Assembly: GCA_026636295.1 (NCBI GenBank)
Contig: CP089465.1
Location: 282,068-346,067 of the forward strand
Source of the DNA: Medakamo hakoo
Taxonomy: Eukaryota > Chlorophyta > Trebouxiophyceae > Coccomyxaceae
Reading direction: 5' to 3'
Length of the DNA: 64,000 nt
Positions within the stretch are counted from its first letter, which is position 1. Every line of letters begins with the position of its first letter. Below the pieces are notes generated by a model. That model did not search any database and was not told where the DNA came from. It saw nothing but the letters and a program-made list of their open reading frames with translations. A program made the position numbers and the translations under genes. Shown here one piece after another: positions 1 through 64,000 of this stretch.

Positions 1-606
1 AGTCCTTGACCAGCCCCCACTCCGGCGCCCCCCGGCCGAAGTTGGCCTTGAAGGCGGCCCCAAACGCGCGCTGGGCGGCCTTGAACTCGGGCGTGGAAAA
101 GGACAGGCGCGGGTCCTCGGCCGCGCGCGCGGCTTCGAGCTGGGGTGGGTGAGTGGGTGGGTGGGGTGGGGGGTGGGGGGCGGGGTGGAGGGGGGCGGCG
201 ACACGGCGGGAGGGCGGGGAGGGGGGCGCGAAGAGGCGCACCCCCCGCCCCTCCCCGCCCCGCCTCTCTCCCTCTCTCCAGGCGCGCCCGCCGGGGCAGT
301 TTCGGGCGCAGGTGGGGGAGAGAGGCGCCCGTCCCCCGCCCTCCCTCCCCTCCCTCTCTTGCCTTCTTGACGTGCGCCCGCATCTCGGCCAGCAGGGCTT
401 GTTGCTCAGGGTTGGCCGGGTCGGCCCGGGCCGCGAGGTCGTCCTGTCGTCGTGCCGTTTTTTTTTTTTTTTTTGTTAGGCGGGTGTGTGTGTGTGTGGA
501 GAGGCAAGGGGTTGGGGAGAGAGGGGAGGCCCCCCCGCCGCGCGTTCCCGCCCCGTCCAAGGGAATGGACCGCCCTGGGACTCACCAGCTTGGCCGCGTC
601 CGCCAT
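1..606 (-). CDS. Partial unknown protein, N-terminal 80 residues
   Basis: This is the 5' part of a gene running off the left edge. Three exons join cleanly: 586-606 (ATG at 604-606), 363-443 and 1-139. Intron 1 has a GT donor with a T/A-homopolymer tract near its acceptor. Intron 2 has a strong GC donor (AAG followed by GCAAGA) and an AG at 140-141. Both are phase 0. The N-terminus begins MADAAKLDDLAARADP and continues as charged, probably helical sequence, with a later segment containing FSTPEFKAAQ. There is no signal peptide. I do not recognise the family. It is divergent from the eIF3m gene, with a 200-bp gap. The exon model is well supported by frame continuity; the function is unknown. 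Confidence 0.6.
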
Positions 607-806
607 GGGCGCGTGGGTGGGGAGGGAAGGAGGGTGCGTGCGCCTTTTGATGGAGCGGGGGGCAATGAGGGAAGTGAGGGGGCGCGGAGGGTTGGGGGGC
701 CCGCTCGCTCACCCCCCTCGCCTGCACTCACCCGAACGCCGCCGGCCGCGCGCTCTTGCCCCGCCCGTGCGTCGCTCGTTTCGCCCACACTCACACACCC
801 AATCTC
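607..806. promoter_or_regulatory. Divergent intergenic promoter region
   Basis: This 200-bp gap separates two start codons pointing outward (unknown gene at 606, eIF3m at 807), so it must hold both promoters. No TATA box or other motif is recognisable. The part next to eIF3m is rich in CACAC pyrimidine-biased sequence. Confidence 0.5.
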
Positions 807-2411
807 ATGACGGTCGGCATTCCTGCGGACGCCGTCCTCGTCCCGACGTCCGCCACGGAGCCGTGCGTGGCCGTGGCCGACCTGGCGGTGGAAGTGGTGC
901 GTCGCTTTTTTTGTCGATCGGGGGCCGCCGCGCTTTTTTTTGCCGCGCCCCGCAGGCCCGCATCCCGCGCTTTCCCCTTCCTTCTTTCCTTTGCGCTGAG
1001 GGCTTGAGGGACCCTGCACACGCCGGCCCATCGAGCGCTGCCCAAATTCTCACAAACTCGTTCTCACACATCCAACAGGCCGGCGCCCCTGCCTCCGTCG
1101 CTTCGACCGTCGCGGCTGCCGTCTCCGGCCGCAAGCACGCCGACGTCGTCACGGCCTTGCTCCCGCACGTGCCGGCCTTAGTGGCCAAGGCCGACGCCAA
1201 AGGCGAGTTGCGAGCGGGAGGGGAGAGAGGGAAAGGGGAGCTGCCAGGCGGGGACGACACCGCCGAATCCTCGCGCCGTCCGCCCCCCACCCACCCCCAC
1301 ACCCATCCCACCCCTCCGCCCTCAACCGAAAAAAACACACACAGACGCCGAGACCGCCCTGGCCGTCCTGGCCGCCGCCGTCGGCAAGGCCGCTACTGAA
1401 GACGCCGGCGCCGCGGGCAAAGCCGCCGAGGCTCTGGCGGCCGCCCTGGAAAAGGCCGAGGGCGGCACGGGCCCGCGCGCCGCGGCGCTGGCCGCGCTCG
1501 CGGCCGCCGCGCCGCCCGGGCCGGGCCGGGCCGCCGCCCTGCGCGCCGGCCTGGCCCTGGCCGTGGCCGACCCGGCCGGCTCCGCGCCCGCGGGCCTGGC
1601 CGCCCGCGCCCGCGCCCGCGGCGCCGCGTGGGCGGCTGCCGCCGCCGCGGGCGACGTGTCGGTCGAAGCCTCGCTGCTCCTGGCCGCGGCCGACGCCGTG
1701 CGCGCGTCGCCGGGCGGCGCCCGCCCGGGCCCGGCCCGGGACGCGGCGGCGTTGGCGTGCCGCGCCCTGGCCCTCTTGGACGCACGGGCGCCCGCGGCCG
1801 CCCTGGCCGCGGCCGCGCCCGCCGCCGCGGCCGCGGCCGCGCGCTGGCTCGCCTCGCCCGACGCGCTGGGCTGGGAGCTGGTGGCCTCGCCCGCCGTGCG
1901 GGCGCTGGCCAAGTCCGGCGTCGCGGGCCACGCGGCCCTGCTGGCCGCCGTCGACGCCGTCCTGGCGGGCGACCCCGCCGCCGCGGCGCAGGCAATCGCG
2001 GGGGCGGGGCCCGGCGCGCCGCCGGCGCCCGCCGTCGCGGCCAAGGCCACGGCCGTCGCCCTGCTGGCCGCCGCCGACAAGGCGGCGGCCGGTGAGGGCG
2101 AGGCGTCCTCCTCCTCCGCCCCGTCCGGAGCCCGGGGCGCGGGCGGCCGCCTGTCCTTCGAGGCCGTGGAAGCGGCGCTGGGGCTCGCGCCCGGCGGCGC
2201 GGAGCGTGCGCTCGTCTCCGCGGCGGGCGCGGGCGGCGGCGCGCTCGACATCCGCATCGACGGCGCGGCCCGGTCCGCGACCGTGCGGCGGCGGACGCCG
2301 GGGGCGCCGCACGACGCGGACGGGTGGGCGGCGCTGGCCGGCAGCCTGGCGGCGTGGCGCGACGCGGCGGCGGCCGTCCGCGACGCGCTGGCGCGGCCGG
2401 GCGGTGCTTGA
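807..2411 (+). CDS. EIF3M: Translation initiation factor eIF3 subunit M (PCI domain)
   Basis: This encodes a cytosolic subunit of the eIF3 complex, which helps load mRNA on the 40S ribosome. Exons are 807-896, 1079-1202 and 1345-2411, giving 426 residues, slightly longer than usual for the family. Intron 1 is GT-AG, phase 0 (a donor 3 nt upstream is an alternative). Intron 2 is GC-AG (AAAG then GCGAGT), phase 1, and restores a GAC codon. The C-terminal quarter is the diagnostic part: a winged-helix PCI segment (LSFEAVEAALGL, about residues 342-353), a strand with LDIRIDGAARSATVRRR, then a tryptophan-containing helix (LAGSLAAWRDAA). This matches the end of eIF3m. The middle is very alanine-rich helical repeat. 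COP9 subunit 7 is the closest alternative, but the C-terminal order fits eIF3m better. Confidence 0.8.
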
Positions 2412-2665
2412 CGCCGCCCGCCGCCAGGGGACGCGCCCAGGCGCGGGGGGCGGGGGGAGGTGGCGCGCCTGCTCCACCGCAGAGGGGGAGGGGTGTGTGG
2501 ATTGGCGCTGTGTGTGAAACGAAAAAAGAAAGGCAGGCAGCAGTCCGTCCGTGCGCGTGGCGGGAGAGCGGGCGGGCGGCTAGGCGCGCGCGACGGAACG
2601 AACAAACAAAAAGGGGCCCGTCGTGGCTTTCACACACGCGCGCCCCTCCTCCTCCCACAATGCTC

Positions 2666-3076
2666 TCACTCCCCTGGAGTGAGAGCTGCTCCCAGGCTGC
2701 TGCCGACCTCCTCCGCCTCAGCACCCGTCCGCACGGGAAAGGCGTCGACCGTCGTCTGGATGACGGGCCGGGCGAGGGCGAGGAGCAGCGCGACGCAGCC
2801 GACCAGGGCGGCCACCCCCCCGCCGATCGTGAGGTACCCCGCCGCCGCCGAGTCCCAGAAGCCGGGCGGCGCGTCCGCTTGAAAGTCCTGGTCCGTGGGG
2901 AGGGGCGGGCGGGCGGGGGTGCGGGGCGGTTCGGCGCGCAGCGGCGCGAGGCGGGCGATGCGGCGAGCACACGGAACGACGGCGGCGGCGCGCGGCCCGG
3001 CGGCGCGGGCGGACGCGGACCGGGCGTCGGTACACGACAGGGCTGCCGACGGCAGGGAGCAGGAGGCGGCCGCCAT
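2666..3076 (-). CDS. Small plastid-targeted single-pass membrane protein
   Basis: This is an intronless 136-residue protein. The first 55 or so residues are rich in Ala, Ser and Arg with almost no acidic residues, as in chloroplast transit peptides. Then come a short acidic stretch (about 62-69), an aromatic motif GFWDSAAAGYLTIGGG (about 72-87) and one hydrophobic helix (about 79-103), with a short tail that includes DAFPVRTG. The likely location is the thylakoid or envelope membrane, by inference from the transit-like N-terminus. The family is not recognised. It lies 119 bp downstream of the ARF-GEF stop codon on the same strand and converges on eIF3m across 254 bp. Confidence 0.65.
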   Translation of the reverse strand: MAAASCSLPSAALSCTDARSASARAAGPRAAAVVPCARRIARLAPLRAEPPRTPARPPLPTDQDFQADAPPGFWDSAAAGYLTIGGGVAALVGCVALLLALARPVIQTTVDAFPVRTGAEAEEVGSSLGAALTPGE

Positions 3077-3195
3077 GGTTCAGTCCCCGAAAAACGAGGA
3101 AAAAAAAAGACGAATAGCAACACTGACCCGACCACACTCCTCCATCCTCCCACCCCCGCGCGGCACCCCGACCCAACCCCACACACAGTGCGATC

Positions 3196-6100
3196 TCACT
3201 GCTGCCGGCACGCGCCCGCGTCGCTGTCCGCCTCCGCCGCCGCCGCCGCTGCCGCCGCCTCCGCCGGCGCCATAGAAGCAGCCTCATCCCCCTCCCCGCC
3301 CTCTCCCGCCGGCGGGACGACGACAGGAGGAGGAGGAGGGGGAGGCGCGGCGGGCGCGGGCGGGGGCGCGGCCGCGCCTGCGGGCGCAGCCTCCGCCTCC
3401 GCGGCCGCAGCCGTCGCCGGCGGCGGCGGTGGCGCCACCACAGGCGCCGGCGCCTCCTGCTGCAGCAGCGCCTCCGGCGTCAGGCGGCCGTCCACGGCGG
3501 CCGCCCGCGCCCAGGTCAGGGCCCACAGGTCGACGGGGCCGGTCGGCGGGGCGTCGGGCGGGCCGGCCGGGTCGGCCGCGGCGGCCCACCCCGGCGCGAG
3601 CAGCCCGGCGCCGGCGACGACCAGCAGCGCGTTTTTCGTGGCTTCGGCCGACGCTTCGCCCAGGCTGACCGCGCCGCCGGACGGGCCCCGCCCGGCGCGA
3701 GACGCTTCCGCCGCCACCAGCAGGGCCCGGTCCCAGACGCGGCCAAAGGCGGGGCCGACGGTGAGGGGGGGAGGTGGGGGGGCGCCGGGCAGCCCGGCGC
3801 CGCCGCCGCTGTGCACGCGCGCCAGGACGGCCGCCGGGTCGGGCGCGCCGTCCGCGGCCAGCCCACCCAGGTTGGCCAGCACCGCTTTCCACAGGGCTTT
3901 GACGCCGGAGGCCAGCGCGGCGGACGCGGCGTCCCGGGCGGCGGGGCCCGCGGCGGACCGGCCGCCGGACGACCCTGCGAGCGCGGCCAGCCGGGCCAGG
4001 GCGGGCGCCACGTCGTCCGCCAGCGCGGCCGCCCACGCCGGCGGGGGGACGCAGCCCAGGCGTTCGCCCGCTGCCAGGGCGGTGGGCAGCGCCGCCGCCG
4101 CGGCGGACCGGACGGCCGGGTCCGCGTCGGCGGACGCCAGGCCGGCCAGACAGCGGACGGTCAGCGCCCACAGCGCGCCCGGGGCCGGCGGCGGCGCGTC
4201 GTCGTCGTCCGCGCCGACCACGACGGCGGCCGACGCGTCCAAGGCCGCCGCGCCCTCCAACCCGCCGCCGCCGCCGCCGCCGCCACCGGACGAGCCCAGC
4301 CAGGCGGCGGCCGCGGCCATCGCGGCGACCGCGTCGAGCGCCGCGCCTGGCGGCGCACCCTTTGCCCGCCCCTCCGCCACGCCCGCCAGGGCGGCTAGGA
4401 TGTGCGGGTACCCCGCCGCGCAGAGGCAGGGCGACCAGGGCGGGTTGGACGAGGACGGAGGCTGCGCGGGCGCGGCGGCGGCGGCCAGCAGGGCGGCGAC
4501 GGCGTCCCCGCCCGCGCCCGGGTGCATGGCGGCGCCGGCCAACAACCCCGCCAGCGCCCGCCACCCGCGCGCCGTGCGGATGGCGGGGCCCGCAGGGCCG
4601 GAGACCAGGGTGCGCAGGCCGGCTGCCAAGCGCGGCGCCAGGTCCCAGGCGGCGGCGGGCGGGAGGCGGGCGAGCAGGGCGAGCGTGCGGAGGGGGCCGG
4701 CGTCGACCGCGGACGCGGCGGCCGGCCCGCCGCTGCGGCTCCACGGCAGCAGGGCGCCCGCGGCGCGGATGGCGCCGAGGGCGGCGCGGGCCGTGACGGG
4801 CCGGGCGCCCGGTGGGCAGGTGGAAGACGAGGAGGCCGGGCCGGAGACGCCAGGGACGGAGGGCGTGGCCCCCACCGCGACGTGCGCGCTGTGCGCGAGC
4901 GCCGCGCCGACCAGGTCGTGGGCGGGCGGCCAGGCCAGGGCCAGGCGGTCCCGGTTGCGGGTGGCCAGGGCCAGGGCCAGCTCCAAGCAGACTTCCGCGC
5001 CGGCCGTGTCTCCCGCCGTGGACGCGGCGGCGGACGCGCCGGCGGCGCCGGGCGCCCCCGGGCCGCCCGCGGCCGCGGCAAGCTCGGCCCGCCCGGCCGC
5101 CGCGGCCGCGCCCACCAGCTCGGCCAAGGCCTCCGCCCGCAGGAATTTGGAGTCGGCGACGGCGTCGGCCACGCCGCAAGCCGCTGCTCCAGCCCGGGCG
5201 GAAGCCAGGAGCGTGGACGTGGCGGCGGCCGCGGCGGCGGCCGCGTCAGCGTCGCCGCCCGCCGCGGTGACGGCGGCCGCGGCCGCCGCCGCGGCGGCCG
5301 CGTCGTCGTCTTCCGGCGGGCCGGGCGGGCCGCTGCCATCACCTCCGCTCCCGCCGCCGTCAATGGAGATGAGGGACGAAATGGCGCGGGAGATGAGGGA
5401 GCCGCCGCCGCCCTTGGACCGCCCACGCGGCGGGGGTGGGAGGGGCAGGCCGGACGGCGTGGGCGCGGGCGGCGGCGGGGACGCGTCCCCGCCCGCGACG
5501 CCGCCGCCCGTCCCGCCACCGCCACCGCCGCCGCCTCCGCCCAGCGCAAACGCGTCGGGCGGCAGCAGTCCAGCCGCGTGCAGGCGCACAATCACATCCA
5601 CGACCGCCCGCCACCCGCCGCGCAGGCAGTCGCCGTAGCGGGACGCGACGGCGAACAGGGCGGCCGCCGCGCCGCGCGCGCGCGCGTCGGCCCCAAACTC
5701 CAACGCCCCGCCGCGGGCGGGCGGGAGGCCGGCGGACGCGGCGGCCGCGCAGCCCAGCTCCAGGGCGCCCGCAGCGTGGGCGGCTAGGCAGGCCGCGACG
5801 GCGTCGACCGCGTCGTCCACCCGGTGGTGGGCGCCGACGCGGGCGAGCAGGGTGAGGCCGTGGACGGCCGAGGCCGCGGCCGCGGCGGCGGGCGGCGCAG
5901 CCTCGTCGTCCAGGCCGCCCGCCGCGGCCGCCGCGGCGGAGACCGGGTCCGCCGCGCCCAGGGCCAGGCGGGCGCGCGGGATGCCGGGTCCGGCGGGCTC
6001 GCCGTTGGGCAGCGCGCCCGGCGTGGCGGCGCCGTCCAGCGCGGTCGCGAGCGCGGCCGCGGCCGGACCCCAGACAGAGCGCAGGGCGGCCGCGTCCAGC

Positions 6101-9100
6101 GCTCGGGCGGCGCGCGGTGCGGACGCGGCCGCGACGTCCGCGCGCGCGCCGCGCGGCGTCCGCGCCTCGGCCGCCAGGCGGGACCAGAGCGCGGGCGGTG
6201 GGCCGGCCGCGGCGGCGGCGGCCCGGGCGGCAGCGGCCGCGGCCGCGGCCGCGGCCGCGCCACCGCGCCCACCTCCGCGCCCTCCCGCGGCGGCTGCTGC
6301 GCTCGCCGCCGCGGCGGCCGCACCGTCGGGAGTGGCCAGGGCGAGCGGAGACGCGACGATGGAGGCGTACAAAGCCTCCAAAAACGGCTGCGGCAGGTCG
6401 GCCCCGCCGTTGATGCCGCGGTTGTTGCGCACAAACTCGCCGACCGTCATTTTCCTCTTCACTTGGGCGTTGTGCGCGTCCGTGTTGAGCATGATGGCGG
6501 AGTACCCGAGCACGTACGCGGCGTCGGCGTGGGCAAACAGGCCCGGGTTGGCGGCCGCGTACCGGGACCCGAACACTTCCATGATGCGCGAGATCTTTTG
6601 GGCTTCGCCCGGCAGGCGGAAGCAGGACAGGAAGGCCCGCAGCGCGCCGTCAAAGGTGGACCCGCCGAAGTCAAAGGTCTCGCCGAAGGCGGCAAGAGTG
6701 GCGACGGCAAAGTCGTCGGCTTCGCCCAGGAAGTCGCCGACCGTGTCCTTGGACAGGCCGGGGCAGAAGCGGAGCAGGGCGGCCGCGTCGGACGGCCCCG
6801 GCGGCGACAGCGCGAGGCCGGCGGCCGCCAACCTCTCCAGCCCGCGGGCCGGGTCCCGGTTGAACGCGTCCGCGACGGCGGCCAGGCGGGCTTTGACGGC
6901 CCTCTCGGCCAGGGCGGCACGGACGATGCTGGAGGAGGAGGAGGAGGGCGCGGGCGCGCCGGCCGTGCTCACGCTGCCGGCGCGGCGGCCGCGCCGGCTC
7001 GCGCGGCACGCGCCACCACCCGGCCGCGCCGGCGGCGGCGACGGCAGCCCCGCCCGCACGGCCGCCCACACGGCCGCCGCATCCGCGTCGGACAGGCCGT
7101 CTTCTGTCCAGGGGAGAGGGGCGGGCGGAGGGGTGGCACTGGACGCGGCGGACGCGTCGGCCTGCTGCGGCTGCAGCGGCGGCGGCGGCGGCGGCGGCGC
7201 CAACAGCGCGGCCGCCTCTTCGTCCAGCGACTCGTCGCCCGACGAGTCGTCGTCCTCGCCGCCGCCGGTTCCACCGCCTCCAACACAACCGCGGTCGATC
7301 TCGGCCAGCAGCGCCACCACCGCGTCGAGCGCGACGTCGTGGACGGCGGACCGCGGCCCGCCGGCCGGCGCGGCCGCGCGCGCGAGCGCGCCGACGAGCC
7401 CTTCCAGAAGGTCGGGCCGGTCGGCGCGGCAGTCGCCGTTGAGGAAGGCCGCCCGGGCAAAGCCGGGCAGGCGAGCCAGGTCGGCCACGGCTTCCAAGGC
7501 CGCGAGTTGGCGGGCGGTGGCGGCGCGCGCGGCAGCCGCGGACGCGGCGGCGGACGAGGCGGTCGGTGAGGCGAGCGACGCGGCGGCGGGGTGGGCGCCG
7601 CCGCCGGCGTTGCCCACGCCCGCCGCCGCCGGCAGCAGGCAGGAGGCCAGGAACGCGCCGACCTGTAAAAAGAGGGCGCCGCCCAGGTGGGTGTAGGCAG
7701 CCGCGGCGACGGCTGCCGCGCCGGCCAGGAGGCCGGCGCCAGACGCGCCGCCGTCGGCGCCCGGCGGCCCGGACGGCGGGGACGCGGACGCGGCGACGGC
7801 CGACGCGAGCGCCGCCCACATGGGTTCGGCGAGCAGGGCCATGGCCGGCGGGTGGGCGGCCCACCCGGGCCCGCCCGCATCCAGGGCGGCCAGGAGGAGG
7901 CGGACGCCGAGCGGGGCGAGGCCGGCCGACGGCGCGTCGGCGCGCGTGCGCCCGCCCGGCGGGGCCGGCGGCGCGCCCGCCAGCGTGATCACAAAGCCAA
8001 GCACCTCCACCGCGGACGCTGTGCCAAAGGGCGCGTGCTGGGGTGGGGCCGGCTCGGGCGGCGCGGACGCGGCAGGGACGGGAGGCGGGGCGGGCGGCGT
8101 GGTGGGAGGGCGGGGCGCGGGCGCGGGCGTCGTCGACCCACCACCACCCCCGCCCGCGACCGCTGCCGCGACGGCCGCCGCCGCGATGGCTTTGGCCGCC
8201 GCGCCGCCGGGAGTGGACGGCTGGCCGTCACCGGCCGCTGAGCCGTTGGTCGCTCCGTTGGCACGGGGCGGGCTGGGCGGGGGGCGCTCGTCCTCGCCCG
8301 GCGCCAGGGCGGCCGCGGCCGCCGCGGCAGCCGCCGCCGCGGCCGCGACCACGCCTGCGGCGACGGCTTCCCGCGTCGCGTCATCTTCCACGTGCAGGCG
8401 GGGCGAGGCCGGGCGTGGCGGCGGGGTCAGGGCCGCCTCTGCGGCATCCAGCGACGACACGGCCACGGGCGCGGGCGACGCCGCAGCGGCGGGCGTGGGG
8501 GCGGACGACGGCGGCAGCGCGGCGGGCGCGGCCGCGCCACCACCACCACCCTCACCCCCACCCACCGCGGGCGGCAGGCGGCCGACCTGGCCGCACACCA
8601 GGCGGACGAGGAGGACGAGCGTGTCCCGCGCCGCCGCCGCCAACGGGCCCGCACCCAGCGAAGCAGCGCACACGGGCGCGGGCGCGCCCGGCGTGTTCGC
8701 CCCGCTGCCGCCACTCCCACCACCGCCGACGCTCCCGCCCACGCCCGCGGCCGCGTGCTGCGCGATGCGGAACGCCGCCTGGAAGGCGTCGATGACGTCG
8801 TCGTCCGACAGGGCGGACCGGGCCAGGGGAGAGGCGGCTGCCGCGGAAATGACGGACAAGACTTTCAGGAGCGTGGCCGAGTCGGCGGCGGCGGCCGCGG
8901 CCGCGGCCGCGGCGCTCGTCGGGCCGCCGCTGCTCAACCCGCCGCCCGCGGCCGAGCCGGCGGGCGAGAATTTCGCACGCGTCGCCGCCCGGGCGGCCGT
9001 GCGGACAGCGGCCGCGGCAGCAGCACTGTCCGCTGACCCGTGCACCAGGCCGCCATCCGTCAGGCACAGGTGCAGGGCGTCCAGGGCGGCCGCGACCGCG

Positions 9101-9776
9101 GCAGCGGCGGGCGGGGGCGGGGGCGGGGGCGGGGGCGCGTCGTCGTCCTCTCCAGCGGGCGGTGGCGGTGGCACGGCGGGCCCCGCCGCCGCGGCCGCGA
9201 AGGGGCCCACGTACTCCCGCGGGTCCACGGCGCTCAGGTCCGTCCAGTGCAGGGCCCGGCGGCGCAGCGACCGGAGGTCGGCCAGGACGGGCTCCTCGGC
9301 GACCGGGTCGAACGAGACGCGCTGCGAGCGTTTTGAAAGGGGAGGGAGGGGGGGGGTGAGTGAGAGGGGAGAAGTAAAACGGCGTCAAGAAACCCGACCG
9401 ACGCCATGCATGCCACCCCACACCCACTCCAGGCTGATGACAGCGGTGTGTGTCTGTCACAGGGAGGGGTGGCGGTGGGTGCAGTGCGGCGCAACGCTGC
9501 GCTGCGACGCTGCAAACGAGATCGATGCTTCTCGTTGCTTCGCGCTCTCAATGGCCTCGTCGGAAAACCCCACGGCCATCAGCCCACACGGCCCCCATCC
9601 TATCTCACCGTCGAGTACCGGGCGGCCGCCCGGGACGCGGCCGCCGCGCGGACGGCGGCCGCGACGGCGGCCGCTTCGGACGCCAGGGCCAGGGACGCGC
9701 GAGGCGGGGTCGTGTGTGGCGGTGGAAAGGTGATGGCGGCTGGGCCGGGAGCCAGGGCCGGACCGGGGTCCACCAT
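3196..9776 (-). CDS. Large ARF guanine-nucleotide exchange factor, GBF1/GNOM type (Sec7 domain)
   Basis: This activates ARF GTPases by GDP/GTP exchange, recruiting COPI or other coats at the Golgi or endosomes. Exons are 9609-9776 (56 codons, ATG at 9774-9776) and 3196-9321, giving 2,097 residues. The phase 0 GT-AG intron is 287 bp. The exon junction reconstructs a GBF1/GNOM-like N-terminus (ARYST joined to RVSFDPVAEEPVLADL). The Sec7 domain is at about residues 860-1045, with the catalytic glutamic-finger motif FRLPGEAQKI intact, then GYSAIMLNTDAHNAQVK and NNRGINGGADLP. DCB/HUS-like and HDS-like regions flank it but are swollen by Ala/Gly/Pro runs, which make the protein longer than usual. 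The start codon lies in a perfect 14-nt palindrome (9769-9782) that puts an ATG on both strands. It is divergent from the SixA-like gene. Confidence 0.88.
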
Positions 9777-10004
9777 GGTGGATGCTGAGGCGCACGCGCC
9801 GCTGGGCGCGCCGCTCGTGCGGCGGGCCGGCCCAAATAAAAAAAACAGAGGCGCGTGCGCGCGCCTGCTCTCCGCACCGGGCGCGCGCGGTTTGGGTGAG
9901 TGGCGGGCTGCAGAGCTGTGTTTGGGTCGCTCGGGCTTTGTTTTTACACGCGCAGGGGGCGGACCAAGGCGCGGTGGGACCCTTTGACCCGCAACGCATC
10001 CCAA
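9777..10004. promoter_or_regulatory. Divergent promoter region, ARF-GEF / SixA-like phosphatase
   Basis: This 228-bp gap lies between outward-facing start codons. It contains an A-rich tract (9835-9845) in otherwise GC-rich sequence. No specific factor site is recognised. Confidence 0.4.
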
Positions 10005-11040
10005 ATGCTGCTGCGCACGCCCACGCCGCGCTGCACTGCACTGGCTCCAGGAGTCTGGGCCGAGCGCGCCGCCGTCGCGCGTGCACCGCCGCCCAGCGCC
10101 GCGCCGCCGCCGCGCCTGGTGCCTTGCTCGTCGTCTCGGAGCCGCACGCCCCCAGCCCGCGACGTCGCCTCCGCTGCGGGCGCGGACAGGCCGGGCGCGT
10201 CTGACGCCAGGTGTGTTGGGAGGAAGGGAGGAAAGCGGCGGCGGCTCCGGTTCTGTTCGTCGCAATGCCTGTTTTTTCGCCCCGGCCCTTTCCTGCGCCC
10301 CCACCACCCTCGCCCAGCGCTCTCACCATCCCATCCACCATCCCACCCACCTCCCATCCCGCCCGTCCCATGCTCCCCGTCCACGCAGGCCCGCCCGCCG
10401 CCGCCTCATCATGATGCGGCACGCCCCCTCGGAAGACACGCCGCCGGGCGCCAGCCAGCGCGTCCGCGACCACGACCGGCCCATCACTCCCGCCGGCGCG
10501 GCCGCGGCCGCGGCCGTCGCGCGCGCCCTCGCCGCCAAAGGCTGGCTGCCCGACCTCATCCTCGCGTCCGACGCGGCCCGGTCCCGGCAGACGCTGGCGG
10601 CCATGGCGGAAGCCGTGCCGGAGCTGGCGGCCGCGCCCGCCCACTTCAGGGGCGCCCTGTACACCGCGGCCGCGCTGGACGGCCAGACCGCGCCCGCCCT
10701 GGCGGCCGCCCTGGCGGAGGCGGGGTGCGCGGACGACGACGAGGACTGCGAGGTGGTCCTGCCCTCCCCGCCGGCGTCGGCGGCGTCGGCGCCCCCGCCA
10801 CCGTCCACGCCGCCGTGCACCGTCCTGGCGCTCGGCCACAACAAGGGGTGGGAGGAAGCCGCGTCGGCGCTGGCGGGCTGCGCGGTCCGCCTGGAAGCCG
10901 CGACGGCCGCCCTGCTGGAGGAGGCGGTCGTCGCTGCCGCCAGCCCCCCGTCCTGGCCGGCCGCCCTGCTGGCGGGGGATGGTGAGGGCGGGGAGGGGAG
11001 TGGGTGGACGCTGGTGGGGTTGGTCAGCGCGGACGGGTGA
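10005..11040 (+). CDS. Plastid SixA-like phosphohistidine phosphatase (histidine phosphatase superfamily)
   Basis: Exons are 10005-10210 and 10389-11040, giving 285 residues. The phase 2 GT-AG intron restores an Arg codon. Exon 1 encodes about 69 residues rich in Arg, Ser, Ala and Pro, a likely chloroplast transit peptide. Exon 2 opens with the catalytic motif RRLIMMRHAPSE (the RHG motif in its SixA form), followed by RDHDRPITPAG, LILASDAARSRQTL (second phosphate-binding arginine) and GHNKGWEEAASALAG (second catalytic histidine). The order and wording closely resemble the plant chloroplast SixA-like phosphoglycerate-mutase-family proteins. The expected reaction is phosphate removal from phosphohistidine or a small phosphorylated metabolite; the substrate is unknown. 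A TGTAA motif lies 62 nt after the stop. Confidence 0.85.
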
Positions 11041-11101
11041 GCCGGTGGCGGCTGTTGACGGGGAGGGGGGCGCTGCCTGTGGATGAGAGGGGGCTTGTGC
11101 A

Positions 11102-11106
11102 TGTAA
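11102..11106 (+). terminator. Candidate polyadenylation signal TGTAA
   Basis: TGTAA is the usual polyadenylation signal of chlorophyte green algae. This copy lies 62 nt after the stop of the SixA-like gene. Most other genes in the window lack an obvious copy, so support is modest. Confidence 0.35.
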
Positions 11107-11473
11107 CATGGGACACACGAAGCGGGTTGTTGTTGGTGCCTTAGCTATGAAGGCATCGCGGGCGGTGGGGTGGTGAGGGCGCGCGCTCCATCCTGGCCCG
11201 CCCGTCGTCGTCGGGGTCGAGAGAGAGGGGAAACGCGCGCGGACGAACAAGAAAAAAAAACAGAGGGCTTTTACACGTGTGCGTGAACCCTTGCCGCGCG
11301 TGGCGAGCACGCGCCCCCGAGCCCGAAAAACAGGTGTGTGTCTGCATGTGTGCAAGGCGGTCGGGAAGCGGCGCAGCGGGCTCGGGCTCAGAGAACAAAA
11401 TGGACCGGTCTAAAAAAGCAAAATTGTGCCTGCGGCGCGCGCCTGGAGGGGAAAAGAATGGTGGCGGGGGGGT

Positions 11474-11528
11474 GAGGGGTGGTGCTTTTTTTTTCCGTCG
11501 GAAAAAAAAAAAAAAAAACCACCCCCTC
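11474..11528. repeat. Inverted repeat with A/T core
   Basis: The left arm is a G-rich segment ending in GGGGTGGTGC, then nine T and CCG. After a single central T the right arm reads CGG, seventeen A, then ACCACCCCC. The arms pair apart from the unequal T/A run and the GC of the left arm. It lies in the 3' intergenic space between convergent genes. Confidence 0.6.
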
Positions 11529-11883
11529 CCCGTCGGCGCGCGCCGGCAGGGCCGCATATTTAAAATACTCGCGCTCATTGCCGCGCACAAAAAAACAGAG
11601 GAGGGAGAGAGAGGCCCGGCAGCGCGCGTGCCTGGGCCTTTGTCACACACCAAGGGCCCTTAGACGGGGCGGAAAAGGTTTTGATTCGGAAAGCGAAAAT
11701 TCTTCAGAGCAAGGGAATGTTGGGGTGGAAAAAAGTCTTGTGTGCGTGTGTGGGGGGGCGCGCGCGCGCGCACGCAAGGCACGCGCATGCACACAGGCAC
11801 GCACACTAAAAAAATTCGTGGTGTTTTTTTTTTGGCCTGGGCGGGTGGGTGGTGGAGGGTTTGGGGGGTACCTCCCCCCTCCA

Positions 11884-13020
11884 TCACCGCTGGTGGCCGC
11901 CCGCCGCAAAGAAAGCTTCCGCGGCCGCTTTCGACAGGAACCGCCCGTTCACGCGTGGGCGCCGGTCCGCGTTGGCTTTGCGCTTGGCGTACAAGATCGC
12001 CGGCGGCTTGGCGGCCAGGCCCGCCGCGCGGCGCGCCTTTTTCGCGCGCCAGGCGGCCAGGGCGGCAGCACGCGACCGCCCGCCACAGGCGGCGCTGTCC
12101 GCCGCGTCCGCCGCAGCGGCAGCGGCTTCAGCCTCCTCGGCCGCCGCCACCGCGGCGGACGCGATGCGGCGCCCCGACCGCGTGGTGCGGCGGGGCGGGG
12201 ACGGCCGCCGCGCCCGGGCGGGCGACCCGCCGGACGAGGCGGGCGGCGTGGCCGGGCCGCGCGGCGGTGGGGGGGGTGGCGACGCGGCCGACGGCGGCGG
12301 CGGCAGCGGCGCCGCCGCCGCCGCGAACGCGGTCACCGCGCTGGAAGATTCCCAGAGCAAGGCGGACACGCTGTCCACGGCGGAGCCCAGGGCCCGGCAC
12401 AGGATGGCGGAAGCCGCCTCCCAGTCCAGGGCGGACGGCGGCGGCGGCGGCAGGGGTGGGGGCGGCGGCGCGAGCGGCGGCGCCGCGTCGTGCGAGCCCG
12501 CGCGCGGGGTGGCGGGCCCGGTCTGGCCGCCGCCCGCCTCCTCGCCGGCAGCAGGCGTGTTCCAGGCTGCGGCCAGGTCACTGGTGGAGGGCAAGGTCTT
12601 GACGGTCGGCCAGCAGGCGCCGGGCCAGCAGGCGGGCTGGAGGGGTGATGGGGACGGGGGGTGGAGAGACACGAGCGTTGAGCGTGCCTAGGCAAGTCGA
12701 CGACATCGAGGGACTCCGACGCCCGCGATTTTTTGCGTGCACCTCCCTCAAAACTCACCTCGAGGGCGTACAGTAGGTCTGACGTGTGTTGAGGGCGGTG
12801 TGAAAGGGGAGGCGGGTGTGCGTGCGAGCATGGCCATGCGCGCGGCGGCGGCGCTTCCGTCGGTACCCCAACGGCTTAGGCCCGCGAGCCCCAAACTTTT
12901 TCGAGTCCGGGCCCACTGCCGGCAGGTGGCGCCACCGCGTCCCTCCTCCGGCTCGCGCGTGCGAGGCTCCAGCACTCGATCCTCGTTGTGCTTGGCGCCA
13001 AAGCTCGGCACCGAGGGCAT
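11884..13020 (-). CDS. CCT-domain protein
   Basis: The terminal exon (11884-12636, 250 codons plus stop) is certain. Its C-terminus is a CCT motif: a basic helix (AAWRAKKARRAAGL), then ILYAKRKANADRRPRVNGRF, the signature of CONSTANS/TOC1-type nuclear proteins. The rest is Pro/Ala/Ser-rich with no B-box or receiver domain seen. A 20-nt exon (12759-12778) precedes it, with a good GTGAG donor and a pyrimidine-tract acceptor. The first exon is less sure. I place it at 12867-13020, with a GTACCG donor that restores frame (phase 1), giving 308 residues. An in-frame ATG at 13107 would add 29. It is probably a nuclear regulator, as known for CCT proteins; the target is unknown. Confidence 0.6.
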
Positions 13021-13482
13021 GGCGGCCGTGGCAGAGGCCAGACGCTGATGAGCGTGCGCATTTGCTCGCCGCCCGCGCTCGCGTTCGGTACAAAACGCAC
13101 CAGTCATGGGAGGCGGCGGCGTGCCGTTGACGCGCGGCGGTCAAGGCCGGGTGGCGGCCGGCTCCAGGCTTGCTTTGGAAGGGGGACGCCCCCTGTGTCG
13201 AAGGCGGGCGGACGCGGAGCGCGGGGGGACGACGGGAAAGGTTTTTGTAGTGAGAGCCGCTTTGAGAACTGGCCGGCCGCCCAGCCCAGCCCAGCCAGCC
13301 GGGCCACGCCCCTCCACTCATATCTTTCCAGAGCCGGGCCAAGATCCGGCCCAAATCTCCACTGCTGGCCCCACTGCTGCTGTGTCTGTGTCTTTTTTGC
13401 CGGGCTCCCCTCCCCTCCCCTTCCCCACCACCCCACCACCCCCTGCACTTTCTCCCATGTCCCATGATTTCTCTCCTCCTCC
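13021..13482. other. Intergenic region upstream of the CCT gene
   Basis: This stretch holds the promoter of the CCT gene and the 3' UTR of the OSCA gene, both on the minus strand. It is less GC-extreme than the genes and contains C-rich runs (about 13400-13450). I see no further gene or motif. Confidence 0.45.
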
Positions 13483-16400
13483 TCACCCCACGACGCGCGC
13501 CGCCCGCACCGCCGGCGCATACGGTTGGATGCCGCCCCACCCCACCCAGGGCGAGCCGTCCCAGGGCGCCCACCCAGCCGCGCGCGGGCGCAGGGCCGGC
13601 GGCGTGTAGGCCCGCCCGTCCGGCACCGCCCGCGGCGCGGCCGCCGCCAGGAGCCCGGGCGCGCGCCCGCCCCCGCCCACCGCCGCTTTGTCGGCGCGGG
13701 ACGTGGCACGCCAGTACCACAGCCCCACGCCGACGGGCGTGAGAATCGCGAGCGCGCCGCCGACGTAATATGCTTCCTTGGCGACGAGGGCACAGCCCGT
13801 GAAGAAGCCGTGGGCGGCCAGGCACCAGCCCCCGCCCGCGCGCGCGCAGCGCCAGGGCGCCGCCCCGCCGCTCTCGTACGCGCGCTCGTACACGTACAGC
13901 AGCTGGTACCGCCACACCACCCACGCCCCCGCGCACCAGGCGGCGGCGAAGGGCAGGGCGAGGGGCGCGACCGCGCCGTACGCGAGGGCGATGGCGAACA
14001 GGACGAAGGCGACGCCGCCCAGCTCGCGCCCCGTGCGGAAGGAGACTTGGGGCAGGGTTGCCGACGCCGCCCGGGCGGGGGAGCCGGGCGGCGGGCGGGC
14101 GAGGCGCAGCCGGCGCAGCAGGGTGGCCAGGGGCACCGCGCACGGCCACAGCAGGCGAAACGGGACGAGGAGGAGGGTCTGGGTCTGCAGGTACTGGATG
14201 AAGAAGTTGGAGGAGGCGGGGAGGGCCTGGTGGGGTGGGGCGGGTGTATGCGGGTGGGTGGGTGGGTGGGTGGGCGGGCGGGGCCGGGGGAAAGGGGGGC
14301 GGGCGGTGAGTCGGGGGAGAGTCGAGGCGCCGGACCAAAAATTAAAAAAAAAAAAACGCACCGACCCGACCAGGCGGTACAGGTCGCCCGGGTTGGCCAG
14401 GGCGGCGGGCAGGGTTTGCAGGGCGGACCCGGACAGCATGCCGCCGAGGACGACGTTGAAGAACGTCCAGACAAAGCTGGAGTGGGGGTGGGGGAGCGAG
14501 GGTGGGGCGGGCGGGCGTGAGGGGCCGGGGCGGGGGCGGGCGAGTGGAAAAAAAAAGCACGCGCGCACAAGCAAAAACGCACAAGCACCAGAACACGCGC
14601 GTGTCCAGCCCGGACAGGCTCACATCCGCCCTCAACAGTTGCACGCCCCGCATCAGGGCGCGCGGCATGACCAGGCACGACCAGGCCGCCAGGCCCAGCG
14701 AGGGCAGCCAGCCTGTCAGCAGGGACCGGGCCAGGGACGGGTCGGGCGAGCAGAAGGCGCGGCGGGCGGGCGCCCAGGCCGCCGGCAGTGGCCCGCGCCC
14801 TGCGCCGGCTGTGCAAATGGCAAACTGGATGTTGGCGGCCGCGCCCGCGAAGATGCCGACGGGCAGGCAGATGAAGAGGGCGAGCCAGGCGAGCCCGGCG
14901 GCGCGCGACCGCGTGCGGGCGGCGCCCGGCGGGGCCGCCAGGTTCTGCCAGGCGACCTCGTCGGCCCCCGGGGCGGGCAGGACGCGGAAGGCCCGGCCCC
15001 ACCCCTCTGGGAAGGCGGGCACGGCGGACGCGGCGGCCGCCGCGGCCTGCGTGGCGAAGAGCGCGACAAAGGCGGTCGCGGCCTCGCCCCGGTCGGCTGA
15101 CGCCAGGGCGGCCTGTTGGGCGACCAGGACGGCGGCCTCGGCGTCGCGGGCGGAGGCGGCCGCCACGTCCACGGCGTCCACCGCGCCGGGACGCGAGCCG
15201 CCGCCGCCCGCGCCGCCCGCCTCCTCGTCCGGGTGTGGGCGGCGCCGCGCGCGCGCGCGGCCCCTGCGCACGCGGACGACCGGGCGCGGGCGGCCGGCCG
15301 CGTCCGCGGCCGCGGCCGCGGCCTCCGCCGCCTCCAGCCGCACGCACGCGGCGTCCCAGGCCAGCAGGGCCGCGTGCACGGGCGCCGCGTCCTGGACGGG
15401 CACGCAGCCCAGGTAGTCGCCCGGGCACAGGCGGGCAAAGACCGCGTCGACCAGGGGTCGGCCGCCCAGCCGGGAGGCGGCCGCAAACCAGGCGGCGGGC
15501 GGGGCGCGCGGGTCCAGGGACCGGGTGGTGGTGGCTGGCGGCGGCGGGACGGGCGGGGAGGGCGCGCACGCGGCGGCGCGCGCGGGCGGCGGGACGGGCG
15601 GACCGCCGCCACCGCCGGCGCTGGTGGCGGTCTCGCCCACCCGCCCACCGCCGCCCCCCTTTTCGTGGAAGAAGGCGGCGGCCGCTGTTTTAACGCGCAG
15701 CGGGGCAACGCACGCGCTGAGCAGAGAGGACAGGCCCGACCCGCAGCCGAGCTCGGGGTGGGGGTGGGGCGGCGGCGGCGGTGCGCCTTGCCCACCCGCG
15801 GCCGCCGCCGCCGCCGCGGCCTCCAAGCCCGCCGCCGCCGCGACCACGTCCTCCTCCGGCCCGCCGCCCTCAGCCGACCCGGGCGCGCTCCCAGGCACGG
15901 TCGTGGACCGCCACTTCAGGCTGGACGAGGCGCGGCGGACGGCGCGGCTGACCGGGCCGGACGCACCACCGCCGCCGCGGCGCGCGGCCGGCGGCGGCGG
16001 CGGCGGCGGCGGGACGTCCAGGGCCAGCGCCGCGTACAGCTCCGCCGGCACGGCCGCCGCGCGTCCGTCCGGGCCCAGGACGCGCAGCGTTTTGCGGAAC
16101 GGTGCGGGCGCGCGGGCCGGGATGGTCAGGCTGGACCCGTCGGCGGGGTGGACCAGCGTCAGGCCGTCGGCCCAGTACCGGGCGAGGCGGGACGGCGGCG
16201 GCTGGTGGGCCGGGGGCGGCGGCGGCGGGGGTGGCGGCGGGTGCGGCGGGAGTGGCTCGTCGCCCGGGCCGGGGGACGGCGACCGGGAGCCGGGGTCGGC
16301 GGGTGCGGCGGCGCCTGCCCCCCCTGCTGCCCCGGCGCGGTGCGGGAGCGGGCGCTGGCGGGCGGCCAGGTCGCGCTCGTGGCCCGCCGCGGCCGCCGCG

Positions 16401-17182
16401 CCGAGCGACGCGCCGGGGCGGGGCGGCGGGGCGGCGCCGCCGCCCCGCCCGCCCGCGGCGGGCACCCAGTCCACCAGCACCGGCTCGCCGGACGACAGGT
16501 ACAGCTGGCGCAACAGCAAGAATTCCGCCTGGAATTTGTCGAGCAAGTAGCAGCCCCAGAGCACGACCAGGACGGAGAAGGCCGCGGGCAGCCAGGCTTC
16601 GCGCGACCCGGGCGCGACGTGCGCGAGGGAGAGGCGGGAGAGCGTCGCGGCGCCGGCCGCCCGCTCCGCGTCCGACGCGGCCAGCGCGTCGAGCCAGCCC
16701 CGCCCCGCGCCCAGCGCGTCCGGGCCCACGCCGCCGCGGGCGTAGACGGGCAGGAGGACGGAGCACCCCACCAGCGCGGCGGGGAAGAAGAAGAGGACGC
16801 CAAAGGACAGGACGCGGTGGGTGACGAGCGCGTCGAGGCCGGCGCTGCGCGCGAGGTCCGCGTCGGGCGTGGCCAGCGTCGGCCAGACCCACTCGTACAC
16901 TTGACGGAAAGTGCCCAGGCCCGGCTGGGGTGGCGGCCGCACAATGACGGACGGCAGCCGCAGGCGGGCGGTGTAGAACGGGATGGCGCCGCGCAGGGCG
17001 CCAAAGGCCAGCAGGCACGCCGCGCCGAGCGCCGCGTTGGTGAAGAGGCCGGACACGATTTGGGAGTCGGTGACCCGGTTGTTGTAAATGACGAGCGGGG
17101 GAGGCAGCGTGGACGGGTCGCCGGGCGCGGTCTCATTGCGCTCCATGAGCGGCAAGCCCAGGCGGTCGAAGACGCCGGCCAT
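13483..17182 (-). CDS. OSCA/CSC1-like mechanosensitive cation channel (RSN1_7TM family)
   Basis: This family forms osmotically or mechanically gated calcium-permeable channels. Exons are 14589-17182, 14362-14476 and 13483-14226 (phases 2 and 0), giving 1,150 residues. The ATG at 17180-17182 opens MAGVFDRLGLPLMERNE. Early membrane helices follow, then a conserved block ending LLDKFQAEFLLLRQLYLSSG. A cytosolic loop of some 450 residues comes next. Motif PGADEVAWQNLAAPPGAA (about residue 745) sits just before the pore-side helices, with LAWLALFICLPVGIFAG. Exon 2 encodes FVWTFFNVVLGGMLSG and exon 3 the last membrane helices (LYVYERAYESGG, HGFFTGCALVAKEAYYVGG). The protein is much longer than typical plant OSCAs (about 770 residues) because the loop is expanded by Pro/Gly/Ala runs. 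Confidence 0.85.
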
Positions 17183-17594
17183 GGTGTTGGGTGGGGGGAG
17201 TGGAGGGGGTCGAGGGGATGGGGGGGGGGCTGACGGCCGACTGCCGCTCGTCGTCCTTCCGACACGCCCGCCACAGCTCAGGAGCGGTTCGCCCCGATTC
17301 AGGCGCACACCGAGGTGTTCTGTAGGTGTCGGCGCCGCACCGGGATTGGGCCGTCCGGCTCGGCCCGGGCGCCCACGCCCCGCGCTAGCTTCCCGAGCGG
17401 CCGCTTGGGAAGTCGGAGGAGTGAAAAGCATGCCTTTTTCCCCACACTCGCATTGTTCTCCTTGAGGAGAGGCGGGCGCGTCCCGCGCGGCCGCTCCTTC
17501 GCACACACGGGTGCGTTGGGGCGTGTGTGTACTGGCCTCCCGACTTGTGAGAGAGGGCTGGTGCGAGGCACGCGTGGCGCGCGTCAAATCAATC
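17183..17594. promoter_or_regulatory. Divergent promoter region, OSCA channel / FUSC-like protein
   Basis: This 412-bp gap lies between two outward-facing membrane-protein genes. It contains a 24-nt near-perfect palindrome (17389-17412, arms CTTCCC and GGGAAG around AGCGGCCGCT, one mismatched pair). That could be a site for a dimeric regulator, but this is only inference. No TATA box is evident and no RNA gene was found. Confidence 0.45.
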
Positions 17595-20500
17595 ATGCCA
17601 CCGCCGCCGCACGCGCTGGCCGACCACCCCGCGCCCCCGCCATCCGAGTCGGACGCGCCCAGCTCGGCCGCCCGGGGTGGCGGCGCCTCGCCCACGCCCG
17701 CCGCTTGCGACTGGCGCACTGCCGCGTCCCTGATCGACCGCGCCAATGCCACGCCGCGCAAGGGCGGACTCGGCAGCCTGCTGGCCGCCGTCGGCGAGGA
17801 GGAGGGAGAAGAGGCGGGGGGCGGCGGCGTGGAGGCGGTCGCCGGACACCCTGCGCGCCCACCCCGCCGCCGCTCGCTGGGCGCGGCGCTCACCGCCTTT
17901 GCCGACGCGGGCGGCGGCGCCGTCCGCAACTCGGTCCAGCTGGCCCTGGGCTTTGCGCTCGCCTGCCTGCCGTCCATCGTCGGCCCGCGCTGGTCGCCCC
18001 TGTTCCCGGGCGCGTGCACGTCCCCGACCTTCTTCCTGGTCGCCATGCTGCAGATGTCGCCCACCGCCGCGGTGGGCGTCCGCCTGACGTCGGTGGCCGC
18101 CCTCATTGGTCCGGCCGTCGTGGGATCCTTGGCCGGGGGTGGCGTCGTCTCCGCCGCCGCGGCGGCCGCCCCCCACCCGGCCGGCTGGGCGTTTCCCGTG
18201 CTGTGCGCCGTCCTGGCCGCCCCTCTCGTCGCGCTCGCGGCCATCGTCAGGTCGACCCCGCACGTCGCCCCCCACGTCGGCGGCATGGGCCTGGTCCTGG
18301 CCCTGGCCGGCGGGTCCACCATCCTGGGCGCCGCGGCCGCCCTGACCGCGGGCGCCGCCGGGGTCGGGCACGGCCGCCCGCCGCCGCACGTCCTGCACGG
18401 CCACTGGTGGCGGGTGGTGGTGCCGACCATTGCTTCGTTTGCGGTCAGCGGGGTGGCGACGGTCGTCGCGTCGCTGACGCTGCCTGCGCTCGCGTCCGTC
18501 GACGTCGAAGCCGTGGCGGGCCGGGCGCTGGCCGGGTGCGGCGAGGCCCTGGCCCACACGGCCGCCCGCCTCTTTGCGGTCGCGGCCGACCCGACGGCGT
18601 CCGACCTGGCGCGGGCCGACTCCAAGGGTGACCCCCTCCCACCGGCGGGCGCGGGCGCGGCGGCCTTGCCGCCCGCGCCCGTCGTGCTGGTGGGCGGCGG
18701 CGGCGGGCGCGGCGACGCGTCCGGCCCGCCCCCGCCCGACGACGCGCCCGCCCTGCTCATGCAGCGCGAGCCCGCCGAGTCGCCCGCGTTCGAAGCCTGG
18801 TGGGCCCGGCTGTGCGCGCCCGTCGACGTGCCGGGCAGTGGGTCGGGGGCGGGGCACGCCGGGAGTGGTGGGCGGGCGCCTGGGCACGGCGGCGGCCCGC
18901 ACGCCGGCCTGTTTGCGTCCGTCCTGGGTGCCGGCAGCCGGCGCGCGGGTGGCGGTGGGCCGCCGCCGCCTGCCCCGCCGCCGCTCCCGCCGCCGCCACC
19001 GGCGCCGCCGCCGTTGAAAGCGACGGCCGCCGCCCTGGCCCTGTCCCGCCCGCTGTCCGACCCGGGCCCGCCCATCGGCGCGCTGCGGCCGCTGATCGGG
19101 GCGGCGCGCGCGGCGCTGGCCGCCGCCCGCGTCGAGCCGCCGAGCCTGCGTGGGTGCGCGTCCCGGCCGTTTTGCCCCGACGCCTGGGCCCGGCTCCTGG
19201 CGGCGGTGGACGCGCTGGTGACGGCCCTGTCCGCCCTCCAAGCCGTGGCGGGCGACGACACCGCCCTGTCCGACACGCGCCAGCTGTACCCGCCGCGGCT
19301 GGAGGGCGCGCTGCGCGAGGCACTGGCGGCGTCCGTGTCCTGCCTGTCCACCCTGGCGGCGCGGGTGGGGGACGCGGCGGGCGGCGCGCCCGTCCGGTGC
19401 GACGACGACCTGCCCGCCACGGACTGGGCCCGCACGTGCGCGCGGCTGCGGGCCGCGATGGCCGAGTCCGTGGAAGGGTACGTCGCGCGCGCGCGGTCCG
19501 GCCGGCCGGGCGCGCCCGTGCTGCTGCCGTCGGCGTACACCGCGCGCTCGCACGCCTTTGCGTACGTGTCGTCCGCGGCTGTGGTGCGCTGCGTCGCCGA
19601 GGTGGACGCTGCGGCCGCCGCCGCGCTGGGTTGCGGGGGCGGCGGCGGGCGGCGGAGCGACGGCTGCGCCGCCGGCGGCACGCCCGCGCACCGCCCGCCG
19701 CCGGCCGCCTGGGCGGCCGACCTCGCCCGCATTGTCCTGTGCGTGCCCGTCTGGGCGGCGCTGGGCCGGGCCGCCCGCATCGCGGTGCGCAAGGCCAAGC
19801 GGTGGCTGACCAGCCTGCCGGCGCGGCGGTTGGGCGCGGCGGGCGGCCCGCCGGCGTCGCCACGCAGCCGTGCGCTGCCCCCGCCCGCCCGCCGGCCGCC
19901 TGGCCCGCGGCCGTGGCGCGTCGCCGTCGCGGCCGTCAAATATTTCGCGACCGTGTGGGTCGCCCTGGCGGCGTGCCTGGCCGCCATTGCCGGCTCCCCC
20001 GCCCTGGCCCGCCTGGGCCCGCTGGCCGGCCTGATCGCGGCGGCGCTGACCGCGTCGGACAAAGTGGAGGCGACGCTCCAAAAGACGGGCCTGTGGCTGG
20101 GCGCGACGGCCGCCGGCGGCCTCCTGGGCGGCGCCCTGTCCTCCGTCCCCGGCCTGGCCGCCTCGCCCCCCGCCATTGCCGGCATCCTGGTCGCGTCGGC
20201 CGCCCTGGTCGGCGCGGGCGCGCGCACCGGCTTCCGCACGGCCGCGACGCTGACCCTGCTCACCCTGTCGTCCATCGCGCTGTGCGAGGTCAGCGGCGGC
20301 GCCACGCAGGCCGCGTGCGCGGCCGGTCCCCACACCAACCCGTGGTGCGGCCTGGCCGGCGGCAGCGGCGTGGTGCGCCTGCCTGTGTGGACGGCCGTGG
20401 CGGGGCGGGCGGTCGCGGTCGCGGCCGGCGTGCTGCTCGCCCAGGCGATCTGCGGCGCCGTCGCGCCCTGGTATGTCTCCGACTGGGCGTGCGCCGTCGT

Positions 20501-21449
20501 CGGCGCGGCGCTCCGCGACGGCGCCGAACCGTTCATGGAAGCGCAGGCCCTGAGGTTTGTGCGCGGCGGCCGGGCGGCGTGGGTGGCGGCGGCGGGCGCG
20601 CGCGGGCAGCGCCTCGACGACGACGACGACGACGACGGCGCCGGCAGCAGCGGCCCCGGCCCGGACGAGGAAACGCCGGCGCGCCGCCCCCGCCCCGCGT
20701 ACGGCCTCATCGCCGCCATGCCGCACCCGCTCCCGCCGTCCGGTTTTGACCCCCTGCCCCTGCGCGACCAGCGTGGGCGGCCGCTGTCGCCCGCCACCGA
20801 CCCCGGCGCCGCCCTCCAGGCGGCCGTCGCGGCCCCCCTGGTCGAAGCGCAGGCGGCCCTCGCCCGCGAGTCGACGGCCTGGGACCGGGGCGTGCTGTCC
20901 ACGCCGGCGTCTGTGCGCACGCTGCTGCGGTCCGCGCTGGCGTTGCTGGACGCCCTGGCCGCCCTGTCTTTCGCGCTGGACCCGTCCATCGTCGGCGGCG
21001 GCGGCGGAGGTGGAGGCGACGACGAGGGGCTGACCGGCATCCTGTACGAAGCCTACGTGTGCTCGTTTTGGGGGGCCTTCACGGCCGTGTTTGGGTCGCT
21101 GCGGTCCCTCGTAGCCGCGATCGCCGACCACCTGGTGGCCGTGCACGCGCACGCGCGGGGGTGGACGGAATGCGTGGGGCGGGGGGCGGCGCCCACCGCG
21201 CCGGGGCGGGCGGCGCGCACGCGCGCGGCCTTGCAAGCGGCCCTGGCCGACCTCGCGGCCAAGCGCCGGGCGTCCATCGCGGCCCAGGCGGACGCGAGGC
21301 GGGCGTACCATGCCGCCATGGCGGCCGCCACCGATGCGGCCCCCTTCTTCGCGCACCGGGACATCACGCGCCACCTGGCGTTCATGGGCGCGCTCATCAA
21401 GTGCTCCAACCGCGTGCAGGGCGTGGCGGCGGCGGCGCTGGCGGTGTGA
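17595..21449 (+). CDS. Duplicated FUSC/ALMT-like (aromatic-acid-exporter-type) integral membrane protein
   Basis: This is an intronless protein of 1,284 residues. Two membrane domains of about six helices each lie at roughly residues 113-300 and 780-965, separated by a Pro/Gly-rich cytosolic stretch. The first includes VQLALGFALACLPSIVGP and TFFLVAMLQMSPTAAVGV; the second KYFATVWVALAACLAAIAGS, a charged TASDKVEATLQKTGLWLG turn and a final GVLLAQAICGAVAPWYVSDW. This two-half layout, with helix groups followed by long soluble arms, is that of FUSC and ALMT-like anion or aromatic acid exporters. The substrate cannot be read from sequence. Poly-Asp (about 1014-1019) and poly-Gly runs are present. 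The ATG at 17595 is chosen as the first in frame. It is divergent from OSCA and convergent with mS35. Confidence 0.6.
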   Translation: MPPPPHALADHPAPPPSESDAPSSAARGGGASPTPAACDWRTAASLIDRANATPRKGGLGSLLAAVGEEEGEEAGGGGVEAVAGHPARPPRRRSLGAALTAFADAGGGAVRNSVQLALGFALACLPSIVGPRWSPLFPGACTSPTFFLVAMLQMSPTAAVGVRLTSVAALIGPAVVGSLAGGGVVSAAAAAAPHPAGWAFPVLCAVLAAPLVALAAIVRSTPHVAPHVGGMGLVLALAGGSTILGAAAALTAGAAGVGHGRPPPHVLHGHWWRVVVPTIASFAVSGVATVVASLTLPALASVDVEAVAGRALAGCGEALAHTAARLFAVAADPTASDLARADSKGDPLPPAGAGAAALPPAPVVLVGGGGGRGDASGPPPPDDAPALLMQREPAESPAFEAWWARLCAPVDVPGSGSGAGHAGSGGRAPGHGGGPHAGLFASVLGAGSRRAGGGGPPPPAPPPLPPPPPAPPPLKATAAALALSRPLSDPGPPIGALRPLIGAARAALAAARVEPPSLRGCASRPFCPDAWARLLAAVDALVTALSALQAVAGDDTALSDTRQLYPPRLEGALREALAASVSCLSTLAARVGDAAGGAPVRCDDDLPATDWARTCARLRAAMAESVEGYVARARSGRPGAPVLLPSAYTARSHAFAYVSSAAVVRCVAEVDAAAAAALGCGGGGGRRSDGCAAGGTPAHRPPPAAWAADLARIVLCVPVWAALGRAARIAVRKAKRWLTSLPARRLGAAGGPPASPRSRALPPPARRPPGPRPWRVAVAAVKYFATVWVALAACLAAIAGSPALARLGPLAGLIAAALTASDKVEATLQKTGLWLGATAAGGLLGGALSSVPGLAASPPAIAGILVASAALVGAGARTGFRTAATLTLLTLSSIALCEVSGGATQAACAAGPHTNPWCGLAGGSGVVRLPVWTAVAGRAVAVAAGVLLAQAICGAVAPWYVSDWACAVVGAALRDGAEPFMEAQALRFVRGGRAAWVAAAGARGQRLDDDDDDDGAGSSGPGPDEETPARRPRPAYGLIAAMPHPLPPSGFDPLPLRDQRGRPLSPATDPGAALQAAVAAPLVEAQAALARESTAWDRGVLSTPASVRTLLRSALALLDALAALSFALDPSIVGGGGGGGGDDEGLTGILYEAYVCSFWGAFTAVFGSLRSLVAAIADHLVAVHAHARGWTECVGRGAAPTAPGRAARTRAALQAALADLAAKRRASIAAQADARRAYHAAMAAATDAAPFFAHRDITRHLAFMGALIKCSNRVQGVAAAALAV

Positions 21450-21602
21450 GGGCGGGCAGAGGTCGGGCTAGAATGTAGTAGAAACCGGGAAGAAAAGAGA
21501 AGGGGAAGAGGGAGCGTCACCGTGGACGGACGGACGGGAGGAGGGGTCGACACACAAAAAGGAGGAGGGGTGCCTGCGCGCGCTGTTTTTTGTTTTCAGC
21601 CC

Positions 21603-22720
21603 TCACGCCGGGTGGACTCGCTTCCCCTCCGCCACCAGCTCCCGCAGCACGCGCTCCACGATCGCGACATTCCCTTCCCTGGCCGGCGCACTCTCCGACG
21701 TCAGCCTCAGCACGCCGGAGTGCGGGTTGTACCGCGGCCCCGCGACGAGCGCGACGTGCCTCGCCGCGTCGTCGCTCAGCCCGGCTTCGGCCGCGAGGTC
21801 GGCGAGCTTCACGGACGCGACGACTTTCCGGTTGGCGGGGTGGTCGGCGCCGGCGGGTCCGGCATGCAGCACAGCCCGCGTCTCCCAGCACACAACCTGG
21901 CGGGCGCCTGGGCGGGGCGGGGCGTCGCCGTCTTCCACCGCGCCCTTCTTCCCCCCTTTTTTCGCGTCCGCCAGCGCCGCCTTCAACGCCGCCGCCACGT
22001 CCTCCACTCCCCGCGGCTGGTAGAAGTAAGGGAACGTGTTTTGCAGGTCGTACAGGTGGGCGCCAGCCGGGACCTCGCGCGCGGCTTCGAGCTGTTGGGT
22101 GGTGGTGGGGGTGTACGTCACGGGCGGGCGGGGCGTGAGATGGGAGAGGGTCCGGGGTCGAGACGCGAGTCGACGACGCGTCCCAAGCCGAGCGTCTTTG
22201 CGCAAAGACAAAGCACGCGCGTGCTGCGCCCGCGAGTTGCTTCCTTTCTCTTCCGCCCACCCACTCCAGTCTCCCGACGCACATCATCCTCCAGCTCCTG
22301 GCTGACTGCCCAGGACCCCGCGACGCGGCGGGACGGCTTGCGGCCGCGTGGGCCTTTTCCAGCGGGTTTGGACGGCGACGCATCGGCCGACGATGACGTC
22401 GACGGCGCGGCGTCGGCGGAGTTGGCGTCGTCTGGAGAGCGAATGGGGGAAGTCGTCGTCAGTCATGTGGCGAATCCACTTCCGTCCTCATTGGCGGACG
22501 TGTGATGCAAGCGGGAAAAGGGGGACGGAGGCGGTGTTTTCCTTCACGCGACGACGGCGGGGGCAACACGAGCGAAAACAAAACAGATCGGCTTCCCCGC
22601 ACACGCTAACCAGTCCCGCCCACCTTTCGTGGCCAGCCACCGGGCAAAGGCCGGGGTCGCAGGGGAGGCCGCGCGGCGGCCGCTCGCGGCCAAGGCGGAC
22701 GCGGCGGCGCGGGACAGCAT
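21603..22720 (-). CDS. MRPS35: Mitochondrial small ribosomal subunit protein mS35
   Basis: Exons are 22624-22720, 22283-22431 and 21603-22091, giving 244 residues. Both introns are GT-AG (phases 1 and 0); frame is exact across both. Exon 1 is a classic mitochondrial presequence (MLSRAAASALAASGRR, Arg/Ala/Ser-rich, no acidic residue). Exon 2 is a low-complexity Ser/Lys-rich linker. Exon 3 carries the mS35 domain: YDLQNTFPYFYQP, then HPANRKVVASVKLADLAAEA, LVAGPRYNPHSGVLRLTSE and a final helix. These are the conserved blocks of mitoribosomal mS35. The expected role is structural, in the mitoribosome head. It is divergent (168 bp) from a Golgi-type glycosyltransferase and convergent (153 bp) with the FUSC-like gene. 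Confidence 0.85.
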
Positions 22721-22888
22721 GAGTAGTCGTCGTTTTTTTCTCCCTCCTCGTTTGGCAGACTGAGGCGCCGGGCCGGCCGTCGTGCCCTGCGCGCTCAGCG
22801 CGCTCGGCACACACGACCTATTGTTTTTTTTTTCTTCGCGCCGCAGAGTGCGTGTGGGCGGGGCGCCCCGCCCTCGTCGCCCTCGACC
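22721..22888. promoter_or_regulatory. Divergent promoter region, mS35 / glycosyltransferase
   Basis: This 168-bp gap lies between outward-facing start codons. It contains two T-rich runs (about 22733-22741 and 22821-22833) in GC-rich DNA. No specific motif is identified. Confidence 0.4.
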
Positions 22889-24316
22889 ATGGCGCCGCCG
22901 CCCCACCTGCGCCGCCTCCTCACCTCACCCCCAGCCACCGCGCGGAACCGCCACCGCCACGGCCGGTTTTTCCGCGCCCTCGTCGCCGCGGCCGCGCTCT
23001 GCCTCGCGCTCGCCGCCCGCGCGCAGCGCCGCCGCCACGCCCCGCCCACGCCCTCGTCCGCCGCTCCACCACCTCTGGCCGCATCAGCCATGGCCATTCT
23101 CCTCGACGCCCGCACCGAGGTCGGCGTCCCTGCCACCGCCGTCGCCGCCAACGCGCAGTGCTGGCTCGCGCGCGCCGGCCTGCTGCAACCACCGTCCTCG
23201 CCCGTCACGCTGCTCGCGCCGTCCACGCCCGCCGCCGCCATCTTCAATGTGAACTGGGGTCGGGAGAGTGGTGGCGGTGCGCGCGCCGTGGCGGGCGGCG
23301 CCCGCACCGGCCGGGCCCTGGCCACCGCCGCGCTCGCCGCGGGGCGCGGCTTCGTTCTGACCTCGCCCTCGGACGTGTGGTTGGGCGACGCCCGGCTGGC
23401 GGTGCTGGCGTCCGCCACGGCCGCCGGCGTGCACGAGCGGCCTGGGTGTGACGTGGGCGTCGTGAGCGACGGGAACGCGACGTCGGCCCTGCTGGCGGTG
23501 CGGCCGACGCGGGCGGGGCGGGCGTGGTGGGCGGCGGCCGTCGCGTGCGAGACCGCCGCCGCCCACGGCGGCGGCGGCCGGCGCGCCGGGCCGGGCTCGG
23601 ACCGCCCTCGTCCGCTCATCTCGCCCGCCTGCGCGGCCGACGCGGGCGCGGCCGTGCCGGCGGCGCTGGCGTGCGCGGCCGACGCGTCCCTCGTCTCTCC
23701 CTCCCTGGCGCACTTTGACGCGGCCGGCCCCGCGGCGACCGGCGTGTGGCCGGCCCTCGTCCGGGCGGGGGGCGCGGCTGGCCAAGCCGACCTGCTGGAC
23801 CGCGGCCTGTGGACGGTGTCCACGGCCGGCCGGGGCGGGTGTGCGGCCGACCCGCCGTTGGACCAGGGCCGCGCGGCCGCCGCGCTCGACCCGCCGTCCC
23901 CGCCCCACCCCGCTGCGCTCCGCCTCCGCGTCCGCGTCCTGACCATGGACAGGCCCGCGAGCCTGGCCCGGCTCCTGGCTTCCCTGATCGCCGCGCACTA
24001 CCCGCCCGGGCTCGTCCTGCCGCTGGAGGTCTCGGTCGACGCGCCTGCCCCGGGCGCGCCGCCGCCCACGCTCGCCGCGCACGCGCGCACGGTCGCCCTG
24101 GCCTCCTCCCTGCTCTGGCCGCACGGCCCGCTGACCGTGGACGTCGCGCCGTCCCCGCGTGGCTTGGTCGCCCAGTGGCTGGGCTGGCGGCCGACGCGCG
24201 GGGACGAGGCGTGCCTGGTGCTGGAGGACGACGTCGAAGTCAGTCGGTCGTGGCACGGGTGGGCCGCCCCGCTCCTGGCCGAGTACTGGGCCGCTGGCGG
24301 CGGCGGCGGGAGTGGG

Positions 24317-24347
<31 letters not shown>

Positions 24348-25084
24348 GGCCGGCCTCCCGCCTGGCGTCCATCTCCCTGTCGTCGCAAAACAAGGTCGTC
24401 GGCGAAGTGGGCGGCACGCGGCAACTGTACGGCGCGGCGCCCGTCGGTCGGTTTTTGGGCAGCGGCAACCCGCCCGCCCGCCCGTCGCCTTTGTACCTCG
24501 CGGCCCAGGCCTCGTCCTGGGCGCCCATCCTGCTGCCGCGGCCGTGGGCGCACTTCCTGGACTGGTACGGCGCCGGCCGGCCGCCCCTGCCGGCAGGGCG
24601 GGGCGGGCGGCCGTCCCCCTGCCTGCCCGGCCTGGCCTCCAACCAGTGGTGGGCGACCGCCGCCCGCCCCGGCCAGATCTGGACGGCCTGGTGGCACGCG
24701 TTCGGGGCGCGGGCGGGGTACGTGACCCTGTACGCCCACCCGGACGCGCGGCCGCAGGCCATCAACCACAAAGAACCGGGCGAGCACTTTAAGAAAAAGG
24801 CCGCCGCGGACGGGGCGCTGGAGGTGGAGGGCGGCGGTGGTGGTGGTGGTGGAGGCGGGGAGGACGCGCGCGCCGCGGCCGCCCCGCCGCCGCCGTTTGC
24901 GTCCCTCCCCGTCTTCGACCTGCACATGCGCCCCCTCGGCCCCGCGGGCGGGCCTGGTGGGCTGCGGGCCCTGGCCCTGCGTTCCGCCGTCGCCGGCGGC
25001 TTTGGCAACGGGTCGTGCGGGTGGGTGGGGATGCGCGGGAAGGACGTGACCTGGTTGGGCGAGTGGGAGGGAGGGAGCGTGTGA
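22889..25084 (+). CDS. Type II membrane glycosyltransferase, GT-A fold candidate
   Basis: This is an intronless protein of 731 residues. A basic N-terminus is followed by a signal anchor (about 28-45, FFRALVAAAALCLALAAR), giving a Golgi-lumen topology. At about 349-390 a strand-helix unit reads VRVLTMDRPASLARLLASL, and at about 441-450 an acidic CLVLEDDVEV strand looks like the metal-binding D-x-D-type site of GT-A enzymes. Further conserved-looking blocks are ASISLSSQNK and AINHKEPGEHF. Two glycine runs (coded by GGC/GGT repeats near 24301-24350 and 24832-24855) interrupt the catalytic region. The donor and acceptor sugars are unknown. It is followed 120 bp later, on the same strand, by the FkbM methyltransferase gene, so the two may modify the same glycans. 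Confidence 0.65.
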
Positions 25085-25204
25085 CGCGAGAGATGGAGGG
25101 AGAGAGGCCGCGCCTTTTTTTTTCGCCCCGCGCTCGTCACAGCAGAGACCGACAGCTCGCGCCCTCTCCTCCATCGGCGCGCCCGCCCGTCCCACGCACC
25201 CGAC

Positions 25205-26374
25205 ATGGCGCGCCCGTCCCACGTCCAAGCGAGCCGGCCCCTAGCCCTGGCCTGCGCCGCGCTGGCGGCGTACCTGCTCGTTTTCGGGCGGGGCGGCGGC
25301 GGGCAGTGCACGCATGCGTCCGCCGTCGGCACCGCGTCTGTCTTGAACAACGCCACGGCGCACGCGCCGCCCGTGCTCGACCCGCCCTCGGTGCCCTCTG
25401 GGGGCCATGTGAAGCCACCGTCGCCTCCGGCCCTGGTGTGGGCCGGCCCCAAAGACGCGGCCGTGTCGCGGCGGGTGGTGTGCGACGCCACGAAAATCAA
25501 ACACTCGCCCTCTGTCGGCGCCGCACTCACCCCGCCTCTGAAAGTCGACGACGTGCTCACCCACCTGGTGAAAGCCGCCAAGGCTGCCTCCTCCAGCGTC
25601 ACGGTCCTGGACGTGGGCGCCAACGCCGGCCAGACGGCGGCCACGCTCGCGGCAGCGGGCGCGGACCGGGTCGTCTCGTTTGAGCCGCACCCGCGGACGT
25701 GCGCCGCGTTCCTGGAGGCCGCGGCCCGGCTGCCCAACGCGTCGCGCGTGGACCTGGTGTGCGCGGGCGTCGGCGCGGAGGCGGGCCTGACCGAGTTTGT
25801 CGAGGTCGCGGAGTCCACGTCCTTCATGGAACGCCCCGCCAGTGGCGGCGCCCCCCGGGCCGCGACGGGCCGGACGATGGTCGTGCCCACCGTCACGCTC
25901 GCCGCCGCGGCGTCCGCGCTGGGCCTGGGCACGGGCGGCGTGTCCGTGCTGAAGACGGACACCCAGGGCCGGGAAGCCGGCGTCCTGCTGGGCTACGGCC
26001 CGGACCGGCTGGCCGCGACGCCGGCCGTCGTCCTGGAGTACTCGTTTGGCCTGCTGCGCGCGGCGGGGACGGGCCACGGCGCCCTGCTCCACTTCTTGGC
26101 CGACGCCGGGTTCCAGTGCTCGTACCTGGCCAAGCACGTCATCGGCGGCACGGTGCCCTGGCCGCGGGAGGTGGGGGCCGCGGCCGGCGGGTGCGTGGGC
26201 TTCGACGCGTTCGTGTCGGCCGTGAAGGGCGGGTGGACCAACCTGTGGTGCGAAAACGTGCGCATGACAGGCGGCGGCGGAGGGGGTGGGAGGGGCGGGA
26301 GCGGGGGTGGTGGTGGGCGCAAGGCCGGCGCCGGGAGTGGTGGGGGCGGTGGTGGGCGCCCGCCGCCCGCGTGA
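25205..26374 (+). CDS. FkbM-type SAM-dependent methyltransferase with N-terminal membrane anchor
   Basis: This is an intronless protein of 389 residues. One hydrophobic helix (about 13-28, LALACAALAAYLLVF) suggests a type II secretory-pathway protein. The methyltransferase core begins VTVLDVGANAGQTAATL (about 132-148, the SAM-binding glycine motif), then VVSFEPHPRTCAAFLEA, typical of FkbM family members, and VLKTDTQGREAGVL (about 248-261), the family's later acidic motif. The expected reaction is O-methylation, probably of a sugar or glycan given the membrane anchor and the neighbouring glycosyltransferase. The tail is a glycine-rich run that looks unstructured. It converges on the PKS gene over 156 bp. 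Confidence 0.75.
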   Translation: MARPSHVQASRPLALACAALAAYLLVFGRGGGGQCTHASAVGTASVLNNATAHAPPVLDPPSVPSGGHVKPPSPPALVWAGPKDAAVSRRVVCDATKIKHSPSVGAALTPPLKVDDVLTHLVKAAKAASSSVTVLDVGANAGQTAATLAAAGADRVVSFEPHPRTCAAFLEAAARLPNASRVDLVCAGVGAEAGLTEFVEVAESTSFMERPASGGAPRAATGRTMVVPTVTLAAAASALGLGTGGVSVLKTDTQGREAGVLLGYGPDRLAATPAVVLEYSFGLLRAAGTGHGALLHFLADAGFQCSYLAKHVIGGTVPWPREVGAAAGGCVGFDAFVSAVKGGWTNLWCENVRMTGGGGGGGRGGSGGGGGRKAGAGSGGGGGGRPPPA

Positions 26375-26445
26375 AGGGCCCGTCTCTCTGTCTCTCTCCT
26401 TCCCTGCTTCCTGCCTCCGGCGCGGTGTGTGCGTGTGTGAGTGCG

Positions 26446-26450
26446 TGTAA
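26446..26450 (+). terminator. Candidate polyadenylation signal TGTAA
   Basis: This is a TGTAA pentamer 72 nt after the FkbM methyltransferase stop codon, at the spacing seen for the other copy in the window (11102). It matches the chlorophyte polyadenylation signal. Confidence 0.35.
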
Positions 26451-26530
26451 TGCTGAAACTGTGCATCTTGTGTGTTTTCACGGTATCCATCCCTCCTGCC
26501 ATGAAAGAAAAAACACTCGTCCCTCGAACA

Positions 26531-29500
26531 TCAAAACCCGTCCACTTTCACCGTCCACGCGTCGCCGTCGTAGTGGACGTGCGTGCGGCCCGCGGCCGCC
26601 GCGGCTTCAGCCAGGCGCGCCCCGAACTGAGCGACCCTGCGGCTGGAGGGCGGGTGGCCCGGCCGCCTCGACGACGGCGGCGGCGCCATGCCGCACAGCG
26701 TGACCAGGGCGGGCACGTTGAGGCCGGCGCCCCGGCCCGGCTTCTGTCCGCTGTCCCACCCGTCGTACACAGCCACGTGCCCGGGCTCGACCGTCAGCGC
26801 GGCCGCGACGTCCAGGCCCCGGACGTCGACGGGCGCCAGGAAGGTCACCTCGCCGACGCCCGCCCGGCCGACGGTGAAGCGGGGCAGGGCGGCCAGGCCC
26901 GCTTCGTCCAGGGCCGCCAGGGCGGGCGCGTCGGGGACCGTGAACCAGGCGCCGTCGGGTGGCAGGACGGGGAGGAGGCCCGGGTCCAGGGCGGGCCGGG
27001 CGGATGGACGACGGGCGCGGTGGCGGTGGCGGTGGTCCCAGTCGCGGCCGGCCGGCCGGGCCGTGTCCGGGTCGGCGCCTGCAGGCAGGTGACCGGTGGC
27101 CGGTCCGCCGCCGCCTTCCCCTCCACTCACAGCAGACGAGCGCCGGTGGTGGCGGTGGCGCCGCCGACGGTGGTGGTGGCGGCGGGCGGTGTCGGGGTCG
27201 TCGACCGCCGGGTCCTTGCCCACGCCGCCGCCTGGTCCGACCTCGACCGCCGGCAGCGCGGCCGCGACGGCCGCGCCCAACTCCGCGACGGACGGGTAGT
27301 CAAACGCCAGCGTGGCCGGCAGGTCCAGCCCCGTGGCAGACGACAGCGTGCGCCGCAAGTCAACGGCGCCGACCGAGTCGACGCCCGCGGCCAATAGGGG
27401 TTCGGTGGGCGCGAGCGGGCGGCCGGCCGCGGCAGACGCCGCGTCCGCTGCCAGGGCCGTCGCCCACGCCAATCTGCCGGCCGCGTCCAGGCCGTGCCAG
27501 GGTGGCAGCGACACGGCCGTGCGCGGCGGCGGTGGGGTGTGCTGGCGGCTGGGGTGGGAGGGCAGGGTGGGCGGCAGCGACGCGGCCGCGGCGAGCGGGC
27601 GGGGTGGGCGCGGGGGGCGCGGCGGCCCAGGGCCGGCCTCCGTGTCCGCCGTGTCCGCCAGGTCGGCGTAAAAGGCCCACCGGTGCCGGCCCCCGCCACC
27701 GGACAGTAAAGCCGGAATCTCCAACGCCGCCACAGCCAGGGCGGCGGGCGTCTCCACGCCGCCGCCCACCACCCGCCCCAGCGGCGCCAACCCCGCCACC
27801 GCGTCCAGGCTGCCCATGCCCGCCCGCGCGAGGCGGGCGCGCAGGGCCGGGTCCGCCGCCATGCCGCCGCCGCCGCCCCAGGCGCCGTACTGCAAGGCAG
27901 TGGAGGGCAGGCCGGCCGCGTGCGTGCGGCCGACGAGCGCGTCCAGGGCCGCGTTGGCGGCGGCGTAGGCGGCCTGGCCGGCAGAGCCCAACAGTCCGGC
28001 GACGGACGAGAAGGCGGCGGCGGAGGACAGGGGCAGGCCCGCGGCCGCGCGGGCCAGGGCGGCGGCGGCGACAGCCTTGGGCGCGCCGGTTGTGCGCACG
28101 TCGGCCGGCGTCGTGCGGGCGAGGGCGCCGTCCGCCAGTGCGCCGGCGGCGTGGACGGACGCGGCCAGCCGGTGTGAGGACGCGCAGCGGGCCAGGGCCG
28201 ACGCGCCGGCCCGGGTGGCCGCGTCCGCCGAGACGCAGGTCAGGGCGGTGGCGGGTGCGGCAGCAGCCGCCAGCACAGGCGGCGGCGCCCGCCCCGCCCG
28301 CCCAGCCGCGATGAGGTGGGGCGGCCGGGCGAGGCCGCCGCCGCCCTCCGCCAGGAACGCGAGGACGAGCGCGCCCAGGCCGCCCAGGCCGCCCGTGACG
28401 AGGGCGGCGCCGGTGCGGCAGCGGGACGGCGTGGCGGCGGCTGTGCGGCGCGTCCGGCGCAGCGCGGGTGCAGTCGCCAGGCCGGACGCCGCGACGGCCG
28501 CGCCGTGCGGGGTGTCCAGGCCGGGCGGGAGGGGGGTGGTGGAGGTGGGCGGCCGCGCGCGCGGCCGCGCCCATCCGTCCGCTTCCACCACGCCCACGGC
28601 CACGCCCAGTTCCGCGGCGGCGGCGCGGGCCAGGCCGGTGGCGGCCGCACACGTGACGGCGGTGTGCGTCGCGCCGGCCGGGCGGGCCGGGCCGGCGGCG
28701 TCGCAGCAGCCGACGACAGAGGCTGCCAGGCGCGGCGGCGGCGCGGCCGCTGGCCCGCCGCCCACCACCGCCCGCAGCGCGGCCAAGGCGGACGCCGGGT
28801 GGGCGGACGCGGTGGCTGTCAGACCTGGCACGCGCCAGGAGACGGGGGTGCGGTGGCGCGGTGGGGCGGGTGCGGCGGACACAACCTCCGTCGCCCGGCC
28901 TTCCACCGCCCACTCGACCTGGCGACGGGCGGGGGGTGGGGGCGGTGGCGGTGGCGGTGACGGTGCCACCTCCATGGCCGCAGCCAGCAGCCCGGCCGCC
29001 TGGAAGGCGGGAGAGGTGGACGGGCCGCCGCCCAGCACAGCCGACGCGGCGGAAGCGAGGCCGCCACCGCCCACGCCGCCGTCTTCGGCCGTCGCCCAGG
29101 CCCGGCCGCCGCCGCCGCTGTCGCCGCCGTCGCCGTCGCGCGTCGCCAGCACACACCCGGCGCCGACGGGGACCCGCGGCTCGCCGCTGCCCAAGGCCAG
29201 GCACAGGTGGAAGGCCGCGTCGCCCGTGGCGGGGTGGATGGCGTGGGTGGTGCAGTCGGACGGAGGGGCCAGGGAGGCGAGGGCGAGGGGGCGGGTGGTG
29301 GCGGGCAGGGCGCGGAGGATGGGCAGGCGAGGCGGGCGGGCGGGTGGACGGTCGACGGCCGCACCGACGCCAGCCAGGTCGCCCGTCAGGTGGGTGGTGG
29401 CCGCCCCCCTCCCCACGCGGACCCGGCCTGTGACCAGGTCAATGGTCACGTCCACGTCCAGGCCGGAAGCCGCGGGCAAGGCGGCCGGCGCCGCGATGGC

Positions 29501-32500
29501 CGCGCCCGTGAGCGCGGGGGGCGGGCCGACGGCCGCGAGCGCGACGGGCGACCAGCCCAGCGCCGCGCCGGCCGCCAGGACGGCTCCAAACAGGGCCGCA
29601 GCCGGGATGAGTGCCCGGCCCCGCACCCGGTGCTGGCGCAACAGGGCCGTGGGCGGGGAGGCGCCGACGCCCGCCCACGCCAGCGTGGCGGTGGACGTGG
29701 ACGCGCGCGAGGCAGACAGGCCGGGCGGCGGCGGCGGCGGGGCCGGCCACGCCCGCGCCCGGCGCCAGGGCAGGGACGTTGACGGTGGGACAGAGCCTGT
29801 GGCAGGCCCGCCGACCACCAGGGCGTGCGCGTTGACGCCGGACATGCCGAAGGAGGACGCGCCGGCCGCGGGGCGGGGGGAGGTGTGACCGACCGGCAGC
29901 AGCCAGGGAGACGGGCCGTGTCCACGGGGCGCAGTCGCACGTGCGCGCTTGTCGCCGCACCACCCGTCCAGCGCCGTCCCGACATACGGGTTGACAGACC
30001 GGAGGGCGGCGACGGGCAGGGCGGTGCGCGAACGCACAGCGTGCATCGCGCCCAACAGCCCGGTCACGCCCGCCGCGCCTTCCGTGTGTCCGAACGCGGC
30101 CTTGGTCGCGAGCAGGGCCAGGGTTGGGGTTGTTGGAGCGCCGGCCGGCCCGCCGCCGCCTGCCAGCGCCGCGCCCAGGGCGCCCAGCTCGACGGGGTCG
30201 CCCAGGGGCGTGCCCGTGCCGTGCACGGCGACGGCGGCGACGGAGGTTGGAGTGACGGTCGCGGCGGTGGTGGCGAGCGCGGCCCGGACGAGGGCGGTTT
30301 GCGCGGGGCCGGACGGCGCGGTCAGCGACGACGACCGCCCGTCCTGGTTGACGGCCGACCCGGCGAACAGGGCCAGGCCGCCGTCCTCACCTTCACCCAC
30401 AGGCCGCAGCAGGACCACGCCAAAGCCTTCGCCACGGCCGTACCCGTCCGCGGACGCGTCGAACGTCGCGCACCGCCCCGCCCGCGACAGCGCGCCCAGC
30501 AGGCAGATGCGCGCGGTCGTGGTGGGCGTCAGCATGGCGTTGACGCCGCCCGCAATTGCCGCGCCCGCTTCGCCCGCGATCAGGGCCGCCCGGCCCAGGT
30601 GCGCGGCCACCAAGGACGACGAGCACGCCGTGTCGACGGCGACGCACGGCCCGCCCAGGCCCAGGGTGAACGACACGCGGCCGACCAGGAACGACAGGCC
30701 GTGGCCGGTGATGGCGGCGCCCGCGGCGTCCGCCACGCCCGCGGGCGCGGCGACCGCGTCCAGGAATTCGGTGTACATACAGCCCGCGTAGACGGCCGTC
30801 GTCGTGGACGGCGGCCGGGCGGGGTCGGGTGCGCCGATGACGACTTCGGCCACGCCCTCCAGCAGCGCGCGCGCTTGCGGGTCGAGGGCCGCAGCTTCGG
30901 CGGGCGGCAGCCCAAAAGCGGCCGCGTCGCAGGCGGCCAGGCTGACGTCGGCGGGCGTGGACGTCGCGCTGAAGAAGCCGCCCAGGCGGACGTACGCCTT
31001 GTGCGGGCTGCCCGCGTCGACGGCAAAGGCCGCGTCGGCGTCCCAGCGGTCGGCCGGGGTGGGCGTGGACGCGTCGCGGCCGGAGGCCAAGCCGGCGGTG
31101 AAGGCGGCCAGGCCGGACGGGTAGTGTGTGGACGCACCCGCTGCCGGCCGGCCAGGGAAGCGGGCCCAGGCGGCGGCGATGGCGATGGCGGGGCGGGCGG
31201 GCGAGGCGGCGGCCGGGTCGCCCAGGCGCGGTGGGAGCGGGGCTGAAGGCAGGGCCGCGGCTACGTCCCCGCCTCCGCCTGCGCCCACCATGCCCGCCAC
31301 GGCAGTCGCCATGGCCAGGAGGGTGGGGTGGTCCACCGCAAACGTCGCGGGCAGGGACAGGGGCTTCCCGCCCCCGACGGCGGCCCCCGCCTCAGCGGCC
31401 GCGGACCGCAGCTCGACCGCGCCCAGCGAGTCCAGCCCCGCCGCCATGAGCGGTTGGTCCGGCCCCACGGCGCCGCCCATGATGGCTTCAGCCGCGGTGG
31501 TGAGCAGGGACAGAATGGTGGCGGTGGATGGCGGCGGACGCCGGGCGGCGGCGGGCGCGGCGGGCGTCGCCTCACCACCGCCTCCACCACCGCCCAAGCC
31601 AACAACCCCGGCAAAGAGCGGGCCGCCCGCCCGGTGACGCGGCGCGCCGGGGCCGGCGACCAGCCGCTCCCACTCGAAGCAGCCGACGGCCAGGACTGCA
31701 GGGCCTGGATCCCCGCCCGCGGCAGCCGCCGCCGCCCGTGCCAGGCCGGCCAACCCGGCGCGCGCCGGCATGGGCGGCAGGCCGCCGCGGGCGAGGCGGG
31801 CCGCGACGACGGCCTCGCCCGCCATGCCGGCCGCCCACGCGCCCCACTGGACGGACAGGGCGGGGAGTCCCTGCGCTGCCCAGGCGTGGGCCAGGGCGTC
31901 TAGGCCCGCGTTGGCAGCCGCGTACGCGGCCTGGCCCGGCGCACCGAGCAGGGTGGCGGCCGAGGAAAAGGCGAGGGTGGCCGCGGCGGGCGCGCCGGCG
32001 AGGACGGACCTGCGCAGCGCGGCCGCGGCGCCGGCCTTGGGAACGGCCGCGGCCCGCAGGGCGGCGGGGGTCTGACGGTCGAGGAGGCCGTCAGCGAGGA
32101 CGCCGCCGGCCAGGTGGACAGCCGCCAGGCGAACGGTGGGGGTCAGGCGGCTCAGGCCCGCCGCGTCGGCGGCCGTCGCCGCGTCGGCCGAGAGCGAGGT
32201 GACGAGGGACGACGGCGCGGCGACCGCGGCTGGAGGCAGGGTGGGCGTGCGCCCGCTCCGCCCCACCAACAGCACAGGGCCGGCCGGCGCGGCCGCGCCG
32301 CCGGCCAGGGCGCCGACGGCGCCCAAGCCTCCGGTGATGAGCGTGGCGCCTGGGCGGCAGCGGGGCGGGGGTGGCCGGGGGCGCGTGGTCCGGCGCCGGA
32401 CCAGGCAGGGCGCGTGCCAGGTGCCGTCGACCGCAGCCGGCCCGTCGACCGCCGCCACCGCGTCCGGCGGCTGGGCGCCCGGTTCCCAGACCGAGGCGGC

Positions 32501-35500
32501 CGAGGCGACCGAGGCGGCCCACGCGCCCGGCGCGCCCTCGACCGCAGCCGCTTTGATCAGGGCGACAGCCGCGGCGGCGGCGGTCGCGCCGGCCCGCTGC
32601 CCACCGCACGCGCTGGACGCCTCCACGCCCCCCACGGCTTGGAGAACGCCGCCACGCCCGCGCCGCGCCGCCTGCTGCACGGCAGCCAGGGCGGGCGGGG
32701 CGGTCGCTCCGGAGCGGGCGCCGATGCGCCAGGTCGGTGGTGGGTGAAGGGCACGAGCCTGGCGGCCGCGCGGCCGCCGCCGCTCCACGGGCACGGCCGC
32801 CCGCCACTGAATGGCGTAGTCTTCCACGCGCGCGGCGGGCGTTTTGGGAGCCGCGGCCGGCGCCGCTCCACCGCCACCGCCACCAGCAACGGCGCGCGAC
32901 TCCAGGCCGGCCAGGAATGAGCCGCCACCGTCGCTGGCCAAGCTGGCATAGTCGGCCCGGGTGGCGGCCGCGTCGGACGAGGGCAGTGGCGCGCCCACCG
33001 CCCAGGCCGGGGGGCGCGCCTCGCTGGCCCGGCCGTACGCGGCGGCCGCGACGGGGACGCGCGCGGGCGCGCCCGCCGCCACCGTCGCGCCCGCGCCAAA
33101 CGCGACGGCCGTGTGCATGGTCGCGTCCACGGACGCCGGGTGGACGCCGGCGCCGATGGAATGGGTGGCCGGGGTGGACAGCCTGCCCAGGACGGCAGCG
33201 GCGGTGGAGGGCGGTGGAGGCGGCGGGCGGCGCAGCTGCAACAACAGAGGGCGGCGGGGTGCAGGCGCTGCACCACCAGCCGCCGCCACAGCCGGCACGG
33301 CGCGGCCGCGCGCGTGCACGGCCTCGCCCGCCCGCCCATCCACAGACGTCGCCGTCGCCTCTCCCGTCGCCAGGGCCAGGCTCACCCGCAAGGCTGGGTC
33401 CCGGCCGGCGCCGGCCAGCAGCAGCGGCGCGACCAGGCCCACCGCCGCGAGGCAGACCCCCGCCCCGCCCGCCGCCGTCGCGCTCGCCGCCCGCACCGCC
33501 TCCAACAGCGCCGCTCCCGGCACGACCACCCTGCCGGCCACGCGATGGTCGCGCAGCCAGGCCAACGCGGGTGTGGAGGCCAGGGGAGGGCTGGCAAAGG
33601 TAATGGCGGATGACGTGGCAGCGAGCGCGGCGCACACCAGGCGGTGCGCGGCCGGGAAGGGCGAGAAGCGGGAGCGGCGCCAGGGGAGGGCGGGCGGCGG
33701 GGCGGGCGGTGGAGGGCCGCCCGCCCGCCTCGATACGATGACGTGCGCGTTCGTGCCCTGGAAAGCGAAGGCTGAAACGCCGACGCCGGGCGCGGAGGCG
33801 GCCGACGCGAGCGGCGCGGCCGACCGCGGCACGGCGCACTGGCCGCCGCCTTGCAGCGCCGCTGCCACGTGCGGGTTGAGGGCCCGCAGGGTGGACACGC
33901 CTTCCAAGGAGCGGGCGTGCAGGACCGTGACGGCCCGGGTCAAGGCGGCAGCGCCAGCCGCCGTCTCGCCGTGGGCGGTGGACGCTTTCGCGGCGGCGAG
34001 GGCGACGCGCTGCGCAGTGTGGCGGCGGGCGGCCAGCCCCGCCCCGGCCGCCGCGCCGACTTCGATGGGGTCGCCCAGCGGCGTGCCGGTGCCGTGCATG
34101 TGCAGGGCGACGATGGACGACGGCTCAGCGCCGGCGTCAGCCAACGCCGCGCCAATGACCCGCGTCTGGGAGGGGCCGTGCGGCGCGGTCAGCGAGGACG
34201 ACCGGCCGTCTTGGTTGACGGCGCAGCCGGCGAGCAGGGCGGCCGGCGCGGACCCGCGCCCGCCCTCCTCCTCCACCCGCCGCCACAGCAAGACGACGCA
34301 CCCCTCCGCCCGGCCGTACCCGTCGGCGGCCGCGTCCAAGGCCTTGCACCGCCCGTCCGGTGCGAGCATGCCCGCAGCCGCAAACAGGGCCGCGACGGGC
34401 GCGGCGGACGGCAGGGAGGCGCCGCCGGCCAGGCCCGCGCCGCCGGCGCGCGCGCGCAGCGCCGACGCGACAAAGGCTGTCGCGACCAAGGACGACGAAC
34501 AGGCCGTGTCCAGGGCGATGGCCGGGCCTTTGAGGTTGAAGGTGTACGAGATGCGGCCCGCGGCGGCGGACGTGGCCCGGCCTGTGCCGCGGTACGCGCC
34601 CGCGCCCGCCCCCGCGTCGGCCGCCGCGTCGGCGGGCGTGTCGGCCAGGCGGGCGAGGCCGAGGGCAACGAGGGTGGGGCGGGAGTCTTCCAGGCTGCCG
34701 TCGACCCGGCCCACCAGCACTTCCGCCGCGGCTTCGAGCAAGCAGCGTTGCAGTGGGTCGGCCGCCCCCGCTTCAGCGGGAGGGAGGTTGAAGGCGGCCG
34801 CGTCGAAGGATGACACGCCGGCCAGGCAGGCCGCAAAGCGGGTGGTGGGCGGCGGCGCGGCCGGGCCGTCCGTGTCCCAGCGGGACAGGGGGACGGGCGC
34901 GACGGCGTCGGCAGACCAGGTCAGGGCGGCGGCGTGTCCGGCGGGCATGCGGCCGGCCACGGCGTCCAGGGCGATGAGGGCGGGCGGCGGGGCGGGACAG
35001 GACGCGGCGGGGAGGGTGGGCGGGATGGGCGGCTGCGGCGGTGGTGGTGCCGGACCGACCTCCTCCACCACCGCCTCCGTCGCCTGGACCAGTCGCCCCA
35101 CAAACTCCGCCATGGCTGCCACGGTCGGGTAGTCGTAGACGAGCGTGGCCGGCACGTCGGCCAGGTCGAACGCCCGGGCGACCGCGTTGCGCAGCTCGAC
35201 GGCCGCGAGGGAGTCGACGCCCGCGGCCGCGAGCGGCGCGTCGCGGGGCAGAGGCGTGGAGCCGCCGATGACGCGGGCGACGGCAGCGGAGATGGTGGCT
35301 TCGATGGAGGCCGGCGTGTGGGCGGTGTTGGTGGGCTTGGGCGGTGGGGTGGCGGCGGCCGGCGCCGCGTCGCCGCCGTCCGTCGGCCCGGGCGCGACCG
35401 CGCTGTAAAAGGGCGAGGCCGGCTGGGGCCGCCCGCCGCCCGCGACCGCGCCCCAGTCAAACACGCCCGCCAGGGCGACAGGAGGCGGCGGCGCACTGCC

Positions 35501-38500
35501 ACGCGCCAAGCCAGCCAGGATGCCACCCAGCACACCCACACCCACGCCCGGCTCCAGGGCGCCAAAGCCCAGGCGGGCCATGCGGGCGGCCGAGGCGCCG
35601 CCCAGGCCGGCCGCCATGCCGACGCGCGCCCACGCGCCCCACTGCGTGGAGGACGCGGGGACGCCCGCCGCTTGAGCGGCCGACGCCAGGCCATCCAGGA
35701 TGGCGTTGGATGCAGCGTATCCGGCCTGCCCTCCACTGCCCAGCGCGGCGGCGACGGAGGAGAAGAGGGAGAGGGCGGCGACAGGGGCGGCGGAGAGGTG
35801 GCGCGCGGCCGCGACGACGGCCGCGACCTTGGGCGCGGCGGCCGCGCGCACCCGCCCGGGCGTCTGCCCCGCCAGCGTCGCGTCGGCCAAGACGCCGCCG
35901 GCGTGGAGCAAGCCCGTCAGTGGGGCGCAGGATCGGGCGGCGTGCAGCGCGGTGGCAGCGCCGACCGCGCCGCCGGCGTCCGCGGCGACAGAGGTGACGG
36001 CCGCCGCCCAGCCCGCCCCGGCCGCGAGCCCGGCAAAGGGGTGGGCCGTGTCCAGCCCCGCCACGGCCCGGCCGTCTCCCAGGCCGCCGCCGCTGCGGCC
36101 GACGAGCGTGACATGCCCAGCTCCATGCCGCGCCAGCCAGGCCGCTGCCGCCCCACCCAGGCCGCCCGTCCCGCCCAGGACGGCCCAGGCGGACGGGCGG
36201 CGGGCGGCGCGGAAGAGCGACGCGCTGGCCGACGCGCGGCCGCGCCCGCAGTCCAGGACGACTTTGCCCACGGCTTTGGCGCTGGCCAGGGCACGCAGGG
36301 CGTCGCGCGCGTCACTCAAGCCGTGCACCTCGTGGGCCAAGGGCCTCACCTTGCCGGCGGCGGCGAGGGCGGCCACGCGCGCCATGGCCGCGCCGACGAC
36401 GGGCGGCGAGAAAAAGTCGACGGCGACCACGGAAAACGACACGTCGGGCCGTTCTTGGGCGGCGCGGGCGGGCGACCAGATGGCACGCTTGGCCACTTCA
36501 ACGAACGCGCCGGCGGGCGCAAGGCAAGCCAGCCCGGCGGCGACCATGCCGGGCGAGGTGAGCGAGTTGAGGACGAGGGCGGGGGCGGGCGTGCGCGCCG
36601 CGCGCCCCGCCGCGAGGGCCGCGACGCCGTCGGCGAAGGCTGTGTCGCGCGAAGAGAAGACGGCGGCCACGCCGGGCTGGCCACGGACGACCGCGCGTTT
36701 GGCCGGGCTGCCCGCGGTGGCGAGGACGCGCGCGGACGCCAGGGCGCCGACCTGGCAGGCGGCGAGGCCCAAGCCGCCCGCGGCCGCGTGGATGAGGACG
36801 GTCGGTGCCGGCTGTGAGAGGGCGGCGTCCAGGCATGCAAAGGCCGTGAGGAACGCGGTCGGCAGCGTGGCCGCTTCCACGTCCGTGAGGTTGGGCGGCG
36901 CCGGCGCCAGGGCCGCCGCGTCGGCCACGACGGCCGTGCCCAAACACCCCGCGGCCTGGCCAAACACGCGCTCGCCGACCGCGAGGTGCGTCACGCCGGC
37001 TCCCACGCCCACCACCACGCCCGCCACGTCTCCGCCGGGGAAGCCGGGGTCCACCCCACCCGGGTACAGGCCCAGGACGTTGAGCACGTCCCGGAAGTTG
37101 AGGCCGACGGCGCGGACGGCGATGCGGACGTGGTGTGGGGGCAGCGGCGTCGTGGCCGTCGGCACCGCCACCCGCACCAGGTCGGACAGCGACCCGCGCG
37201 GGCGGGGCTCGTACCGCCAGTCTTGTGGGGCGGGCCGGCCGCGGTCGGAGGACCGGAGGAGCACGGCGCGGGCGGCCGTGCCGGCGGTCAGCGTGGTGGC
37301 GGACAGGAGGTCGGCCGGCGGCGGCGGCAGCGGCGGCGCCGCGGCCGGGCCACCACCCCCACCCCCATCATCCACGCCGTCGAGCTCCAGGTCCGGCCGT
37401 TCCACGGCCGCGACGCGGGCGACGGCCCACAGGGCGGCGTCTGTGTGCGAGGGCGCAGCGCGGCCCGGGCCGTGTGGCGGGCGGGCTCCCGCCGTCGCGA
37501 TGGAAGCGCGAGAGAGGGCCGGACCCTCCAGGGCGGCGCGGACCGCTGTGACGGCGGCGAGCGCGGCGCGGGACGGGTGGTGGCGTGTGCGCGGTGGGCG
37601 GATGAGGGTGGGCGCGGCGATGGATGCGGCGACGCCAGGACGCACGCCCACCGGCTCGGCGACCTGCCAGTCCGGCGCAAAGTGCAGGTCGACCGGCAGG
37701 GCCGTGGGGGTGGAGGTGGGGCCGGGCGCGGGCGTGGGAGCGGGCGCGGCGCCGACCGCCGCGCCCACCACGGCCGCCAAGGTCAGGACGCCCGCCCAGC
37801 TTGCGTCCGACACTTGCTTAGACGGCGAGAGCCGCACCGGTGGCGACGCGATGGCGGACCAGGAGGGCGGGCGGGGGCTGCTGCCACCACCCCCGCCGCC
37901 CGCCGCACAGCCGACAGACACGGGCACGAGCGGCCCGGCCCCGCCGCCATCAAGACGGGGACGCACAGCGCCCAGGTGCAGGGCCGCGTCCGCGGCACCA
38001 GGGTGGGCGCCATAGTCCGTCCAGGTGGGCGGGGTAGATAAAGAAGCGGTGTAGGAGGCGGGGGGACGGGCGGCGGGGTGGAGGAGGGTGGAGAGGCGGT
38101 CGCGGCGGGCGGCGGGTGGTGGGGCGATGGTCGCCGTCGTCAGGCGGGCCACCCGCCCGGCAGCGTGCGTGACGCCGCCACCGCCACCGCTGGACACAAC
38201 CAGCCGTCCGTCCGCTTCCACGGCCACGACCAGGCCGGTCTCACCGCCGCCCAGGAGGGCTTTGGACGCCGAGATGGACAGGCCCACCAGCGCCACGTCG
38301 CGCGCGTCGCGCCCGCCGTCCTCCCCAGCCGCCAGCGCCCGCCCAGCCGCCAGACCGGCTTCCACCATGGCGGTCGCAGGCAAGAGGGTCCGCCCGCCCA
38401 CCCGGTGGTCGGCCAGGTAAGCCGTGCCGGGCGTGAAGCCCAGGTGGGGCGGGGAAGAGAAAAGGGTGGGGGCGCCGGGCCCGCCCCCCACCCGCACTCC

Positions 38501-41500
38501 CTCCAGCAGCGGGCAGGCGCGGGGCACGCCCCACACCCGGGCCCGGCGCCAGGGAAGTGGGGAGGGTGGTGGGACGGGGACGACGGCGTCGCCTCCCCGC
38601 CCGATGAGGGCGTGCGCGTTGGTGCCGGACATGCCAAAGGACGACGAGCCGACCAGGCCGGCGCCCCACCCACCGCCGCCGCCGCCGCCGCCTGCCTGGC
38701 GTGGCACGGCAGGCGGTGGGCCGCCACCACCACCTCCGCTGTCCCAATCGCTCAACGCCAGTCTGACGTGCGGGTTGAGCTCGCGCAAGTTGGGGATGGG
38801 CGCCCAGCCGGAGCGCGCACGGCCGGCGCAGCCCAGGGCTGCGACCAGCCCCACCACGCCCGCCGCGCCTTCCGTGTGGCCCACGCACGCTTTGGGGGAG
38901 GCGAGCATCAGGCGGGCAGGGTTGCCGGCCAAGCCCGCCGCCGCCGCGTTCAGTTCGATGGGGTCGCCCAACGGCGTGCCCGTGCCGTGCAGGACGAGGC
39001 CGGAGGTGGGGGGAGACCCAGGGCCCGCGTCGGCGCGCGCCTCGGCCAGCAGGGCGGCCTGGGCCGGGCCGGAGGGCGCGGTCAGCGCGGACGCGCGGCC
39101 GCCCTGGTTGACGGCCGTGCCGGACAGGAGGGCCAGGCAGGGCGGCGCGTCACGACGCCCGTCCGCGCCGACGACGAGCAGGGCGGCGCCGGCCTCGCCC
39201 CGCCCGTACCCGTCTGCGCCCGCGTCGAGGCTTTTGCACCGGCCGTCGGGCGCGAGGGCGGCCAAGCCCGCGATCTTGGCCGCCGACCGGGCGGACAGGA
39301 ACAGGTTGACGCCGGCCACCAGGGCCGCGCTGACGGACGCGGGGCGGGACCGCAGCGCGCCGGCGGCCAGGTGCGCCGCGACGAGCGACGACGAGCACGC
39401 GGTGTCGACCGCGGCCGCGGGGCCGGCCAGGCCCAGGGCGTACGAAACGCGGCCGGCCAGGAAGGCGGGGCCATTGGCGGTGATGGATGGCGGCGCCAGG
39501 TCGTCCAGGCCGGTGGGCGCCGACGCGTCCGCCGCAAAGTCCGTCGCCCACATGCAGCCGACAAAGCACGCGACCGGCGCGCGGCCGGCGGGCGCGCGCG
39601 CGCGCGCGGGCACGGGCAGCCCCCCTCCCGCCACCAGCGCTTCCGCGCACACCTCCAACGCCAGGCGGGCATGCGGGTCCGCGTGCACGGCTTCGGAGGG
39701 GGACATGGAGAACGCGTCCGCGTCAAAGTCGCGGGAGTGGGCCAGCGTCGCCGCCAGGCGGGCGTAGACAGGCAGGCGCGGCGGCGGGGCGGGCGGCGCG
39801 CGCGCGCTGCCGGGCAGCGCGCCCGCGTGCGCGTCGGCGCACCAGCGCGACGGCGGCAGCGCGGTGACGGCGTCGGGCGCGCCGGGCGTGGCCGCCCAGG
39901 CATGCCAGGCCAAAGGAGACGCAGTGGACGCGACGTCGGCGAGGGCGGGCCCAGGCAGGCGAGCGGCGGCGGCCGTGATGGCGAGGACGACGGGGCGGTG
40001 GGTTTGGGTGGGGGGCGGCGGCGGCGGCAGGGGAGGGAGGGGAGGCGGCGGCGCGCGCGCGCGCGCCGGTGCGCCCACCCCCACCACCGCCCCCGCCCGC
40101 CCCAGGCGCGCATCCACCGCCGCCGCCAGGGCGACCGCCGTCCCCGCTTCCAGAGCGATCGTGGCGGGCAGGGTGACGCCGAAGGCGGCCGCCAACGCGT
40201 CCCTCAGCTCGACGGCGCCCAGGGAGTCCAGGCCCGCCGCGAGCGCGAGCGGCGCGTCGGGCGGTGGCCGGGCGCCCAGCGTGGCTTCCACCGCGTCCAA
40301 GACGGAGGCCAGGGTGGTTGGGCCGGGCTGAGCAGGCGGTGGCGGTGGTGGCGGCTGCGTCTGCGGCGGCGGCGGCGCACCGTCACCGGCCGCCCCAGCC
40401 TCCTGCGGCGGCAGGAGGGCCGCGAAAAAGGCGCCGGCCGGCAGGGCGCGACCGCGGGCGGCGGCCGGCCACTCGACGCGCGCGACCGTCAGGCACGCCG
40501 GCCCCGGCCCGCCGCCATCCACCTGGTCCAGGGCGGCCAGGCCTTCGGCAGGCTCGATGGCGCCGTGGCCCGCCCTGCGCAGGCGGGCCAGGAGGCCGGG
40601 GTCCTCGGACGTCGCCATGCCGGCGCGCCACGCGCCCCACTGGACGGCCGCGGCGGCCCGGCCCCCGCCCGCCGCCACGCCCTCCACCCACGCGTCCAGG
40701 GACGCGTTGGCGGCGGCGTACCCGGCCTGGCCCGGCGAGCCGAGCAAGCCAGCAACGGAGGAAAAGGCCAGGGTCAGGGCCGGTGGCGCGGCGGCGGTGG
40801 CGCGGGCGGTGGACAGCGCGGCGCACAGTTTTGGCGCGGCCGCGGTGCGCAGCGCGGCCGGCGTCTGAGCGCGGGCCAGGCCGTCCGCCCGGGCGCCGCC
40901 GCACAGGATGAGGGTCTGCAGGCGGCGGTTGGTCAGGGCGGCGACCCCGGCCGCCCCTGCCGCCGTGCCGGCGTCGCAGGCCGCGACGGTGGTGAGGGCG
41001 GCGCCGGTCGACGGCGGCGGGTGGCCGTGGGCCGACCGGCCCACCAGCACCAGGCGGGCGGCCCGTCCGCCTTCCACGGCCCAGGCCGCGACGAGGCGGC
41101 CCAGGCCGCCTGTGCCACCCACGATGCAGGCGGCACCGGTGGTGGTGGGCGTGTGGAGGTGCGCGCCGAGCGGGCGCCGCCGCGCCGGCAGCAGGGCCGG
41201 GCTGGCGGCGCACCCGTCGGCGGTGGCCAGCCCAAACTCACTGCCGCCGCCGACGTGGCTGCGGTCGCGGCCGCCGCCCCAGGGCGAGCTCAGCACCCAC
41301 GCCGCGCCACTGGCCTCGCCCTCAGACACGGCCGTGCGCAGCGCCGCGGCCGCGGACGAAGTGGACGGGCTGGGCCGGCCGGCCAGGGTGAGGCGGGTGG
41401 CGGTGTTGTTGGTGCGACCGCCAAAGACGGCGCGCAGGGCCGCCGCCGCCGCGGAGACGGGGTGGGTGCGCGCACGCACGCGTAGCCAGGGACGGGCAGG

Positions 41501-44500
41501 GGGCGAGGGCGCAGCGCCGGCCGGCTCGTCCACCCGCCAGGAGACGGCGAGCGTGCGGAGGGGCGGGGCGTCGGGCGCGGGGGCGGGCGTGGGGGCGGCG
41601 GCCACCGCGGGCGCCGCAGCGGACGACACCAGGCCCACCCAGCGCACGGGGAAAGCGCGGCTACGCATCAGTCCAACGTCTGCCGCATCCTCCGTCCCGG
41701 CCGTGCACGCCCACCCACCCGCCCTGCCCTCCTCGCACCGCTCGGACGGCAAGGCCACTGCACCCAGCGCCGTCGGCACGCGCGCGGGCGCCTCACCCCG
41801 CCTCCCCGCTTCCAGGTGCAGTGCCGCGTCAGCGCAAGCCGGGTGGGCGTGGTAGCCGTCGGCCGGGGTGGCTGGCGTGGGCGGGGCGACGGTGGCGAGC
41901 GCGGCGGGGCGGTGGAGGCGGGGGTGGAGGCGGGCGACCGGGGGCGCGCGACGACGGCCAGGCCCCTCCTCGCCCGGCGCCGACACCGCGCACAGGCTGG
42001 CCGTGGCGGCCGTCCCGGCAGAGGCGGTCCCGATGGCGACGCCACCCCCGCCCAACTCAATGTCCACCGTCAGCTCCGGCCCGCCCGCCCGGCCGAGGAC
42101 GATGGGCGAGGTGAAGGCCGCAGCTGTGAGGGCGGCCAGGGCCGCCGCCGGCGCCAGCATGGCGGCCGCCGCGCCGGCCGCTTCCACCATGGCGGACGCG
42201 GGCAGGAGAACGCGCCCGCGGACGACGTGGTCGCGCAGGCAGGCCAGGGCGGGCGCGTCCAAAGCGGCGACAAAACGGGCGGTGGAGGGGGTCGCCCCGC
42301 CGCCGCCCGCCGGCATCACCAGGCGGTGCGGGTGCGGGCCAAACCAGTGGCGGCGCCGGCGCCAGGGCAGGGCCGGCGGGGCGGCGACGCCCTCGCCCGG
42401 CGCGCAGACAATGCCATGCGCGTTGACGCCGGACATGCCAAAGGACGACGTGCCGACGGCGGCGGACGCGGCCGCGGACGCGGGGTGGGCGGCCGGGCCG
42501 GCCGCGCGCGGCACAGCCGCGCCGCCCCACCGCCCGAGCGCCGACCCGACGTGCGGGTTGAGCGCCGCCACGCCCGCGACGGGCGGGCGCGTGCGAGACC
42601 GCAGGCCGCCCAGGGCGGCCAGGAGACCCGTCACACCCGCCGCGCCTTCCGTGTGGCCGAAAGTGGCTTTGACGGACGTGAGCGTCGTCTTCGTGGCGGA
42701 CGGGGCAGGCGCGTCGCCGCCCAGCGCGCCGGCCAGCGCGCCGACTTCGATGGGGTCGCCCAGCGGCGTGCCCGTGCCGTGGACGACGACGCAGGTTACA
42801 GCGGCAGGCGTGGCAGAAGAGGCCACAGCTTCCCGCACCAGCGCGCTTTGCGCTGGCCCGGACGGCGCGGTCAGGGAGGCGGACCGGCCGTCCTGGTTGA
42901 CGGCCGTGGACGCGAGCAGCGCGAGCGGCGCGGCCGCGCCGCCCTCCCCGCTGCCACCCTCCCTGCCGCCGCCGCCGCGCGCCAGCAGCAGCGCGGCAAA
43001 GCCTTCCCCACGCCCGTACCCGTCCGCCGCCGCGTCAAACGTCCGGCACCGGCCGGACTTGGACAGGGCTTGCAGGGCGCAGATGCCGGCGGTGGTGCCG
43101 GCCCACAGCAGGGCGTTGACGCCGGCGACCAGAGCCCGGCCGCACTCGCGGCTCGCCAGCGCGGCCCGGCCCGCGTGCGCGGCGACGAGCGAGGACGAGC
43201 ACGCCGTGTCGATGCCGTGGCAGGGGCCCGCCAGGTCGTAAGTGTACGCGGCCCGGCCGCTGAGGTAGGGCGACCCGATGCCCGTCATGACGGGGCCGGA
43301 CGGGCCCATGCCGTAGGCGTGGCGGGCCACGTCGGCCGCGTCCCAAAACATGCACCCGACGAACGTGCCCGTGGTGGTCGCGTGCGGCGGCGACGTGCCG
43401 CCCGCGGCCAGCACCTCTCCCGCCAGTTCCAGCAAGCGGCGGGCTTGGGGGTCCAGCGCCACAGCATCAGGTGGGGCCAGGTCCAGGGCCACCGCGTCGA
43501 CGCCGTCGAAGCCGTGCGCCCACGCGGCCAGCCGGACGGAGCAGGAAAAGGGTGAGCGCCGGCCGGGCGGGGCGGCGCCCCCGCCTTCGGCGTCGTACGT
43601 CTTGTCCACGTCCCACCGGTCCAGCGGAGTGGGGGACTGGGGGCCCGACCCGGTGGACAGGAGAGCCCAGAAGGAGGCCAAGCCAGGGCCGGGCAGGGGT
43701 GGAGACGCGGTGGGAGGGACGGCGGGCGACGAAGGGAAGTGGCCCGCGGCCGCGACGACGTGGGCGAGCGACGCGGTGGGCGGCGCCGCCGCCGCGTCGG
43801 CCAAGGCGGGCCGCGGCGGCGGCTGTGCCGCCACCACCACTGGCCGCCCCTGCGTCCCTAGCCTCCTCGCTAGCTCGTCCGCCAGGGCCGCCGGCGTCGG
43901 GCAATCAAACGCCAGCGTGGCGGGCAGGCCGGCCAAGCCCGTCGCGGCGCCCAGCGCGTCGCGCAGCTCCAGCGTGCCCAGCGAGTCGAGGCCGGACGCC
44001 ATGAGCGGGGCGGTCGGCGGGAGGTCGGCGCCCACGACGCGGCGCAGAGTTGACAGGACAAGGGCCAGGGTGTCGAGCGGGGGTGGTGGTGGGGGTGTGG
44101 CGGCGGTGGGTGGGGCGGCCGGCGGCGGTGGTGGCGGACCGGCCGCCTCTTCCAGGCGAAGCCGCGCCCGCGCGGGCGCGGCCAGGACGGCTTCCCACGC
44201 GAACGAGCCGACGACGCCCGCACAGGCTGGGGCGGCCATGAGGACGGACAGGGCACGCAGGCCTGCGGCCGGCGGCATGGCCAGGAAGCCGGACCGGGCC
44301 AGGCGCGACGCGACGGCGCTCGCCATGCCGGCGCGCCCACCCCACGCGCCCCACGCCGCGCACGACACCGGCACGCCGGCGCCGGCGCGCCCAGCCGCCC
44401 AGGCCGCCACGCCCGCGTTGGCGGCGGCGTACGCAGCCTGTCCAGCATTGCCCAGCGGCGCGGACGCGGACGCAAAGACGTGGGAGGCGCGGAGTGGGGC

Positions 44501-47500
44501 GGCCGCGGTGGTGCGGCGGGCGAGCGCGGCCGCGGCCGCGGTCTTTGGCGCGGCGGCAGTGCGGACGGCGGTGGGGGTGAGGCCAGCCGCGGGACCGTCG
44601 GCTAAGGAACCGCCGGCCAGGATGGTGCCGGCCAAGCGAGAGGTGGGGTGGGTGGCGGTCAAACCGGCCGCGTCGGCGGCGGTCGCCGTGTCCGCGGACA
44701 GGGCCGTGACGAGGGCGGTGGGACAGAGCGTGGATGGCACGTCGGTGCCCCTGCGCCGGCCGTCCCGGCCGACCAGGATGAGGGAGGCGCGTCCGCCACT
44801 CTGTTCAGTCAGCCATCGCGCCGTCAGGCTGCCCAGCCCGCCCAGGCCGCCCGTGACGAGCCAGGCGCCGGGCGGCGGTCGGCGGTGGGGTGGCACGCGG
44901 GCGCGCCAGGGCGCCGCGACGGCTGGGCGGCGGACGACGCAGCCGCCGTCAGTGTCGTCGTCGCCAGGACGCAGGCCAGCAGCCAGGACCGTGGCGTCTT
45001 CCAGGGCGGCGCACGCCAAGGCCGCGCGCACTGCCGGGTGGGGAGGGAGGGACGGGCGGGGACGGCGGCCGGCCTGCCGCACCGCGCGCACGGCGGCCAA
45101 GGTCGCGGCGGGTGTCGTGGTGGTGGTGCGGAGCCGGCGGGGCCGGCCACGCCGCACCACCGGTTCCTCCACCAGCCAGGCGTCGTCGTAGATGGCGGCG
45201 GCCCTTTTCCAAGGGCCCGCGGCCGGACCAGGCGCGGCACTGCCCCCCAGCGGGCGAGACTCCAGGCCAGCCAGGCACGCGCGGCCGACCAAGGAAAAAG
45301 TGGCGAGGGCGGAGCCGGGGGCGGCGCCGGGCGTGCGGGCACCAGCACACGCATGCAGGTCACCCTCTGCATCCGCAAAGTCCGTGGGCGCCGCGCCGGC
45401 CGACGCGTGGACGGCCAGCACGCCGCACGCGGCGGGCACGCGCGCGGGCGAACCCTCCCCATCCGCCAGCGCGCCCATGTGCGTGGCCGCGTCCAGGCGG
45501 GCCGGGTGGGCGCCGTACCCGTTGGAAGAGGCGGGCGTGAGGGCGGGCGCCACGCTCGCCGTCCACCCCGGTCCGGGGAGGAGCAGGCGCGAGGCGGAGG
45601 CGGAGGCGAGGCGCGCCCGGGGCGGCGCCAGGGGGAGCGAGGCACGGCTCGGAATGGGTGTGGTGGGCACGCCCGCCACCCGTCCGCTTGCCAAGGTCGT
45701 CAGCGCGCCCGCTGCACCGCCAGCGACGACGACAGCCCCGGTCCGCGTGTCCACCGACACCGTCAGGTTGACAGCGGCCGGCGCGGACAGCAAGAGTGGA
45801 GCGACCAGGGCGGCGGAGGTGAAGGCTGGCGCCGCGTCCTCCGCCAGCACGCCGCCCGCAGCCCGGCCCGCTTCCAGCATGGCCGTGCCCGGCAGGATGG
45901 CGCGACCGCGGACGACGTGGTCGCGCAGGTAGGAGAGGGCGGGCGTGGCGGAGAGGGACGTGGCGAAGAGGGCGGCGGACGCGGACGCAGACGCGTGCGC
46001 GAGCAGGCGGGCCGGCGGCGGCACGCACCACACCCGCGCCCGGCGGAAGGGCAGAGCGGGTTGCGTACGGTGGTCGGGCGCGCAGCCCGCCCCACCAGCC
46101 ACAACGACCGCGTGCGCGTTGGTGCCTTGGAAGGCAAAGGCAGAGACGCCGACGGCGGGCGTGGAGCCGGGGTGCGCGCACCCGGCCACCCCGGGCCCGG
46201 GCGTCCGCGCCGCGTGCGCCCGGCCCAGCCCGACCGCGTCACACACGTGTCGGCTGGGGGTGGTGAGGCCCGGCAGCGGGCCGCCCGCGGACCGGGCGGC
46301 CAGGCGGGCGAGGGCGTGGGCCAGGCCGACCGCGCCGGCCGTCGGTTCGGCGTGGCCGGCCCAGGCCTTGGCCGCGGACAGGGGCAGCAGGGGACGGTGG
46401 GGGCCCGGGCCGCCCAGCGGCAGGGCGCCCACCGCCGCGCCCACCTCAATGGGGTCGCCCAGCGGCGTGCCCGTGCCGTGCATTTCCAGGCCGGCGAGCG
46501 CGAGGCGGGTGGGCGGGGGCAGCGCACGCGCCGCGCCGTCCCAGGCCGCGCCAATGACCCGGCCTTGCGCCGGCCCGGACGGTGCGGTCAGGGACGCGGC
46601 GGACCGGCCGTCCTGGTTGACGGCGACAGCGGCCAAGGCGGCGAGAGGCGAGGAGGCAGCGCCGGCGGCGGCGGTGGCGGCCGACAGGCCGACCGCGACC
46701 GCGGCCTCCCCCCGCCCGTACCCGTCTGCGGCCGCGTCCAGGGTTTTGCACCGCCCGTCGGGCGCGAGCATGCCCGCGCTGGCCAGGCCGCGCACGGTGG
46801 CCGGGTCCAGCGACAGCAGGGCGCCGGCCAGCAGCGCGCGCGAGCTGCCGCCACCCGACGACGCCAGCTCGCGCGCCAGCAGCGCCGCGCCCACGAGCGT
46901 GGAAGAGCACGCGGTGTCGACCGCGAGGGCCGGGCCGCGAAAGTCAAAGGTGAAGGCCAGGCGCCCGGCCGCGACGGACAGGCACTTGCCCGTGGCGGCG
47001 TACGCGTCACCCGTGTCGGCCAAGGACGGGCCGCACAGGGTGGCGTAGTCCCAGAAGGACAGGGCGGTCGCGACGGCCGTGGAGGTGGAGGTGGGGGTGG
47101 GGGTGGAGGTGGGGGTGGGCGTGCGCCCCCCACCCGCCCCACCCCACGCCCCACTCACCACCACTTCCGCGCCGACCTCCAGGATGAGGCGTTGTTGTGG
47201 GTCCAGGCGAACGGCTTCCGCGGCGGACGCGACGCCAAACGCGGCCGCGTCGAAGCCGGCCGCGCCCGGCAGGTAGCGCGCAAAGCGGGCAGAGGGCGGC
47301 GCGGCGTCGGCATCCCACCGCTCCAGCGGGACGGCGCGGGCGGTGTCAGGGGTGAGGGCGCCCGTGGCGACCAAGTGTGACGGCGGACCGGGCAGGCGAG
47401 TGGCGACGGCGTCGATAGCGATGACGACGGGCGGCGGCGTGGCCGATCCGCCGACGACGGGGGTGGGTGGAGGCGGCCGCGCGACAGCGGCTGCGGCGGG

Positions 47501-50500
47501 CCTTCCACCCCCCACCGCCCCCGCCACCGCCGCCTCCAACGCCCGCCGCGTCGGCGCGTCAAACGCCAGCGTGGCCGGCAGGCTCACCCCCGCCCCGAAA
47601 CTCCGCTGCAGCTCGTCCCGCAGCTCGACCGCGGCCAGGGAGTCGAGGCCCGCCACCGCGGACAGCGGTGCGTCGGGGTCGGCGGCCGAGGCGGCGGCCG
47701 CGTCCGCGCCCAGGACGGTGGTGAGGGCGGCCGCGACGGCAGCGGCAGCGTCGACGGTCGGGGGCGGTGGGGCAGGCTGGAGGGCGGGGCCGCGCCCGCC
47801 GCCCAACCCCGCGAAAAAGGGGGAGGCCGCGTGCGCGGCCACGCCCCGCCCGGCCGCTGACCGAAACGCCGGCCAGTCCGCCGGCAGGACGGCGGTGGAG
47901 GGCGGCGCGCCGCCGCCCACCAACCTGTCCAGCACCATCAGCCCGCGCGTCGGCGTGATGTCCCGCACGCCCGCCCGGGCCATGCGCCCCGCAACGGCGG
48001 CGTTGCCAGCCACCATGCCGACGCCCGACCACGCGCCCCACTGCACGGCCGTGACGCCGGGCAAGCCGGCGGCCTCGCCCGCGACGGCCGCCGCGGCGTC
48101 CAAGCCGGCATTGGCGGCCGCGTACGCTGCGGACCCGGGCGGGCCCAGCACGGCCGCGACGCTGGAGAACAGGACGCGGGCGGGGGCGGGCGCGGCCGGG
48201 TCGAGCACCAGCCGGCCCAGCACCCCTCCCCCGGCTTTGGGCGCGGCCGCGGCGCGCAGGCTGGCCAGGGAGTGCGAGATATACGGCGCATCGTTGATGA
48301 CGCCGGCCGCGTGCAGGAGGAGCGGGGCCGGCGTCGTGGAGCGGGCGAGGGCCGCGGCAGCGGCACAGTCGGCCGCGGCCGCAGCGTCGCACGACACGAG
48401 CGTGGTCAGCCCGGCCGACGCGTGCGTGGGCGGCGGGCCGTGCGCCCTGCGGCCGAGGGCGAGGATGGTGGGGGACGACGACGAGGCCGCCACCCAGGAC
48501 GTGGCCAAGGCGCCCAGGCCGCCTGTGCCGCCGGTGATGAGGGCGGACTGGCGGCGGGCGGATGGCCGCGGCGGCGGCGGCTGGTCCCGCCACGGCTCCA
48601 GCGCGGCCGTCGAGTGTGCGCCCGCGCCGACCGCCGTGCCCATGGCTGGGCCGACATCAGGGCGGGCGGCCCGCGCCCGCGCCGGTCCCAAACCATCCAC
48701 GTCCACGGCGCCGGCCGGCAGCGCCGCACCGTCCTCCGCCTGGACGCAGCGGAGCAGCGCCCAGAGACGGGCGGCGACGGACGACGCACGGGCTCGCCTG
48801 GCCGGGCCGGTACCAGCCACTGCGCCGGCTGTGACCAAGCGGGTGACGGTGCGGGTCTGCAAGCCGCGCAGCAGCGTGGCGGCCGCGGCCGTGGGCGGGC
48901 AAGACGGTGGGACGCGAGGTCGCCGCGCAGACAGGGGGGCAGCCGCGGCAGGAGGGCAGGGAGCAGAGGTGGACGGCCGGTCTGCCGGCGTGTCAACGGC
49001 CCAGACGGTGCGGTACTCCATGCGGGCGGGCGGAGGGTGAAGCGGGGCGGGCGTGGTGGTGGTGGCGGGCGTGGTGGCAGCGGGGGTGGTGGCGGCGGGA
49101 GCAGAGGCAGCTTGCGTGGTGGCAGCGGGGGTGGTGGCGGCGGGAGCAGAGGCAGCTTGCGTGGTGGCAGCGGGGGTGGTGGCGGCCTCGCCCCAGGTCG
49201 CGCCCTCCAACGCTGCGCAGGCGGGCTCTTGCCCACCGTTGGTCGCCGCGGCAGCAGTGCTGGTGGTTGGAGTGGCGGTGAGAAAAGCGCTGGCCGCGGC
49301 CAGGCTGGCGGAGCCGCCGGGCGCGGCCAGGCACGCGAGCGCGGCGAGGTGGGAAGGTGCGGTCGCGGGCGCGCGCGCGCGCGCGCCTTGCACAGCGGCC
49401 GTCAGCACAGCCGGGTGGGCCAGGGCAAAGCCGGCGACGGTGGACGGGTCCACGGCGGCGGAGGCTGTGAGGGCAGGGAGCGGGTGCGGGTGCGGGTGCG
49501 GGTGCGGTGGCGGTGGCAGGCGGCGGGCCAGGGCGGAAGGTGCGGCCGGACAGCGGGGCGTGGTGGGCGCGGCAAGGACGGCCGCCGTGCCGGTCAGGGC
49601 GCGCACACCACCGCCCGCCTCCACAGTGAAGCTGCCGTCGACGGCAGACAGTCGTAACGTCAGGTCAGCCGCCGCGCGCACGGCCGCCGACAGGGCCAGG
49701 CCGACCAAGCACAACCCGCGACCGCCGCCGCCCTCGTCGGTCAGCCCACCCGCCAGCGACCGCGCCGCGCCGGCCGCCGCGTCCAGCAGAACAGCGGGTG
49801 GGGTGGTGTTGGAAGAGTCGAGGAGGCCAGCCAAGGCGGGCGTGCGGGCCAGGCAGGCCAGGGCGAACGCGGCGGCGGCGGGCGGCGCCCCGCCGGAAAA
49901 CGCGCGCAGCAGCGCGTGCGGCCTCGGACCGGGGAAGGCGCGCGCGCGCCGGTACAGGAGGCGGGCGGCTTGGAGGGCGGGTCCACCACGCCCCTCACCC
50001 GCGTCCCCACCCACCAGGACGTGGGCGTTGGTGCCTTGGAACGCGAACGCGGAGACGCCCAGCAGCCTGGACGCGGGCAGCCCGGGCCCGGCGGCGCGTG
50101 GGATGGATGCAGGGGCCGCCGCCGGGAGCGCGGCGGCCACATGCGGGTTGAGCGACCGCAGGTGGGCGATGGGCGGGCGGCTCCTGGTTTGGAGGGCGGC
50201 GATGCCGGCGACAAGAGCTACCAAGCCGGCGGCAGGCTCGGCGTGGCCGGCCGCCGCTTTGGGCGCCAGCAGCGCGGGCGGGGCGGCGCCGCCCTCGTCA
50301 CCCAGCAGCACGCCGGCCGCGGCGCCGACCTCGATCGGGTCGCCCAGCGCGGTGCCCGTGCCGTGCAGGGACAGGGTCGGCAGCGTGGTGGCAGCGGCGG
50401 TGCCCAGAGCGGCTTTCAGCAAAGCGGTCTGTGCCGGGCCGGACGGCGCGGTCAGCGACGACGACCGGCCGTCCTGGTTGACGGCGCTGCCGGCGAGCAG

Positions 50501-52276
50501 GACGTGGCCGTCGCCCGGGCGCCAGCAGGCGCTGGCAGTAGTGGTGGCGCCATCACCCTCCGCCACCAGCGCCAGCGCTCCCACGGCTTCAGCCCGGCCA
50601 AAGCCGTCCCCAGCAGCATCCAGGGCTTTGCACCGTCCATCGGGCGCCAGCATGGCGGCGGCGGCGTACGCGGCCGCCGTGCGCGGGGCGAGGGCGAGGC
50701 AGGCGCCGGCCGCGAGCGCGGCGGGCGCGGATGGTGCCGCGCCACCGATGTCGCGGGCTGCTAGGGCTGTGCCGACCAGGGCGGACGAGCACGCCGTGTC
50801 GACGGCGACTGCCGCGCCGGCCAAGCCAAAGACAAAGGCCACGCGCCCCGCCGCGACGGACAGGGCGCCCGCCGCAGCCGCGTGCGGGGACGGGTCGCTG
50901 GACGCGGTCGGGTGGGTGGGGGACGTGCGGCCGGCGAAGGCGTCCCGTTCCGCGGATTGCAGGGCGGCGTCCGCGTACGAGATGCCGACGTAGACGGCGA
51001 CGGGGCGGCGCAAAGCTTGGGTGGCGTCGACGACGACGCCCGTGAGCAGCAGCAGCTCCGCCGCGGCCTCCAACAGCAGGCGCTGCTGCGGGTCGGTGGC
51101 CGCCGCTTCGGCGGGGGCCATGCCAAACGCGGCCGCATCAAAGGCCGCGACGCCGCGCAAGAACGCACCAAACCGGGCCCGGGCGAGTTGGGAGTGACCC
51201 AAACCCGCGTCCGCGTCCCACCGGGTGTGCGGGACGACGGACGCGGCGTCGGTGGCCAGGGTGGAGGCGGACGGAGGGTGGGGCGAGCCTGCGCCCGCGG
51301 GCGTGCGCAGGGCCGCGCCCGCGATCCAGACACGCGGCGGCTGTGGCAGCGGCGGTGCCGGTGGCGGCAGGGCCCAGCTGGTGCGCGACGCCCGCCGGCC
51401 CAGCACCTCGCCCAGCGTGGGGCGGTGGTCGTGCCCACCAAACAGGTCGGCGAACGACGTGCGGCGGGGGCGGTGGTGAGGGGGCGGCGGCGACGCCGTG
51501 CCGGGGACGGCGCCCTCGCCTGTCAGGTCTAAGATGGCCGCGGCTAACGCGGCGGGCGTGGGGTGGTCGAACAGGGCGGTGGCGGGCAGGCGGACGCCCA
51601 GGGCCTTGGAGATGGCGGACGCGGCCTGTGGATGGGGGAAGGGGGGTGGGGAGGTGAGAGAACCGTCGTTTGCGTCGTCCCTCTCCCCCGCCAAAACACG
51701 CCACTCACTCACCCGCAGCATGTCCAGCGAGTCTAGCCCTGCGTCGGCAAAGGGCGTGACGGGGTCGAGTGGCGCGGACGGGGCGGCGTCGTTGTGTCCA
51801 GCGGCAGCCGCTGCGGCTTCGGCCATGACGGCTGCCAGGGCCCGGGTGTAGGCGGCGGCGGCGGCGGTGGCGGGGTCCAGGGCAGGAGAGGGCGGGCGGG
51901 AGGTCTGGAGTTTGGATGGTGGTGGTGGGAGGGAGAGGTGAGCGGGCGTAAGAGATGATGGGGTGACGGGTGCGGTGGGGGTGGAGGGGGCACCCCCGCC
52001 CCTCCCGTCAGTTAAGGGGTGGGGGGTGGTCGGGGCGCGGTGTGGGGACGCGATCCGACGCCCGCGCCCGCTCTCCCTCCTTGTCTCGCTAGGGCAGCGG
52101 GTGCCAGGTGCCTGCTCTACCGCAGCGCTGGAGTGGGCGGTGGACACGCACGCACACACGCGCCACGACCGCACCTGCGTTCCGACCGCGACGGCGGCGC
52201 CGAGCGGGTCGGGCGGCGTGGCACTGCCTGGAGCCTGTGCATCGCCGCCGCGCCGCTGACTGTCCGGCGGGTCCAT
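26531..52276 (-). CDS. Giant AT-less six-module type I polyketide synthase with C-terminal Nup98-like domain
   Basis: This builds a polyketide chain by repeated decarboxylative condensation. Exons are 52175-52276, 51713-51904 and 26531-51625, both introns GT-AG and phase 0, giving 8,462 residues. The reading frame stays open without splicing up to 52540, but donors and acceptors and the ACP homology support two introns. Order: loading ACP; module 1 KS-degenerate DH-KR-ACP; modules 2 and 3 KS-DH-KR-ACP; module 4 KS-DH-ER-KR-ACP; modules 5 and 6 KS-DH-KR-ACP; basic linker; peptidase-S59/Nup98-like domain. All six KS have DTACSS, HGTGT and the downstream Lys and His. No AT, methyltransferase or thioesterase motif is seen, so malonyl units must come from a separate AT. 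AT-less multimodular PKSs are known from algae. The product is unknown. Cytosolic location is inferred from the lack of a targeting peptide. Confidence 0.9.
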   Translation of the reverse strand: MDPPDSQRRGGDAQAPGSATPPDPLGAAVAVGTQVRSWRVCACVSTAHSSAAVEQAPGTRCPSETRRESGRGRRIASPHRAPTTPHPLTDGRGGGAPSTPTAPVTPSSLTPAHLSLPPPPSKLQTSRPPSPALDPATAAAAAYTRALAAVMAEAAAAAAGHNDAAPSAPLDPVTPFADAGLDSLDMLRVSEWRVLAGERDDANDGSLTSPPPFPHPQAASAISKALGVRLPATALFDHPTPAALAAAILDLTGEGAVPGTASPPPPHHRPRRTSFADLFGGHDHRPTLGEVLGRRASRTSWALPPPAPPLPQPPRVWIAGAALRTPAGAGSPHPPSASTLATDAASVVPHTRWDADAGLGHSQLARARFGAFLRGVAAFDAAAFGMAPAEAAATDPQQRLLLEAAAELLLLTGVVVDATQALRRPVAVYVGISYADAALQSAERDAFAGRTSPTHPTASSDPSPHAAAAGALSVAAGRVAFVFGLAGAAVAVDTACSSALVGTALAARDIGGAAPSAPAALAAGACLALAPRTAAAYAAAAMLAPDGRCKALDAAGDGFGRAEAVGALALVAEGDGATTTASACWRPGDGHVLLAGSAVNQDGRSSSLTAPSGPAQTALLKAALGTAAATTLPTLSLHGTGTALGDPIEVGAAAGVLLGDEGGAAPPALLAPKAAAGHAEPAAGLVALVAGIAALQTRSRPPIAHLRSLNPHVAAALPAAAPASIPRAAGPGLPASRLLGVSAFAFQGTNAHVLVGGDAGEGRGGPALQAARLLYRRARAFPGPRPHALLRAFSGGAPPAAAAFALACLARTPALAGLLDSSNTTPPAVLLDAAAGAARSLAGGLTDEGGGGRGLCLVGLALSAAVRAAADLTLRLSAVDGSFTVEAGGGVRALTGTAAVLAAPTTPRCPAAPSALARRLPPPPHPHPHPHPLPALTASAAVDPSTVAGFALAHPAVLTAAVQGARARAPATAPSHLAALACLAAPGGSASLAAASAFLTATPTTSTAAAATNGGQEPACAALEGATWGEAATTPAATTQAASAPAATTPAATTQAASAPAATTPAATTPATTTTPAPLHPPPARMEYRTVWAVDTPADRPSTSAPCPPAAAAPLSARRPRVPPSCPPTAAAATLLRGLQTRTVTRLVTAGAVAGTGPARRARASSVAARLWALLRCVQAEDGAALPAGAVDVDGLGPARARAARPDVGPAMGTAVGAGAHSTAALEPWRDQPPPPRPSARRQSALITGGTGGLGALATSWVAASSSSPTILALGRRAHGPPPTHASAGLTTLVSCDAAAAADCAAAAALARSTTPAPLLLHAAGVINDAPYISHSLASLRAAAAPKAGGGVLGRLVLDPAAPAPARVLFSSVAAVLGPPGSAAYAAANAGLDAAAAVAGEAAGLPGVTAVQWGAWSGVGMVAGNAAVAGRMARAGVRDITPTRGLMVLDRLVGGGAPPSTAVLPADWPAFRSAAGRGVAAHAASPFFAGLGGGRGPALQPAPPPPTVDAAAAVAAALTTVLGADAAAASAADPDAPLSAVAGLDSLAAVELRDELQRSFGAGVSLPATLAFDAPTRRALEAAVAGAVGGGRPAAAAVARPPPPTPVVGGSATPPPVVIAIDAVATRLPGPPSHLVATGALTPDTARAVPLERWDADAAPPSARFARYLPGAAGFDAAAFGVASAAEAVRLDPQQRLILEVGAEVVVSGAWGGAGGGRTPTPTSTPTPTSTSTAVATALSFWDYATLCGPSLADTGDAYAATGKCLSVAAGRLAFTFDFRGPALAVDTACSSTLVGAALLARELASSGGGSSRALLAGALLSLDPATVRGLASAGMLAPDGRCKTLDAAADGYGRGEAAVAVGLSAATAAAGAASSPLAALAAVAVNQDGRSAASLTAPSGPAQGRVIGAAWDGAARALPPPTRLALAGLEMHGTGTPLGDPIEVGAAVGALPLGGPGPHRPLLPLSAAKAWAGHAEPTAGAVGLAHALARLAARSAGGPLPGLTTPSRHVCDAVGLGRAHAARTPGPGVAGCAHPGSTPAVGVSAFAFQGTNAHAVVVAGGAGCAPDHRTQPALPFRRARVWCVPPPARLLAHASASASAALFATSLSATPALSYLRDHVVRGRAILPGTAMLEAGRAAGGVLAEDAAPAFTSAALVAPLLLSAPAAVNLTVSVDTRTGAVVVAGGAAGALTTLASGRVAGVPTTPIPSRASLPLAPPRARLASASASRLLLPGPGWTASVAPALTPASSNGYGAHPARLDAATHMGALADGEGSPARVPAACGVLAVHASAGAAPTDFADAEGDLHACAGARTPGAAPGSALATFSLVGRACLAGLESRPLGGSAAPGPAAGPWKRAAAIYDDAWLVEEPVVRRGRPRRLRTTTTTPAATLAAVRAVRQAGRRPRPSLPPHPAVRAALACAALEDATVLAAGLRPGDDDTDGGCVVRRPAVAAPWRARVPPHRRPPPGAWLVTGGLGGLGSLTARWLTEQSGGRASLILVGRDGRRRGTDVPSTLCPTALVTALSADTATAADAAGLTATHPTSRLAGTILAGGSLADGPAAGLTPTAVRTAAAPKTAAAAALARRTTAAAPLRASHVFASASAPLGNAGQAAYAAANAGVAAWAAGRAGAGVPVSCAAWGAWGGRAGMASAVASRLARSGFLAMPPAAGLRALSVLMAAPACAGVVGSFAWEAVLAAPARARLRLEEAAGPPPPPPAAPPTAATPPPPPPLDTLALVLSTLRRVVGADLPPTAPLMASGLDSLGTLELRDALGAATGLAGLPATLAFDCPTPAALADELARRLGTQGRPVVVAAQPPPRPALADAAAAPPTASLAHVVAAAGHFPSSPAVPPTASPPLPGPGLASFWALLSTGSGPQSPTPLDRWDVDKTYDAEGGGAAPPGRRSPFSCSVRLAAWAHGFDGVDAVALDLAPPDAVALDPQARRLLELAGEVLAAGGTSPPHATTTGTFVGCMFWDAADVARHAYGMGPSGPVMTGIGSPYLSGRAAYTYDLAGPCHGIDTACSSSLVAAHAGRAALASRECGRALVAGVNALLWAGTTAGICALQALSKSGRCRTFDAAADGYGRGEGFAALLLARGGGGREGGSGEGGAAAPLALLASTAVNQDGRSASLTAPSGPAQSALVREAVASSATPAAVTCVVVHGTGTPLGDPIEVGALAGALGGDAPAPSATKTTLTSVKATFGHTEGAAGVTGLLAALGGLRSRTRPPVAGVAALNPHVGSALGRWGGAAVPRAAGPAAHPASAAASAAVGTSSFGMSGVNAHGIVCAPGEGVAAPPALPWRRRRHWFGPHPHRLVMPAGGGGATPSTARFVAALDAPALACLRDHVVRGRVLLPASAMVEAAGAAAAMLAPAAALAALTAAAFTSPIVLGRAGGPELTVDIELGGGGVAIGTASAGTAATASLCAVSAPGEEGPGRRRAPPVARLHPRLHRPAALATVAPPTPATPADGYHAHPACADAALHLEAGRRGEAPARVPTALGAVALPSERCEEGRAGGWACTAGTEDAADVGLMRSRAFPVRWVGLVSSAAAPAVAAAPTPAPAPDAPPLRTLAVSWRVDEPAGAAPSPPARPWLRVRARTHPVSAAAAALRAVFGGRTNNTATRLTLAGRPSPSTSSAAAALRTAVSEGEASGAAWVLSSPWGGGRDRSHVGGGSEFGLATADGCAASPALLPARRRPLGAHLHTPTTTGAACIVGGTGGLGRLVAAWAVEGGRAARLVLVGRSAHGHPPPSTGAALTTVAACDAGTAAGAAGVAALTNRRLQTLILCGGARADGLARAQTPAALRTAAAPKLCAALSTARATAAAPPALTLAFSSVAGLLGSPGQAGYAAANASLDAWVEGVAAGGGRAAAAVQWGAWRAGMATSEDPGLLARLRRAGHGAIEPAEGLAALDQVDGGGPGPACLTVARVEWPAAARGRALPAGAFFAALLPPQEAGAAGDGAPPPPQTQPPPPPPPAQPGPTTLASVLDAVEATLGARPPPDAPLALAAGLDSLGAVELRDALAAAFGVTLPATIALEAGTAVALAAAVDARLGRAGAVVGVGAPARARAPPPPLPPLPPPPPPTQTHRPVVLAITAAAARLPGPALADVASTASPLAWHAWAATPGAPDAVTALPPSRWCADAHAGALPGSARAPPAPPPRLPVYARLAATLAHSRDFDADAFSMSPSEAVHADPHARLALEVCAEALVAGGGLPVPARARAPAGRAPVACFVGCMWATDFAADASAPTGLDDLAPPSITANGPAFLAGRVSYALGLAGPAAAVDTACSSSLVAAHLAAGALRSRPASVSAALVAGVNLFLSARSAAKIAGLAALAPDGRCKSLDAGADGYGRGEAGAALLVVGADGRRDAPPCLALLSGTAVNQGGRASALTAPSGPAQAALLAEARADAGPGSPPTSGLVLHGTGTPLGDPIELNAAAAGLAGNPARLMLASPKACVGHTEGAAGVVGLVAALGCAGRARSGWAPIPNLRELNPHVRLALSDWDSGGGGGGPPPAVPRQAGGGGGGGGWGAGLVGSSSFGMSGTNAHALIGRGGDAVVPVPPPSPLPWRRARVWGVPRACPLLEGVRVGGGPGAPTLFSSPPHLGFTPGTAYLADHRVGGRTLLPATAMVEAGLAAGRALAAGEDGGRDARDVALVGLSISASKALLGGGETGLVVAVEADGRLVVSSGGGGGVTHAAGRVARLTTATIAPPPAARRDRLSTLLHPAARPPASYTASLSTPPTWTDYGAHPGAADAALHLGAVRPRLDGGGAGPLVPVSVGCAAGGGGGGSSPRPPSWSAIASPPVRLSPSKQVSDASWAGVLTLAAVVGAAVGAAPAPTPAPGPTSTPTALPVDLHFAPDWQVAEPVGVRPGVAASIAAPTLIRPPRTRHHPSRAALAAVTAVRAALEGPALSRASIATAGARPPHGPGRAAPSHTDAALWAVARVAAVERPDLELDGVDDGGGGGGPAAAPPLPPPPADLLSATTLTAGTAARAVLLRSSDRGRPAPQDWRYEPRPRGSLSDLVRVAVPTATTPLPPHHVRIAVRAVGLNFRDVLNVLGLYPGGVDPGFPGGDVAGVVVGVGAGVTHLAVGERVFGQAAGCLGTAVVADAAALAPAPPNLTDVEAATLPTAFLTAFACLDAALSQPAPTVLIHAAAGGLGLAACQVGALASARVLATAGSPAKRAVVRGQPGVAAVFSSRDTAFADGVAALAAGRAARTPAPALVLNSLTSPGMVAAGLACLAPAGAFVEVAKRAIWSPARAAQERPDVSFSVVAVDFFSPPVVGAAMARVAALAAAGKVRPLAHEVHGLSDARDALRALASAKAVGKVVLDCGRGRASASASLFRAARRPSAWAVLGGTGGLGGAAAAWLARHGAGHVTLVGRSGGGLGDGRAVAGLDTAHPFAGLAAGAGWAAAVTSVAADAGGAVGAATALHAARSCAPLTGLLHAGGVLADATLAGQTPGRVRAAAAPKVAAVVAAARHLSAAPVAALSLFSSVAAALGSGGQAGYAASNAILDGLASAAQAAGVPASSTQWGAWARVGMAAGLGGASAARMARLGFGALEPGVGVGVLGGILAGLARGSAPPPPVALAGVFDWGAVAGGGRPQPASPFYSAVAPGPTDGGDAAPAAATPPPKPTNTAHTPASIEATISAAVARVIGGSTPLPRDAPLAAAGVDSLAAVELRNAVARAFDLADVPATLVYDYPTVAAMAEFVGRLVQATEAVVEEVGPAPPPPQPPIPPTLPAASCPAPPPALIALDAVAGRMPAGHAAALTWSADAVAPVPLSRWDTDGPAAPPPTTRFAACLAGVSSFDAAAFNLPPAEAGAADPLQRCLLEAAAEVLVGRVDGSLEDSRPTLVALGLARLADTPADAAADAGAGAGAYRGTGRATSAAAGRISYTFNLKGPAIALDTACSSSLVATAFVASALRARAGGAGLAGGASLPSAAPVAALFAAAGMLAPDGRCKALDAAADGYGRAEGCVVLLWRRVEEEGGRGSAPAALLAGCAVNQDGRSSSLTAPHGPSQTRVIGAALADAGAEPSSIVALHMHGTGTPLGDPIEVGAAAGAGLAARRHTAQRVALAAAKASTAHGETAAGAAALTRAVTVLHARSLEGVSTLRALNPHVAAALQGGGQCAVPRSAAPLASAASAPGVGVSAFAFQGTNAHVIVSRRAGGPPPPAPPPALPWRRSRFSPFPAAHRLVCAALAATSSAITFASPPLASTPALAWLRDHRVAGRVVVPGAALLEAVRAASATAAGGAGVCLAAVGLVAPLLLAGAGRDPALRVSLALATGEATATSVDGRAGEAVHARGRAVPAVAAAGGAAPAPRRPLLLQLRRPPPPPPSTAAAVLGRLSTPATHSIGAGVHPASVDATMHTAVAFGAGATVAAGAPARVPVAAAAYGRASEARPPAWAVGAPLPSSDAAATRADYASLASDGGGSFLAGLESRAVAGGGGGGAAPAAAPKTPAARVEDYAIQWRAAVPVERRRPRGRQARALHPPPTWRIGARSGATAPPALAAVQQAARRGRGGVLQAVGGVEASSACGGQRAGATAAAAAVALIKAAAVEGAPGAWAASVASAASVWEPGAQPPDAVAAVDGPAAVDGTWHAPCLVRRRTTRPRPPPPRCRPGATLITGGLGAVGALAGGAAAPAGPVLLVGRSGRTPTLPPAAVAAPSSLVTSLSADAATAADAAGLSRLTPTVRLAAVHLAGGVLADGLLDRQTPAALRAAAVPKAGAAAALRRSVLAGAPAAATLAFSSAATLLGAPGQAAYAAANAGLDALAHAWAAQGLPALSVQWGAWAAGMAGEAVVAARLARGGLPPMPARAGLAGLARAAAAAAGGDPGPAVLAVGCFEWERLVAGPGAPRHRAGGPLFAGVVGLGGGGGGGEATPAAPAAARRPPPSTATILSLLTTAAEAIMGGAVGPDQPLMAAGLDSLGAVELRSAAAEAGAAVGGGKPLSLPATFAVDHPTLLAMATAVAGMVGAGGGGDVAAALPSAPLPPRLGDPAAASPARPAIAIAAAWARFPGRPAAGASTHYPSGLAAFTAGLASGRDASTPTPADRWDADAAFAVDAGSPHKAYVRLGGFFSATSTPADVSLAACDAAAFGLPPAEAAALDPQARALLEGVAEVVIGAPDPARPPSTTTAVYAGCMYTEFLDAVAAPAGVADAAGAAITGHGLSFLVGRVSFTLGLGGPCVAVDTACSSSLVAAHLGRAALIAGEAGAAIAGGVNAMLTPTTTARICLLGALSRAGRCATFDASADGYGRGEGFGVVLLRPVGEGEDGGLALFAGSAVNQDGRSSSLTAPSGPAQTALVRAALATTAATVTPTSVAAVAVHGTGTPLGDPVELGALGAALAGGGGPAGAPTTPTLALLATKAAFGHTEGAAGVTGLLGAMHAVRSRTALPVAALRSVNPYVGTALDGWCGDKRARATAPRGHGPSPWLLPVGHTSPRPAAGASSFGMSGVNAHALVVGGPATGSVPPSTSLPWRRARAWPAPPPPPPGLSASRASTSTATLAWAGVGASPPTALLRQHRVRGRALIPAAALFGAVLAAGAALGWSPVALAAVGPPPALTGAAIAAPAALPAASGLDVDVTIDLVTGRVRVGRGAATTHLTGDLAGVGAAVDRPPARPPRLPILRALPATTRPLALASLAPPSDCTTHAIHPATGDAAFHLCLALGSGEPRVPVGAGCVLATRDGDGGDSGGGGRAWATAEDGGVGGGGLASAASAVLGGGPSTSPAFQAAGLLAAAMEVAPSPPPPPPPPPARRQVEWAVEGRATEVVSAAPAPPRHRTPVSWRVPGLTATASAHPASALAALRAVVGGGPAAAPPPRLAASVVGCCDAAGPARPAGATHTAVTCAAATGLARAAAAELGVAVGVVEADGWARPRARPPTSTTPLPPGLDTPHGAAVAASGLATAPALRRTRRTAAATPSRCRTGAALVTGGLGGLGALVLAFLAEGGGGLARPPHLIAAGRAGRAPPPVLAAAAAPATALTCVSADAATRAGASALARCASSHRLAASVHAAGALADGALARTTPADVRTTGAPKAVAAAALARAAAGLPLSSAAAFSSVAGLLGSAGQAAYAAANAALDALVGRTHAAGLPSTALQYGAWGGGGGMAADPALRARLARAGMGSLDAVAGLAPLGRVVGGGVETPAALAVAALEIPALLSGGGGRHRWAFYADLADTADTEAGPGPPRPPRPPRPLAAAASLPPTLPSHPSRQHTPPPPRTAVSLPPWHGLDAAGRLAWATALAADAASAAAGRPLAPTEPLLAAGVDSVGAVDLRRTLSSATGLDLPATLAFDYPSVAELGAAVAAALPAVEVGPGGGVGKDPAVDDPDTARRHHHRRRRHRHHRRSSAVSGGEGGGGPATGHLPAGADPDTARPAGRDWDHRHRHRARRPSARPALDPGLLPVLPPDGAWFTVPDAPALAALDEAGLAALPRFTVGRAGVGEVTFLAPVDVRGLDVAAALTVEPGHVAVYDGWDSGQKPGRGAGLNVPALVTLCGMAPPPSSRRPGHPPSSRRVAQFGARLAEAAAAAGRTHVHYDGDAWTVKVDGF
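26534..26970 (-). other. Nup98-like autoproteolytic (peptidase S59) domain at PKS C-terminus
   Basis: This is the last 145 or so residues of the PKS frame. The blocks match the Nup98 C-terminal domain in order: WFTVPDAPALAALD, FTVGRAGVGEVTFLAPVDV, GLDVAAAL, HVAVYDGWD, GAGLNVPALVTLCGM, FGARLAEAAAAAG and the final WTVKVDGF. Nup98 cuts itself in an H-F|S motif after KVSHF. Here the histidine is replaced by Gly and the stop codon directly follows the Phe. The fold is therefore probably kept but self-cleavage should be impossible. A His/Arg-rich linker (about 27140-27210) joins it to ACP6. Known Nup98 domains bind other nucleoporins; the role here is unknown. Confidence 0.75.
27240..31185 (-). other. 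PKS module 6: KS, DH, KR, ACP
   Basis: KS is at about residues 6913-7366, with DTACSS and KAAFGHTEGAAG. The DH motif reads QHRVRGRALIPA, keeping the catalytic histidine but with Gln for the preceding Asp, and HPATGDAAFH is present. KR has VTGGLGGLG and YAAAN. ACP has GVDSVGAVDL. No thioesterase or reductase follows. Confidence 0.8.
31280..34995 (-). other. PKS module 5: KS, DH, KR, ACP
   Basis: KS is at about residues 5643-6063. The KS lysine/histidine motif is divergent (KASTAHGETAAG), but both catalytic residues remain. DH has DHRVAGRVVVPG and HPASVDATMH. KR has ITGGLGAVG and YAAAN. ACP has GLDSLGAVEL. Confidence 0.8.
35110..39995 (-). other. PKS module 4: KS, DH, ER, KR, ACP (fully reducing)
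   Basis: This is the only module with an enoylreductase. ER (about residues 4906-5226) starts with VGLNFRDVLNVLGLYPG and has the nucleotide motif HAAAGGLGLAACQVGA. DH has DHRVGGRTLLPA and HPGAADAALH. KR has GGTGGLG and YAASN. ACP has GVDSLAAVEL. The unit added here should be fully saturated. Confidence 0.85.
40130..43760 (-). other. PKS module 3: KS, DH, KR, ACP
   Basis: KS is at about residues 2721-3170, with FVGCMF and KATFGHTEGAAG, a variant shared with modules 4 and 6. DH has DHVVRGRVLLPA and HPACADAALH. KR has VGGTGGLG and YAAAN. ACP has GLDSLGAVEL. The expected outcome is dehydration after reduction. Confidence 0.8.
43860..47430 (-). other. PKS module 2: KS, DH, KR, ACP
   Basis: KS is at about residues 1498-1943. 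DH has the full catalytic motif DHVVRGRAILPG and a later HPARLDAATH carrying the second catalytic acid. KR has VTGGLGGLG and YAAAN. ACP has GLDSLGTLEL. The expected outcome is a trans double bond at the beta position. Confidence 0.8.
47540..51320 (-). other. PKS module 1: KS, degenerate DH, KR, ACP
   Basis: KS is at about residues 200-640 (DTACSS about 374, HGTGT about 518). The following region begins like a DH linker (LLYRRARAF), but where other modules have DHxVxGRxxLP it reads LARTPALAGLLDSSNT, with the catalytic histidine gone. The DH should therefore be dead and the product a beta-hydroxy acyl chain. KR has an intact ITGGTGGLG and YAAAN (about 966-1346). The ACP has GLDSLAAVEL (about 1393-1460). 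A 45-bp tandem repeat lies between the DH remnant and KR. Confidence 0.8.
49071..49187. repeat. 45-bp tandem repeat within the PKS gene, 2.6 copies
   Basis: Units lie at 49071-49115, 49116-49160 and 49161-49187 (partial). In the PKS frame they encode a 15-residue Ala/Thr/Pro/Ser/Gln unit built from AATTPAATTQAASAP. The array sits in the linker between the dead DH and the KR of module 1. The copies are nearly identical, indicating recent expansion. Confidence 0.85.
51530..51904 (-). other. PKS loading acyl carrier protein, split by an intron
   Basis: The ACP phosphopantetheine motif GLDSLDML lies at the end of exon 2. The rest of the carrier helix bundle (ALGVRLPATALFDHPTPAALA) lies at the start of exon 3, separated by an 87-bp intron (51626-51712). 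A stand-alone N-terminal ACP ahead of the first KS is where a starter acyl group would be loaded. No adenylation or AT loading domain precedes it. Confidence 0.8.
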
Positions 52277-52540
52277 GGGGCGTGCGCGCTCTCCTCGACA
52301 CAGGCGCAGGCGTGCGTGCTGCTTGCGCGCAGTGGCAGCGAGGGAAAAGAGGGGCGGAGCGTTGTGCGCGCGGTGGTGGTGGAAAACAGTAAACAAACTG
52401 CGACAAGGGGAGCGGCGACAGCCCTGCCCTCCCCCTCCCCCTCCCTGAAAATTCAACCATCCCCCGCCACCCGCGCGCCCGCGGTGCCGGTGTGTTGCCG
52501 GGGTTGCCACGGTCGCATCCCCAGGGCCACCCCCTCTCAT
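52277..52540. promoter_or_regulatory. Intergenic region between kinesin stop and PKS start
   Basis: This 264-bp head-to-tail gap on the minus strand holds the kinesin 3' UTR and the PKS promoter. The frame upstream of the PKS ATG is open but encodes Gly/Arg-rich sequence with no domain and no in-frame ATG that I favour. No motif is identified. Confidence 0.4.
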
Positions 52541-55204
52541 TCATTTCAACCCTGCCGCCGCCATGGCTTGCGCCAGCCGCCCCGCCGCGGCCGGGCTGCC
52601 CTTCCACCCGCGGCCGCCGGGCGAGCGCGGGGGCGTGAGCGTCGCGCCCGCCGTGCGCGCCGCCATGGCGGCCAAGCGCGCCCGGGCCACATCATCGTCT
52701 TCCCGCTCCACGTCCGGGTCGGCGGCAGCAGCCGTGGACGTGTTGATGGGCGGCGGCCGGGCGGCGGCGGCTGCCGTGGTCGCACCCGCCGCCGCGGCAG
52801 CCGCGCCTTCGGCGACCGCCCGCCGCAGCGCCAGCAGCTCCGCCGTCCGCGCGTCCAGCGCGTCCTCCAGCTTCTGGATGCGGCCGTCGTAGGCGTCGAC
52901 CTCGGCCTGCAGCGCCTGGAGCTGGCCGTCCCGCTCGGCCAGGCGCTGGGTCAGGCCGGTCATGATGTCGCGCTGGCGCTTGAGCAGGGCGACATACCGG
53001 TCGGCCTGGTCGGTGGAGTTGGTGGACGACGACGACGGCCCCGCGCCCGCCGCCGCGGCGGCTTCCAGCTCTTTCAGCCGGGCCTCGTACTGGGCCCGGA
53101 TGCGGGCGTGCTCGGCAGCCAGCCGGGACTGGAAGGCGGGCGACTCCTCCAGCGGCGCGCCGCCCACCAGGAGTTGGGACTGCATGGCCGCGATGCGGGC
53201 TTCCAGCCGCCGCTTCTCCGCCTTTTCCGCCAGCACCTCCCGGGACCGGGCTTCCAGGGCGGTGACGGCGGCCAGCTTGTCCGCTTCCGCCCGGCGGCGG
53301 CCCTCCTCCAACTCCAGCAGGGCCCGCTTGTCCACCAGCGTCTTGGCCCGCTCCCGCAGCTCGGCGCGCAGGCGGCGCAGCTCCACCTCGTACTTGCGCA
53401 GCAGCGTGCGCTGGTCGCCCACGTCCTCGTTGACGCGAGGCGCGTTGACCACCGTCTTGGCCCGGGTCGCGAACTTGAGCGTGGACAGGGACTCGGCGAA
53501 CGAGCAGGCGGACGGCGACACCGTGGCCACCAGGGTCGTGACGCAGTTGCCGCCCAGCGAGTCTTCCAGCAGGCGGGTCAGCTTGGAGTCGCGGTACGGG
53601 ATGTGGCCGCCGCTGGACGGCGCGCCCGGCTGGCCGCGGCGCTTGGGGTCGGTCAGGGCGGCGATGACGTTGCCAAGCGCGGACAGCGACTGGTTGATGC
53701 GCTTCGACTCTTCCAGGCGGCGGCCGGTCGCGCCCGTGACGGACACGCGCTCGGAGCCGGCCAGGTCGACCAGGTGCAGCTTGCCGACGCGGACGCGGGA
53801 CGAGGACGACGGGCCCGCGGGCTCGTCCACCCCACCGCCGCCGCCCTCCTCGGACGTCGCGCACCGTTCGACCGTGATGGTCAGCACCGCGTGCGAGCGG
53901 GACGACGCTTCGTTCAGCCGCGTCGCGCCCGTCGCGCGCGCGTCCCGCCCGCGCTGCATGAGCGCGTGGACTTCCGCGGGCGACCGCACCACCCATTCGG
54001 ACAGGCCGTCGACGAACACGCCCCGGCGCGCGTCTTCCCGGATGGGCAGGTTGGCGCGCTCCGGGCGCAGCAGGTCGGAGACGGACTCGTTGTAGATCTG
54101 GAGGTACGACGCGCGGACGAGGAAGCGGGTCGGCGGGGCGGACGCGTCGCCCGCGGCGCCGCCCGCCTGGTCGCTGTGGATGCGCGCAAACGCTTCTTCG
54201 ACGGCTCGGGGGATGATGCCGCGGGCGTCGCCGTCCGGCGCGCCCTCCATGGTGTGCGTCTTGCCCGCGCCCGTCTGGCCGTACGCGATGACGGCCGCGT
54301 TGTACCCCGCCAGCACGGCGCGGACGGCGGGGGAGGCGGCGGCGGCGTACACGTCGGCTTGGGTGGCGGTGGGCGGGTAGACTTCGTCAAAGGCGAAGCG
54401 GTAGGTGGCCGCGATCAAAGCCGAGGCCGCGTCCGAGGGGGCGGGCGTCGCCGCGGCGTCACGACTGCCGTCGACGGCGCGGACGACGCCCGGGTCTTCG
54501 GACAGGACCAGCGACCGGGCGCACGGACTCACGGCCAGGGCCGGTTGGTAGCCGCGGATGGAAGAGGCTTCGCGCGGGAGGGGTGGGCGCACGCGGACGA
54601 CGACCTGGGGTGGTGGTGGTGGATGGGTGGGCGGTGAGGGGTGGTGGCCGGGAATGGCCGCCCGCGCGCCGCGGGGCGGCGCGCGGGCGCCGCGAACCGA
54701 ATTTTTGGCTGGTCCGCAGCAGCCGCCCGCGCCCACCCTGCCCTCTTCCTGCCGCTTGCTCTCAGCGCAGGATGGATTCAAGCGTCGATTGAACCGACGC
54801 GCCGCCCCCACCCCCGCGCCCCTCACCTTGAAATTGTCGGCCGGCGGAGGCGGCGCAGCCGCAGCCAATGGCGCCGCGCTGGGCGCGGCTGGCGTGGAGT
54901 CCACGCCAGCCGGCCGGCGCAACATGCACGCGTCCAACCCTGTGGCCGGGTCGAACTCGCGCACGTCTTCAGACACGGACCTGGCCGCCAGAGAGGGCGT
55001 CGCGCCGCTCTCGCCAGCCAGCCACGCTTCGGCGTCTTCGACGGCGTGCGACGGCAACATGTCTTCGTTGTCGCGGCGGCGGCGGCGGGCGGGCGAGGAG
55101 GACGCCGCCTGAGCCGGGTGGGATGACGGGTCAGACGCTGGAGGTTTGGACGTGCGCAGGAGGCGGGACACGCCCAGGGTGGCGGCCACGGCTGCGAATT
55201 TCAT
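52541..55204 (-). CDS. Kinesin motor protein, N-terminal motor
   Basis: This is a microtubule-dependent ATPase motor. Exons are 54827-55204 and 52541-54604, giving 813 residues. The phase 0 intron of 222 bp lacks stops but has a GTGAGG donor and a CCCCAG acceptor right before VVVRVRPP, the first strand of the motor. The P-loop GQTGAGKTHTM, switch I NEASSRSH, switch II LVDLAGSERV and the terminal motor helix (HIPYRDSKLTRLLEDSLGGN, STLKFATRAK) are all intact. An Arg/Glu/Lys-rich stretch after the neck predicts a coiled coil of about 300 residues, and the tail is Ala/Ser-rich. The first 126 residues are low-complexity. I cannot assign the subfamily. The start is the first ATG (55202-55204). Confidence 0.88.
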   Translation of the reverse strand: MKFAAVAATLGVSRLLRTSKPPASDPSSHPAQAASSSPARRRRRDNEDMLPSHAVEDAEAWLAGESGATPSLAARSVSEDVREFDPATGLDACMLRRPAGVDSTPAAPSAAPLAAAAPPPPADNFKVRGAGVGAARRFNRRLNPSCAESKRQEEGRVGAGGCCGPAKNSVRGARAPPRGARAAIPGHHPSPPTHPPPPPQVVVRVRPPLPREASSIRGYQPALAVSPCARSLVLSEDPGVVRAVDGSRDAAATPAPSDAASALIAATYRFAFDEVYPPTATQADVYAAAASPAVRAVLAGYNAAVIAYGQTGAGKTHTMEGAPDGDARGIIPRAVEEAFARIHSDQAGGAAGDASAPPTRFLVRASYLQIYNESVSDLLRPERANLPIREDARRGVFVDGLSEWVVRSPAEVHALMQRGRDARATGATRLNEASSRSHAVLTITVERCATSEEGGGGGVDEPAGPSSSSRVRVGKLHLVDLAGSERVSVTGATGRRLEESKRINQSLSALGNVIAALTDPKRRGQPGAPSSGGHIPYRDSKLTRLLEDSLGGNCVTTLVATVSPSACSFAESLSTLKFATRAKTVVNAPRVNEDVGDQRTLLRKYEVELRRLRAELRERAKTLVDKRALLELEEGRRRAEADKLAAVTALEARSREVLAEKAEKRRLEARIAAMQSQLLVGGAPLEESPAFQSRLAAEHARIRAQYEARLKELEAAAAAGAGPSSSSTNSTDQADRYVALLKRQRDIMTGLTQRLAERDGQLQALQAEVDAYDGRIQKLEDALDARTAELLALRRAVAEGAAAAAAGATTAAAAARPPPINTSTAAAADPDVEREDDDVARARLAAMAARTAGATLTPPRSPGGRGWKGSPAAAGRLAQAMAAAGLK

Positions 55205-55298
55205 TCGGTGTCTGTCTGTCGGCGGCGCCCGAACCAAAACCTGTTCGCCTCCTCGCTCGCACTCACACTCGCTGGGTCCCAGCCCCCACTACAACGCC
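55205..55298. promoter_or_regulatory. Bidirectional promoter shared by kinesin and dynein light chain genes
   Basis: Only 94 bp separate the two outward-facing start codons. The promoters and 5' UTRs must overlap, which favours co-regulation of two microtubule-motor components. No factor site is recognised. Confidence 0.55.
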
Positions 55299-55688
55299 AT
55301 GACGGCTCCCGCTGCGCACTCCTCCACGCCCGCCACCACCCCCGTCCTGGACCGCCCTGGCCTCCAGCGCCTCGTCGAAGCCTTTGTCTCCCGCCTCGCC
55401 AAGCCGCTGACCTACCAGCCCGCGCGCGCGTCGGCGACCGCGGCGTCACTGGCCGGCGAGCTGCGGGATGAGGTGCGCGGCTTTCTGGGCCCGGGCTCGC
55501 GGCACAAGGTCGTCGTGAACATCAACATCACGGAGCGCAAGGGGCAGGGCGTGGCGCGGAGCGCGGGGTGCCTGTGGGCGGCTGGAGGCGGAGGCGGAAG
55601 TCCAGACACGGACGGGTGCGGGTGGGCGGCCGTGGAAAACGACGCCGTCGGCGTTGTGGCGGAGGTTAACTGCCTGTACGTGCACTGA
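55299..55688 (+). CDS. Tctex-type dynein light chain
   Basis: This is an intronless protein of 129 residues, the normal length of this family. It is a dimeric light chain that links cargo or intermediate chains to dynein in the cytosol or cilium. The signature blocks are all present: an N-terminal helix LVEAFVSRLAK, helix two ATAASLAGELRDEVRGFL, strand KVVVNINITERKGQGVARS, SAGCLWAAGGGG in place of the usual CFWD segment, and a final hydrophobic strand GVVAEVNCLYVH. The form fits the Tctex1-domain group that includes ciliary dynein-2 chains. It is divergent from the kinesin gene and convergent (78 bp) with the next gene. Confidence 0.85.
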   Translation: MTAPAAHSSTPATTPVLDRPGLQRLVEAFVSRLAKPLTYQPARASATAASLAGELRDEVRGFLGPGSRHKVVVNINITERKGQGVARSAGCLWAAGGGGGSPDTDGCGWAAVENDAVGVVAEVNCLYVH

Positions 55689-55766
55689 TGGGGCGTGCAG
55701 GGATGGACGTGCAGTGATGGGTGTGCAAGAAGCGCAAGAAACGCACGGCGCCCGTTCTTTTCGTTT

Positions 55767-58700
55767 TCACGCAGCTGACTGTCCACCAGGACCCCCACTC
55801 CCCGCGCCGAGCGCGCCCAGCCACGCCGCGTACACTTTGCCCGTCCCGGCGCCGTGCGTCGAGCCCGGGTCCAGGCCGGTCACGTCAAAGGTCATCTTGA
55901 CGGGCGTGGCGGCCCGTTCCAGTCCGCGGCCGCGCGGCAAAAAGTCGTCCGCCCGCGTGAGGGCGCCCGCCGTCGCGTTGAGCGCGAAGCGGGCGCACGG
56001 GTTGGGGCCCACTGTCGCCCGCAGCAGGGCGGCGACGGCGCGGGCGTGGCGCGGTTCGTCCAGCAGGGCGACGGATGCCAGGTTTGGGCGAGGCACCAGC
56101 GGAAGCAGGGGCGACGGCGCGTCCAGGGCGGCGGCCGGGTCGAGTAACAGGCCGACGGACGGAGGCAGGGCGGCTGGGAAGGCGCCGTACATGGCGGCCG
56201 CAGCAGGCTCACCCACCGCCTGCGCCCAGGACCGTGGCTGGCCGTCGGGCAGGGGCGGTGCGGCGGGCAGGACGGCCCGGTCCGCGCCGGCGGCCGTGGC
56301 CAGGGCCAGGACGTGGATGGCGTCCATGTGCGCGGAGACGGACGGGCGGTCGGCGGTGGTCGTGGTCACGGCGCGCCGGACCAGGCGAGCCGTCCGCCCA
56401 CCGCGCAGGCCGGGCCGGTCTGGGCGGCGCAGCCAGGCCGTGAGCGCCGTCAAGTCGTCGTCCAGGACGGGGGACGGGATGTGGGCGGCGGTGCGGGCGA
56501 GGAGGGCGAGGGTGGTGGGGCGGTCGGCCGGGAGGGCGGCGGCCAGGTCGAGTGGCGGTGGGGCGCCGGCCGCGGCGGCGGCCTGGCACACCGCCGCGTC
56601 GACCAGGGGCGCCCACCCTGCCCAGGCCACGGACCCGGGCGCGTCGGGCGCAAACGCGGCCAGGATCGCGTCGTGGAGGGCGGGCGGCGGCGCCAGCAGG
56701 TGCGGCAGGTCGGCGAGGGAAGAGGTGGTGGTGGTCGTGTTGCCGCCCAGGCGCCGGCCCACCGCCCGCCAGGTGTGGCCGGTGAGGAAGGCCGGCCGGC
56801 CGCCCGCCGCGCCCGCCATCCAAGACCCGACGCCCTGCAAGCGGCCCTCCAACCCCAGGACCGCGGCTTCCGCCAGGCTGGTGCGGCGCGAGTCGGTCAC
56901 GCAGACGGGGGGCGTGCGCGACGGCACCAACGCCGCGACGGCCGCGTCCAGGGCTTCTGCCAGGCCCGCGACAAAGCAGGACGTGCCGCTCGGCAGGCGG
57001 AAGTGGGCGTGGCAGAGGGAGGAGGGCGGGGTGGTGTGCGGAGGGTGGGCGTCGCGACGGCCGCGACCGCTGTTCTCATCAAACCACACCAGCCCGTCCG
57101 CCGGCGCGCCCACGTCCCGGGCGTGGCCGTAAAAGACGGTTTGGCCGCCGGACAGACGGGACACGGCTTCTGAGTCGAGGACGACGTGCCAAGGCACAAA
57201 GGGCGCGGACGGGCCGTCGTCGCCGAGGAGAAAACCGGGCAAGACGGCGCAGTCGACTTTCTTTGTGCGAATGAAGGTTAGAAACGCGGAGACGCGACGG
57301 AGCGCGGTGTGGACGGACTCCACATCCCCCATGCGCAGCGGCGCGCGGCCCAGCGCTGTGTACGTCGCACAAGCCGCGTCCGGGCCGGCGTGCCACAGGC
57401 GGGCCTGGCGGAGAGCGCGGACAGCGGCCGCGGTCCAGGCGGGGGCAGGGGAACCGGACGCCAGGCTCGACACGAGGAGAGGCGCTTTGGCGCGCGCGCC
57501 TCGCGGCCAGGCCGGGCCAAAGAAACTGGACGCCCGTGGAAACAGGTCGGGCGGGAGGGTGGATGACGTGGACACGTTGTGGGCCGCCAGGATGGACGCA
57601 GGAGGCGGCGGGTTGGCGCCGCCCAGCCCCACCGCGTCTGCCCACGCGTCCAGCCCAGCCGCCAGCACGCCCGCGGCGCTTGCATCCGACACAGCCAGCA
57701 GCATGGCGCCGACGTCCGGGACGGGCGAGGCGGCAGGCAGCGGGTCCGCGTCCCACCGGGCCTGGAAGAGGACGCTCGCGTTGCGCGGGGCGGCGCCCGC
57801 GGCCGCGGCCGCCAGCACTTTCACGGCCGGCGTGTACAGGCGCACCGCCGCCGTGTCCAGGCCGACGACCAGGGCAGACCGCATGCCGTGGCGGGACAGG
57901 CCGGCCAAGGCACGGAAGGTGGACGCCGCGGCGCTGGCGCCGCTGGAGTCGCCGCCGCCAAACGCGGCGACCACGCGCTGCGGCGCAAGCGCGCTCGCTT
58001 CTTCAAAGCCGGCGCGCGACAGGGCGATGAAAGCCAAGCCGCCGCGGGCCGCGCCGCCTTGGACCAGAGACAGGCGAGCGCCGGTGAGCAGGGTCGGCAG
58101 CGCGGGAACGTCCGGCACGACGACGACGGTCGCAGGGCGGCCCAGGCGCGCCGCGACCGCAGCCGCACCGTCGACGCGCAGCCGCCGCGGCGCGTGGACC
58201 AACGCCGCCCGCGCATTGAACCCGTAGTACGCCGTGTCGTTGAAGTGTGCCCGGTCGACGGGCGCGGCCACGTTGACGAGGCGCGGGTGGTCGAACAGGG
58301 CCGAGCCGGCGAGGCCGAGCGCGCGCGCGACCAGGTACAGCGCGACGTCGTACGGCGTGCCGTCCCCAAACTGGTCCCGGGCGGCGGACACCAGGGTCGT
58401 TGCGTCCGCCGTCAGGCGGTACGCGGCCGCGCCGCCGTTGATGTGCGCGCGCGCGTGACGGGGCCAGGCTTCCGGGCCCGCGCACGGCAGGGTCGGCGCG
58501 AGCGGGTCGGCCGCGCACACGACCTTTGCGGCGGAGCCGGACACCAGGACGGCCGGCCGGCGCAGGAGGGGGGCCAGCACGATGTCCAGCCAGCCGGTGC
58601 GCAGGGCACACACGTCCGTTTCCAGGACGACGGCGAAGGAGTAGGGGTGAGGGGGTGGAGTCGTGGCGGCGCCGTCCTCGGGTGGGAGGAGCGGTGCCGG

Positions 58701-59231
58701 GGCGTCAGGCGCGGCGGCAGGCGCGTCGGCGGTGGAGCCGGCTCCACCACCGCCGCCGCGCCCCAGCATGACGTCGTAAAACATGGCGTTCGGCCCGGCA
58801 TAGGAGGAGTCGGACCCACGCGCACTGTCCTTGTCGTACGCGTCGTTGGTCAGGTGGAGGTAGGTCGACGAGATGGAGGCGTGCGGCGCGTGTGGGCGGA
58901 CAGACCGCTCGACCGCGGCGGCGAGGCCGTCGAGCCGAGCCGTCAAAGTCGGCGACGCGGGTTGGGGTCCAGCCAGGACGACGCGGACGTCATAGGGTAA
59001 GGCGGCGATGGACGGGGCGTGCGCGCCAAACGTGCAGGCGAGCATGGCGTCCAGGTGGGCAGGCGGTTCAGAGGCGTGGAGCGGGAGGAGGAGGATGGAC
59101 CGCGGCGGAGCGGCGACCGCCTGGCGCCCGCCGCCGCCCTCGGCCGCGACGGCGTCAGTGGCGGCGTGAGCGCCGGCGACCGCGGCCCAGGCCAGGGCGA
59201 CGGCGGCGGCCAGGCCCCGCCGCGCCTTCAT
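55767..59231 (-). CDS. Large secreted or Golgi protein, putative glycosyltransferase
   Basis: This is an intronless protein of 1,154 residues. The N-terminus is a signal peptide or anchor (about 5-23, RGLAAAVALAWAAVAGAHA). Residues 40-350 look like a GT-A-type sugar transferase: a first strand SILLLPLHASEPP, then SFAVVLETDVCALRTGWLD (about 195-213) with an E-x-D site, RAHINGGAAAYR and a later TPYDVALYLVARALGL. The remaining 800 residues are unrecognised. They contain two regions with alternating hydrophobic strands, including VPWHVVLDSEAVSRLSGG and FYGHARDVGAP, suggesting a second enzymatic domain. Several N-x-S/T sites are compatible with a secretory location. It may be a fusion of two enzymes; the substrate is unknown. 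Confidence 0.5.
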   Translation of the reverse strand: MKARRGLAAAVALAWAAVAGAHAATDAVAAEGGGGRQAVAAPPRSILLLPLHASEPPAHLDAMLACTFGAHAPSIAALPYDVRVVLAGPQPASPTLTARLDGLAAAVERSVRPHAPHASISSTYLHLTNDAYDKDSARGSDSSYAGPNAMFYDVMLGRGGGGGAGSTADAPAAAPDAPAPLLPPEDGAATTPPPHPYSFAVVLETDVCALRTGWLDIVLAPLLRRPAVLVSGSAAKVVCAADPLAPTLPCAGPEAWPRHARAHINGGAAAYRLTADATTLVSAARDQFGDGTPYDVALYLVARALGLAGSALFDHPRLVNVAAPVDRAHFNDTAYYGFNARAALVHAPRRLRVDGAAAVAARLGRPATVVVVPDVPALPTLLTGARLSLVQGGAARGGLAFIALSRAGFEEASALAPQRVVAAFGGGDSSGASAAASTFRALAGLSRHGMRSALVVGLDTAAVRLYTPAVKVLAAAAAGAAPRNASVLFQARWDADPLPAASPVPDVGAMLLAVSDASAAGVLAAGLDAWADAVGLGGANPPPPASILAAHNVSTSSTLPPDLFPRASSFFGPAWPRGARAKAPLLVSSLASGSPAPAWTAAAVRALRQARLWHAGPDAACATYTALGRAPLRMGDVESVHTALRRVSAFLTFIRTKKVDCAVLPGFLLGDDGPSAPFVPWHVVLDSEAVSRLSGGQTVFYGHARDVGAPADGLVWFDENSGRGRRDAHPPHTTPPSSLCHAHFRLPSGTSCFVAGLAEALDAAVAALVPSRTPPVCVTDSRRTSLAEAAVLGLEGRLQGVGSWMAGAAGGRPAFLTGHTWRAVGRRLGGNTTTTTSSLADLPHLLAPPPALHDAILAAFAPDAPGSVAWAGWAPLVDAAVCQAAAAAGAPPPLDLAAALPADRPTTLALLARTAAHIPSPVLDDDLTALTAWLRRPDRPGLRGGRTARLVRRAVTTTTADRPSVSAHMDAIHVLALATAAGADRAVLPAAPPLPDGQPRSWAQAVGEPAAAAMYGAFPAALPPSVGLLLDPAAALDAPSPLLPLVPRPNLASVALLDEPRHARAVAALLRATVGPNPCARFALNATAGALTRADDFLPRGRGLERAATPVKMTFDVTGLDPGSTHGAGTGKVYAAWLGALGAGSGGPGGQSAA

Positions 59232-59423
59232 GGCCGCCGACGTGTTTTGGGGGTGGACAGGATTTTTTTTTTTGAGTGTGTGTGCGGCCGCGCGGCGCGG
59301 CCGCGCTCGCGCGCACTCACACCCGAAATCAAAAATTTTCGGCGGCGGACGCGGCGGCCACGCGCGCCACCCCGCCTGCTATCTCTACCTTTGTCAGCAC
59401 ACCAGCGCGTTCACCCACCCACC
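59232..59423. promoter_or_regulatory. Divergent promoter region between two putative glycosyltransferases
   Basis: This 192-bp gap lies between outward start codons. It includes a T9 run (59264-59272) and an AT-containing AAATCAAAAATTTTC patch (about 59326-59340) that stands out in GC-rich DNA and may mark a core promoter. Confidence 0.4.
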
Positions 59424-60721
59424 ATGCCCCGCCTGGGCCTGCTCCTGGCCCTCCTGGCGCTTGCGGCCGCTGCAACCATGGGCGCAGCGCAACCGCCGCC
59501 GAACTCCACCCCACCGGTCCCACTCCTCACGTTCTTCGGACCCCTCCGCCTCGGCTCGGATCCGGACGCGGACGACCGCACGCTGAGCGCGCTGGGTACC
59601 TGGCTGCGGCTGGGGAGGGGCGGGGGTGGGGATGTGGGTCGGAGCGGTGCTTCATCTGGCTGGGCATGGCCTGCGCCGCCGCCGCCGGCCGACCCCACGG
59701 CCACGCCTCCGCCCGACGTCATCTTTTTCTCCGATGACGATGTGACGTGCGGCAGGGTGGCGGACTTGTGGTTTCGTGGGGAGGAAGGTGACGGCCTGGT
59801 CGACGAGGGCGGCCGTCCGCCCAACCACGACACCGCAAGGGTGAGTGCAGGGCTTCCCCGCTTTTCGTTTTGTGGCGGCGGACGCGGCGCGGCGTGGGAG
59901 GATGCGGCGAACAAGAGGCGCGCACTATCACCTTACAAGATTGCAGCGATGGAGCGCGCTGGCGCGCGTGCGCCCCTCCCTGACCACCGCCCCTCTCCAT
60001 GCCATCCACATCCCAGCTGCCTCGCCCGCACGTCCGCTGCGTCGACTCGTGCGTCCACGACGCCTACCCTCGCCTGAATATGACCTGCCTGATCATGGCC
60101 GTGGACATGGTGCGCACGCCGCTGGTGGCGCTGATCAACTCGGACATCGCCTTGGGCGACGATTTTGTGCGGGCGGCGGAACGGCTGTTTTTTGGCGCTG
60201 CTCCTGCGAATTATACCGCCGCTCCTCCAAACCCCCGCCTGCTCATGGTCGGCCGGCGGACGGACGTCCAGCTGTCCCACGGCCGCCTGGATTTCACCGA
60301 CCCGGCCTGGTACGCCCGCTTGCGGGACCGGGCGGCGGACGGCGGGGTCATGCACGGCGCGTACGGCATCGACTACCTGGTCACGGCCGCGACCGGGTTT
60401 TGGAGCGAGGGCGTCGGCGGCGTCCCGCCCGCCCTCCACATGCCGCCGTTCTTGGTGGGCGTGTACCGCTGGGACTCGTACATCATGGCGGCCGCCATCG
60501 CGCACCCGGACGTCGCCGTCGTCGACGCCACAGCCGCCGTCACCGCTTTCCATTTGCAGGGCGCGGCTGTCGGGCGCGAGCCTGGCCACGCGAAGCGGGC
60601 GGGGTCGGTCTACGCGGACCGCTTGGTGCGGTCACTGATCGGGACGCGGTACCTGACCGGGCACACGGGCAACGCGGACTTTGAGATGGAGGAGGGAGGG
60701 GGGCTGGTGGCGCGGTTTTGA
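59424..60721 (+). CDS. Secreted GT-A-like glycosyltransferase candidate
   Basis: Exons are 59424-59840 and 60017-60721, giving 373 residues. The phase 0 intron is 176 bp (GTGAGT donor, TCCCAG acceptor). A signal peptide (about 1-22) is followed by TFFGPLRLGS. PPDVIFFSDDDVTC (about 95-108) is an acidic motif like the D-x-D site. RCVDSCVHDAYPRLNMT follows the junction, then VALINSDIALGDDFV (about 175-189) and MVGRRTDVQL. The arrangement fits algal and plant secretory nucleotide-sugar transferases of GT-A fold, though I cannot name the family. It converges on the next gene with 65 bp between stops. Confidence 0.55.
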
Positions 60722-60786
60722 GTGGGGGGTGGATGGACGACGGGGCGGCCTTTTTTTTAACACCCTGCCCTCTCTCTCTCTCTCTC

Positions 60787-62043
60787 TCACGGCCACGCGT
60801 GCGCCCGCACCCCGCTCTCCCGCATTTTAGTCAGCGCCGCCACGGCATCACGCAGAGACAGGGTCTCCGGCCCGGCCGGCCCAAACCAGGGCTCCAAGGC
60901 CGGGTCGCCGTGGTGAAACTCGTAGAAAAATTCCAGGACGGGCGGGGGCGCGGCCGCGCCGCGACCGGCCCAGCTGCCGGCGATTTCTTCGACAAACGCC
61001 TTCTCCGTTTGGCCCGCGCCCACGTCCAGCTTGAAGACGACCGTATCGCCCGGGCGGGCCAGGCGGCGCATCCAGGCGAGCGGGTCCATGGCGGAGCCGA
61101 GGGCGACGGGCGCGTTGTACGCGTGCAGGCGGGGCGCGACAGACGGCGGCACGGCGTTCCACCACGTCGCATTCAGCGGCAGCGCGGCTTCCCAGGCGTA
61201 GATGGCGTCAAAAGTCAGGTTGGACGCGCCGTACGCGTCGACCAGCCAGCCCAGGGAGGACGCGTACGTGTTGGCGCCGGCGTCGAAGAGCAGGGCGCGC
61301 GGCGGCGGCGACCCGGCGGCTGTGCCGGCCGCCGGCGTGCGTGGGCTGCGGAGCACCAAGTACGACCGGTCCTCGATGTGGACGGGCGGCACGCCGGGCG
61401 GCGTGCAGCGGGGCACGGCGTACGGGTGGCGCAAAAGGCCGACCAGCGGCTCGATCGGCTCGGCCCAGGCGTGCTGCGTCCGGCCGTCGGCCGTTGGGCA
61501 AGCGTAATGCAGTGCGGACACCAGGTCGGCTGGCGGGGGCGCCGTGCGATTGCCCGCGACCCAGGCCAGCAGGCGGGCGGCCCGGTCGCCGTCAGCCCGG
61601 GCCGCGTCGCACAGCGAGGTGTTGGAACTGGCGGCGGTGTGCAGCCGGTCCGCCCACTCGGCCTCCCAGGCCGACGGCGCGTACCGGACAAAGGCCGGGC
61701 GCGACGCGCACGACGCGGCGGCGGACGCAGGGTTAGGGTCGGACGGACGAGTGGGGCTTGCCTCGTCTCCGACCACACGCCCGGCAGGGACGGGCAGTGG
61801 TGCGCCCTGGCCAACGCCGAGGGGCAGGAACTGAGGGATGGCGCCGGCGTGCGCGTCGAGGGCGGAGGAGGACGGGCCGGCGCGGCGAGCAGTGCTTGAG
61901 GGGCTGTTTGTGGTTTCCCCGCCGCGCCAGGTGACGATGGCATTGGCGGCGAGCAGCGCGCAGGCGGCGAGGGCGATGAGCAGCGCGGCCGCCCGGGGCG
62001 GCGGGCGCTTGGGTGGCGGTGGGTGAGCGGCGGCAGGGCGCAT
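60787..62043 (-). CDS. Type II membrane protein with methyltransferase-like (FkbM-like) domain
   Basis: This is an intronless protein of 418 residues. A proline-rich basic N-terminus is followed by a signal anchor (about 18-38, AAALLIALAACALLAANAIV). At about 247-262 RALLFDAGANTYASSL resembles a SAM-binding glycine loop. It is followed by a helix (WLVDAYG), an acidic strand (FDAIYAWEAAL) and VVFKLDVGAGQTEKAFVEEI (about 331-350), like the later acidic motif of FkbM-type methyltransferases. The C-terminal FFYEFHHGD may bind a cofactor or substrate. The methyltransferase assignment is inference; activity could be lost because the first loop is atypical. It is divergent (133 bp) from the GT61 gene. 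Confidence 0.5.
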   Translation of the reverse strand: MRPAAAHPPPPKRPPPRAAALLIALAACALLAANAIVTWRGGETTNSPSSTARRAGPSSSALDAHAGAIPQFLPLGVGQGAPLPVPAGRVVGDEASPTRPSDPNPASAAASCASRPAFVRYAPSAWEAEWADRLHTAASSNTSLCDAARADGDRAARLLAWVAGNRTAPPPADLVSALHYACPTADGRTQHAWAEPIEPLVGLLRHPYAVPRCTPPGVPPVHIEDRSYLVLRSPRTPAAGTAAGSPPPRALLFDAGANTYASSLGWLVDAYGASNLTFDAIYAWEAALPLNATWWNAVPPSVAPRLHAYNAPVALGSAMDPLAWMRRLARPGDTVVFKLDVGAGQTEKAFVEEIAGSWAGRGAAAPPPVLEFFYEFHHGDPALEPWFGPAGPETLSLRDAVAALTKMRESGVRAHAWP

Positions 62044-62176
62044 GGTTTTGTTTTTTCACGGCTTTTTTTTTGAGGTGTGTGCGGGCGCGGCCGTCGCGCC
62101 CCCACCATCACTCTGTTTTTTTCTTCTCTACTTCTTCTACCCGTCTGCGGCGCCTTGTCTTTCCCGCTCCCTCGGC
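62044..62176. promoter_or_regulatory. Divergent promoter region, methyltransferase-like / GT61
   Basis: This 133-bp gap lies between outward start codons, with T-rich runs near both (62046-62073 and 62117-62150). No defined motif was found. Confidence 0.4.
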
Positions 62177-63802
62177 ATGGCGCGACCCACTCCACACGCC
62201 CGGTCGGCTGCACGCCCAACCCGCCAGGCCTGGCGCCGGGCGGGCCTGGCGCTGCTGGTGGTCGTGGTCGCCGCGGCGGCGGGCGTTGCGGGCGCGGCGC
62301 CGCAACCACCACCACCACCACCTCCACCCCCCGTGGCGGCCGCTGTTCAACCATCCCGTCCTCCGACCGCCGACCGGCTGGCAGCGCCGGCGCCCGCGAG
62401 CGCCGGTCGGCCGCCGCCTGCACCGTCCCCGCCCACCACCACGCCCGTCGTCCTGGCGCCCGCGCTGCTGGCGGGCGGGCGGCTGGTCGTTCCGGCGGGT
62501 GCGGACCCACCTCGTCCGCCTTTCAACGTCTCCCTGTGCGGGGGCCTGGATGTGGCGGCGGTGTCGAGCCAGCTGCCACGGGACGCGTGCCTGGTGGAGG
62601 TGGTGGCGGTGCGGGAGGCGGACTTTGCCGCGGCGGCGGCGGGCGTGGCGCACGTGCCTGGCCCGGCCCTGGCTGCCGGCCTCTTCAACTGGCCGCACTA
62701 CGGCCACGCGCTCGGCAATGCGCTGTTTGGGGTGTGGGGCACGCTGGTGGAGCAGGGTCTGGTGGCCGGCGGCGGCGGGTCGGCCGGGCGTGGCGACGGC
62801 GAGCGTGGTCTCGTTTGCGGCCGCGGCCGTGGCCGTGGCCGTGACCTCACGCCGACCCCCACCTCCCGCCGGCCACCGCTCCCCATCTACGTCCGGGCGT
62901 GCGGCCAGGGACAAGACGTGCTGGAGGCCGCGACTGCCCCTGACGGTCGCGTGGACGTGGCGGCCTGCACGCCCTTGGCGCCGGCGTTCCATGCGCTCGC
63001 CGGCCCCGGGCGGCGCGTCGAGTTTCGGTCGTGGACGGACGCGGTCGCGGGTCCGGCCCTCCTCTTCCATCACCTCGTCGCCGGCGTATCCCTGTCCGCC
63101 GACCAGTACAACCACACGCTGGACGGGGGCCTGCTCCGTGCGCTGGCGGCGCGGGTGGCGGAGGAGGTGGGGGTGGCAGACGGTGGTGGTGGTGGCGGTG
63201 GTGGAGGGCGGCTCGGTTCCCTGCTCGCCCGCCGCCACCGCCACCGCGGCCGCCCGCCGCCGACCGTGCTCGTCATCCACCGCACGGGCTCGCGCGCGAT
63301 TGAGAATGAAGGCGCGCTGGTGGACGCGCTGGACGCGTGGGCGCGCGCGCGCGGCGGGCGGGCGCGGGCGGTCGCGTTTGAGGCCATGGCCTTTGCCGAC
63401 GTGGTGGAGGCGGTGCGCAGTCCGGCGTGGACCGCCCTGGTCGGCGTCGACGGCACCGGCCTCCTGAACGCGGTGTGGGCGCGGTGTGGGGTGGGCGTGC
63501 GCCTGGCGACGTGGGGCGCGCGCGCGCTCGTGCCGACAAAGGGACTGAACTTTGACCGCGTGGCGCGCGCGACGGCGGGGCGGGCGGCGGTGTGGGAGTG
63601 CGCGGACAGGGGCTGCGCCGTGCTGGAGGGCGCGGCGGAGCGGCTGCTGGCGGGCGGCCGCGTGATGGGGAATGGGAGCGCGTCTCAAGCGGACGCGTTT
63701 ATGTTTGTGACGCGGCAAGGCGTGAGGGTGGAGGTAGGTGAAGTGGTGGGGCTGGTGCGCGAGGCGTGGGAGCAGGGCGGGTCGTGTGGCGGCGGTGTGT
63801 GA
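62177..63802 (+). CDS. GT61-family glycosyltransferase, type II membrane protein
   Basis: This is an intronless protein of 541 residues and the last gene before the telomere. A basic N-terminus precedes a signal anchor (about 21-40, AGLALLVVVVAAAAGVAGA), then a proline-rich stem to about residue 115. Family features follow in order: FNWPHYGHALGNALFGVWG (about 170-188), VLVIHRTGSRAIENE (about 364-378, the R-x-x-x-R-x-I-x-N-E-type donor region) and ALVGVDGTGLLNAVWARCG (about 419-437, the GVHGAGLTN-type loop). GT61 enzymes add xylose, arabinose or GlcNAc to glycans in the secretory pathway. A Gly run (63183-63207) interrupts the middle. It lies 43 bp from the first telomere-like repeat, so it may be subject to telomere position effects. 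Confidence 0.75.
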   Translation: MARPTPHARSAARPTRQAWRRAGLALLVVVVAAAAGVAGAAPQPPPPPPPPPVAAAVQPSRPPTADRLAAPAPASAGRPPPAPSPPTTTPVVLAPALLAGGRLVVPAGADPPRPPFNVSLCGGLDVAAVSSQLPRDACLVEVVAVREADFAAAAAGVAHVPGPALAAGLFNWPHYGHALGNALFGVWGTLVEQGLVAGGGGSAGRGDGERGLVCGRGRGRGRDLTPTPTSRRPPLPIYVRACGQGQDVLEAATAPDGRVDVAACTPLAPAFHALAGPGRRVEFRSWTDAVAGPALLFHHLVAGVSLSADQYNHTLDGGLLRALAARVAEEVGVADGGGGGGGGGRLGSLLARRHRHRGRPPPTVLVIHRTGSRAIENEGALVDALDAWARARGGRARAVAFEAMAFADVVEAVRSPAWTALVGVDGTGLLNAVWARCGVGVRLATWGARALVPTKGLNFDRVARATAGRAAVWECADRGCAVLEGAAERLLAGGRVMGNGSASQADAFMFVTRQGVRVEVGEVVGLVREAWEQGGSCGGGV

Positions 63803-63845
63803 GGAAAGAATGGACGGACGGCGCGTAAAGGGATGGGAAAGGGAC

Positions 63846-63918
63846 TTAGGGGTTAGGTTTAGGGTCAGTTTAAAGGTTAGGTTTAGGGGGCAGGGTTAGG
63901 GTCAGGGTTAGGGTCAGG
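63846..63918 (+). repeat. Degenerate telomere-like repeats
   Basis: These are imperfect variants of the telomere unit: TTAGGGG, TTTAGGG, TCAGGG and shortened TTAGG copies. They form the transition between the last gene and the perfect array. Confidence 0.85.
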
Positions 63919-64000
63919 TTAGGGTTAGGGTTAGGGTTAGGGTTAGGGTTAGGGTTAGGGTTAGGGTTAGGGTTAGGGTTAGGGTTAGGGTTAGGGTTAG
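63919..64000 (+). repeat. Telomere, perfect TTAGGG repeats
   Basis: Thirteen exact TTAGGG units plus TTAG run to the window edge. The G-rich strand reads toward the end, as expected for the right chromosome terminus. Confidence 0.97.

Follow-up and report, generated by a model that had tools for sequence, protein, structure and literature searches.

What does a nucleoporin domain do at the end of a polyketide synthase (PKS), in the place of a thioesterase? The question is raised by a locus of Medakamo hakoo, a green alga of the Coccomyxaceae (Trebouxiophyceae). The genome paper gives the published genome as 18 contigs (2 organellar), 15.8 Mb and 72.7% GC and calls nucleoporins highly conserved; the word polyketide is absent from the main text of that paper (PMC9871001). 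A paper on M. hakoo mutants mentions neither PKS nor nucleoporins. The genome analyzed here has 16 contigs totaling 15,638,232 bases, and the window is a stretch of 64,000 nucleotides from one of them (CP089465.1, positions 282,068 to 346,067).

Architecture of PKS-A

The minus strand of the window carries a PKS that we designate PKS-A. A Pfam scan found KS, KR, DH and ACP domains repeated along a single chain, the organization of a type I modular PKS, and a profile search of the genome assigned it six KS and seven ACP matches. A carrier domain comes first at the N-terminal end. PKS-A gave no match to the acyltransferase (AT) profile PF00698, and neither the Pfam scan nor the genome profile search detected a thioesterase after the last ACP. 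Features of the gene are listed below in window coordinates; P0006 is a metagenomic relative described in a later section.

26531–52540, minus strand: PKS-A, AT-less modular type I PKS frame, 8669 residues from the first ATG
51533–51622, minus strand: second part of the leading carrier domain (ACP0), apparently split by an intron (carrier profile match, converted coordinates)
50567–51334, minus strand: KS1 (KS profile match)
46682–47347, minus strand: KS2 (KS profile match)
42977–43687, minus strand: KS3 (KS profile match)
39173–39871, minus strand: KS4 (KS profile match)
34274–34930, minus strand: KS5 (KS profile match)
30401–31186, minus strand: KS6 (KS profile match)
27866–28408, bounds approximate, minus strand: KR6, in the last module (Pfam scan and pairwise comparison with P0006)
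27266–27427, minus strand: ACP6, the last carrier, with a GVDSV phosphopantetheine site (PF00550)
26996–27238, minus strand: His/Arg-rich linker of 81 residues from ACP6 to the terminal domain (comparison with relatives)
26534–26995, minus strand: Nup98-type autoproteolytic domain (APD) with a conserved lead-in, ending in Phe
26531–26533, minus strand: stop codon of PKS-A

The true start of PKS-A is probably a Met near 52276, about 264 bases inside the first ATG, and its first ACP probably contains an intron. This apparent intron lies at roughly 51.6–51.7 kb of the window on the minus strand, just past the phosphopantetheine site. An apparent intron in the last ACP of P0007, another metagenomic relative, also falls just past that site, and the two positions are a few residues apart within the domain. 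Two neighbors flank the gene. A kinesin frame (window 52541–55237, minus strand) stops a single base short of the first ATG in the PKS-A frame, and an FkbM-type methyltransferase gene (window 25205–26374, plus strand) converges with the 3' end of PKS-A at a distance of 156 bases. The methyltransferase could act in the same pathway as PKS-A.

A Nup98-type domain that has lost its cleavage residues

A preliminary description of this DNA had proposed that the PKS ends in a Nup98-type APD, fused in the position of a thioesterase and resembling a post-cleavage form. Our results confirm each of these observations. The terminal domain, which follows ACP6 directly after the linker, scored 71.2 bits against PF04096 (Nucleoporin2), whose curated cut-off is 28.4. 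When the PKS tail was compared with Pfam at E values up to 10, PP-binding and Nucleoporin2 were the only families found, with no docking-domain family among them, and NCBIfam returned no match. Structure prediction, suggested earlier as a check, likewise gave the APD fold: among five models computed for the isolated APD, pLDDT was 79.8 in the top one, 68.8 in the second and below 50 in the remaining three. The APD part was poor in a 337-residue model of ACP, linker and APD (pTM 0.32), and Foldseek matches of that model to Nup98, with an rmsd near 16 Å, were excluded from the fold evidence.

PF04096 was found at two places in the genome, PKS-A and a canonical Nup98-Nup96 gene on contig 5 with FG repeats (PF13634) and an intact HFS site. 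PKS-A has no PF13634 match at E 0.001; such repeats ahead of the APD would mark a Nup98 orthologue. Its APD is 42% identical to that of the alga's own Nup98 over 133 aligned positions, and 38 to 42% identical to canonical APDs.

The chemistry of peptidase S59 is an N-to-O acyl shift. Active members have a His before the P1 Phe and a Ser or Thr after it, and PKS-A has neither: VDHF in the Nup98 of the same genome is VDGF in PKS-A, and a stop codon directly follows the terminal Phe, the residue at which a mature domain ends. The PKS-A domain is a second, divergent APD, apparently in the mature, cleaved form. With the chemistry gone, binding is its most likely role, and we consider it highly probable that the APD serves the PKS as a conserved binding module incapable of cleavage.

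Recurrence and conservation of the fusion

The preliminary description had also called for a search for the same C-terminus in related proteins. The order ACP-linker-APD does recur in metagenomic relatives, once together with a KR. Five relatives, P0003 to P0007, were recovered as three matches among 1963 candidates and two among 8000 scored candidates, the latter being those with the most shared words. P0006 has KR, PP-binding and Nucleoporin2 domains, all above their cut-offs, in one frame of 704 residues. P0007 combines the APD with the latter half of an ACP (20.5 bits, just short of the 20.8 cut-off), ahead of which lies an apparent intron, and P0003 consists of linker and APD only. P0004 and P0005 show an APD and no visible PKS domains; given these two, the dead terminal APD may represent a wider family. 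P0003, P0006 and P0007 all have KVDGF at the C-terminus. For P0003 to P0007 in that order, the longest metagenome contigs measure 1518, 8370, 40383, 7372 and 5144 bases. No giant protein with the same tail was found at E 1 or better among 2101 candidates with lengths between 0.55 and 1.75 times that of PKS-A. Two scans of viral contigs yielded 58 and 149 pattern matches and prokaryote genomes yielded 271, none of which was confirmed, and phage records gave no match.

Comparison of PKS-A with P0006 showed identities of 107/153 in the APD, 112/180 in the KR, 83/93 in the ACP and 13/33 in the linker. By this measure, in the one comparable pair, the APD is conserved as tightly as an enzyme domain. 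Identity in the linker is low, yet a basic cluster is present in PKS-A, P0003, P0006 and P0007; the net charge of the linkers as cut is +8 in M. hakoo, +3 in P0003, +1 in P0006 and -1 in P0007. An APD tree of eight rows, too weak to position PKS-type relative to canonical APDs, resolved only a group of PKS-A, P0006 and P0003 (97/97) and left P0007 unplaced.

These relatives bear on the concern that the tail is a captured 3' piece of Nup98, a misassembly or an exon of a separate gene. Such an origin would fit the ease with which frames stay open at this base composition (wrong frames of the same gene were open over 76 codons in 445 and 541 of 860 samples) and the drop of third-position G+C to 0.80 in the linker. 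It conflicts with the presence of the same fusion, with the same end, in P0006 as well as in P0007 (ACP incomplete), with conservation of the APD at least equal to that of the KR (the single pair PKS-A and P0006), and with a linker devoid of Met. The assembly was built from PacBio reads size-selected at 15 kb, at 246.8x, according to its description in the genome paper (PMC9871001). The recurrence of fusion and exact end, together with conservation, disfavors the captured fragment raised by the preliminary description, and we regard an artifact of any of these kinds as extremely unlikely.

Relatives also bear on whether the APD aids polyketide release, a further suggestion of the preliminary description, or autoprocesses the PKS. 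Occupation of the thioesterase position speaks for such a function, but Gly stands at the position of the catalytic His in PKS-A and all five relatives, and the terminal Phe is the end of the protein in PKS-A and four of the five, P0004 being longer by a single Leu. With both His and nucleophile missing, a thioesterase-like or autoproteolytic function is disfavored, and a part in chain release appears very unlikely.

A second PKS and proposed docking between subunits

If the APD is a binding module, its ligand becomes the central issue. We prefer docking between PKS subunits as the explanation, because a second PKS, here termed PKS-B, exists on another contig:

contig 1, 158733–117793: PKS-B, second AT-less modular PKS, frame of 13,646 residues (profile matches)

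Read across three frames, PKS-B would start near contig 1:159528. It has ten KS domains, nearly all within the 13,646-residue frame, and a methyltransferase in its first module. A KS comes first, preceded by a tail about 170 residues long, and the protein closes with ACP-thioesterase, the best thioesterase match of the genome; a further thioesterase match lies in a short frame on contig 5. KS1 carries the active-site motif DTACSASL, the first HGTGT of PKS-B comes after KS1, and no carrier domain precedes KS1 in PKS-B's own frame. With its motifs intact and no upstream carrier in frame, KS1 presumably receives its chain from a carrier located elsewhere. No DTAC motif was seen in the part of KS3 covered by the match.

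Genome-wide, there were 22 KS matches: 6 in PKS-A, 11 in PKS-B, where the two pieces of KS1 count separately, and 5 outside both, in short frames whose lengths range from 81 to 678 residues. The 24 carrier matches were distributed among PKS-A (7), PKS-B (11), an NRPS-like frame (3), an ACSF4-like enzyme (1) and short frames (2). Beyond PKS-A, the genome showed no modular PKS except PKS-B. AT matches numbered only two in the entire genome, with none in PKS-A or PKS-B. In a KS tree of 16 rows, with one starred split and 10 of 13 inner branches unresolved, KS domains of PKS-A and PKS-B were intermixed in two shared groups. The NRPS-like frame, of 3903 residues on contig 10, contains AMP-binding, condensation and carrier domains, with hexapeptide-repeat stretches at its end.

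In the docking model, a dead Nup98-type APD would have moved to a PKS C-terminus and been retained as a binding module. PKS-A would be the first of two subunits in an AT-less assembly line, and its APD, on a flexible basic linker, would serve as a C-terminal docking domain that grips the N-terminal tail of PKS-B and lets ACP6 hand the chain to KS1 of PKS-B. The model for this interaction is the grip of the Nup98 APD on the N-terminal tail of Nup96. With no residues past the Phe and no His, the domain would stay open and ligand-accepting, as after cleavage. From sequence considerations we tentatively propose PKS-B as the partner of the PKS-A APD. It is plausible, though short of probable, that evolution has recast a pore-anchoring domain as a docking domain between subunits: with its cleavage chemistry lost and its end placed exactly at the mature C-terminus, it would offer a lasting socket to the N-terminal tail of the following synthase. 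Sequence, model and relatives together demonstrate the homology, the fold, the missing catalytic residues, the end at the Phe and the recurring fusion; the functional assignments are inferred.

The APD lies where a docking domain is expected, past the final ACP on a thioesterase-less subunit, and a candidate partner begins with a KS. Docking is favored by this position together with the absence of a thioesterase, by a partner that starts with a KS, by the fact that no further modular PKS was seen, and by the concentration of 17 of the 22 KS and 18 of the 24 carrier matches in PKS-A and PKS-B. Against docking, the N-terminal tail of PKS-B has no [FYW]G[LIVM] triplet, in an APD-ligand motif search that covered Nup88, PKS-A and PKS-B, and 762 of 1000 shuffles were as good as the comparison of this tail with the Nup96 N-terminus. 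The two PKS genes are on different contigs, and the recognized ligands of APDs are nucleoporins, candidates for which exist in the genome. The tail of PKS-B includes an acidic stretch (-7 in 36 residues) that could pair with the basic linker of PKS-A, a charge match that is suggestive only, since the whole tail is +6.

The APD might also dock a different target, such as a trans-acting acyltransferase, a thioesterase or a modifying enzyme, or link PKS-A into multimers. The scarcity of AT matches noted above means that trans-acting partners are needed, and there is the short-frame thioesterase match on contig 5. Yet one APD per PKS-A would serve chiefly the last module, and we rate these targets as unlikely.

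Possible anchoring at the nuclear pore

The PKS-A APD may instead still bind what its ancestor bound, the beta-propeller of Nup88 or the N-terminus of Nup96, and fix the PKS to the nuclear envelope or to the pore on its cytoplasmic side; a tether of this kind was also among the suggestions of the preliminary description. Yeast Nup116 offers a precedent, with a C-terminal APD that holds it there. In PDB entry 2aiv, this part of Nup116 is termed a nuclear pore targeting domain. Binding of the Nup98 APD to both the Nup96 N-terminus and the Nup88 propeller is described in PMC11148069.

Both Nup98-Nup96 and a Nup88 candidate are encoded by the M. hakoo genome. The candidate, on contig 8, matched PF10168 at 3.7e-5 with 22.2 bits, just below the cut-off of 24.4, and in a comparison with PDB it matched NUP88 at 1.1e-10. 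Its only [FYW]G[LIVM] triplet, FGL, aligns with FGV of Chaetomium Nup82; this loop is the element that enters the APD groove. The KP..G.GLN.PA loop of the APD is moreover retained in PKS-A, P0003, P0006 and P0007, and is absent from P0004 and P0005. Several considerations weigh on the other side. So large a PKS has no evident use at the pore, where it would compete with Nup98; its APD has diverged from the canonical form to the degree given above and has lost the His; and anchoring leaves the missing thioesterase and the KS-first PKS-B unaccounted for. To judge from these sequence comparisons, a pore anchor is possible but less probable than docking between PKS subunits, the explanation that we prefer.

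Significance and relation to known systems

No PKS with a Nup98, Nucleoporin2 or peptidase S59 domain was found in the open-licence full-text literature, where a paper containing both 'polyketide synthase' and 'nucleoporin2' uses the terms apart. Because that literature yielded no such protein, a type I PKS that terminates in a nucleoporin APD appears to be new. It joins nuclear-pore assembly and polyketide biosynthesis in one protein. If docking is correct, PKS-A would offer a docking domain that is large, folded and eukaryotic in origin, and that might be used to join synthases; a pore tether would position a biosynthetic enzyme at the nuclear envelope. Under either reading, a self-cutting domain without catalytic residues would have been retained as a binding module. 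Binding or localization could tell the two apart in this alga, whose small genome is published.

Compared with the APD of vertebrate Nup98 and fungal Nup145N (peptidase S59, PF04096), that of PKS-A has Gly in place of His and no P1-prime residue, and it is fused to a PKS without FG repeats. Yeast Nup116, with its pore-targeting C-terminal domain, is an FG nucleoporin, whereas the carrier of the domain here is a PKS. Rice APIP12, a plant nucleoporin2-domain protein, shares PF04096 with PKS-A (PMC9504543). It has no PKS and is not known to carry FG repeats. Within M. hakoo, PKS-B resembles PKS-A in its KS, KR and ACP domains, in the lack of an AT match and in the same two KS groups, and differs in beginning with a KS and ending with ACP-thioesterase. 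The docking domains of bacterial modular PKS are short helical or coiled elements, and we know of no PKS docking domain that is an APD. The likeness of the PKS-A APD to them lies in its place after the last ACP, on a thioesterase-less subunit with a candidate KS-first partner.
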